Shown here one piece after another: positions 1 to 33,902 of a stretch of DNA of 33,902 nucleotides. The position numbers were made by a program, and so were the translations under genes. The DNA comes from Alphaproteobacteria bacterium. Its GTDB lineage: Bacteria; Pseudomonadota; Alphaproteobacteria; GCA-2731375. Below the pieces are notes generated by a model that was not told the origin of the DNA, ran no database searches, and saw only the letters and a program-made list of their open reading frames with translations. The stretch covers positions 1 through 33,902 of the forward strand of contig JAPKBD010000008.1 of the NCBI GenBank assembly GCA_028824965.1. The letters are read 5' to 3'. Numbering within the stretch: the first letter of the stretch is position 1; each line of letters begins with the position of its first letter.

Positions 1-42
1 GCTTACTTCAATGCCCTGCAGCCAATACCGGCGGCAGCATAA
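1..42 (+). CDS. Possible 3' end of a truncated gene
   Basis: Frame 1 is open from the first base and ends in TAA at 40-42, encoding AYFNALQPIPAAA. The strongest support is indirect: the hairpin at 169-208 has T-runs on both sides, as expected between two convergent genes, and carD arrives from the other side. Thirteen codons are too few to name a family, and the open frame could be chance. Confidence 0.3.
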   Translation, partial: AYFNALQPIPAAA

Positions 43-168
43 CAAAGGTTGAGAGTCACTTATAAATTGAACCCAAACTGTTCAAACAAACCGAGCCACC
101 TCTGTGTTCTAAAAAAACTTTTGCGGAATAAACCTTATTCGTTGCACGCACTTAGCTAACTTACAATG

Positions 169-208
169 AAAAAGGCCCGGCATCAATTGACGCCGGGCCT
201 TATTTTTT
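169..208. terminator. Bidirectional Rho-independent terminator
   Basis: A perfect 10-bp stem, AAGGCCCGGC (172-181) with GCCGGGCCTT (192-201), is followed on the plus strand by TATTTTTT and on the minus strand by TTTTTC. It lies 45 nt past the carD stop and probably ends carD and whatever plus-strand gene finishes near position 42. Confidence 0.85.
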
Positions 209-253
209 GTGATATGTTTGTAACCGTTAGGTGTCAAATACTTAGCAATTGGA

Positions 254-784
254 TCACTCTGCCGTTAAAATTCCATGCATTTTTTCTGCGGCCTGGTCAT
301 CATCCAGCCCCTCTACAGCCGCCAATTCCCGCACCAAACGCTCCATTGCAGCTTCATAGATCTGCCGTTCACTATATGATTGTTCGGGCTGGCCCTCACC
401 ACGATGTAAATCGCGGATTACTTCTGCGATCAGGACGGGATCACCGGAATTGATCTTGGCCTCGTACTCCTGGGCCCGGCGAGACCACATGGTACGCTTG
501 ACCCGGGCCCGGCCCTTCAGGGTGGTCAGCGCGGTTTTCATCTTCTCGGCACTGGCCAGGGGGCGCATCCCACTGACTTCCGCCTTGTTGATAGGTACCC
601 GCAGGGTCATCTTTTCCTTTTCGAAAAGGACGACGAATAATTTTAATTGAGTGCCGGCAACTTCCTGATCTTCGATGCCGGTTATGCGACCGACGCCATG
701 GGTTGGATAAACGACATAATCATCGATAGCGAAGCCATTGGTACGTTTCACCTTCGCCGTTTTCTTCTTTACCTTAGTCGCCAT
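254..784 (-). CDS. carD: CarD/CdnL-family transcription regulator
   Basis: A 176-residue protein with the CarD layout. After a lysine-rich tail (MATKVKKKTAKVKR) comes a beta-rich RNA-polymerase-interacting domain at about residues 18-75, containing YVVYPTHGVGRI and FEKEKMTLRVP. An all-helical C-terminal half follows, with the conserved stretch RVKRTMWSRRAQEYEAKI. CarD proteins bind the RNA polymerase beta subunit and stabilise open complexes, often at rRNA and other housekeeping promoters. The ATG is preceded by GAGAAGG at a normal distance, which fixes the start. It sits downstream of fdxA on the same strand, separated by about 260 bp that contain two hairpins, so it probably has its own promoter. 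A strong terminator follows. Identification is firm; target promoters cannot be read from the sequence. Confidence 0.93.
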   Translation of the reverse strand: MATKVKKKTAKVKRTNGFAIDDYVVYPTHGVGRITGIEDQEVAGTQLKLFVVLFEKEKMTLRVPINKAEVSGMRPLASAEKMKTALTTLKGRARVKRTMWSRRAQEYEAKINSGDPVLIAEVIRDLHRGEGQPEQSYSERQIYEAAMERLVRELAAVEGLDDDQAAEKMHGILTAE

Positions 785-934
785 ATCGCCTTCTCATTTA
801 TTTTTAAAAGAAAATATCTAGTTCAAACGCCTTATCGCAAATATCGACCTGGAATTCGCCGATGCGCCAGATGAGTGGGCATATCACAAAAATGGCGGAA
901 CATGAAGCCTAACAACTATCTGCCAAACACTATT

Positions 935-960
935 AGCCGGCGGCACAGGTGCCGCCGGCT
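935..960 (-). terminator. GC-rich hairpin between fdxA and carD
   Basis: AGCCGGCGGCA (935-945) pairs perfectly with TGCCGCCGGCT (950-960) around a 4-nt CAGG loop. It is downstream of fdxA on the minus strand, followed there by AATAGTGTTT, a poor T-tract. It is probably an fdxA terminator or an RNA 3'-end-stabilising hairpin; a role in the carD leader cannot be excluded. Confidence 0.45.
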
Positions 961-996
961 CAATAAATCCAATTATTCAATGAAACAGATCAGCCT

Positions 997-1024
997 GGCA
1001 CCCCTATACAAAAAAGAGGGGGCC
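997..1024 (-). terminator. Imperfect hairpin just downstream of fdxA
   Basis: GGC-A-CCCCT (997-1005) pairs with AGGGGGCC (1017-1024), leaving one bulged A. On the minus strand it begins 20 nt after the fdxA stop. The T-run lies in the loop rather than after the stem, so it is not a canonical intrinsic terminator. Together with the stem at 935-960 it makes two hairpins in tandem. Confidence 0.3.
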
Positions 1025-1043
1025 ATTTAGATCCGACACCAAA

Positions 1044-1382
1044 TTAGCCGCCTTTTCCAGGCTCAGCCGAAAAGTATTTCTCGAACTTACCGGTTTCGTC
1101 TTTGTAATCATCGCTATCGGTGGGGGCTTCGCCCTTTTGCGTGACATTCGGCCATTTTTCCGAATACTCGCGATTCATTTCCACCCATTTTTCCGTATCA
1201 TCCTCAGTATCAGGCAAAATAGCCTCCACCGGGCACTCAGGTTCGCAGACACCACAGTCGATGCATTCATCGGGATGAATTACCAACATGTTCTCGCCTT
1301 CATAAAAGCAATCCACCGGACAAACTTCTATGCAATCCTTATACTTGCATTTAATGCAGGCATCGACGACGACGTACGTCAT
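1044..1382 (-). CDS. fdxA: Seven-iron ferredoxin FdxA
   Basis: A 112-residue ferredoxin of the Azotobacter FdI type with one [3Fe-4S] and one [4Fe-4S] cluster. Cysteines lie at 9, 12, 17, 21 and 25 and again at 40, 43, 46 and 50 ([12 protein letters not shown]), the pattern expected for that family. The acidic C-terminal extension (about residues 57-112) is also typical. It acts as a cytoplasmic low-potential electron carrier; the partner is not evident from this locus. AGGAG precedes the ATG by about 10 nt. It lies between a TerB-like gene and carD on the same strand. Confidence 0.95.
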
Positions 1383-1476
1383 TCCTTAATCTCCTAACAG
1401 CGTATAGTCATCCGGCAAAGAGACCGGCAAAATACCACCAACTGTAAAACAAACAGCTGAAAACGATTAGTTCGAA

Positions 1477-1950
1477 CTATGGACCGGTTGACTGCAACCG
1501 CGCAAGAACGCGTTTTCGCGCGTCGCCCCGATCCTTGTCCGAGACATAAAGCAAGCCACCTAACCGACGCAATAGATTTGCTTCATGGTCGTGTAATTCA
1601 CCATCGGCATAGGCTACTTCCCATGCCATTTCAATCAATTCGATACGCTCTTCTTCAGAATATCGATCTTTTATAATCCGCGTAAAACCCAGTAATTGAT
1701 TTGCTTCCGTGTGTTCTGCAACGGCGAGATCATGCAGCGTCTGGGCCTCATCCGCCGTCAAACCAAAATGTTGCTGCAACAAGGCATCGATGGCAGCTTG
1801 TTCCGCCTCACCATAATGGCCGTCCTGGGTTGCCGCCTCAATCAACAAGGCTGCGGCTGCCAATTGCAGTTCATCGTGGGTGTGCTGGCCCGTATCTGCG
1901 GCATCAGAAACGCCGGGAGCCGCAAATAGTGCCTTGATTCGATTTATCAT
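1477..1950 (-). CDS. TerB-like helical protein
   Basis: A 157-residue all-helical protein of the TerB/DjlA-N-like superfamily. Two copies of the acidic, probably metal-binding signature are visible: DGHYGEAE in the first half and ADGELHDHE in the second, each followed by an amphipathic helix. The name comes from tellurite resistance operons, but stand-alone copies like this have no established function and no other ter genes are present. I prefer the ATG at 1950 (MINRIKALF, preceded by AGGCAG) over a GTG at 1965, which lacks a convincing ribosome site. It lies about 95 bp upstream of fdxA on the same strand and may be cotranscribed with it. Confidence 0.75.
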   Translation of the reverse strand: MINRIKALFAAPGVSDAADTGQHTHDELQLAAAALLIEAATQDGHYGEAEQAAIDALLQQHFGLTADEAQTLHDLAVAEHTEANQLLGFTRIIKDRYSEEERIELIEMAWEVAYADGELHDHEANLLRRLGGLLYVSDKDRGDARKRVLARLQSTGP

Positions 1951-2080
1951 ACCGCTGCCTAACACGCCCCCCCGACCCTGTTCAACCGGTATTCATGCAA
2001 TATTCGACCCATATTTATTGGCGCAGTTTTTCATTCTTAAAATTTGCCTCCACGCCAGCTTGGGCTATCATCTAAGCATT

Positions 2081-2718
2081 ATGATAAAGCTGCACAAAAA
2101 TCGATCCCACGAACATCCCTGGCTGGTCCGGCTGGCCGTCTTCGTATTTGCCTTTGGTGCTGCATCGTTTGTGCCCACATTCGAAAGCGGCGCGCAATCG
2201 GGCGATGGCGTTAGTGACAAAATCATTGGCACCTTGGATGCGGACGGCCAGGATATGATCCCCAAAGGCACCGCCATACGGGTCCGGCCCTTATCAGCGT
2301 CACCTCAAATGCAGGCGATTGCGGAACTTTTTCGTGAGAAGCTGGAGGACATGGGCTATCAAGGGCCAAGCGGCCATGACCGGGACCGGGACCATGTTCT
2401 GAGTTTTCAGATATCCGGCGACGGCATAAAGGATCAACGCCGGTCTCATTTCAGTTGCGGGGGGACAGCGGCAGCAGTCGCAGCTCTGAAAGTGTGGATC
2501 TGACCATGCGGTGGAAGGCGACGACGGATAAAACGGCGCGCCCGCGACGCACCCGTCAATTAACATTGACCATACTGGATGCCGATCAACATCAGGTTTG
2601 GCAGGCAAAAGTCCATTTCAGAGCCGCCAATGCGGACGATTTTTCCCTCGTGGAAGCCATCATGGCGAACCTGATCGCCAATATGGGCAAAACTGTATAC
2701 GCATTGCGGGTGCCCTAA
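2081..2718 (+). pseudogene. Exported protein gene with frameshift at a G6 run
   Basis: The first part starts at ATG 2081 (MIKLHKNRSHEHPW), has a hydrophobic segment at about residues 16-34 and stays open to a TGA at 2501-2503. The sequence after about 2455 continues sensibly only in the -1 frame, to a stop at 2716-2718. Restoring one G in the six-G run at 2459-2464 joins the two parts into one 212-residue protein reading SCGGDSGSSRSSESVDLT across the junction. The product would be anchored or periplasmic with a mixed alpha/beta body; I recognise no family. It is the only plus-strand gene inside the minus-strand housekeeping block. The shift could be a sequencing error in the homopolymer, a recent mutation, slippage or programmed -1 frameshifting. 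Confidence 0.6.
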
Positions 2719-2731
2719 AAATCTAACGCCA

Positions 2732-3115
2732 CTACCGGTCCAAAAGCCGGTCGACTGCGCGACGATCCCGTTTTGTCGGCCGGCCAGCACCTGCAGGACG
2801 CCCCAGGGCCGCCTCTTCCGCTGCCTTGCGCCGGGCATCTTCGTCAACAACAGGCGGGGCCAGGTCCTCATACAGCTCCTGGGCCTCCGGTGCGGGGCCG
2901 CGACGTTGGCCCAGGTCCAGAACCTTTATGACCCGGATATGATCGCCACGTGGAAACGTCAGAACATCGTCGACTTTTATGGTGGCGGCTGCCTTGGCTG
3001 CGATCTGGCTGTTGATTCGTACTTTGCCCCCATTACAGGCCTTGGCGGCGGAGGTCCGGCTTTTGAAAAAGCGGGAGAACCATAACCACTTGTCCAGGCG
3101 CTGTGTTTCACTCAT
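2732..3115 (-). CDS. S4-domain RNA-binding protein, HslR family
   Basis: A small basic protein beginning MSETQRLDKWLWFSRF, the typical opening of the S4 RNA-binding fold in Hsp15/HslR relatives. The S4 domain covers about residues 6-70, and a charged, Ala/Arg-rich tail ends in KRDRRAVDRLLDR. Hsp15 binds the 50S subunit carrying stalled nascent chains; whether this homologue does the same is inference. The frame extends to an ATG at 3133, but the ATG at 3115 gives the family's usual N-terminus; neither start has a clear ribosome site. It begins about 60 nt after the helicase stop on the same strand, so the two are likely cotranscribed. Confidence 0.87.
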   Translation of the reverse strand: MSETQRLDKWLWFSRFFKSRTSAAKACNGGKVRINSQIAAKAAATIKVDDVLTFPRGDHIRVIKVLDLGQRRGPAPEAQELYEDLAPPVVDEDARRKAAEEAALGRPAGAGRPTKRDRRAVDRLLDR

Positions 3116-3174
3116 TCCTGAATACGTCCCCATGACTATTCATGACACGCCCCATTCATGACGCGTCCCATCGC

Positions 3175-5694
3175 CTATCGCCGCAATAGATGACGCAGAT
3201 CGGCGAACGCCGATACGTTCGTCGTGACGACTGGTTTGGTGTTTTTCTGCTTTTTCGCCTTCGCCCGGATAAAGCGGTATTGCCGGGCCTCCAATGGACC
3301 TTTTCCTTGGTATTTCAATTCCTGCAACAGCAAATCCATGGCCTCGCGCCCGCGGCCCAGCAGGGACAGCATCTCGTGGCTGATCGGGAACGTACCGGCC
3401 TTGGTATCGGCCTTGGCAGCTGTATGGGCAAGCCCGGCCAAACGATCATAGATATCCACCCGAACCGCGAAATCACTAACCGGGCGATAGCCGACAGCGG
3501 AGAGGTAACCTTCGCGCGGCGTACCTTCGGGCAAGGACACGGTCACCCGCCCCGCATCAGGTAAGGACAGGCCCCGCTGTCCGTGATCGGGATTAGCCAA
3601 TCGCCACAGGCGGGACCGCACCAACATTCGGGCCGGGCGCAACAGGGTGGGCAGGAAAACATCGCGATAGCCCAATCGTACGCCCAGGCGGTGCAATTGC
3701 GCCCGGTCCTTGGGCGTTAAATCCGCCAGCATGTCGGCAACTTGATCCCGCGGTAGAATGCCCAGGGCCTCCACCAACTGAAAGACCAGGCCCCGGGCCG
3801 CGCCCTCGAACTGTGCCGTCGATAACTTTAACAATGGCGCAAGGCCGGCTTTTATTTGCCCTCGCAACCAAGTCTGCAATTGGTGCCGGCATCTTTCACG
3901 CAAGGCACCGTTCAGGTGATCAATGGGCAGGATTTCGACCCGAGGCTCCAAACCCGTCGTGCCCTGGTTGAGGCGGGCGACAGAGGCCCCCTCCCACCAT
4001 AAAAGATCATCATCACGCCAGCTTATCGCGTCGCCTTCCGCTGCCGCCAATTTTACAGCCCGGCGGCTGATCTCCCGCGCCAGCACGCGGTTGGCGGCGG
4101 TCCGTAAGGCCCGGCCCTCAGCCACATCGGCGGCGGCATCAGGCTCATATGTCAGGCCGTGCAGGCGGCCAACATACTGCCCTTCCACCAGCACCTCGCC
4201 GTCAGCGGTGACAGCGGCCAGCAAATCACGGCGCGCACTTAGCCCCCGATACAACGCTGTTGTTCGCCGATCGACAAAACGTTGGGTCAGGGCGGCGTGC
4301 AGGGCATCCGACAATGCATCCTCCACCCCCCGTGTACGTTCCTGCCAGTGGCGGGCATCATCCAGCCAGTCCCCTTGGTGGGAAATATAAGTCCAGGTAC
4401 GCACATGGGCGATCCGGCCCGCCAGGGTATCCATATCCCCATCCGTGCGATCCAGGCGGCGCATATGCCGGTCGATCCAATCTTCGGGAATTTTGCCCTC
4501 ATCGACCGATAAAAAGCGAAAAATGCGGTTTAACATACGATGGTGGGCTTCAGGCAAAGTCTTGGCAAAGTCAGGAATGCGGCAAACATCCCATAGTTGG
4601 CGCACCATGGCCGGGCTGCGTACGGCATCGCGAATGGCGCTGTCCGCCATCAGTGCGGATAGGGCCAGGCTGTCGTCCGCTTCCAGAACCAGGCGCAGAT
4701 CGTCCCGTGGTGGGGAGAGACGCAGGCTGGCCATTAAGGTGGCCGGGTTCTGGAATTCCAGCCCTGCATTGCGCCACTGCAAACCTTTGATGGCGGGAAA
4801 GCGGTGATTTTCCACCAATTCGACCATTTCAGCACTAAACGGCCCGGCAGAAGACGTTGCACCAAAGGTGCCGTCGTTCATATGACGCCCCGCCCGCCCC
4901 GCGATCTGCCCCACCTCTGCGGGCCGCAAGGCACGATGGTCCATGCCGTCAAATTTGCGCTGGGCGGCAAAGGCCACGTGATCCACATCCATGTTCAGGC
5001 CCATACCGATGGCGTCCGTGGCGATCAGATAGTCAACTTCGCCCGATTGATACAACGCCACCTGGGCGTTGCGTGTGCGCGGGCTTAACGCGCCCATGAT
5101 TACGGCAGCACCGCCCCGTTGCCGGCGCATCAATTCCGCCAGGGCATAAACATCGGCAGATGAAAAGGCTACGATGGCGCTGCGCCGTGGCAGGCGGGAG
5201 AGTTTCTTTTCCCCCGCATAAGACAGGGTGGAAAAGCGCGGGCGTTCGATGAATTCCGCCTCCGGCAACAGCCGCCGGATGATCGGTTTCATGGTGGAGG
5301 CACCTAGGAACATGGTTTCGTGATCGCCTCGGGCGCGCAGCAGACGGTCTGTAAAAACATGGCCCCGTTCCGGATCAGCGCAAAGCTGAATTTCATCGAC
5401 TGCCAGGAAATCCGCCCGCCAGGTCAGGGGCATGGCCTCTACCGTGCAAACGAAATAATTCGGCCGGTTGGGAATGATTTTTTCTTCGCCCGTGACCAGA
5501 GCAACAGCACCTGCGCCTTTTTGGGCCACCACCCGGTCATATATTTCCCGCGCCAGCAGACGCAGGGGCAAGCCGATAATACCCGTGCGATGGCCCAGCA
5601 TGCGTTCCACAGCCAGATGGGTCTTACCGGTATTCGTCGGTCCCAGCACAGCCGTTATCCGGCCGCCGTCATGATGTCCCCGATGCGTGCTCAT
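3175..5694 (-). CDS. Suv3-type ATP-dependent RNA helicase
   Basis: An 839-residue superfamily 2 helicase. Counted from the ATG at 5694, Walker A is GPTNTGKT (18-25), motif II is DEIQ (100-103), motif III is GAST and motif VI is QIAGRAGR (263-270). DEIQ with this arrangement is characteristic of the Suv3 group rather than classical DEAD-box enzymes. The long C-terminal half includes Suv3-like helical regions and a basic tail. Suv3 unwinds RNA for degradosome activity in mitochondria; the role of alphaproteobacterial homologues is less settled. The frame can be extended to a TTG at 5748, but the Met just before the Walker A strand is the better start. It is divergent from the membrane-protein gene at 5776. 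Confidence 0.9.
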   Translation of the reverse strand: MSTHRGHHDGGRITAVLGPTNTGKTHLAVERMLGHRTGIIGLPLRLLAREIYDRVVAQKGAGAVALVTGEEKIIPNRPNYFVCTVEAMPLTWRADFLAVDEIQLCADPERGHVFTDRLLRARGDHETMFLGASTMKPIIRRLLPEAEFIERPRFSTLSYAGEKKLSRLPRRSAIVAFSSADVYALAELMRRQRGGAAVIMGALSPRTRNAQVALYQSGEVDYLIATDAIGMGLNMDVDHVAFAAQRKFDGMDHRALRPAEVGQIAGRAGRHMNDGTFGATSSAGPFSAEMVELVENHRFPAIKGLQWRNAGLEFQNPATLMASLRLSPPRDDLRLVLEADDSLALSALMADSAIRDAVRSPAMVRQLWDVCRIPDFAKTLPEAHHRMLNRIFRFLSVDEGKIPEDWIDRHMRRLDRTDGDMDTLAGRIAHVRTWTYISHQGDWLDDARHWQERTRGVEDALSDALHAALTQRFVDRRTTALYRGLSARRDLLAAVTADGEVLVEGQYVGRLHGLTYEPDAAADVAEGRALRTAANRVLAREISRRAVKLAAAEGDAISWRDDDLLWWEGASVARLNQGTTGLEPRVEILPIDHLNGALRERCRHQLQTWLRGQIKAGLAPLLKLSTAQFEGAARGLVFQLVEALGILPRDQVADMLADLTPKDRAQLHRLGVRLGYRDVFLPTLLRPARMLVRSRLWRLANPDHGQRGLSLPDAGRVTVSLPEGTPREGYLSAVGYRPVSDFAVRVDIYDRLAGLAHTAAKADTKAGTFPISHEMLSLLGRGREAMDLLLQELKYQGKGPLEARQYRFIRAKAKKQKNTKPVVTTNVSAFADLRHLLRR

Positions 5695-5775
5695 ACTGTA
5701 ATGAGAGTCGGGTTTTGCCGGGCAAAATGCAAGCCCGGCATTCCACAATTTTTATGATGTGGTAAACCTGGGGCA

Positions 5776-6576
5776 ATGGACAACCCTCATGAAACATCCC
5801 TGCTGGTCAAAGCCGTTTGGTCCGCCATTATCGTCTTGGGCATATCGGCTATTGCGGAACGGGTCAGCACCCGCGTCGCCGGCCTTCTCGCCGGCGCGCC
5901 GCTTAGTGCGGTGCTGTTCTTTTTCTTTGTCGGCCGAGACATGGGCGTGCCCTTCATTGTGCAGAGCATACCGCACGCCATTGCAGCCTTCAGTGGCACC
6001 GTTGTCTTTGTCCTGGCCTATTACTGGGCTTCCTCCAAGTTCACAACCTATTCCGTCCTGGCCGGCACAGTCGCTGCGATTACCGCATTCCTGGTGGTCG
6101 CCGGGGCGCAGATGGCCATTCCCTTCACCTTGTTCACAGCCACCACCCTGACCATGAGCGTTATTTGCCTGGCTGTCTGGATCCTGCGCCATATTGAATT
6201 TATCAAGGTGACACGACCCGTACGTTTTACCGCCCGACTGCTGTTTTTGCGCGGCGGGCTGGCTGCCGCCATGATCACCATTGTCATTGCCCTGGCAGAG
6301 ACCCTGGGCAGCCGCTGGACCGGCCTTTTGGTGGGATTTCCCACTGCGTTATTGCCCACATTGTTGATTATCCACACGACCTATGGCGCGCCAAGCACCC
6401 ATGCGATCATTCGCAATTTTCCCCTTGGGATGGGTTCGATCATATTTTACATCCTGACCGTCCGCTTCAGCTTCCCCGTGGTGGGTGTCTATTTTGGCAC
6501 CGCTGCCGCCCTGGCCGCATCGTTCACCTATCTGACCATCGTGATGTTCGCAGGCAGATTATGGACAAAAAAATAG
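5776..6576 (+). CDS. Multi-pass inner-membrane protein, unknown role
   Basis: A 266-residue, very hydrophobic protein with about eight to nine predicted membrane segments and a short cytoplasmic start (MDNPHETSL). I recognise no named family. The halves look related: RVAGLLAGAPLSAVLFFF at about residues 33-50 resembles RWTGLLVGFPTALLPTLL at about 175-192, each after a helix and before another segment. This suggests an internal duplication, common in small transporters and channels. GGGGCA precedes the ATG. It is transcribed away from the helicase, with about 80 bp between the starts, and a likely terminator follows at 6639-6669. A transport role is possible but not shown. Confidence 0.75.
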   Translation: MDNPHETSLLVKAVWSAIIVLGISAIAERVSTRVAGLLAGAPLSAVLFFFFVGRDMGVPFIVQSIPHAIAAFSGTVVFVLAYYWASSKFTTYSVLAGTVAAITAFLVVAGAQMAIPFTLFTATTLTMSVICLAVWILRHIEFIKVTRPVRFTARLLFLRGGLAAAMITIVIALAETLGSRWTGLLVGFPTALLPTLLIIHTTYGAPSTHAIIRNFPLGMGSIIFYILTVRFSFPVVGVYFGTAAALAASFTYLTIVMFAGRLWTKK

Positions 6577-6638
6577 CCCCATAAGAGATCTGGTATTTAG
6601 CAATAATTTACCATAATATCTAACGACCACTCGAAGAT

Positions 6639-6669
6639 CGTCCCTTCCTGGTCGTTCGGGACGGTTTTT
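6639..6669 (+). terminator. Likely Rho-independent terminator
   Basis: CGTCCC (6639-6644) pairs with GGGACG (6658-6663) around a 13-nt loop and is followed by GTTTTT. It lies about 60 nt after the membrane-protein stop and before the next gene. The stem is short, so confidence is moderate. Confidence 0.55.
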
Positions 6670-6679
6670 GATGGTTCTG

Positions 6680-6712
6680 GTTCGACCCCAGTTCGACCCT
6701 GGTTCAACCCCG
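6680..6712 (+). repeat. Three tandem 11-bp repeats, GTTCGACCCYR type
   Basis: Three head-to-tail units, GTTCGACCCCA, GTTCGACCCTG and GTTCAACCCCG, lie directly upstream of the gene starting at 6736. A degenerate fourth unit (GCTCAAATTTA) runs on towards the ribosome site. Spacing near one DNA turn would place protein-binding sites on the same face, but no regulator is known. Confidence 0.7.
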
Positions 6713-6735
6713 GCTCAAATTTAAGGGAAGTCGTC

Positions 6736-7570
6736 ATGACACCTGATTTCACAGTTAGGATTACGCGTACCATCACGGTGATTTTGGCAAGCTTCGTCCT
6801 ACTCACCCTTTCCCTTTTGCCCAAGGCGGCCGGATCTGCGCCACAGGCCCTGGCCCTGGTAGCGACTTCAACGCCGGTACAACTGACGTGTGCGGGCGAC
6901 AAATGCAGCGCCGAATTCACCACCTTCTGCCTGCAGGCGGAGCGATTCGCACCGCAGCCAGGCACCAATTACTTTCCTGACGGAGAAAAGCCGCATTGCC
7001 CTTAACGCCATTAACCGGCATGGCAAGGCCATCGCCCTGGCCCCGCACGGCGCCCTGCGCTTTCAGTCGCTGCGCAGTCATTCCGCCATTCGCATCAGCC
7101 TGGCGCCAGAGCTGGTTCAACGCCTGGACCTGAAATCTGTTTCCTTAACCTTGGCAGCCAATATCACGTTGGTGCCGCAGGCGGAACCAGGCGATGACAA
7201 CCCCATTACAACAGACGAACTGGCTATGGTGGAGGCCGGATTACGGCCCGTGGGCGGCCTTATGGTCGACCGAAATTCCACCGGCATGGCCGCGGCCCAT
7301 GTGACCAATCGGTTGGTCAATTATCTGCCCAAAATAGACGATAATGCAGATGCCACGGCAAATCACTGGCGCGGGCTGATGGCCCAGGCCCGCAACGACG
7401 GCCTTTCGCCGGATGCTGCCCATCTGGCGCAAAATGCCTTTGATCTATGTCGTTTTTACGCAGATCGCTCCGTCCAGGGCGATATGCGCAGATGTATGCA
7501 AGGCCAGCATGACCGCCTGATGAAAGTGCTGAATTCCGACTATTGGAAGGCCGTGAAGACGGGTAGCTAA
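6736..7570 (+). pseudogene. Exported protein gene with a +1 frameshift
   Basis: The gene starts at ATG 6736 behind AAGGGA. Its N-terminus is a basic stretch and a hydrophobic segment (about residues 14-30), a probable signal sequence. The first frame ends at 7005, but coding sense passes into the next frame near 6975 and runs to the TAA at 7568-7570. Removing one T from TTT at 6973-6975 fuses them into a 277-residue protein reading PGTNYFLTEKSRIALN across the joint. The mature part has paired cysteines (CAGDKC, then C in TTFCLQ) and a C-terminal helical region with two more (DLCRFY, RRCMQG). I recognise no family. It is convergent with the gene at 7577, with 6 nt between. The break may be an assembly error or true decay. 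Confidence 0.6.
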
Positions 7571-7576
7571 ATAAAG

Positions 7577-8569
7577 TTACGCCGCCTTTTGCGCCGTCGT
7601 CCATTCACTGCGCATCCATTCGACGCAGGCGATGGCTTGTTCGAACAGGGAATAGCGGCAGCCTTCGCCATAATCCAGGTTGGGAATGAATTCGGTTGAG
7701 ATCTGTCCCAGGGGACTGTTGTCATCACTGGCATGATGGGCCAGAAGGCCGCGCACCACTTCCTTCCAAGGCTCCAAGGCCTCCCGCCGCCAGGGGCTGT
7801 GATAGGCACCGGGCTTAGGTTCGGCAAAGGGGTATTGAATGCCCCGGCCCGGATTGCCTGCATCGTCCTTGGCATCCAGGTTCAGGGGATTGTTCGGGAT
7901 GGCGGCGCGAGCATGGCAGTGGCCGACCCAGTTGTTGGCAACCCATTCGCTGCAGACATCACCGTCCTTATAAGGATCAAGCACCAGCGTCCCTGCCTCC
8001 ACATCACCGCGAATATCCAGAACGTCCTGTTCTTTCGGGTTATCCATTTTGAAGATCACGTGGCTATGATCCAGGGTCATACGGAAGGGCAGGCCGCGTG
8101 CCTCTATCTTTTTGCCCACAGGCGTGACCCGGCGAAAATCCTCCGACCACATATTTACGTGCACTTCCAGACAGGGCATCACACCTTTGGCATCGCCAAG
8201 TTCCACCGCGCGTTCATAAAATTCGATGATCTCCTCATCCGTAATCAGATCGCCAGACGTATTCCGGGCCAGAATTTGCACATTGTGCACGGTTGAGCCG
8301 AGATCACCCGCCACGGCGAGATTATTCGCCAGCAGGTCTTCGTCTTGGCCGATTTTATAGAACCAGCCACTGCCACGGACCGGCAGGCCGTATTTGGCAG
8401 AGGCGGCGCGGAAATCCTCTATCTCGTGGGGGTCTGGTGTTTTGTCTACATAATCGAAAACGCCTGCTTCACGCACCATGGCAAACCGGGTATCAATATC
8501 AGGCATGCCATCTGCCTCGCCATGGCGGATGCCGTTGGTTTGAATCCCGAATAAAAGTTCTTTTGCCAT
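7577..8569 (-). CDS. Xylose isomerase-like TIM barrel protein
   Basis: A 330-residue protein starting MAKELLFGIQTNGIRHGE, with features of the sugar phosphate isomerase/epimerase (AP endonuclease 2-like) TIM barrel fold. Candidate metal ligands follow barrel strands: E in CLEVHVNMW, the D/H pair in MTLDHSHVIF, HCHARAAIP and E in STEFIPNLDYG. This is the usual Glu-Asp-His-Glu pattern of the family. The substrate is unknown; relatives act on sugars, inositols and hydroxypyruvate-like compounds. The frame continues upstream to 8599, but the ATG at 8569 follows GGAGAGCAGGCAA and fits better. It is divergent from the copper chaperone gene, with 57 bp between the starts. Confidence 0.75.
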   Translation of the reverse strand: MAKELLFGIQTNGIRHGEADGMPDIDTRFAMVREAGVFDYVDKTPDPHEIEDFRAASAKYGLPVRGSGWFYKIGQDEDLLANNLAVAGDLGSTVHNVQILARNTSGDLITDEEIIEFYERAVELGDAKGVMPCLEVHVNMWSEDFRRVTPVGKKIEARGLPFRMTLDHSHVIFKMDNPKEQDVLDIRGDVEAGTLVLDPYKDGDVCSEWVANNWVGHCHARAAIPNNPLNLDAKDDAGNPGRGIQYPFAEPKPGAYHSPWRREALEPWKEVVRGLLAHHASDDNSPLGQISTEFIPNLDYGEGCRYSLFEQAIACVEWMRSEWTTAQKAA

Positions 8570-8626
8570 TTGCCTGCTCTCCCCCGCATAAGTTATCACA
8601 ATCGCGATTTTGATGAGAATTTGACT

Positions 8627-9124
8627 ATGAAATTATTGTTTGCCGCATCCGCCCTGGCATTATCCCTGATCGCAAGTCTGCCCACAACAGCAGCTGAATA
8701 CAGGGTTGGCGATATCACCATCACCAACCCTTGGGCTCGCGCTACACCTGGGCGGCCACGTAACGGCGGGGCCTACCTGATGATCACCGGCGGGGCTGCG
8801 GATGATCAAATAACCGGCGCTGACACACCTGTGTCGAAAAAGGCTGCTATCCATGGCCACAGCCATGAAAACGGCGTCATGAAAATGCGCGAAGTGCGCA
8901 ACCTGGAGGTTCCGGCGGGCGAAGTGATGATGCTGAAGCCAGGCGGCCTCCACATCATGCTGATAAAGCTGAAACATGCCCTAAAGAAAGGCGACAGCTT
9001 TCCCCTGACCCTGCATTTTGCCAAGGCGGGCGATGTTACTGTTGAGGTCCAGATCATGGGCGTCGGTGCCATGAAGGCGGGTCACGGTGATCACGGCGGT
9101 CACGGCAAGATGAAAAAGCACTAG
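8627..9124 (+). CDS. Periplasmic copper chaperone PCu(A)C
   Basis: A 165-residue protein with an N-terminal signal peptide (MKLLFAASALALSLIASLP, probable cleavage near TTAA/EY). The mature domain shows the PCu(A)C copper site: H in KAAIHGHSH, methionines in GVMKMREV, and HIML after the PGG turn. This matches the His/Met pattern used to hold Cu(I) for delivery to cytochrome c oxidase. A His-rich tail (GHGDHGGHGKMKKH) adds possible metal ligands. No SCO or cox gene is nearby. The frame is open from 8570, but the signal peptide fixes the start at 8627. A perfect palindrome AATCGCGATT (8600-8609) lies in the 57-bp divergent spacer. The gene ends 8 bp from the convergent desaturase. Confidence 0.9.
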   Translation: MKLLFAASALALSLIASLPTTAAEYRVGDITITNPWARATPGRPRNGGAYLMITGGAADDQITGADTPVSKKAAIHGHSHENGVMKMREVRNLEVPAGEVMMLKPGGLHIMLIKLKHALKKGDSFPLTLHFAKAGDVTVEVQIMGVGAMKAGHGDHGGHGKMKKH

Positions 9125-9132
9125 CTCTGTTT

Positions 9133-10008
9133 CTAGGACAATTCCCGCCATACGGACTTGTGCAGGTTGAAATACCCATCCTGGGTCACCTTCAGATGCG
9201 GCGCTGTATGGCTGTGGAAGTCCGGCAATTTATGGAATGGTATGGCCTTTTGGGCGTGATGCTCCGCGTGGTAGCACATATTCCAGGTAAGCTTTCGCAT
9301 GGCAGAGGTGGTGAATGTCGTCCGGGTATTGGCCATCATGTCGGGCACATTCGGGCACTTCCAGTGTTCCGCCAAAAGAAAGGCGCGCAAAAACGGTTGC
9401 CCGATCAGGGCCGGGTAAACCCAGATCAGCAGCAATTGTTCACCCGCGGCGGCAAAGGCAATGACATAAAGGGCGAGGAACCATCGTGCCTCTAACCCAA
9501 CGTGGTCCTGGGCCTTTCGTGGTACAAATTCACCCATATCCCGACCAGTGCTATGGCGAAGCAGGTCCTGAATGCGTGAGAACCAGATCGGAATACCGCT
9601 CATATAGACAATGTATTTAGCCCAGTTTTGGGGCTTTTCGATGGCCAGTTCCGGATCTTTGTCCGCTATGTTGGTATAGCGGTGATGGGCCAGATGAAAA
9701 TAGCGAAACCAAACGGGCGGCAAAACCAAAAGCCAACCGCAAAAAAAGGCCACCCCATCATTGCACCATTTGCTGCGAAATGCCGTGCGGTGAACGGTTT
9801 CATGCAGGGGCGCAAACAGGAAAATCAACAATATGCCCTGGGGCAGCAACAACAACTGCCAAAGGGGAACCTGCATTAAAATCAAGGTGCTGGTGATCGC
9901 CAGCAGACCGAGGTGACCTGCCAAGTGTATAGCGCCCCGTCCGTTGGAGGTGACAAGCAACGCCGACCATTGATCTTTATTTAGGTTCGGTCTGCCAACC
10001 GTAGTCAT
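9133..10008 (-). CDS. Membrane fatty-acid-desaturase-family di-iron enzyme
   Basis: A 291-residue integral membrane protein of the fatty acid desaturase/hydroxylase superfamily. The three histidine clusters are present: HETVH (69-73), HLAHH (105-109) and HAEHH (247-251), with hydrophobic spans between. Members use a non-haem di-iron centre to desaturate or hydroxylate acyl or hydrocarbon chains, and which of the two cannot be read here. The start at 10008 is chosen because AAGGAG lies 7 nt before it; it overlaps the end of hyuB by 32 nt. Longer versions to 10143 read only through the hyuB gene. It is last in the aminotransferase-hyuA-hyuB operon, so its substrate may come from that pathway rather than from membrane lipid. 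Confidence 0.88.
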   Translation of the reverse strand: MTTVGRPNLNKDQWSALLVTSNGRGAIHLAGHLGLLAITSTLILMQVPLWQLLLLPQGILLIFLFAPLHETVHRTAFRSKWCNDGVAFFCGWLLVLPPVWFRYFHLAHHRYTNIADKDPELAIEKPQNWAKYIVYMSGIPIWFSRIQDLLRHSTGRDMGEFVPRKAQDHVGLEARWFLALYVIAFAAAGEQLLLIWVYPALIGQPFLRAFLLAEHWKCPNVPDMMANTRTTFTTSAMRKLTWNMCYHAEHHAQKAIPFHKLPDFHSHTAPHLKVTQDGYFNLHKSVWRELS

Positions 10009-11671
10009 CCAACGCTCCTTCCTCGGTGATATAGCCGTCTGCCAGGTCTTCCGTGATGGCCGCCGGGTCGCGGGCATCAACCGGGCCGTAGCCCCCCGCG
10101 CCAGAGAGGCGGAAGCTGACAACATCGCCTTTCGCCAGATCATACATGCCTTTCGAATGCAGCGGTTGCAAATTGCCGTCGGGGTTCAAAATTGTTTCGC
10201 CCAAGGCACCGGGCCCACCGCCGAACAGGCCATAAGGTTGAAAGCGGTGGCGATCGCCCAGGTGTGACAACGCAGCCGTGGAATTCAACAGCTCAATATC
10301 CTTGCGCAGGCCGCAACCGCCCCGCCATTGTCCCGCCCCACCCGTATCGGGGATGAACTCCAACCGGCGCACCCGGACCGGATTATGTGTTTCGTGCACT
10401 TCGACAGGGATATTGGAACAATTCATCACCGGGCTTAACGCCTCAACACCATCTTTGCCCTGCCGGCCGCCATAGCCGGCGAGGGAGAGGTCATACATCA
10501 CGAAGGGCCTGCCTGTATCATCATGGATGCCGCCGATATTCGGGTTCGACCAATGGGAAAACGCCCCCATGGCCCGGTGCGGCAGGGCTTGGGCGATGGC
10601 CCCATTGATGGTATCGAAAATACGAACCTGCAAAATCGCCCGCCCACCTGATGGTGCCGGGAAGGCCGGGTTGAAGAATGACCCTTCCCGCGCGGTTACA
10701 GTAATGGGCCGCATATTACCCTCTGTTTGCGGTTGCAGGGCATCACAAAACACCTTGATGGCAAAAATGGCATAGGCGCGTGTGTAGTTGATGTAGGAAT
10801 TGATGGCGGCAGGCACGGCGTCGGAGGAGCGGGAGAAATCAAGCTCCACCGCGCCAACGCCGTCAAAGGTGATGTCCACGGCGATTTTAATGGGGTCCGT
10901 GCCCGGGCCGTAATCATCCATACAATCTTCGAAACTATAGGTCCCAGCCGGCACTGCCGCCAACGCCGCCCGCATGGCAGCCTCGGATCGATCCAGGATG
11001 ATTTCGTAGGCCTCTGCCAGGGTCGCATCGCCATGATCACGGAACAATTGCTGCAGGCGAGCAGCCGCGCTTAAGTTTGCCGTATGCTGGGCCAACAGAT
11101 CGCCGCGGACTTTGTCGGGCATCCGCACATTGCCCAGAACCAAGCGCAGAATATCCTCATCGATCTGACCCTGCCGCACAAAACGCACGGGCAGAATGCG
11201 CAATCCTTCCTGAAAAGCCTCCGTCACCCCATGGACTTTTTGCGAACCAGGTGCTGCCCCGCCCATATCCACCTGATGGGCGGAACAGGCCACGTACCCG
11301 ACCAGGACGTCGTCCACAAAAACCGGCATGACCTGAAAGGTATCGGGAAAATGGCCGGAACACATGAAGCTGTCGTTCAACAATATACTGTCGCCGGGAC
11401 GCAAGGTTTCGGCCGGGAAATATTCAATGGCATGGCGGGCACATGCGGTCATGGAGCCGAGGTGGCCGGGACTGAAATTTCCCTGGGCGATCAAACGGCC
11501 CGTGCGATCGAACAAGGCGGTGGCGAAATCATCCCCCTCCCGCACCCCCTCGGAAAAGGCTGTATTGCGCAGGGTGGTGCCTAGTTCTTCGGCGATGGAC
11601 ATCAGAGTATTCCAGATCACCGTCAACGTAATAGGGTCTACCGAAATGGGGTCTACTGATTTATCGCTCAT
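9977..11671 (-). CDS. hyuB: Hydantoinase B/oxoprolinase-type subunit
   Basis: A 564-residue protein of the HyuB family, which pairs with HyuA in ATP-dependent hydantoinases, 5-oxoprolinases and related carboxylases. Recognisable segments are EGVREGDDFATALFD, GNFSPGHLGSM, GHFPDTFQVMPVF and AHQVDMGGAAPGSQ (about 131-144), whose His and Asp are likely metal ligands. The C-terminal GGPGALG and SGAGGYG segments are also typical. The length matches stand-alone HyuB. The N-terminus has a small repeat (VDPIS, VDPIT). Its ATG overlaps the hyuA stop by 4 nt (ATGA), indicating translational coupling. Whether the substrate is a hydantoin, lactam, oxoproline or ketone is undetermined. Confidence 0.92.
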   Translation of the reverse strand: MSDKSVDPISVDPITLTVIWNTLMSIAEELGTTLRNTAFSEGVREGDDFATALFDRTGRLIAQGNFSPGHLGSMTACARHAIEYFPAETLRPGDSILLNDSFMCSGHFPDTFQVMPVFVDDVLVGYVACSAHQVDMGGAAPGSQKVHGVTEAFQEGLRILPVRFVRQGQIDEDILRLVLGNVRMPDKVRGDLLAQHTANLSAAARLQQLFRDHGDATLAEAYEIILDRSEAAMRAALAAVPAGTYSFEDCMDDYGPGTDPIKIAVDITFDGVGAVELDFSRSSDAVPAAINSYINYTRAYAIFAIKVFCDALQPQTEGNMRPITVTAREGSFFNPAFPAPSGGRAILQVRIFDTINGAIAQALPHRAMGAFSHWSNPNIGGIHDDTGRPFVMYDLSLAGYGGRQGKDGVEALSPVMNCSNIPVEVHETHNPVRVRRLEFIPDTGGAGQWRGGCGLRKDIELLNSTAALSHLGDRHRFQPYGLFGGGPGALGETILNPDGNLQPLHSKGMYDLAKGDVVSFRLSGAGGYGPVDARDPAAITEDLADGYITEEGALDDYGWQTEPK

Positions 11672-13752
11672 GACGATGCCGCCCCTGCAATATCTATGAT
11701 CAAGTGGCCGTTATCACTAATCCGCGCCAAATCGCCGGGCAGAACAACGATGGTGCTGTCCGGGTCTTCGATAATAGCCGGGCCGGTGATCGTCTGACCA
11801 TGAGCCAGCACTGCGCGGTTGATGATCCGGGTTTCCACATAGCCGCCAGCTTCCGGGAACCAGGCCAGACGGCGGCCTTCGCGGGCAGCCTCGTCTGCTG
11901 TTTCTTGTTGGCGGATCGGACGAGCCTCATGGCCACTGGGCAGGGTTGCCACCAATGTCCAGTCCACCGCCTCTATCCGGGCCTCTGGATCCAGGAATTT
12001 ATGCTTTTGCAAATATGCCTGATTAAATGCCACCATAGTCTGGGCACCAAAATCATCCCCTATGTCGCCACCGGGCAAATCCACCTGAACTTCAAATCCC
12101 TGCCCGGCATAACGCATATAGCCGCGTCGGGACCATTGAGGAGACACGGCACTGCCGAATTGTTCAATGTCCTTGCGTGCCCTGGCCTCCAATTCTGCAT
12201 AGACAGCGGCAATTGCGGGGCCCGCGCGCTCATTCAATTCCATCACCTTGGTCGTGGAAACATCGATCCGGGGGGCCGCCTGCAACAGCCCGATGGCGGA
12301 GCCCACACCGGCACCATAGGGCACGATTACAGTTGGAATGCCGACCGCACGGGCCAGGCGGGCGGCATGCAATGGCCCCGCACCACCGAATGCAATCATG
12401 GCATAGCGCCTGGGGTCCCGGCCCTGTTCCACCGAGACTATGCGCAGGGCATTTTCCATATTCATGGTGGCGACCAGATGAATGCCCCAGGCGGCGGATC
12501 CGAGATCCAAATCCAACGGATCGCCAATCGCTGCCATAATTCCCAGCCCAGCAGCACCCTTGTCCAAGGTCATGGCCCCGCCATTGAACCAGTCCGGATC
12601 AATATAGCCCAGCACCAGATTGGCATCGGTGATGGTTGGCTCCACACCACCCATGCCATAACAGATAGGCCCCGGATCAGCGCCGGCGCTGTCCGGTCCG
12701 ACATTGATCATGCCCATTGCCAAGCTGTCTACACGGGCGATAGAGCCGCCCCCGGCACCAATTTCCAACAACTCCACAGCCGGGACATTGATGGGCAGGC
12801 CGCTGCCTTTTTTATAGCGCACGTGGTCGATCTCAAACGTCGGCATGATGGCTGGCGTGCCGTCATCCACCGCGCCAAGTTTGGCCGTGGTGCCGCCCAT
12901 ATCGAAGGTGATGACGTGATCCCGCCCCTCGGCCTTGCCCACAATGCCGCCCATGAGCACACCGGCGGCAGGACCGGATTCGATGATCCGAATGGGGTAG
13001 GCTTTGGCAATCTCTGGCGACACCAGCCCGCCGCTTGATTGCATGACAAACAGGTCTTTGGTGAAGCCCTGTTGTGCCAATGCGTCCTGCAACTGGGCTA
13101 TATATTGTTCGACGATAGGTTTGATATAGGCGTTGGCAGCCGTGGTGTTGGTCCGCTCATACTCACGAAATTTTGGTGCGACTTCCGACGAGATAGAGAC
13201 TGACAGCCCCGGCGCGCGTTGCAAAATGCGGTCACGAATAGCCAGTTCGTGGATCGGGTTGGCATAGGCGTGCAGCAAGGATACAGCCACGGTTTCCCGC
13301 CCGGCTGCGACCAAGGCATCGATAGCCCGATCCACCGAGGCCATATCAAGAGGCAAAATCACTTCACCGTTGTGATCCAAACGCTCCACCACCTCGAATA
13401 TGTGTCGGCGGGGCACCAAGGGTTTCGGCTTTTCGATATACAGATCGTAGGTCTCATACCGTTTCTGCCGGCCAATGATCAGGACGTCGCGAAACCCATC
13501 CGTGGTGATCAGCCCCGTTGCCGCACCTTTCCGCTCCAACACCGCATTGGTGGCAACGGTGGTGGCGTGAAGAACACTGTCGATGGCGTTCGCATTGATA
13601 CCGGCCTTTTGGAACAAGACACCCAATCCCGCCAGCACGGCCTGGCTGGGATCTTTTGGCGTCGAGGGGACTTTTAGAAAATAGCTGTTTCGACCATCGC
13701 CTAAAACGAAGTCCGTAAAGGTTCCGCCAATGTCAAAGGCAACCCGGATCAT
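11668..13752 (-). CDS. hyuA: Hydantoinase A/oxoprolinase-type ATPase subunit
   Basis: A 694-residue protein of the HyuA family. The N-terminal nucleotide-binding loop is FDIGGTFTDF (6-15) and the second phosphate-binding loop is FDMGGTTAK (283-291). Between them are HATTVATNAVLERKG and ESGPAAGVLMGG, both characteristic. HyuA hydrolyses ATP to activate the substrate carbonyl, while HyuB completes the reaction. The length is that of a stand-alone A subunit, not an A-B fusion. It overlaps the aminotransferase by 4 nt upstream and hyuB by 4 nt downstream, so all three are surely cotranscribed. Substrate specificity is unknown; the operon context points to an amino-containing compound. Confidence 0.93.
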   Translation of the reverse strand: MIRVAFDIGGTFTDFVLGDGRNSYFLKVPSTPKDPSQAVLAGLGVLFQKAGINANAIDSVLHATTVATNAVLERKGAATGLITTDGFRDVLIIGRQKRYETYDLYIEKPKPLVPRRHIFEVVERLDHNGEVILPLDMASVDRAIDALVAAGRETVAVSLLHAYANPIHELAIRDRILQRAPGLSVSISSEVAPKFREYERTNTTAANAYIKPIVEQYIAQLQDALAQQGFTKDLFVMQSSGGLVSPEIAKAYPIRIIESGPAAGVLMGGIVGKAEGRDHVITFDMGGTTAKLGAVDDGTPAIMPTFEIDHVRYKKGSGLPINVPAVELLEIGAGGGSIARVDSLAMGMINVGPDSAGADPGPICYGMGGVEPTITDANLVLGYIDPDWFNGGAMTLDKGAAGLGIMAAIGDPLDLDLGSAAWGIHLVATMNMENALRIVSVEQGRDPRRYAMIAFGGAGPLHAARLARAVGIPTVIVPYGAGVGSAIGLLQAAPRIDVSTTKVMELNERAGPAIAAVYAELEARARKDIEQFGSAVSPQWSRRGYMRYAGQGFEVQVDLPGGDIGDDFGAQTMVAFNQAYLQKHKFLDPEARIEAVDWTLVATLPSGHEARPIRQQETADEAAREGRRLAWFPEAGGYVETRIINRAVLAHGQTITGPAIIEDPDSTIVVLPGDLARISDNGHLIIDIAGAASS

Positions 13753-15125
13753 GTCCCTGCCGTCAGCTCCGCATGAGTCTGATCAAGAGTACGGCTTAAC
13801 TTCACCAGCATATCGTCGATTTCCGCCTCGGAAATTATCAAGGGCGGGGCAAAGGCCAGGCGATCACCTATGACGCGGAGGATCAGGCCATTTTCACGCC
13901 CAAATTTGTCGGCGACAGCACCGGCGCGCCCGGCCTCAAACGGTGTCCGCGTGGCCTTGTCCGCCATCAACTCCATACCCGCCAGGAAGCCGACGCCGCG
14001 CACATCGCCGACCAGGGGATGGTCCGCCAATTTCTGCAAGCCCGCAACCATGCGCCCGCCCACGCGCTGGGCCCTCTCAACAATATCCATTTCCTCGTAG
14101 ACCTTGATGACCTCCAACGCCACGGCCGTCGTCACCGGATGGCCTGCGTGGGTATAACCATGGGCGAAAGCCCCCAGTTTGTCGCTTTGGGCCAGCATGG
14201 CAGAATGAATTTTGTCATTCACCATCAGGGCCGATATGGGTTGGTAGGCGGCGGACAATGCCTTGGCGCAAGAGATCATGTCGGGTTGCAGATCAAAGGT
14301 CTGGCTGCCCCACCAATTGCCCGTACGGCCAAATCCGCAGACCACTTCGTCGGCGATAAACAACACGTCGTATTTTTTCAAAACCGCCTGCATCTTGGCA
14401 AAATATGTCTTTGGCGGCACGATGGCACCCCCCGCCGCCATCACAGGTTCGGCAAAGAAGGCGGCAACCGTGTCAGGGCCTTCGGCCAGGATCAGACTTT
14501 CCAAGGCATCCGCCATACGGGTCGAAAATTCTTCCTCGCTCTCCCCCTCCGTATGCCGGCGATAATAGTGGGGGTATTCCGTATGCCGCATCATCGGCAG
14601 GGGCAGGGCGAAATCCGCGTGCATGTCCGGTTTGCCCGAAACACTGACGGCGGCGATGGTGCTGCCGTGATAGCCACGTTCGCGGCCAATAATCTTGATC
14701 TTCTCCGGTCGGCCCATGGCTGCCTGATAATACCAGGCCAGTTTTACCGCCGTGTCATTGGCCTCCGAGCCGGAGCATTGGAACAACACCTTTGACATGG
14801 GCACAGGGGCCAACTGGATCAGCTTTTCCGCCAAATCGATGCTGCTCTCGTGCGCTGTGTGGCGATAGGTGTGGTAATAGCCCAGTTTGCGCATCTGATC
14901 GTAGGCGACCTTAGCGATACGTTCGTTGGCGGAAAAGCCTAGGGCAGCGCACCATAGACCCGCGACCGTCTCCATATAGCGATTGCCGTTTTCATCTACG
15001 ATAAAGACGCCGTCCCCATGACTGACGATAACCGGGCCCACTTCGGCATGGCGGCGCAGGTTGGTTTGCGGATGGATATAATAGGCGACGTCGCGGGCGG
15101 CGGCGGAATTGGGCATGATGTTCAT
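13749..15125 (-). CDS. Class III omega-aminotransferase
   Basis: A 458-residue PLP-dependent aminotransferase of fold type I, class III. Visible elements are the phosphate-cup CSGSEAND (117-124), GYHGST (151-156), DEVVCGFGRTG with Asp259 to pair with the PLP ring nitrogen, and the Schiff-base Lys288 in SCAKALSAAYQPISA. Relatives transfer amino groups from omega-amino acids or amines to pyruvate or 2-oxoglutarate. It is the first gene of the operon, with GGGAG about 6 nt before ATG 15125. Its product could feed, or be fed by, the HyuAB enzyme. The exact amine cannot be predicted by eye. Confidence 0.92.
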   Translation of the reverse strand: MNIMPNSAAARDVAYYIHPQTNLRRHAEVGPVIVSHGDGVFIVDENGNRYMETVAGLWCAALGFSANERIAKVAYDQMRKLGYYHTYRHTAHESSIDLAEKLIQLAPVPMSKVLFQCSGSEANDTAVKLAWYYQAAMGRPEKIKIIGRERGYHGSTIAAVSVSGKPDMHADFALPLPMMRHTEYPHYYRRHTEGESEEEFSTRMADALESLILAEGPDTVAAFFAEPVMAAGGAIVPPKTYFAKMQAVLKKYDVLFIADEVVCGFGRTGNWWGSQTFDLQPDMISCAKALSAAYQPISALMVNDKIHSAMLAQSDKLGAFAHGYTHAGHPVTTAVALEVIKVYEEMDIVERAQRVGGRMVAGLQKLADHPLVGDVRGVGFLAGMELMADKATRTPFEAGRAGAVADKFGRENGLILRVIGDRLAFAPPLIISEAEIDDMLVKLSRTLDQTHAELTAGT

Positions 15126-15214
15126 AAACGGCTCCCGTCATTGAAATGTCTGTGGAATGTCTACCCTACAGTTTAGACGCTAGTTGAAGGCGGGCGCTAT
15201 CTCTTCTTGAAAGT

Positions 15215-15228
15215 GATGCATCTGCATC
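15215..15228. promoter_or_regulatory. Inverted repeat upstream of aminotransferase operon
   Basis: GATGCA-TC-TGCATC is a perfect 14-bp dyad about 90 bp before the aminotransferase start, in the 255-bp spacer between that operon and the divergent FecR-domain gene. It has the size of a repressor half-site pair. No regulator gene lies nearby, so the role is a guess. Confidence 0.25.
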
Positions 15229-15380
15229 CCGCAATAATCAGGGGCATATTGCCACCCAATTGGTCGCAAAACCCGCCCTGCCGTTAACCATGAATATGCA
15301 TTGCACACGCATCTATTATGGTAAACAAATTGTTAATAATATTTCGAGGGCCGGTTTATCGGACGAAAGGTCTGGGTGTG

Positions 15381-18251
15381 ATGTTCAATGTAAAGTGGAG
15401 ACATCCCGGGGCAGCGATTGGTCTGTCCTTGATGATGATAATGGCCGGTACCGCCATGGCGGATTTGCCCAAAATCGGCGTACCGGCAGCAGTGCGCCCC
15501 GCAGCCCACGGCACACCCCCTGGCGCGGAAGCGCGGATCTTGCAGGTTGGCTTGGATTTACAGGCAAACGAATAGATCGATACTGGTGCGACCGGCCAAA
15601 CGCATTTGTTGTTCGTTGATGGCTCCACCGTCTCGATCGGGCCGAATGCCTCCCTCCGTCTGGACAAATTTGTTTACGATACGGATGCGCAGGAGGGGGA
15701 ACTTGTCGTTAGTGTCTCGAAGGGCCTGTTTCGCTTTGTCGGTGGCAAAATATCAAAGAAAAACGCTGTGCTGTTCAAGGCACCGACCGCCGTAATCGGC
15801 ATTCGCGGCGGTGTCGCCATGGTGCAGGTGAATACGCCACAGCAAATTGCAGCAGCGAAAATTAGCGGCCAGAACCTGCCGCCTGCAGCCGCAACAATGC
15901 TGTACGGTGATCAGGTCACCATGCAAGTGGGTACCCAGACCCAAACCATCACCCGCCCCGGCTTTATGATTTCCCAAAACAGCGGCGGCGGCGTGTCATC
16001 GCCGCAAAAGGCGACCCAGGCTCAGTTGAACCAGGCCCTTGCAACCCTCGAAGAACCGCAAACGCCGCCACCTGGTGAGGATGGCGCGCAAACAGCAGAA
16101 CAATTGGCTGCCATCGCACCAGCAGGCGGCGGGCCAGTGGTTGGCGATGATGATGTGGCGGGTAGTCAAATGGCGACCCTCGGCTCTGACAATAGTCCCA
16201 GCAGTGTCGCTGCAGTTGACCCAGGAACGTCGCCGGTCGGCGGCACTACAGGGACCGGTGGTGGTGGGCTTGGCGTGCTTGATGACATTAACGGCAATCC
16301 GGAAGATCAATTGCAGCCCTGCACTGTGATCGGGCAGACCAATTGCATAACTGTGGAAGTGACATCCACGCAAGAAGAGACGCCGCCGCTTGTTGAGGAA
16401 ATTGCAGGACCCTTGTCAATTCCCGGTGCCTGGTCGGGCCGGGTGAATTCGTCGTCGACATCCAGTCTTGGCATCAGCGACAGCAACGGCTTTCAAAACG
16501 GCACGGTATTCGAAGGTGTATTTAACGTGGCGGCGAATGATTTTGAAGATACGCCCGGCGGATCATTTACCGTACCTGCAGGAACCGACACTTTCCCCCT
16601 AGCGATGGTTAATGGCTTTCCCGTTACGGGGTTTGGTACATTGTTGGAGGGCGATGAATTCTTGGTCTATGAATTTACGATAGATAACTCGCCCACACGG
16701 GTTGCTGCCTGGGCCGGTTTGCCGACCCCCGGATCCGCCTTCCCCACGAATGGCGTGACGCATTATAATCTTCGCCCGGATTTCGTGCTTAATTCCCGTG
16801 TGCCGTTCATTCGTGGCATCTCGGGCGGCAGTTCGGTGCCCGATGGATTTGGCGGTGCTTTTATCGATTGGGGCGCAAGTGGAACACCGCCCTTCGCCGG
16901 CTGGCGGGTGGCGGTCCAAGGTGCCGGATCTGAGCAAAGCTCCGCCGTAGGTGTTCTTGTCGGTCGGGTCTTTGATCCCGGCGACCCAGCTAACGCATCG
17001 ATCTTCGCCTATATGCGCGGGACATCGCGTAGTGTCACCAGCGAATTTGTAGAGACGATCCGATCCGAGATTGATGGCTTGCACACCCAACGGGATAGCA
17101 GCCTGGCAGGTTCCAACGCGTTCTTCGGCACGACGGCACCCAACTATTTCGTCCTTGGCAGCGGTGAAACGCCGACGAAAGAATTTACCAGCACCGTCGC
17201 CTCAAATGCGGCGGAATACCGACCCTCAGTCGTTGCTGCAGCGACCACGGGCAGTACCATTGGCCGCACCCACACGACTATGTACGGCTATGCTGCAGGC
17301 GCTGCGCAGGAAATTTATGATGGCGACATAGATCCGGTCTATCTGTTTGAGAGCGATGGTTCGTGTTGCGGCAACGCATTTTCCAACGGTTACTTCCCCA
17401 ATGATGTGACCATAATCTTGGACCCGACCACAGGGACATTTAACGCGGACTTTGATCTGCTCGATCTGGACGATGATCTGGGCAACGACTTAAATATGTT
17501 TTTTGGCTGTACCGCCCTGACCTGTACTGCGGGCATTGAGAGTGTTTATCTGGATAACAATACGTTCGCCGCCATTGAAGACCCGGACGAGATCGGGTCG
17601 ATCTTTACCGGTGGCTATCTGACCAGCCAGACGGATGCGAAATTGTATCTGGTCACATCAGACTTTTTTGACAGCGACGGCCTGCTTCCCTCCGCCGATA
17701 CCTTATGTGATTGCGAATACGTCACCTGGGGGTTTTGGGGCGGCACAAATATTGATGATGACCATGATGAAAATGTCCGCATACATTTAGCCACTTGGGT
17801 TGCAGGCGGCGATATCTGCAACGGCTGCACGTTGCCAATCAGCCAGATCGCCACCTATCGCGGCCACTTGATCGGCAATGTTTTGACTGCGAACAATTTA
17901 TACATAGCAGCCGGCAACTATGAGCAGACGGTCAGGTTTGGCGCCGCAAACGCTTATACTGACGACATCAATGTGACCAATTTTGATGTCAACGCCGCCA
18001 ACCCCGGCGGCACATCCTTCGACAGTACGGTCAATTCGCCGGGCGGCTTCAATGGTTCCGGTGGCAGCTTTGGTGCTGAGGTTACAAGCGGCAACAAGCG
18101 GATGGTGGTCTATGGTTCGTTCAATGGCGGCGGCGGTGATACGGCAGCCGAAGTCCTGGGCGGGTTCCGCATTCGCAATACGTCGGGATCATCGTACGAT
18201 GCAGCCGGCATCATCGCGGCAAAGAAAGTGTCCAGCGTAAATCAAAACTAA
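15381..18251 (+). pseudogene. FecR-domain surface protein gene with in-frame amber codon
   Basis: One frame holds a complete-looking gene of 957 codons interrupted only by a TAG at 15573-15575 (codon 65). Before it are a signal peptide (MFNVKWRHPGAAIGLSLMM, cleavage near AMA/D) and the start of a FecR domain (ARILQVGLDLQANE). After it the same domain continues as IDTGATGQTHLLFVDGSTVS through IGIRGGVAMVQV, at about residues 50-150. A Pro/Gly/Ala-rich linker follows, then a long Gly/Asn/Asp-rich region with cysteine pairs and a beta-rich end (GGFRIRNTSGSSYDAAG) resembling outer-surface lipoprotein barrels. FecR domains normally sense or scaffold at the envelope; no FecI sigma factor is adjacent. 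No indel is needed, so this looks like a nonsense substitution. The part after the stop, 15606-18251, is open for 881 codons. Confidence 0.72.
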
Positions 18252-18330
18252 CGCCCCGCTTCCGAATTTGCGCCCGCTTCATTAGCGCCCTATCATGGGT
18301 CTGGTAGTAGCGGTTGTTGGAGTATAGGCG

Positions 18331-19155
18331 ATGTCGGAAATGATAACTGGCGAACAGACGGCGCAAGACGCCTATCAGGCACAGGGCTTCCTAAGCCCGA
18401 TCCGGGTCATGTCAGCGGAACGCGCCGGGCAGTTGGCCGACAAAGTCGCCAGCATCTACGACACCTATGGCGATGAGGCTAAGGGCCTTTTGGGTTCCAA
18501 TGCCCATTTTGTCTTTCCTGAATTGTTTGACCTGGTTAACGACCCCACGATCCTGGATCATGTTGAAGACGTCCTGGGCCCGGACATTCTGTGTTGGTCG
18601 TCATCGTTCTTTTCCAAACCGGCAAATGATCCCAGTTTTGTGACCTGGCATCAGGATGCCACCTATTGGGGGTTGGAGCCTGCTGATATTATCACCGCCT
18701 GGATTGCCCTGACCCCCTCGACACCACAAAGCGGCTGCATGCGCATGGCACCGGGCAGCCATTCGGAAGGACAGTTGGGCCACAGCGATACCTACAAGGC
18801 AGACAATCTGCTCAGCCGTGGCCAGGCGTTGGATGTGGCGGTGGATGAAGAACAGGCAGTCGACATCGTTTTGCAGCCGGGCGAGATGTCCCTACACCAT
18901 GTTCTTGTGGTGCATGGGTCAGAGCCGAACCGGACGGCGCTGCCCCGGCACGGCTTTGTGATCCGCTATATCCCCACCTATTGCAAACAGGTCGGCGGGC
19001 GCACCACATCACTGTTGGTGCGGGGTAAGGATAAATACGACCATTTCGACACCGTACCCCGGCCTCAATCAGACATGCACCCAGATGCTGTTGCCTTTCG
19101 CGAAGGCGCCAACAAGGCGGTGAAATCAATCCTGATGCGTGGTGCCAAAGTATAG
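18331..19155 (+). CDS. Phytanoyl-CoA dioxygenase (PhyH) family oxygenase
   Basis: A 274-residue Fe(II)/2-oxoglutarate-dependent oxygenase. The iron triad is visible as H107-x-D109 (WHQDATYWG) and H195 (VVHGSEPNRT), and R212 in FVIRY is a candidate for binding 2-oxoglutarate. PhyH relatives hydroxylate acyl-CoAs, small secondary metabolites or alkylated heteroatom compounds. GGAG stands about 10 nt before the ATG. It is the first gene of a run of plus-strand genes (GST, PAS_5, EthD) with gaps of 81, 25 and 20 nt, so it probably heads an operon. The substrate is unknown. Confidence 0.88.
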   Translation: MSEMITGEQTAQDAYQAQGFLSPIRVMSAERAGQLADKVASIYDTYGDEAKGLLGSNAHFVFPELFDLVNDPTILDHVEDVLGPDILCWSSSFFSKPANDPSFVTWHQDATYWGLEPADIITAWIALTPSTPQSGCMRMAPGSHSEGQLGHSDTYKADNLLSRGQALDVAVDEEQAVDIVLQPGEMSLHHVLVVHGSEPNRTALPRHGFVIRYIPTYCKQVGGRTTSLLVRGKDKYDHFDTVPRPQSDMHPDAVAFREGANKAVKSILMRGAKV

Positions 19156-19236
19156 CTTGAAATGTAGCGCACGGGCCTTGCCGCCCCTGGCCGTTCGGGC
19201 CAACTATTTTGTAAAAATTCAATTGGAGTATTAATT

Positions 19237-19848
19237 ATGGCATTAGAAATTATCGGCTTTCCCCGCTCTAACTTCGTGCGCACCGTGCGCATGGTGGCGG
19301 AGGAAAAAGGCGTGCCGTACGAACATAGTCCCGCCATGCCCCATTCCGACGAAGTCAAAGCGCTCAACCCTTTTGGCTATATTCCCGTCATGCGCCACGA
19401 TGGGCTGGATCTGGTGGAAAGCTTTGCCATAGCCCATTACATCGACACGGCCTTTGACGGCCCGGCATTGGTGCCCACAGATCCCCGCGCTGCCGCAGCC
19501 GTCAACCGTTGGATTATGACCACCAATACCACCGTCGATCAGATGATCATGCGTAAGTACGTCGTGGAATATGCCTTCCACAAAGACAAGGACGGCAATG
19601 TTGTCCGCGATGTCATCGACCAGACGGTCAAGCGTCTACCCAAAATGTTCGCTTTCCTGGATGGCGCGGTTGCCAATGGATATCTGGGGGGGAGCAGCTT
19701 CACCATGGCCGATTGCTTCTTGATGCCCATGCTGGCGGGGGTGCAGAATTTCCCCGAAGGTAAAGAAAACATGGCGAACAGCCCGAACTTACAAGCCTAT
19801 TTCGCCAGAGTAGCCGAACGGGACAGCTTTAAGGATACCGCAGGATAG
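19237..19848 (+). CDS. Glutathione S-transferase family protein
   Basis: A 203-residue protein with a thioredoxin-like N-terminal half and a helical C-terminal half. The first strand and helix read EIIGFPRSNFVRTVRMVAEE, with Ser11 as the likely thiol-activating residue. NPFGYIPVM carries the cis-proline that contacts glutathione, and VESFAIAHYI supplies the gamma-glutamyl contact (E-S). FTMADCFLMPML in the C-terminal half holds the conserved buried Asp. Family members conjugate, isomerise or dehalogenate small molecules. TTGGAG precedes the ATG. With a second GST at 27408, the locus appears to need thiol chemistry or protection from electrophiles. Confidence 0.9.
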   Translation: MALEIIGFPRSNFVRTVRMVAEEKGVPYEHSPAMPHSDEVKALNPFGYIPVMRHDGLDLVESFAIAHYIDTAFDGPALVPTDPRAAAAVNRWIMTTNTTVDQMIMRKYVVEYAFHKDKDGNVVRDVIDQTVKRLPKMFAFLDGAVANGYLGGSSFTMADCFLMPMLAGVQNFPEGKENMANSPNLQAYFARVAERDSFKDTAG

Positions 19849-19873
19849 ATGACTTTTTTTAGGTCTGATCAAA

Positions 19874-20389
19874 ATGCCTTTTAGTGACGACAAATATCTT
19901 GGGACTGGATTGCCGTATCTGGAACTGATCCCGATTGCGGCGCCGGAAATGCCGCAAGCGTATGCCTTGGCGGCCTACTACGAAGAAAAGGTGGCGGCGG
20001 CACAAGACCAGCCACACCGCTTACCTTTGTGGAGCGATTTTCAACTTCCCGAACTTGTGCAACAGAACCTTGCCAGCAACGTTTTTGTTTTGGAACCCGT
20101 CGATGGCAACACTGATTGGCGATACCGCCTACTGGGGACAGAGATTGTCGCCCGGTTTGCCATTGATCGAACGGGGCAAAAGTTGCGGGAGTTTGATGAC
20201 CCGGAACATGTTGAGCACCTGATCCAGATCAGCAATGAGATCGCGACGTCAGGGGTGGCAAAATATTACCGCATGATACCCCACAATATGGATTTGAAGC
20301 ATCTTCAGATCGAAACCATGAGCTTGCCCATTCGCAACAACAACGACGATGAAACCTGGTTGTTCGGCGGCACGTTTTATGGCGCATGA
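19874..20389 (+). CDS. PAS_5-type PAS domain protein
   Basis: A 171-residue single-domain protein resembling the alphaproteobacterial PAS_5 family. Signature pieces are LPLWSDFQLPEL, FVLEPVDGNTDWRYRLLGTEI and DRTGQKLREFDDPE. There is no kinase, cyclase, DNA-binding or membrane segment. PAS_5 proteins are mostly uncharacterised and may bind a small ligand. Its position between a GST and a double EthD protein (25 and 20 nt gaps) suggests cotranscription with the catabolic genes, either as a ligand sensor or as a binding protein. AGGTCTGA lies upstream of the ATG. Confidence 0.72.
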   Translation: MPFSDDKYLGTGLPYLELIPIAAPEMPQAYALAAYYEEKVAAAQDQPHRLPLWSDFQLPELVQQNLASNVFVLEPVDGNTDWRYRLLGTEIVARFAIDRTGQKLREFDDPEHVEHLIQISNEIATSGVAKYYRMIPHNMDLKHLQIETMSLPIRNNNDDETWLFGGTFYGA

Positions 20390-20409
20390 AATTGTAGACA
20401 GGTAACAAC

Positions 20410-21174
20410 ATGACAGTGACACCAGAAGCCACGCCTAAAGCCGCTGCGGGCGCAAAGATGATGTATCTGATCAAGCGCCGGGCTACCACCAGCCGCGAAG
20501 AGTTGATCGCCCATTGGTTTGCCAATCACATGCCCGCAGTCATCGCCCGCAATAAAAACGGCGGGGCCACGGGCGGCCTGCAAGCCAGCCGCTATCTTGG
20601 CATTCTGTTCGACCCTAAAGTTGACGACGATCCTGCAAAACAACCCATCTGGGACGGCATGGCGCAACTTTGGTTCGACAAGGCACCACCGCCCTCAACC
20701 TCAGCCCATGGCGAGGTCCCCGCCGATACATTCCAGGAAATGGCAGAGCCGTATCGGCCCTGGGCGACACGGGAATACGTCATCATGGACGGGCCCCTGC
20801 CCCTCAAACCCCTGACCCTGAATGCACCCTTTCCCTGCACCCGCAGCGGCTTTTTCAAGGTCACATTTTTGGTCTGCCTTAAGGCAGGTGCTGATAGCGG
20901 AGATTTATTTGATTATTGGCTGAACGTGCACGTGCCAAATGTGCGCCAAACTATGGAAGCCGTGGGCGGCTTTCGCTATGTCGTCAGCCACAGCCTGGAC
21001 CCAAACAACGAAACCTATGCCGGCATGGCGGAATTATACTTCCCTGACCCATCCGGCTGGGACCGCTATCGCGACCACATCAAACCCGACGGCATGGACG
21101 ATTTCATCAATCGGGACGGCATGGAAGTCTTTCACAGCGGCACCGAAATGGTTGGGATTGAAGCGCCCCGTTAG
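20410..21174 (+). CDS. Double EthD-domain protein
   Basis: A 254-residue protein formed by two dimeric alpha-beta-barrel (EthD-like) repeats. The first, about residues 16-125, contains MMYLIKRRATTSREELIAHW followed by HMP. The second, about 145-245, contains FFKVTFLVCLKAG, YWLNVHVPNV and YAGMAELYF. The paired (H/Y)W...H(M/V)P motif marks the duplication. EthD was named from an ether (ETBE) degradation operon with a P450; related folds act as small-molecule lyases or accessory proteins. A covalent tandem would form the barrel within one chain. It is the last gene of the PhyH-GST-PAS-EthD run and is convergent with yajQ, 19 nt away. Confidence 0.82.
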   Translation: MTVTPEATPKAAAGAKMMYLIKRRATTSREELIAHWFANHMPAVIARNKNGGATGGLQASRYLGILFDPKVDDDPAKQPIWDGMAQLWFDKAPPPSTSAHGEVPADTFQEMAEPYRPWATREYVIMDGPLPLKPLTLNAPFPCTRSGFFKVTFLVCLKAGADSGDLFDYWLNVHVPNVRQTMEAVGGFRYVVSHSLDPNNETYAGMAELYFPDPSGWDRYRDHIKPDGMDDFINRDGMEVFHSGTEMVGIEAPR

Positions 21175-21193
21175 AATATTTGATCTAGATTTC

Positions 21194-21679
21194 TTAATCC
21201 CGAAAGTTCACGTACTGCAGCGGTTGGTCCAGCTTCATGTCTTTGATCAGGGCGATGGCGATTTGCAAGTCATCGCGTTTTTTGCCGGTAACACGCAGCT
21301 CGTCACCTTGGATGGCGACCTGGGTTTTCAGCTTGGCCGCTTTGATGCCTTTGACGATCTTTTGCGCCAACTCCCGCTCTATCCCCTGAATGATCACCAC
21401 GGACTGGCGGACGGTATTGCCGGAAGCTTTTTCCGGGTCTTTGAAATCAAATGCCTTGTAGTCCACTTTGCGTTTGGCCAGATAGCCGCGCAGCAATTCC
21501 TGCATCTGCTTCAGCTTCAATTCGTCATCGGCGCGCAGGGTCAGGACCACATCATCACGTTCAATCGTGCACTGGCTGCCTTTGAAATCAAATCGGGTTG
21601 AGATTTCCCGCATGGCACCTTGGATGGCGTTATCTACTTCGGCAATTTCCGTCTTGGAGACGACGTCGAATGACGGCAT
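21194..21679 (-). CDS. yajQ: YajQ-family nucleotide-binding protein
   Basis: A 161-residue protein of the well-conserved YajQ (DUF520) family. It has the typical opening MPSFDVVSKTEIAEVDNAI, the central KRKVDYKAFDFKDPEKASG and the C-terminal LQYVNFRD. The protein has two ferredoxin-like folds. Some homologues bind cyclic di-GMP and modulate a transcription factor, others bind nucleic acid or nucleotides. It is a housekeeping gene placed between the two halves of the catabolic region, convergent with the EthD gene and downstream of the monooxygenase on the same strand. Confidence 0.95.
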   Translation of the reverse strand: MPSFDVVSKTEIAEVDNAIQGAMREISTRFDFKGSQCTIERDDVVLTLRADDELKLKQMQELLRGYLAKRKVDYKAFDFKDPEKASGNTVRQSVVIIQGIERELAQKIVKGIKAAKLKTQVAIQGDELRVTGKKRDDLQIAIALIKDMKLDQPLQYVNFRD

Positions 21680-21747
21680 GGCGATCTACTTTCCATTTTG
21701 GCGGTTGGCGTGGCTGCAATTGCACCATCATAACCGAAAGAAACAGA

Positions 21748-23235
21748 TCAGGACACCAAGTCGAATTCATCCAGGTTTGGTGCCGTCATATCCTCACAGA
21801 ATTTGGCGAAACTGAAGGGCCACATGGCAGGGTTGCCGTTTTTGTCCAGATACCAGCTTTGACAACCCGTCACCCAGACCGTGTCTTTCATGGCGCCTTT
21901 GATATCAGTGTTAAAACTTTCCATGGCCTCCTGCTTGGCGGAGATCTCGTTGACCTCTCCGCCCCGCCACAAATCGATCAGCTGCATGACATAGGCCAAC
22001 TGCCGTTCTGATATATCGATCAGGGAAAAATTTCCGATGGGGCTATTGGGTCCAACCAGCATGAAATAATTGGGGAAGCCGGGCAAAGATATGGAACGGT
22101 GGGCAGGCGTGGCATCGACCCAAACGTCTTTCAAATCGACGCCGTCACGGCCGATCAAATCCATGGGTCGCATGAAACTATGACCGTCAAAGCCCGTGGC
22201 CAAAACCAATACGTCCAGTTCATGCAACTGGCCATCCTTGGTGCGCACGCCGCCCGGTTCCACCCGCTCAATCTTGTCCGTGATCAATGCGGCATTTGGT
22301 TTTTGCATGGCGGCGTAGAAACCATCGGAGACGATCAGCCGTTTGCAGGCAGCTTGATAGTCCGGCGTCAGACGGGCGCGCAATTCCGGGTCATGGACGT
22401 TGTCTTCCAGATTGGCGCGGCAGGCATCCTGGATCAGCTTCATCTGCTCCTTATCGCCAATGACCGCCTCACCAAATGTGGAAGCAAATAAGTTGGTCAA
22501 ATTGGCGTACAGATCATCCATGGCACCGGGAATATTGCGATATACGTCCTTTTCCTTTTCAGAAAACGCCGGGTTCTCCTGGGAGAAAATCCACTGTGCC
22601 GTACGCTGAAACAGGGACAAGTGCGCAACATCGTCAATCACATCCGTGGCGATCTGCACGGCAGTGGATCCGGTGCCAACGATACCGACACGCTTGCCAT
22701 CCAAAGACACATCATGGTTCCAGCGGGCGGAATGAAACACATCGCCGCCAAAATCATCCAGACCAGGGATATCGGGATAAACCGGTTTATGCAGGACACC
22801 GGCGGCGGAGACGATGATATCCACCACGTCCAGGGTTTCATCACCACATTCGATATGCCATTTACCCCCTTGATAGCGGGCGCAGGTGATCTCTCTGTTG
22901 AATTTGACGAATTTTTCGATCTCGTACTTTTTCGCGACGCCATCGAAATAAGCCATAATCTCCGCGCCCGGAGAAAACCGATGGCTCCATTCCGCATTCG
23001 GCTCAAAGGAATAGCGGTACATGTGCGAAGGCACGTCGCAGCACAGGCCAGGATAGGTGTTTTCACGCCAGGTGCCGCCCAGGCTGGCAGCTTTTTCATA
23101 GAGGGCGAAATCCGTCATGCCCGCTTCCTGCAGCTTGATGGCGGTCAGAATACCCGACATGCCACCACCAATAACGGCGATACGTGGCATCCGTTTGGCT
23201 GAATTATCCTGCTCCGAAATTTCCTGTACACTCAT
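21748..23235 (-). CDS. Baeyer-Villiger-type flavin monooxygenase
   Basis: A 495-residue FAD/NADPH monooxygenase. The FAD-binding loop is GGGMSG (23-28), the NADPH loop GTGSTA (187-192), and between them is FGGDVFHSARW (162-172), an exact match to the Baeyer-Villiger fingerprint FxGxxxHxxxW. LATGFDGHSF near residue 350 is also family-typical. Such enzymes turn ketones into esters or lactones, or oxidise heteroatoms. GTG 23238 and ATG 23235 are adjacent; I chose the ATG after AGGTGAG. It is divergent from the dehydrogenase gene at 23384. The nearby alpha/beta hydrolase and SDR could supply the usual alcohol-ketone-ester-acid sequence, but that is inference. Confidence 0.92.
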   Translation of the reverse strand: MSVQEISEQDNSAKRMPRIAVIGGGMSGILTAIKLQEAGMTDFALYEKAASLGGTWRENTYPGLCCDVPSHMYRYSFEPNAEWSHRFSPGAEIMAYFDGVAKKYEIEKFVKFNREITCARYQGGKWHIECGDETLDVVDIIVSAAGVLHKPVYPDIPGLDDFGGDVFHSARWNHDVSLDGKRVGIVGTGSTAVQIATDVIDDVAHLSLFQRTAQWIFSQENPAFSEKEKDVYRNIPGAMDDLYANLTNLFASTFGEAVIGDKEQMKLIQDACRANLEDNVHDPELRARLTPDYQAACKRLIVSDGFYAAMQKPNAALITDKIERVEPGGVRTKDGQLHELDVLVLATGFDGHSFMRPMDLIGRDGVDLKDVWVDATPAHRSISLPGFPNYFMLVGPNSPIGNFSLIDISERQLAYVMQLIDLWRGGEVNEISAKQEAMESFNTDIKGAMKDTVWVTGCQSWYLDKNGNPAMWPFSFAKFCEDMTAPNLDEFDLVS

Positions 23236-23264
23236 CACTCACCTGCCTCACAACATATTTTGAC

Positions 23265-23299
23265 GCCCTTAATAGCATCAAATGCCCTTATTTCATCAA
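23265..23299. promoter_or_regulatory. Direct repeat, candidate regulator binding site
   Basis: GCCCTTAATAGCATCAA (23265-23281) and GCCCTTATTTCATCAA (23284-23299) share GCCCTTA and CATCAA arms, offset by 19 bp, close to two DNA turns. They lie 30-65 bp upstream of the monooxygenase start, in the spacer divergent from the dehydrogenase operon. This is the arrangement of an activator site, but the regulator is not in the window. Confidence 0.4.
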
Positions 23300-23302
23300 G
23301 GC

Positions 23303-23342
23303 GTGGCAAAAAGCCACATGGGGCGCCTTCAAGGCGCGCCTT
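23303..23342. promoter_or_regulatory. Hairpin and palindrome in the divergent spacer
   Basis: GTGGC (23303-23307) pairs with GCCAC (23313-23317) around AAAAA. The perfect 12-bp palindrome AAGGCGCGCCTT follows at 23331-23342, overlapping the arm of a second small dyad (GCGCCTTCAAGGCGC). They sit between the direct repeat and the dehydrogenase start at 23384. An operator is possible; no protein can be named. Confidence 0.3.
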
Positions 23343-23383
23343 TGTTAGGCTAGGCTCTCTTAAGAAAACAATGGGAGGGGCAA

Positions 23384-24697
23384 ATGGCGAAATACCTGAA
23401 ACAAGGTCTTGGGCAGGCGGAGGTTGACGAGGCCGATGCCAAAGTGAGGGTCCAGGTCGAGGGCATTCTGGGGGATATCGAGGCACGCGGCGACGCTGCC
23501 GTGCGGGAACTGTCGGAGAAATTCGATAACTGGAGCCCGGAAAGCTTCCGCCTTTCAGAAGCAGAGATCGAGGCAGCGATGTCGAAAGTCGCAAAGCGCG
23601 ACCTGGATGATATCCGATTTGCCCAAACACAAGTTCGCAACTTCGCCCAGCACCAAAAAGACGCCCTTAGGGATATTGAAGTAGAGACCATGCCGGGCGT
23701 GGTTCTGGGTCACAAGAACATCCCCGTAAATTCGGTCGGCTGCTATGTGCCGGGCGGCAAATACCCCATGGTCGCATCCGCCCACATGTCCGTGGTGACA
23801 GCAAAGGTGGCGGGTGTGCCCCGTATCGTGGCGTCAGCACCACCACAGGGCGGCGCACCGCATCCCGCCATTGTCGCTGCCATGCACATGGGCGGGGCTG
23901 ATGAAATTCTGGTCCTGGGCGGCATTCAGGCTGTGGCCACCATGGGCCTGGGTACAGAGACAGTGACCGGCGTCGATATGCTGGTGGGACCTGGTAATAT
24001 GTTCGTGGCAGAGGCAAAGCGGCAATTGTATGGCAAGGTCGGCATCGACTTATTTGCAGGCCCGACCGAAACCTTGATTATCGCCGATGACAGCAGCGAT
24101 GGGGAATTATGCGCCATCGATCTGTTGGGTCAGGCAGAACACGGACCGACTTCGCCGGCGGTTTTGCTGACCACCTCCACGGCCTTGGCCAAGGACACCA
24201 TGGCAGAGATAGCGCGTCAGTTGGAAATTTTGCCGACAGCAGAGATTGCCCGAGAAGCGTGGGAGAATTACGGCGCGGTCATCGTCTGTGACAGTGACGA
24301 GGAAATGTTGGCGGAAGCCGACCAACTGGCTTTTGAACATGTTCAAGTGATGACAAAGGACCCGGAATATTTCCTGGATAACATGACCAACTATGGTGCC
24401 ATGTTCCTAGGTCCCCGCACCAATGTGTCATACGGCGACAAGGTGATCGGCACCAACCATACCCTACCCACCAAAAGAGCCGGGCGTTATACGGGCGGTT
24501 TGTGGGTGGGCAAGTTCATCAAAACCCATACCTATCAGCGAATTTTGACGGACGAAGCATCTGCCCTGGTCGGTGAATATTGCTCCCGCCTGTGCATGTT
24601 GGAAGGTTTCGCCGGGCATGCGGAACAGGCCAATGTGCGGGTGCGCCGGTACGGCGGGCGCAACGTGCCACCCTATACGGCGGTGGAACCGGCATAG
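23384..24697 (+). CDS. Histidinol-dehydrogenase-family NAD-dependent alcohol dehydrogenase
   Basis: A 437-residue zinc enzyme of the histidinol dehydrogenase fold. Zinc ligands by family alignment are Q250 and H253 (GQAEHGP), D352 ([10 protein letters not shown]) and H412 (GFAGHAEQ), with the base pair E318-H319 (FEHVQV). All catalytic residues are intact, so a four-electron alcohol-to-acid oxidation is chemically plausible. No his biosynthesis genes adjoin it. Catabolic members such as HpsN (dihydroxypropanesulfonate dehydrogenase) are a better comparison than HisD, but the sulfonate substrate is not established here. GGGAGGGG lies just before the ATG. It starts a tightly packed plus-strand operon reaching the carboxylase at 29422. 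Confidence 0.88.
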
Positions 24698-25647
24698 TGT
24701 CAGTGAAAATTGGGGCAGGCCATATTGGCATCGTCGGCGCTGGCCTGGTGGGCGGCGGTTGGACCATTGTTTTTGCCCGCGCCGGTGAACAGGTGCGGGT
24801 CTATGACGCCGCCGCTGACATACGTGATAGGTTCATGGAGATCGTCGCCGGGCAGCTGGATGATTTGAAAACCTATGATCTGCTTGATGAGCCAGCCGCC
24901 ATTTTGGGGCGCATCATCATCTGCGATAATCTGGGTGAGGTGGTGGAGGGTGCGCGGTTCATCCAGGAATCCGTGTTCGAACAGACAGATGTAAAGACCG
25001 AAATCTCCAACGCCATCGGGCCATTACTCTCGGATGGCGCCATCGTGGGCAGTTCCACATCAGGCATTCCCAGTTCCGCCTTCACGGAACATGTCGTTAA
25101 CCGGGAACGATTCCTGGTCACCCACCCGGTCAACCCGCCCTACCTGGCCCCAATTGTTGAGGTGGTGCCTGCCCCCTGGACGGCAAAGGACGCAATCGAT
25201 GGCGCCCTGGCTTTAATGACAGCTGTGGGACAATCCCCCGTGCTGGTCCGACGGGAAGTGGAGGGATTTATCCTGAACCGTTTGCAAGGCGTTCTGTTGC
25301 GGGAAGCCTGGGATTTGTACCAGGAAGGCTATGCCTCCGCCGAGGATATCGACAAAACCGTATCCGAGGGTCTGGGCCTGCGCTGGTCTTTTATGGGGCC
25401 GTTTGAGACAATTGATATGAATGCACCGGGGGGTGTGGCCGATTATGCGGAGCGTCTGGGGCCGCTGTATCATTCCATTCAAAAATCCCGCACGGACCCA
25501 CAGCCATGGAGCGCTGAACTTATCAGCGCTGTGGACAACGAACGCCGCGCCAAGCTCCCTATGGAGAAACTGGCCGAACGCCGCAAATGGCGCGACCGCC
25601 GCCTGATGGCCCTGGCCGCCCATAGATCTAAACAGGCCAGCGAATGA
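24697..25647 (+). CDS. 3-hydroxyacyl-CoA dehydrogenase-like (CRYL1/carnitine dehydrogenase type)
   Basis: A 316-residue NAD-dependent dehydrogenase. GAGLVGGGW (14-22) is the Rossmann loop, STSGIPSS (120-127) the substrate region, and HPVNPPYLAPIVEVVPAPWT carries the catalytic H143 and E155. The HPVNPP...E-VPAP pattern and the single-domain length match lambda-crystallin/L-gulonate and L-carnitine dehydrogenases more than fatty-acid-oxidation enzymes. The GTG at 24697 overlaps the previous TAG by one base (TAGTG), so translation is coupled. The frame is open further upstream, but only inside the preceding gene. Its stop overlaps the next ATG by 4 nt. A hydroxyl-to-ketone oxidation in the pathway is the likely role. 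Confidence 0.86.
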   Translation: MSVKIGAGHIGIVGAGLVGGGWTIVFARAGEQVRVYDAAADIRDRFMEIVAGQLDDLKTYDLLDEPAAILGRIIICDNLGEVVEGARFIQESVFEQTDVKTEISNAIGPLLSDGAIVGSSTSGIPSSAFTEHVVNRERFLVTHPVNPPYLAPIVEVVPAPWTAKDAIDGALALMTAVGQSPVLVRREVEGFILNRLQGVLLREAWDLYQEGYASAEDIDKTVSEGLGLRWSFMGPFETIDMNAPGGVADYAERLGPLYHSIQKSRTDPQPWSAELISAVDNERRAKLPMEKLAERRKWRDRRLMALAAHRSKQASE

Positions 25648-26408
25648 CGGCCACGACAATTGAAGGCTTTCGCCTGGACGGCCAATTGGCCGTCGTCACC
25701 GGGGCTTCCCGTGGCCTTGGCGAAGGTTGCGCGGTTGCCCTGGCGGGCGCGGGTGCAGATGTGGCCCTGATCGGACGCACCCAGGAAAATCTTGATACGG
25801 TCGCCGCACAAATCGTCGACCTGGGTCGCACCGCCCATGTCCTGGTCGGCGATGTGACAGAGACGGCAGCCTTGGCGGAGGCGTTGGGCGATCTACCCCC
25901 CTTCCAGATATTCGTCAACAACGCAGGTACCAATAGCCCACAGCCATTTTTGGAAGTGGATGAAGATACCTTTGACATGGTCATGGACCTGAACCTGCGT
26001 GCCGCTTTCTTTGCCGCCCAGTCCGCTGCCCGTTTGATGGCGGAGAACGGCGCAGGAGGCACTATCATCAACATGTCATCCCAGGCGGGCCATCGCGCCT
26101 TGCGGGACCGCAGCGTCTATTCCACCTCCAAATTCGCCATTGAAGGTTTAACCAAGGCCATGGCCTTTGAATTGGCAGAGCAAAATATCCGCGTCAACGC
26201 CGTCGCACCCACCTTTGTTGAGACGCCCATGACCAAGGCCGGCTTGGCGCAGGCGGAATTCCGTGATTATGTAGAAGGCAAGATCAAGCTGCCCCGCCTG
26301 GGACAAATCGGCGATGTTGCTGCCGCCGTGTTGTTTTTGGCGTCTCCCGCATCATCCATGATAACGGGAACCTCCCTCCTGGTGGATGGCGGCTGGACCG
26401 TCGACTAG
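25644..26408 (+). CDS. Short-chain dehydrogenase/reductase
   Basis: A 254-residue classical SDR. The cofactor loop is TGASRGLG (19-26), NNAG lies at 92-95, and the active site has N118, S145 and Y159-S-T-S-K163. VNAVAPTFVETPM and TGTSLLVDGGWTVD complete the usual C-terminal pattern. It oxidises or reduces an alcohol/ketone pair with NAD(P); the class alone does not reveal the substrate. ATGA overlap with the preceding gene shows cotranscription. A run of nine T (26410-26418) follows the stop directly but has no GC-rich stem. Confidence 0.93.
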   Translation: MTATTIEGFRLDGQLAVVTGASRGLGEGCAVALAGAGADVALIGRTQENLDTVAAQIVDLGRTAHVLVGDVTETAALAEALGDLPPFQIFVNNAGTNSPQPFLEVDEDTFDMVMDLNLRAAFFAAQSAARLMAENGAGGTIINMSSQAGHRALRDRSVYSTSKFAIEGLTKAMAFELAEQNIRVNAVAPTFVETPMTKAGLAQAEFRDYVEGKIKLPRLGQIGDVAAAVLFLASPASSMITGTSLLVDGGWTVD

Positions 26409-26433
26409 ATTTTTTTTTACGGAGCGTTCTCCC

Positions 26434-27411
26434 ATGTCAAAACTGGTGCCTGACCTGATAGTCACCGATCATCGCGTTGAAAGCAGCCAAGCGGGCCTGT
26501 CGGTTTTCGTGCGGAACAAGCATTTAGCAGACCGCGATGCCTTCACCACGGCAGAAACTGTTTTATTCGTCCATGGTGCAACCTATCCCTCGACCATCAC
26601 CTTTGACTACGCCATTGATGGGGTTTCCTGGATGGATATCATGGCCAGGGCGGGCTTTGATGTCTGGTGCGTCGATCTACTTGGCTATGGCAACTCTGAC
26701 CGACCAGCGGAGATGTCCGTACCGGCGGATGATAACCCGCCCGTGGTGGATACGGATGATGCGGTTGCCGATGTGACGCGGGTTATTGATTTCATTTTGG
26801 GTCAACGGGACCTGCCGCGATTGAGCTTGATCGGCTATTCCTGGGGCACTTTGATCGGCGGCACCTACGCCGGCCAACAGCCGGACAAAATAGAACGCCT
26901 GGTTTTGTACGGCGCTGCCTGGATGGGCACCGGTGGTGCCATTTCCACAGGCAAACCGCCGGGCGCTTACCGCATGGTGGATGCTGAGGCGGCGATTGCC
27001 CGATGGTGCAGAGAACTTGATGACAGCCAGATCGCAAGCATTGCCAGCCCGGATCATAGGACGGCCTGGGCCAACGCGTTTCTGGCCTCTGATCCGGAAG
27101 CTAGCCGCCACCGGCCGCCCCAAGCCCGCGCGCCTGCCGGTGTGGTCAAGGATGTGCAGGCACGTCTGTTGGGGGATACGCCGCCCTATGATCCCAGCTT
27201 GATCCAGGCCCCGACCATGATCATTGTTGGTGATTGGGACCGGGAAACAAGGCCCGAACAAGGCAAAGCATTGTTTGATCTTTTATCCAATACGGCAGAG
27301 CGGCGTTATGTGCTGATCGGTGGCGGCACCCATTCATTGTTGATTGAGAACCAGCGTGGCGGTTTACACCGCACCGTCGATGGTTTCCTAAAGGAAGGCT
27401 GGCTAGCATGA
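26434..27411 (+). CDS. Alpha/beta-fold hydrolase
   Basis: A 325-residue serine hydrolase. The oxyanion region is FVHGATYPS (45-53), the nucleophile elbow GYSWGT carries S136, the acid is D267 or D269 in VGDWDR, and the base is H300 in GGGTHSLL. No signal peptide is present, so it is cytoplasmic. The ATG at 26434 follows ACGGAG; an upstream in-frame extension to 26386 only reads the end of the SDR gene. It ends in an ATGA overlap with the GST gene. With a Baeyer-Villiger enzyme in the same cluster, ester or lactone hydrolysis is a reasonable role, but amides or carbon-carbon bonds are also possible for the fold. Confidence 0.9.
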   Translation: MSKLVPDLIVTDHRVESSQAGLSVFVRNKHLADRDAFTTAETVLFVHGATYPSTITFDYAIDGVSWMDIMARAGFDVWCVDLLGYGNSDRPAEMSVPADDNPPVVDTDDAVADVTRVIDFILGQRDLPRLSLIGYSWGTLIGGTYAGQQPDKIERLVLYGAAWMGTGGAISTGKPPGAYRMVDAEAAIARWCRELDDSQIASIASPDHRTAWANAFLASDPEASRHRPPQARAPAGVVKDVQARLLGDTPPYDPSLIQAPTMIIVGDWDRETRPEQGKALFDLLSNTAERRYVLIGGGTHSLLIENQRGGLHRTVDGFLKEGWLA

Positions 27412-28058
27412 GTGACGGTATCATTTTATGGGGCGCAATTTCCCTGCGCGCCCTGCGGGTTCACTGGGCCTTGCAGGAACTGGGCCTGACCTATCAGTTT
27501 CGCCCGATACAATCGCGCACCGGTGAAACCCTGACGGCGGAATATTCCGGGCATAACCCGAAACAAAAGATCCCCACCCTACAGGACGGCGATTTCACCC
27601 TGACGGAAAGCCCGGCCATCGTGAACTATCTGTTCAACAACTATGGCCCAAATTCAGATGCTGATATCCACTTACCGCAAAATGCGGTTGAGCAAGCCCG
27701 GGCGGATGAGTGGAGCTATTTCGCGATGATGGAGCTGGACGCCCATTCCCTATACCTGATCCGCCGGCACAAATTTCTGCCCGAAATATATGGCGAGGCG
27801 CCTGTCGCTGTCGCCTCAGCGGCGGAATATTGCCTGAAGCAAATCAATGCCGTTGCCCCTGCCATAGCTGACATCAAGGATTATATCTTTGGGTCCAAGA
27901 TCAGCGCTGCCGATATCTTGTTGGCGACGACCCTGGATTTCGCTGAACGCTATGAAGTAGAGCTGCCGCCGTCCTGCCGAGCCTATCGGGATCGTGCCTT
28001 TGCCCGACCCGCATTTCTGGCCGCCAAGCAACGAAACGAGGATCTGGATGCCAATTAG
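27408..28058 (+). CDS. Glutathione S-transferase family protein (second copy)
   Basis: A 216-residue GST. The N-terminal domain reads LWGAISLRALRVHWALQELG, with NPKQKIPTL supplying the cis-proline and TESPAIVNYL the glutathione-binding E-S pair. The helical domain contains ISAADILLATTL with the conserved Asp. It differs clearly from the GST at 19237, so the pair is not a recent duplication. It overlaps the hydrolase by 4 nt and the amidase by 11 nt. Translation coupling on both sides ties it firmly to the pathway, perhaps for a glutathione adduct, isomerisation or removal of a reactive intermediate. Confidence 0.9.
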   Translation: MSDGIILWGAISLRALRVHWALQELGLTYQFRPIQSRTGETLTAEYSGHNPKQKIPTLQDGDFTLTESPAIVNYLFNNYGPNSDADIHLPQNAVEQARADEWSYFAMMELDAHSLYLIRRHKFLPEIYGEAPVAVASAAEYCLKQINAVAPAIADIKDYIFGSKISAADILLATTLDFAERYEVELPPSCRAYRDRAFARPAFLAAKQRNEDLDAN

Positions 28059-29388
28059 CGCCCGCGACAATCTGGAAGCCGCACTGGACACCATCGAACG
28101 CCACAACGGGGCCATCAATGGCATGATCACGGTCACCGCCGATCAGGCCCGTGCCGACGCAGATGCTGCGGACCAGGCAGCGGCCAATGGCCAATGGCTG
28201 GGCCTGCTGCACGGTATGACCATGGCCATCAAGGACAATATTCAGACGGCGGGCGTGCGCACCACCTCAGGCTCGCTGCATTTCAAGGACGTGGTACCGA
28301 ACCAGGATGCTTTTGTCGTAGAACGATTGAAGGCGGCAGGTGCGGTGATCGTGGGCAAGGCCACTATGCAGGAATTGGCATTCGGCATCCGCTCTGACAA
28401 TCCGGTCAGCGGGCAATGTCATAACCCGTGGGATCAAGACCGAATACCTGGCGGATCGTCGGGCGGGTCAGGCGCTGTAGTTGCAGCTGGCATGGCCCAG
28501 GGCGCATTGGGCACAGACACCGGCGGCTCCATCCGCCTGCCCGCCGCCATGAATGGCATTGCCGGACTACGCCCGACCCATGGTCGGGTGCCCAACCATG
28601 GCTCGACACCGGTTTCCGCCGCCTACGACACCATCGGCCCCATGGCGCGGCGGGTCAGCGATCTGGCCCGCATCCTGGCTGTGACGGCATCCGAGGGGCC
28701 GGGTTCAGCACCGACGTCAGGGCCGGACCTGGGCAATTTTCTGCCCACCCTGAACGACGGGGTTAACGGCCTGCGCATCGGGGTGCCGGGTAATTTCTAT
28801 TTCGATAATTGTGCCGATGTCATTGCAGAGGCGGTGATGACGGCGCTGCGTAACTTGGAAACACAAGGTGCGACGCTGGTCGAAGTGGATGTGGCCGGGG
28901 CGGAAACAACCCATCAATGGGCCACCATTCAGGTCTATTCAGATGCCTGCGCCTATCACAAAGACCGCCTGGATAATCATCCCGAGCTGTTCTCGAAAGG
29001 CGTTCTGGATCGCATGTTAGTGGGGCGCACATTTACGGGCGTGGATTACGCCAATGCCTGCCGGGCACGGGAAACCTGGCAACAGACCCTGGGCGCGCTG
29101 TACCAGGATATCGATATCCTGGCATCCCCCACGACGCCGGCCCCACCACCACCCATCAGGGAAGACAAATCATTGTTGGAGGCTACCAAGGATGCCTCCC
29201 GCAACACCTACGCGGGCGGATTTGGTGCCAATCCCGGCCTGTCCCTGCCCGTCGGCTTTGACGGCGACGGGTTGCCCATCGGCCTGCAACTGGAAGCCGC
29301 CTGGTGGGAGGAGCCTAAGTTACTACGCACAGGCGTGGCCTATCAAAACGCCACTGATTGGCATCTGGCCGAACCGCCGCTAAAATAA
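28048..29388 (+). CDS. Amidase signature family hydrolase
   Basis: A 446-residue amidase signature enzyme. The catalytic triad is visible: K62 (MAIKDNIQTAG), cis-Ser S137 (PGGSSGGSGA) and nucleophile S161 (GTDTGGSIRLPA). The 24-residue spacing between the serines agrees with characterised members. Relatives hydrolyse amides, carbamates or esters, or act as GatA in tRNA amidation; no gatB or gatC is adjacent, so a catabolic role is likelier. The ATG at 28048 follows GAGGATC and lies inside the end of the GST gene. It is followed after 33 nt by the carboxylase. Confidence 0.93.
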   Translation: MPISARDNLEAALDTIERHNGAINGMITVTADQARADADAADQAAANGQWLGLLHGMTMAIKDNIQTAGVRTTSGSLHFKDVVPNQDAFVVERLKAAGAVIVGKATMQELAFGIRSDNPVSGQCHNPWDQDRIPGGSSGGSGAVVAAGMAQGALGTDTGGSIRLPAAMNGIAGLRPTHGRVPNHGSTPVSAAYDTIGPMARRVSDLARILAVTASEGPGSAPTSGPDLGNFLPTLNDGVNGLRIGVPGNFYFDNCADVIAEAVMTALRNLETQGATLVEVDVAGAETTHQWATIQVYSDACAYHKDRLDNHPELFSKGVLDRMLVGRTFTGVDYANACRARETWQQTLGALYQDIDILASPTTPAPPPPIREDKSLLEATKDASRNTYAGGFGANPGLSLPVGFDGDGLPIGLQLEAAWWEEPKLLRTGVAYQNATDWHLAEPPLK

Positions 29389-29421
29389 TCGCAAAACAAC
29401 GATCCGAGGAAGTCCATCGAC

Positions 29422-32400
29422 ATGAGTGTAAAAAATTTACTGGTCGCCAATCGCGGCGAGATCGCCATTCGTATCCTACGCGCGGCAGCCGAAATGAATA
29501 TTCCTACCGTTGCAATATATGCGGAAGATGAAGCGGCATCCCTGCATCTGACCAAGGCGGATGAAGCGGTTGGCCTGTCAGGCCGGGGCGTTCCCGCCTA
29601 TTTGGATGGTGCGGGCATTCTCGCCATTGCCAAAGATACCGGTTGTGACGCCATTCATCCCGGCTATGGTTTTTTAAGCGAGAACGCCGAATTCGCGAAA
29701 GCCTGCGCCCAGGCAGGCATCACCTTCGTTGGCCCCACGGCGGAGACTTTGCAGACGTTCGGCGACAAAGCCACGGCGCGGGAGCTGGCGGCCGGCAACG
29801 GCGTGCCTGTTTTACCCGGCAGCCAAGGTGCCATATCCGTAGGGGAGGCCGAGGCATTCTTTGCTGAACACGGCCCCATCATGATCAAGGCCATCGCCGG
29901 TGGCGGTGGGCGCGGCATGCGCGCCATTACCGATGCGGACGAGATTTCCGCCGCCCATGGCATCTGTCAAGCGGAGGCGTTGCAGGGTTTCGGCAATGGC
30001 GATGTCTTTGTCGAACGCTTGTTGCAAAAACCCCGCCATATTGAAATTCAGATCATCGGCGATGGACAGGGTGCCATCAGCCACCTGGGGGAGCGGGAAT
30101 GTTCCATTCAACGGCGGCATCAGAAAATCGTCGAAATAGCCCCGGCACCGGGCCTGACGGCGGACTTGCGCGACAGGTTAACCCAAGCCGCCGTGACCCT
30201 TGCCAGTGCGGTCAGCTACCGCAACCTGGGCACGTTCGAATTCCTGGTTGAGGGGGACGAATTCTTTTTCATTGAGGCGAACCCCCGCTTGCAGGTGGAA
30301 CACACGGTGACGGAGGAAGTCTGGGGCGTGGATCTGGTACAAAGCCAGTTGCGCGTGGCAGGCGGTGCCACGTTGGCTGATCTGGAATTGACCCAAGCTC
30401 AAGTGGGCCCGCCCCGTGGCCAGGCCATGCAGGTGCGCATTAATATGGAAACGATTGAGGCTGACGGCAGTGTCCGGCCGTCGGGGGGTGTCTTGGACAG
30501 CTTCGAGATGCCGTCCGGGCCCGGCATCCGCGTCGATAGTTTCGGCTATGCGGGCTATCGCACATCACCCAGTTACGACTCTTTATTGGCCAAACTGATC
30601 GCGCATACCAACAGTAACGATTTCACGGCCCTGGCCCAAAAAACCTATCGCGCCCTGTGCGAATGCCGGATTACGGGGCTATCGAGCAACATATCCTTTC
30701 TGCAAAACCTGCTGCGCCATCCGGCGTTCAAGGCGGAAAGCATCAACACCCATTTCATCGACGATCATCTGGCGGCCCTGGTTGAAGGCACGGACCATCA
30801 GCGCCTGTTCTTTGAGCCTGCGGGCGCGGAACCTAGCGACGGCAACCTCGTCGGCGTTAAGGTAGATGCATCCGACCCCCTGGCTGTGTTGAGCCACGGC
30901 AAAACTGAAGCGGCGGCAATTACGACGGCAAGCAATGATCTGGCCGGCCCGGACGGCACCACCGCCATTCCTGCACCTATGCAAGGCACCATCGTCAGCA
31001 TTGATGTGGCGGAAGGCGATGACGTCTATCCCGGCCGTCAGATCCTGGTCATGGAAGCCATGAAAATGCAGCACGTCATCGAGGCGGAGATCAGCGGCGT
31101 TCTGCGTCAGTTGCCTGTCGCCCCCGGCGATACGGTGTTCGAAGGCCACGCCCTGGCCTATGTGGCGGAACAGGATGTGGACATCCCTGATGCAGGCGAC
31201 GTGGTTGCCATAGATCTGGATTATATCCGCCCGGATTTGGCCGAGGTGATGGAGCGCCAAGGCATCACCAAGGATGATCGCCGACCCAATGCGGTGGCCC
31301 GGCGACGCAAAACCAACCAGCGCACGGTGCGGGAAAACATCGAACAGCTATGCGATGAGGGCTCCTTCACCGAATTGGGATCATTGGTTCTGGCCGCCCG
31401 TCGGGGCATGCATTCCATGGAAGAGTTGATCGAACGCACGCCCGCCGACGGTCTGGTCACCGGCCTGGGGCGGATCAATGGACATCTGTTCCCCGATGAA
31501 GTCGCCCGTTGTGCCGTGATGTCCTATGACTACACGGTTCTGGCCGGGACCCAGGGCAAGAACAACCACAAGAAAAAGGACCGCATGTTCGAGATGGCGG
31601 AGAAATGGCGTCTGCCCATCGTCTTCTTCACCGAAGGCGGCGGTGGACGTCCCGGTGATACGGACATGATTTTTTCCGCCAACCTGCATGTGCCCGCCTT
31701 TCATCTGTTTGGCAAATTAAGCGGCCTGGTACCTTTGGTCGGCATTACGTCGGGACGTTGTTTTGCCGGTAACGCGGTGTTGCTGGGCTGTTGCGATGTG
31801 GTCATCGCGACGGAAAATTCGACCATTGGCATGGGCGGTCCCGCGATGATTGAAGGTGGGGGTTTGGGCGTTTTCAGGCCGGAAGAAGTGGGGCCGATGT
31901 CCGTCCAGGTGCCCAACGGCGTCGTTGATATCGCCGTCAAGGATGAGGAAGAGGCGGTTGAGGTCGCACAAAAATACCTTAGCTATTTCCAGGGCGCGGT
32001 AGAGGATTGGGAATGTGCGGATCAGCGCATCCTGCGCCAGGCCATCCCGGAAGACCGTTTGCGCATCTATGATGTACGCAAGGTGGTTGAGAATATGTGC
32101 GACACAGGCTCGGTGCTGGAATTACGCGCAGGCTTCGGCTTGGGCATGGTGACAGCCCTGGCCCGCATAGAGGGGCGGCCCGTCGGTATCGTAGCCAACA
32201 ACCCGAACCATCTGGCAGGTGCCATCGACAGCGACGGCGCGGACAAGGCATCCCGCTTTATGCAGCTGTGCGATGCCTATGACATCCCCCTGGTATTCCT
32301 GTGCGATACGCCAGGCAACATGGTCGGCCCGGTGGCGGAACAAACCGCGCTGGTGCGCCATTGTTGCCGGCTTTATGTCATCGGTGCCAACGTCACCGTG

Positions 32401-32781
32401 CCGACCTTTACCATTGTCCTGCGCAAGGGCTATGGCCTGGGTGCACAAGGCATGGCAGGGGGCGGTTTCCACGCACCGTTCTTCACCATTTCATGGCCGA
32501 CAGGCGAATTCGGCGGCATGGGCCTGGAAGGCGCGGTCAAGCTGGGCCGGCGGGACGAGCTGATGGCGATTGAGGACCCGGAAGAACGCATGGCCAAGTA
32601 CGAAGAAATGGTCGCCGCCATGTACGCCCAGGGCAAGGCGATCAATGCCGCCTCACTGTTCGAATTGGACAATGTGATTGACCCAGCAGACACCCGGGAA
32701 TGGATCACGTCCGGCCTGCGCGCGGCACCGCCCGTCCCCGCACGGGAAGGCAAAAAACGGCCCTGGATTGATACGTGGTGA
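29422..32781 (+). CDS. Single-chain biotin-dependent acyl-CoA carboxylase
   Basis: A 1119-residue fusion of all carboxylase activities. Residues 1-455 are biotin carboxylase (NRGEIAIRILRA, ATP loop GGGGRGMRAI, catalytic region EANPRLQVEHTVTE). A linker leads to a biotinyl domain at about 515-585 with biotin-accepting K548 (EAMKMQ). From about 605 to the end lies a carboxyltransferase with both halves (GITSGRCFAGNA and DTPGNMVGPVAEQ). This architecture and size match the single-chain long-chain acyl-CoA carboxylases (LCC) described in Mycobacterium avium and Rhodopseudomonas palustris. The acyl substrate of this copy is unknown. GAGGAAG precedes the ATG. It is the last gene of the operon and no separate beta subunit is needed. 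Confidence 0.95.
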   Translation: MSVKNLLVANRGEIAIRILRAAAEMNIPTVAIYAEDEAASLHLTKADEAVGLSGRGVPAYLDGAGILAIAKDTGCDAIHPGYGFLSENAEFAKACAQAGITFVGPTAETLQTFGDKATARELAAGNGVPVLPGSQGAISVGEAEAFFAEHGPIMIKAIAGGGGRGMRAITDADEISAAHGICQAEALQGFGNGDVFVERLLQKPRHIEIQIIGDGQGAISHLGERECSIQRRHQKIVEIAPAPGLTADLRDRLTQAAVTLASAVSYRNLGTFEFLVEGDEFFFIEANPRLQVEHTVTEEVWGVDLVQSQLRVAGGATLADLELTQAQVGPPRGQAMQVRINMETIEADGSVRPSGGVLDSFEMPSGPGIRVDSFGYAGYRTSPSYDSLLAKLIAHTNSNDFTALAQKTYRALCECRITGLSSNISFLQNLLRHPAFKAESINTHFIDDHLAALVEGTDHQRLFFEPAGAEPSDGNLVGVKVDASDPLAVLSHGKTEAAAITTASNDLAGPDGTTAIPAPMQGTIVSIDVAEGDDVYPGRQILVMEAMKMQHVIEAEISGVLRQLPVAPGDTVFEGHALAYVAEQDVDIPDAGDVVAIDLDYIRPDLAEVMERQGITKDDRRPNAVARRRKTNQRTVRENIEQLCDEGSFTELGSLVLAARRGMHSMEELIERTPADGLVTGLGRINGHLFPDEVARCAVMSYDYTVLAGTQGKNNHKKKDRMFEMAEKWRLPIVFFTEGGGGRPGDTDMIFSANLHVPAFHLFGKLSGLVPLVGITSGRCFAGNAVLLGCCDVVIATENSTIGMGGPAMIEGGGLGVFRPEEVGPMSVQVPNGVVDIAVKDEEEAVEVAQKYLSYFQGAVEDWECADQRILRQAIPEDRLRIYDVRKVVENMCDTGSVLELRAGFGLGMVTALARIEGRPVGIVANNPNHLAGAIDSDGADKASRFMQLCDAYDIPLVFLCDTPGNMVGPVAEQTALVRHCCRLYVIGANVTVPTFTIVLRKGYGLGAQGMAGGGFHAPFFTISWPTGEFGGMGLEGAVKLGRRDELMAIEDPEERMAKYEEMVAAMYAQGKAINAASLFELDNVIDPADTREWITSGLRAAPPVPAREGKKRPWIDTW

Positions 32782-33121
32782 TAAGGCGTTAGTTGATTGG
32801 CACTTGGTGAAATATGTTGCCAGACGGGCGATCGGTTGATTAAGCTGCAACGAGATGTAACGGGGAGTTAACAATAAACTGGGAGGGTTCTAAGTATGCG
32901 CAAGTCATTAGGTGTGGCCGCTAGCTGCCAGAGCATTGCTTTTCTGTAATCATTCATCGGTTCCGGGTGTGCCATACGCTCTCATCCTTCTTGTCAGCAA
33001 GATTTCATCGTATGTTGCAGCGACCCATTGAATCCACCTGGATTAATATCAGAAATCTCAACTGACATAGTTGTCCCAAAAATAAACTTGCGTGCGACCT
33101 CCCAACGACAGGACATACATC
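32782..33121 (+). other. 340-bp spacer after the carboxylase, mostly non-coding
   Basis: No full gene is seen. It contains the 17-codon frame at 32896 and a dyad CAACT-N5-AGTTG (33059-33073) about 50 bp before the DUF3127 start. It also has a weak TTGGCA...TTGCCA pairing near 32808-32822 without a T-tract. No clear terminator for the carboxylase operon was found. The stretch looks more AT-rich than the genes to its left. Confidence 0.5.
32896..32949 (+). other. 17-codon frame behind a strong ribosome site
   Basis: GGGAGGG stands 8 nt before ATG 32896, but the frame MRKSLGVAASCQSIAFL stops at TAA 32947-32949. The opening resembles the first residues of an exported protein's signal peptide. 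It may be the stub of a lost gene, a leader peptide or chance. Confidence 0.3.
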
Positions 33122-33484
33122 ATGGAAATAAATGGAAAAATTGTAGAACTCCTCCCGGAGGTATCTGGGGAGTCTGCCCGTGGTCCCTGGCGCAAGCAGG
33201 AGTATATTCTGGAAACCGGGGGGCAGTATCCCAAGAAAATTTGCTTCATGGTTTGGAGTGATAAGATAGACGAATTCGCTATCAAGACTGGGGAAAACCT
33301 AGCTGTATCCATCGATATCGAAAGCCGGGAATATAACGGTCGCTGGTACACTGATGTGAAAGCTTGGCAGGTCGCGCGGGCGGGTGCCAATGCAGGTGAC
33401 ATCCCATTCGCTGATCCTGGCGCTCCGAATTCCGCACATGCTGAAGATGCATACTCGTCTATTGATGACGAAATCCCATTTTGA
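33122..33484 (+). CDS. DUF3127 OB-fold, SSB-like protein
   Basis: A 120-residue protein starting MEINGKIVELLPEVSGESAR. The order of motifs matches DUF3127, an OB-fold family I know mainly from Bacteroidota: RGPWRKQEYILE, PKKICFMVWSDKIDEF, then VSIDIESREYNGRWYTDVKA. The chain ends in an acidic tail closing with DDEIPF, very close to the DDDIPF tip by which bacterial SSB recruits partners. Binding of single-stranded nucleic acid and SSB-partner proteins is therefore likely but not proven. AGGACATACATC precedes the ATG; an upstream extension to 33092 has no better site. Base composition is more AT-rich than the neighbouring genes. It stands alone, which together with the family range suggests horizontal transfer. 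Confidence 0.83.
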   Translation: MEINGKIVELLPEVSGESARGPWRKQEYILETGGQYPKKICFMVWSDKIDEFAIKTGENLAVSIDIESREYNGRWYTDVKAWQVARAGANAGDIPFADPGAPNSAHAEDAYSSIDDEIPF

Positions 33485-33893
33485 GCACCATCTTGGCTGT
33501 TGCCTGACAAATTCTTACCGATCCGGGTTTGCCTGAAGCAGAATGATATTGGAGCCGATTACGGCAGACCTTGCAGCACGTCCTACTTGGCTCCGTATTC
33601 GCCTGTGATTACCCTAATTTCACCCGTGGGGCCGAGAATGCCTTGGCTCCCGTCCGTCAAGGATTGAAAGTCGTATACTGGAAATTGGGGCGCTGCAGAC
33701 AGAAGTGTTCTGGCCGATGACCAACGCATTGTACCAACAAGTGACAGTCCATTTCCATGACACCGGACTTCACGTTTGGCCGTCAATATGTATGATTAGC
33801 AGTAACGGCATATTCCGAACCGAACTTGGTGATGGCCAATGAGCGGAGTTTTCATTACGGCCATCGTTATTCTCAACAAGGAGACCCTTAGCG
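33485..33893. other. 409-bp stretch without a supported gene
   Basis: I see no convincing coding region. A 67-codon minus-strand frame (33583-33786) starts only at TTG, has no ribosome site and resembles nothing I know. A possible promoter at 33769-33796 and the ribosome site of the next gene (AAGGAG) lie at the right end. Confidence 0.45.
33769..33796 (+). promoter_or_regulatory. Possible sigma-70-type promoter
   Basis: TTCACG (33769-33774) and TATGAT (33791-33796) are separated by 16 bp, about 100 bp before the ATG at 33894. The -10 element is good and the -35 matches four of six consensus positions. Confidence 0.3.
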
Positions 33894-33902
33894 ATGACCG
33901 TC
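33894..33902 (+). CDS. First codons of a gene cut by the window edge
   Basis: ATGACCGTC (Met-Thr-Val) follows AAGGAGACCCTTAGCG, a strong ribosome site at about 10 nt, with a possible promoter upstream. Only three codons are inside the window, so the product cannot be named. Confidence 0.5.

Follow-up and report, generated by a model that had tools for sequence, protein, structure and literature searches.

The window – the whole stretch of 33,902 nucleotides analyzed here – carries the enzyme and accessory genes listed in Table 1. All of the genes named in the earlier note are open at their positions with agreeing family matches, although its double EthD protein has a single EthD domain at the Pfam and NCBIfam thresholds. 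The genes form three strand groups: a plus-strand group (18331–21174), the minus-strand pair of YajQ and BVMO, and a plus-strand operon (23384–32781). The earlier description of YajQ as the only interruption is not exact, because BVMO is also on the minus strand.

Table 1. Features of the locus, with positions in the window
Feature	Position	Strand	Evidence or remark
HDH, histidinol-dehydrogenase fold, third subclass by motif (GKYPM/GDKVIG)	23384..24697	+	PF00815, 454.5 bits; motif residues
CRYL1-like 3-hydroxyacid dehydrogenase	24697..25647	+	PF02737, PF00725; NF004783; lambda-crystallin in PDB
SDR, partner of the HDH subclass	25644..26408	+	PF13561
Alpha/beta hydrolase with GYSWG	26434..27411	+	PF00561; orthologue alignment
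Glutathione S-transferase 2 (GST2)	27408..28058	+	PF02798
Amidase-signature hydrolase, motifs KDN, GGSSGGS, TGGSIR	28048..29388	+	PF01425
Single-chain acyl-CoA carboxylase, LCC type, BC-BCCP-CT	29422..32781	+	Domain scan; biotin motif EAMKM
Conserved element GGCAAAAAGCCACA in the BVMO-HDH intergenic region	23305..23318	+	Candidate operator or 5′ leader element
Type I Baeyer-Villiger-like flavin monooxygenase (BVMO)	21748..23238	-	Divergent from HDH; profile matches, motifs
YajQ (DUF520)	21194..21679	-	Near BVMO in 11/11 genus members
Glutathione S-transferase 1 (GST1)	19237..19848	+	Linked in 11/11 genus members
PhyH-type Fe/2-oxoglutarate oxygenase	18331..19155	+	Linked in 9/11 genus members
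PAS_5 protein, accessory	19874..20389	+	In 3/11 genus clusters
EthD protein, accessory	20410..21174	+	In 2/11 genus clusters
Class-III aminotransferase, hydantoinase A and B	9977..15125	-	Adjoin the block in 9/10 testable genus members

The seven operon genes are tightly packed on one strand, with the overlaps noted earlier. The TAG stop codon of HDH overlaps the GTG start of CRYL1 by 1 nt (at 24697), CRYL1 and SDR overlap by 4 nt, the hydrolase and GST2 by 4 nt, and GST2 and the amidase (ATG at 28048) by 11 nt. SDR and the hydrolase are separated by 25 nt, given the hydrolase start at 26434 that is suggested by orthologue alignment, and the amidase and LCC by 33 nt. Promoter-like sites are not above expectation (9 found versus 9.8 expected), terminator-like sites number 20 versus 16.0 expected, and PADLOC gave no match for the three ORFs scanned. 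That the region lacks a CoA ligase, transporter or regulator holds among the chosen ORFs scanned, except that a domain scan of selected ORFs places a CarD-like protein at 254–784.

The gene order is not limited to one genome, a restriction that the earlier note had named as refuting its pathway. HDH, hydrolase, GST, amidase and LCC are clustered in 11/11 species sampled of a marine alphaproteobacterial genus, with the core order repeated in all ten other species; CRYL1 is present in ten of the eleven genomes (not found in one) and SDR in six (not found in five). Gene neighbors just 3′ of LCC mostly differ between members, although these counts are rough because a simple ORF caller chose antisense ORFs in GC-rich loci; Pfam blanks at such loci carry no weight for the same reason. 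Since the core order is kept in 10/10 other species while the genes after LCC are mostly unshared, its conservation is beyond chance. However, synteny is no proof of one pathway, because the stretch between YajQ and the aminotransferase keeps its gene order nearly as well as the operon does. YajQ is probably a bystander, PAS_5 and EthD are accessories, and the aminotransferase and hydantoinase genes are possibly a further part of the system.

The locus could instead consist of independent short units, which have stayed adjacent because rearrangement is slow and form no single pathway. The three transcription directions with YajQ amid them, the variable presence of PhyH, PAS_5, EthD, SDR and CRYL1, and the extension of synteny to the aminotransferase and hydantoinase genes all fit such an arrangement, whereas HDH to LCC form a single directon in every genus member sampled, with overlapping genes in the window, and conservation mostly ends after LCC; we think it rather unlikely. 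The proposal of one catabolic pathway therefore stands as a conserved, apparently catabolic set, but not as a unit of twelve genes: PAS_5 and EthD are infrequent, SDR and CRYL1 may be missing, and BVMO orthologues occur in other genera apart from a detected hydrolase (see below). No known pathway with this gene set, which the earlier note could not name either, was found in a full-text search of open-access PMC.

Outside the genus the set disperses. A threshold search found the hydrolase in 0/4 family members from other genera, and outside relatives of the hydrolase or GST stand away from other operon genes at the loci examined. A genome-collection scan, limited to loci that carry either of two short peptide patterns and including several short contigs, returned 39 loci with the hydrolase, ten of them from genus members; the other 29 contain no HDH, GST2 or LCC relative and only weak single SDR, AMI, CRYL1, GST1 or HydA matches. 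In class samples the hydrolase occurs in 7 outside genomes and GST2 in 21, and ten of these loci examined (6 hydrolase, 4 GST2) gave nothing beyond weak single matches to AMI or SDR.

HDH has the histidinol-dehydrogenase fold by its PF00815 match, and its nearest solved sequences are HpsN, then HisD. It has the catalytic Glu-His and the Zn ligands Gln, His, Asp, His at the positions named for HpsN (PMC11382572), and keeps equivalents of HpsN Asp352 and Lys353. It also exceeds the cut-off of the HisD model TIGR00069 (441.6 versus 243.8 bits), which does not tell HDH subclasses apart. HpsN is marked by G-R-Y-A/S-H, in which His126 is reported to recognize the sulfonate, and HisD by G-S-A-P-L (PMC11382572). 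The window protein has neither: it has GKYPM, as do nine genus orthologues covering the site, and Met in place of His126. HisD proper was rejected on the absence of its motif. By motif, HDH is neither HisD nor HpsN and belongs to a third subclass, characterized by G[KR][YF]P[MLI] plus GDKVIG and separated from all other HDHs in a tree (support 0.979); the sulfonate-binding His is missing in 53/53 outside members examined. Its sequence predicts a Zn- and NAD-dependent four-electron alcohol dehydrogenase. At least 56 of 385 class-sample genomes, four of them of this genus, have an HDH match at ≥64% identity, a lower bound because up to four candidates were scored per genome at E 1e-120.

Degradation of the sulfonate DHPS, with HDH in the role of HpsN, would accord with HpsN being nearest in sequence, with the retained Asp352 and Lys353 equivalents, and with a published SAR11 HpsN homologue of weak R-DHPS activity (PMC11131964). 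We rejected it on the His126 position and consider it very improbable, and the window ORFs scanned include no sulfolyase-like family. That homologue, CuHpsN, has a Km for R-DHPS of 106 mM, compared with 1.07 mM in the enzyme from Ruegeria and 103 mM in E. coli HisD, and a kcat/Km for R-DHPS 2.2 times the histidinol value; its authors, and earlier work cited there, hold that SAR11 does catabolize DHPS (PMC11131964), and SAR11 has been named as a likely DHPS degrader (PMC8269247). The subclass occurs in two class-sample genomes of ~1.4 Mb at loci of 31% GC (L181 and L182), where a SAM-V riboswitch search gave no match, nor did it in controls. If the subclass acts on a polyol-like compound (see below) and streamlined marine bacteria have it, part of the ‘hpsN’ signal from which DHPS turnover is estimated would reflect another compound.

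A frequent partner of the subclass is the SDR. Within 1.5 kb of HDH, 43/53 outside subclass loci have an SDR with ≥40% identity to that of the window (on the opposite strand in six of the 43), compared with 0/8 more distant HDH loci by the same criterion. CRYL1 is near HDH at only 5/53 outside loci, and at none of the 38 from the class sample. Two Roseomonas plasmids have HDH-CRYL1-SDR adjacent and in the window order, and Pararhizobium gei has CRYL1-HDH-SDR; six of the best seven CRYL1 plasmid relatives are ≤3 kb from a subclass HDH (one by listed coordinates only), and the second-best, in Microvirga VF16, has no HDH within the 15 kb examined. Among 15 annotated plasmid loci – hand-picked and of mixed contents – a LacI regulator is present in ten and DeoR or ROK in two more, a sugar or carbohydrate ABC transporter in five, a lactonase-like or MBL hydrolase in four, acyl-CoA dehydrogenase, enoyl-CoA hydratase or CoA-transferase genes in three, and branched-chain amino-acid ABC genes in two, with TTT, TRAP or MFS transporters elsewhere. 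These contexts lean towards polyol or sugar-acid substrates, with CoA-type and amino-acid-type neighbors too.

L-xylulose reductase and galactitol dehydrogenase are among the PDB matches of the SDR; the CRYL1-like protein exceeds the NF004783 (PRK06129) cut-off (421.2 versus 347 bits), and CRYL1/lambda-crystallin is L-gulonate 3-dehydrogenase. We tentatively propose, at somewhat less than even odds, that the HDH-SDR pair, at some loci with CRYL1, is a widespread but unrecognized module that oxidizes a polyol-like compound.

For the window, we favor a genus-specific catabolic operon in which a polyol-type oxidation module is joined to hydrolases and a carboxylase, with a probability of about 0.42 and a substrate class that we infer. 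In HDH-fold enzymes Zn holds a 2-OH or 2-NH2 group of the bound substrate (PMC11382572). HDH would act on a vicinal diol or an amino alcohol of the form X-CH2-CH(OH or NH2)-CH2OH, X not being a sulfonate, and oxidize its terminal CH2OH to the acid with two NAD+; SDR, where present, would oxidize or epimerize the neighboring secondary alcohol, and CRYL1 would convert a 3-hydroxy acid to a 3-keto acid, giving a route that leads from a polyol through an onic acid to a 3-keto acid. The hydrolase and amidase may release a polyol-type head group or cleave products, LCC would carboxylate the remaining acyl-CoA, and BVMO, PhyH and the GSTs may act upstream on the parent compound. Counting against the polyol route, the operon lacks a transporter, a regulator of sugar type and a CoA ligase, and CRYL1 and SDR are not constant in the genus.

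BVMO suggests a different chemistry. The type I consensus is FxGxxxHxxxW(P/D), and the window protein has FGGDVFHSARW followed by N – deviating at the last position – with two Rossmann motifs; its gene adjoins HDH in all nine genus members with both on one contig, across a partly conserved intergenic region. PhyH or SDR could make or oxidize a secondary alcohol, BVMO convert the ketone to an ester, the hydrolase – constant in the genus operons sampled – cleave it, HDH oxidize the primary alcohol, and LCC carboxylate. Yet two of four family members from other genera (G011 and G012; drafts 81 and 83% complete) have BVMO orthologues (63–65%) with no hydrolase, SDR or CRYL1 found at the thresholds used, five genus members likewise lack a detected SDR, and a simple ester-derived alcohol would be without the Zn-held 2-OH or 2-NH2 of HDH-fold substrates (PMC11382572). 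This ketone-to-ester-to-hydrolysis route is possible, but unlikely and not favored: both the known chemistry of the HDH fold and the majority of outside contexts point rather to a polyol or sugar acid as substrate.

The hydrolase has varied company elsewhere. In one outside genus a hydrolase 54–56% identical overlaps an altronate/galactarate dehydratase-family gene, so called from a domain scan in one genome and a homologue in the two others. Other relatives overlap acyl-CoA-dehydrogenase-like genes (L067, 55%, directly 3′ of that gene; G353, 46%), and L067 and L068 (53–55%) are near RimK-like and aspartoacylase-like genes. The predicted fold has a mean pLDDT of 65.2 (residues 164–240 below 50), and the 50 Foldseek matches listed are generic alpha/beta hydrolases with epoxide hydrolases on top (TM-scores 0.45–0.60). 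The Ser of GYSWG argues against an epoxide hydrolase, and no function is drawn from the fold. A lignin beta-aryl-ether type pathway, which combines an SDR with a Lig-like GST, was set aside: GST2 has no Lig enzyme among the best 60 of 114 PDB matches, and GST1 matches LigF weakly (residues 9–93).

The amidase has the Ser-cis-Ser-Lys signature motifs and is in 11/11 genus operons. It could free an amino alcohol for oxidation by HDH to an amino acid, which the class-III aminotransferase would deaminate; the aminotransferase and HydA adjoin the block in most testable members, and HisD, of the same fold, acts on an amino alcohol. The CRYL1 and SDR partners favor hydroxy compounds instead, and Martelella is the one confirmed case outside the genus of HDH with a neighboring amidase relative (32% identity, annotated as an amidase). 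We regard this version as distinctly unlikely; it overlaps the polyol-type reading, so the probabilities do not sum to one. A supposed AMI beside HDH at the L108 locus (L149) proved to be GatA adjoining GatB; at L110 an apparent AMI lies beside HDH, by similarity. LCC unites the BC, BCCP and CT domains in a single chain with the biotinylation motif, and its 72% identical relative in G012 adjoins Zn-alcohol-dehydrogenase-like and molybdopterin-enzyme-like genes.

In the annotation records examined the HDH subclass is commonly labeled hisD and once hpsN, and it is easily confused with enzymes of histidine or sulfonate metabolism. The third motif type provides a sequence rule for splitting many such annotations from HisD and HpsN proper, and relabeling would alter many pathway reconstructions. 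If the polyol-type reading is true, this genus assembled an entire operon around the HDH-SDR module, providing a testable candidate pathway for uncultured marine Alphaproteobacteria.

Several known systems resemble parts of the locus. HpsN, the (R)-2,3-dihydroxypropanesulfonate 3-dehydrogenase (PDB 8v35, 8wwe), shares with HDH its fold, Zn-ligand and catalytic positions and Asp352-Lys353, but HDH has GKYPM for G-R-Y-A/S-H and is 49–51% identical to HpsN-motif loci (L170, L171). HisD shares PF00815 and TIGR00069 above cut-off, whereas HDH is without G-S-A-P-L, retains an HpsN-like GDK and has no adjoining his genes in the window. Lambda-crystallin/CRYL1 provides the best PDB matches of the CRYL1-like protein (3f3s, 3ado; nearly full length), although the window gene is part of a bacterial operon that also contains HDH. 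Cyclohexanone and phenylacetone monooxygenases (type I BVMOs) have sequence matches and motifs in common with BVMO, which is shorter (496 aa) and has a fingerprint ending W-N rather than W-P/D. Lastly, LCC (PDB 4rcn) and the carboxylase 5fif have the same single-chain biotin carboxylase, biotin carrier and carboxyltransferase domains, and a Tistrella LCC relative (56%) adjoins an AMP-binding, CoA-ligase-like gene, unlike that of the window.

The gene block headed by HDH, a histidinol-dehydrogenase-fold protein, is real and is shared at the level of the genus, and its role is probably catabolic. All of the reading frames named in an earlier note on this DNA are present and match the families given for them. 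These parts belong to known families; full-text searches of open-access PMC found no published description of the gene combination, or of the HDH subclass at its head. The operon runs from HDH to LCC (a single-chain acyl-CoA carboxylase) over positions 23384-32781, with BVMO (a Baeyer-Villiger-like monooxygenase) and YajQ encoded on the opposite strand. Window genes have a G+C content of 52-61% and a GC3 of 60-70%, with no sign in either of a recent foreign block, and the window is a single contig of a 4.4-Mb draft genome. The same genome encodes a second LCC-type carboxylase, 57% identical to LCC, and full-length LCC paralogues (56-60%) are also listed for seven other genus members.

Features and junctions in and around the gene block
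Feature	Position	Remark
Class-III aminotransferase, hydantoinase A and B	9977-15125	Divergent from PhyH in relatives
881-aa ORF	15606-18251	Between aminotransferase and PhyH; FecR match under cut-off
GGCAAAAAGCCACA	23305-23318	14 nt, BVMO/HDH intergenic
HDH/CRYL1 junction		1-nt overlap; CRYL1 GTG start
CRYL1/SDR junction		4-nt overlap
SDR/hydrolase junction		25-nt gap; hydrolase start taken from alignment of orthologues
Hydrolase/GST2 junction		4-nt overlap
GST2/amidase junction		11-nt overlap
Amidase/LCC junction		33-nt gap
LCC	29422-32781	
Second LCC-type carboxylase	G000:C253:7603-10977	
FMN_bind_2 gene	L035 7005-7637 (locus scanned)	Between YajQ and BVMO in some relatives
Luciferase-like monooxygenase gene	L033 13581-14627 (locus scanned)	Between aminotransferase and PhyH in some relatives

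An order-level sample of 15 genomes, all of one family and representing five genera, includes 11 members of the window's genus. LCC orthologues (83-94%) are present in all ten of the other members, and the DNA around LCC contains HDH, hydrolase, GST2, amidase and LCC together in all 11, window included, counting G010, where HDH is cut by the contig end. BVMO is present in 11/11 and adjoins HDH in each of the nine members with one contig spanning both (contigs break in G004 and G010). CRYL1 is found in ten of the 11 (not in G002), and SDR in six – the G001 match spanning residues 2-203 – but not in G002, G006, G007, G008 or G009. YajQ and GST1 are linked to the block in all 11 members, PhyH in nine, PAS_5 in three and EthD in two, so the twelve-gene catabolic unit proposed in the earlier note does not stand as listed.

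Upstream of the block, a class-III aminotransferase gene and HydA (hydantoinase A) are present in nine of ten testable members (the contig of G007 ends) and were not seen in G008; HydB is additionally present in six of these nine before the fetched stretch ends. For the 881-aa ORF, a relative (58%) at the same site was seen only in the closest species, G003. Downstream, rough ORF calls compared at a threshold of 55% identity across eight stretches (one of just 1.7 kb) show that the gene 3′ of LCC is mostly not common to relatives, with a gene of ~300 codons near LCC recurring in three stretches (60-61% identity) and another gene pair in two. Named MAGs of the genus go under Rhodospirillaceae, Alphaproteobacteria or Proteobacteria bacterium, and isolate names (e.g. 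SI072, SI074, Arabian10, BS150m, casp150) suggest that they may come from oxygen-poor waters.

Four family members from other genera (81, 83, 98 and 100% complete) yielded no match to the hydrolase at 1e-30 in a model search and none to SDR at 1e-75; among them there is one CRYL1 match (46%), and two have BVMO orthologues (63-65%). Genome G014 carries a subclass HDH (69%) without an adjoining SDR. A search of the 84,980 species in genome_contigs for either of two hydrolase peptide patterns returned 39 loci, ten of them from the genus, and no HDH, GST2 or LCC relatives were found near the hydrolase in the 29 non-genus loci. Class samples of 385 genomes include 28 outside genomes with a GST2 or hydrolase match, and in the ten loci read, other operon genes occur only as weak single matches.

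The sequence GGCAAAAAGCCACA, starting 71-83 nt 5′ of HDH, is a candidate operator or RNA leader element. Among ten genus members (all except G010) it is exact in six, has one mismatch in G006 and two in G008, and is absent from the BVMO/HDH intergenic region of G001 and G005. An exact search of 12 genomes, eight of them of the genus, gave four positives, each with a single copy and always at the BVMO/HDH site. Because a 16-nt form, with three mismatches allowed, should match the window once by chance alone, only exact and near-exact copies are counted.

The HDH set outside the genus comprises 61 loci, 53 at 64-79% identity and eight at 49-51%. FastTree splits the 53 and the genus from the eight distant sequences with support of 0.979; the tree is rooted arbitrarily, and as rooted the eight form no clade. 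HDH matches of at least 64% occur in 56 of the 385 class-sample genomes. A partner SDR, at least 40% identical to that of the window, lies within 1.5 kb of HDH in 43 of the 53 loci (on the opposite strand in six), in 30 of 38 class-sample loci, and in none of the eight distant loci; CRYL1 is near HDH in 5/53 and in 0/38, respectively. Two AT-rich loci (L181 and L182) in genomes of ~1.4 Mb have the same HDH subclass with SDR, and if these genomes are SAR11, ‘hpsN’ labels in SAR11 need checking.

Fifteen annotated plasmid loci of the subclass, hand-picked from the better matches, have a partner-type SDR adjoining HDH in 13 cases. LacI regulators are present in ten and DeoR or ROK in two more, with sugar or carbohydrate ABC genes in five, lactonase-like or MBL hydrolases in four, RraA in three, a 4-hydroxy-2-oxovalerate or citrate-lyase-type aldolase in two, and L-arabinonate dehydratase and an enolase-superfamily gene in one each. 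This sugar lean is not uniform, because the Delftia, Variovorax and Aminobacter loci have genes for an acyl-CoA dehydrogenase, enoyl-CoA hydratase or CoA-transferase, those of Aminobacter and P. qamdonense have branched-chain amino-acid ABC genes, and TTT, TRAP or MFS transporters also occur. The order HDH-CRYL1-SDR occurs in Roseomonas marmotae (74, 59 and 52% identity) and R. haemaphysalidis (72, 58 and 52%), and Pararhizobium gei has a sugar transporter and a lactonase-like gene followed by CRYL1-HDH-SDR. Of the seven closest plasmid relatives of CRYL1, six have a subclass HDH within 3 kb (one by coordinates only), and the Microvirga VF16 locus has none in the 15 kb read. A Caballeronia CRYL1 relative without HDH neighbours a beta-keto-acid cleavage protein, lactonase-like genes and a sugar transporter. 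PDB matches to SDR, a broad family, include L-xylulose reductase, galactitol dehydrogenase and deoxygluconate dehydrogenase. Hydrolase relatives (54-56%) overlap an altronate/galactarate dehydratase-family gene in G209, and a homologous gene likewise in G301 and G095 (family scanned in L211 among L211, L212 and L213). The overlap of others with acyl-CoA-dehydrogenase-like genes, in G353 (46%) and L067 (55%), counts against a polyol or sugar-acid lean.

Enzymes of the HDH fold bind the 2-OH or 2-NH2 of the substrate, along with an axial group, to Zn and perform a four-electron NAD-dependent oxidation, as described in PMC11382572. The window HDH is predicted to act on a sulfonate-free vicinal diol or amino alcohol, because the ligands are kept and the sulfonate-contacting His is lost. 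A terminal acid with more hydroxyls beside it would be a suitable substrate for a CRYL1-type 3-dehydrogenase, and the predicted product of HDH, SDR and CRYL1 acting together is a 3-keto acid. The hydrolase, amidase and LCC would fit a head group linked through an ester or amide bond, plus an acyl remainder.

The solved sequences closest to the window HDH are HpsN and then HisD, for which PMC11382572 gives the motif rules G-R-Y-A/S-H, with His126 of HpsN contacting the sulfonate, and G-S-A-P-L, respectively. Met occupies the sulfonate-His position in 33 of the 53 outside subclass HDHs, Leu in 17 and Ile in three; 52 of the 53 have GDKVIG and one has GDKAIG. Six of the eight distant HDHs have GKYPL with GDKG[VI]G and two have the HpsN motif; loci L164-L169, with GKYPL and GDKG[VI]G at ~50% identity, represent a further HDH-like subclass without an SDR partner. 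Unlike HpsN, the window HDH has GKYPM at the motif place, with Met129 at the sulfonate-His position; the nine genus orthologues covering the motif are identical there. Like HpsN, the window HDH retains Glu318-His319, Asp352-Lys353, and the Gln and His ligands (chain numbers one above those of the paper).

Follow-up and report, generated by a model that had tools for sequence, protein, structure and literature searches.

The 120-aa protein encoded on the forward strand at 33122..33484 of the window (the whole stretch of alphaproteobacterial DNA analysed, 33,902 nucleotides long, which is an entire contig, C437 of a 505-contig assembly, ending at 33902) belongs, as an ordinary member, to DUF3127 and to the phage single-stranded-DNA-binding protein (SSB) family PHROG 4932, and not to PF00436. 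It probably acts as an accessory single-stranded-DNA-binding protein that shares the partners of the host's SSB, a reading adopted because the OB-fold model, the structural matches to SSBs and PriB, the domain plan, the family-wide C-terminal tip and the gene neighbours of phage members all point to it. A literature search returned no experiment on any DUF3127 protein, the family receiving a single passing mention, as an annotation.

Coding evidence and composition of the DUF3127 gene

The open reading frame begins with an ATG at 33122 and closes with a TGA ending at 33484, the last residues of its product being SSIDDEIPF. The DUF3127 identity proposed in the first-pass annotation was borne out by a Pfam match to PF11325 of 114.8 bits (cut-off, 27; E = 2.1e-33), which spans residues 2-84 of the protein and positions 1-84 of the 85 in the profile. 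Moreover, the protein matched PHROG 4932, named 'single strand DNA binding protein', with 61.4 bits and an E-value of 1.8e-16 over residues 1-99, covering positions 1-103 of 117, that is, most of the profile length. No match to the 120-aa protein was found in NCBIfam, and PF00436 (SSB) was not among its Pfam matches at E <= 1, the host SSB itself scoring 132 bits. A single DUF3127 gene was detected in the assembly.

The gene had been described as more AT-rich than its neighbours, and the composition agreed: its GC content is 0.499, with only one of the 24 neighbouring window genes (range, 0.475-0.614) lying lower, its GC3 of 0.488 is the second lowest among the window genes, and its codon-adaptation score of 0.579 is the lowest of the 25 (the next is 0.624). 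Comparison with the nearest alphaproteobacterial homologues gave a dN of about 0.09-0.13 and a dS above 1 or saturated, and dN/dS was about 0.04-0.07 where dS could be estimated. The gene is under strong purifying selection, and such low dN/dS values indicate that the reading frame is not a chance one. Elsewhere in the window, positions 15606-18251 encode an 881-aa protein that, by eye, resembles a FecR-type secreted or surface protein and had no Pfam match at 1e-5.

A variable, repeat-flanked site

The gene was also reported to be isolated and flanked by sparse sequence, in line with the 340 nt of non-coding DNA that precede it and with the lack of any gene-like ORF between it and the contig end. 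Upstream of it lies a multi-copy repeat (32950..33038) with a sharp border at 33038, which recurs with 98-100% identity at the termini of seven further contigs (C327, C48, C310, C490, C14, C210 and C406), all copies stopping at the same base. This repeat was not found in the ten congeners, so that the window genome was the only one of the eleven searched to carry it, and it is probably the end of an unassembled multi-copy mobile or insertion element. The DNA straight after the border, which forms the 5′ flank of the gene on the forward strand (33039..33121) and contains the Shine-Dalgarno-like motif CAGGA, resembled in alignment the DNA that precedes the nearest homologues (L036-L039); therefore, the repeat appears to have truncated the original leader of the gene 83 bp ahead of the start codon. 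A promoter and terminator scan yielded scores no better than those of shuffled sequences, an Rfam search of the tail gave no match, and in other carriers no homologous DNA was found beyond the 3′ end of the gene.

The gene lies downstream of a carboxylase gene at a site that is variable, since this region (32782-33902) differs in each of the ten congeners, save for pairs that share some sequence. The adjacency of the two genes could be an assembly join, and it is less certain than the presence of the DUF3127 gene in the genome because the join runs through the repeat. The evidence is stronger for its presence in the genome, given that the repeat is limited to the window genome among the eleven searched and also occurs on contig C490, together with a carboxylase gene that has orthologues in the genus. 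A short direct repeat on either side of the repeat element (32762-32773 and 33037-33048) was considered as a target-site duplication and discarded as probable chance, since the first copy falls within the carboxylase gene and the second overlaps the repeat border. Two further features were observed around this site. A 22-nt stretch near 32798-32819 resembles DNA downstream of the same carboxylase gene in one congener (G003), where its counterpart lies in a reading frame; the stretch is possibly what remains of a lost gene. In addition, the 85 bp at 33657-33741 share 78% identity with C116:749-833 elsewhere in the assembly, with no clear gene at either place, and may constitute a small interspersed repeat.

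Protein architecture and fold

An AlphaFold2 model built from an alignment of 65 homologues predicted an OB-type barrel whose strands are interrupted by a short helix, with pLDDT values of 92-96 across residues 1-80, in agreement with the OB fold that had been suggested from the sequence. Model, Foldseek matches and conservation together delimit an OB-fold domain at residues 1-86 (33122..33379), followed by a fast-changing, predicted disordered linker at residues 87-114 (33380..33463) and by an SSB-type C-terminal tip, DDEIPF, at residues 115-120 (33464..33481), all on the forward strand. The pLDDT dropped below 50 for residues 89-116, which corresponds to the disordered linker and would leave the tip free. 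Among 20 alphaproteobacterial homologues, the window protein included, mean pairwise identity was 77% in the barrel, 16% in the linker and 80% in the last six residues. In the OB domain, the invariant or near-invariant aromatic and basic residues are W23, K25, W45, R69, Y71, R74, W75, Y76 and W82.

The best Foldseek matches in the PDB (probability 1.00; E-values from 7e-5) were mostly bacterial SSBs and PriB, the top ones being the small SSB of S. coelicolor, SsbA of B. subtilis, a mycobacterial SSB and PriB. OB folds bind many kinds of ligand, and OB proteins with ligands other than single-stranded DNA (ssDNA) would stay compatible with the moderate TM-scores to SSBs (0.41-0.57 by query). Searching the PDB by sequence with the 120-aa protein revealed no credible relative among solved chains. 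When profiles were compared with each other, the family and the canonical SSBs from carrier genomes aligned over 41 columns with 92% probability and an E-value of 6e-7, in the second half of the barrel.

E. coli SSB has been described as an OB domain, a poorly conserved disordered linker and a conserved amphipathic tip ending in DDDIPF, and partner proteins bury the terminal Phe of this tip in their pockets (PMC10164576). The DUF3127 protein has the same domain plan as that description, and its predicted OB fold, most like those of SSBs, its disordered linker and its conserved acidic xPF tip are features of a putative SSB-like protein. It shares with canonical SSBs the OB fold, the disordered linker, the acidic tip ending in IPF and remote profile similarity, whereas it differs from them in having no significant PF00436 match and a shorter linker, and in belonging to a host that has its own SSB.

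The tip and the SSB of the host

The first-pass annotation regarded the acidic tip as a mimic of the SSB C-terminal peptide. The DDEIPF ending is indeed present, but it is a fixed feature of the family and not an oddity of one protein, P119 and F120 being invariant in 65/65 homologues. The sole canonical SSB detected in the assembly, on contig C151, ends in GDLDDEIPF, so that its last six residues are identical to those of the DUF3127 protein (LDDEIPF and IDDEIPF, respectively). Both proteins end in IPF in all 15 alphaproteobacterial genomes found to carry the two of them (window genome included), and their last six residues are identical in nine of these 15. In the five carriers from Bacteroidota and Gemmatimonadota that were checked, both proteins end in LPF (5/5). 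A larger set of DUF3127 tips showed IPF in 20/20 alphaproteobacterial sequences and LPF in 38/40 Bacteroidota-like and 4/4 Gemmatimonadota sequences, while the gammaproteobacterial tips were mixed (n = 16: PPF, 8; IPF, 5; LPF, 2; APF, 1). The match between the DUF3127 and SSB tips is suggestive of an adaptation to the host, because the agreement follows phylogeny closely and provides one or two independent contrasts, too few for significance.

The DUF3127 proteins of purple sulfur bacteria (L059, L060, L065, L066, L088 and their kin) carry PPF or APF tips instead of IPF, and in the carriers of L059, L060 and L065 the host's own SSB differs from these tips. Such proteins lend themselves naturally to tests of tip specificity.

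Distribution and phylogeny

The family is mainly found in Bacteroidota, as had been stated in the first-pass annotation, and also occurs in Gemmatimonadota and phages. DUF3127 was detected in 84 of 148 evenly sampled Bacteroidota genomes (57%) and in 2 of 385 Alphaproteobacteria (0.5%), the window genome being one of the two, and was found in none of 60 relatives of the window genome, including 0/10 congeners and 0/4 genomes of the same family. The window protein is thus one of the few alphaproteobacterial members of a family whose OB core and C-terminal tip it shares, with a score well over the cut-off. Among its best 80 relatives in a GTDB-based collection, 19 were alphaproteobacterial and 16 gammaproteobacterial, many of the latter from purple sulfur bacteria. 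The alphaproteobacterial relatives, at 55-74% identity, came from Rhodospirillaceae MAGs, two Ruegeria species, Planktomarina, Tateyamaria, Magnetovibrio and others.

The phylogenetic tree placed the window protein with alphaproteobacterial sequences (support 85/81), adjoining a phage clade, and the enclosing clade (99/97) comprised proteobacterial and phage sequences together with one sequence from a Bacteroidales MAG (L053). A tree of the OB domain alone agreed, and a single alphaproteobacterial clade was not rejected (AU p = 0.675). A recent import from Bacteroidota or phages is not supported, since the window protein groups with alphaproteobacterial homologues in the 99/97 clade, and a plasmid origin was discarded, the plasmid records with DUF3127 being all from Bacteroidota. 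The proposal of transfer with phage or plasmid ancestry was consequently sustained in part: the patchy distribution and the phage and mobile-element associations fit it, but the nearest relatives are alphaproteobacterial and no recent arrival from Bacteroidota was found. Conversely, a deep, vertically inherited alphaproteobacterial clade had been named as the outcome that would refute the proposal; such a clade was recovered, but vertical descent in Alphaproteobacteria is unsupported because the gene is absent from the ten congeners and the four genomes of the same family. The simplest reading of the tree and distribution would be an old lineage, with one or a few old transfers from the Bacteroidota side to proteobacteria and, afterwards, loss or exchange in a patchy manner.

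Gene neighbourhoods in other carriers and phages

The alphaproteobacterial DUF3127 genes stand alone, not beside repair genes, and no neighbour was common to more than three of their loci. Some carriers nonetheless show mobile-element or recombination genes nearby: the viral contig L002 has a large serine integrase beside DUF3127, a recombinase zinc-ribbon fragment adjoins it at L040, and IS or integrase genes occur near it at L039, L042 and L058. A Sak4-like annealing protein is encoded two genes upstream on the viral contig L025 (PHROG 124, 2e-49), a weak Rad52-family match lies at the same distance on the viral contig L015, and a primosomal or replication-initiation gene is found near DUF3127 in the L006 group. 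On viral contigs L003-L013, whose branch adjoins the alphaproteobacterial sequences, a conserved order of primosomal protein, DUF3127 and a small terminase-like protein was observed.

Proteins of this kind bear the name 'single strand DNA binding protein' in several RefSeq phage records. For example, in Flavobacterium phage morran9-1, a primase/helicase gene and NinG lie near the DUF3127 gene, whose product (gp41) is annotated as SSB. The window protein resembles these PHROG 4932 proteins in sequence (E = 2e-16 over residues 1-99) and in its SSB-type architecture; the phage copies, however, lie among replication or recombination genes, while the window copy is chromosomal and alone. In phage HK620, the SSB stimulates Sak4 via its NDYPPF tip, and removal of the last six residues abolished the binding of Sak4 to SSB-coated ssDNA (PMC5928155). 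The HK620 protein thus likewise depends on a DDDIPF-like tip for Sak4 stimulation, but its tetrameric state and DNA binding were established by experiment (PMC5928155), whereas for DUF3127 both are predictions. Second SSBs such as SsbB of the gonococcal genetic island resemble the window protein in being SSB-like, additional to the main SSB and encoded on horizontally moving DNA; SsbB, however, belongs to another sequence family and is encoded in a ParA/ParB/TopB cluster (PMC3334931).

Proposed function and alternative explanations

In the proposed mechanism, the OB domain would bind ssDNA, as suggested by its fold and its conserved aromatic and basic residues, and the protein probably acts as an oligomer. 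The flexible linker would present a tip identical to that of the host SSB, which may dock into the same pockets of SSB-interacting proteins, for instance PriA, RecO and RecG, and DUF3127-coated ssDNA could in this way recruit host recombination and repair enzymes. Phage members probably serve replication and single-strand-annealing recombination, the bacterial copies would be resident or domesticated versions of the family, and the window copy is probably an old gene of the proteobacterial lineage in a variable, repeat-flanked spot. Competition of the DUF3127 protein with SSB for partners, envisaged in the first-pass annotation, is possible, and co-operation is at least as likely.

A different, rather unlikely explanation is that the protein is a phage- or element-derived helper that loads or stimulates a single-strand annealing protein or recombinase while a phage infects or an element transfers, the chromosomal copy being a relic or domesticated and no housekeeping SSB. 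The phage clade L003-L013 as sister branch, the Sak4-like (L025) and weak Rad52-like (L015) neighbours, the serine integrase at L002, the recombinase domain at L040 and the IS or integrase genes near L039, L042 and L058 would fit such a helper, but no recombinase or phage gene lies close to the window copy, most alphaproteobacterial loci have no shared neighbour, a gene carried by 57% of Bacteroidota genomes is too common for a relic, and purifying selection is strong. It is improbable that the protein is a competitor or regulator whose tip titrates SSB partners with little coating of ssDNA, damping SSB-dependent repair or SOS induction; an identical tip and no significant PF00436 match would suit this role, whereas an OB domain far more constrained than the linker, with invariant or near-invariant aromatic and basic residues, would be unexpected if the tip alone mattered.

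Equally improbable is a PriB-like role in which the OB fold accommodates a different ligand (RNA, duplex DNA or protein), with a tip that just docks it to replication proteins: PriB structures are among the best matches and OB folds accept many ligands (PMC12614216), but PHROG groups the family with phage SSBs and the strongest structural matches are SSBs. An assembly or binning artefact, with the DUF3127 segment foreign to this alphaproteobacterium, is very unlikely. The gene lies in the last 860 bp of the contig, joined through a repeat that breaks seven other contigs, and is absent from all congeners searched; against this, the repeat is limited to the window genome (of the 11) and recurs on C490 with the genus-orthologous carboxylase gene, the relatives of the protein are alphaproteobacterial, and its tip equals that of the host SSB.

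Beyond the accessory SSB role preferred here for the window protein, DUF3127 might, more tentatively, represent a widespread second SSB system, present in more than half of Bacteroidota, in scattered proteobacteria, in Gemmatimonadota and in phages, in which the tip follows that of the host SSB and a single set of partners serves two ssDNA-binding hubs. DUF3127 is still named a domain of unknown function, and an SSB role would apply to a gene present in more than half of the sampled Bacteroidota genomes; an SSB tip that is shared across the family and agrees with that of the host SSB provides a direct and cheap handle on this function.
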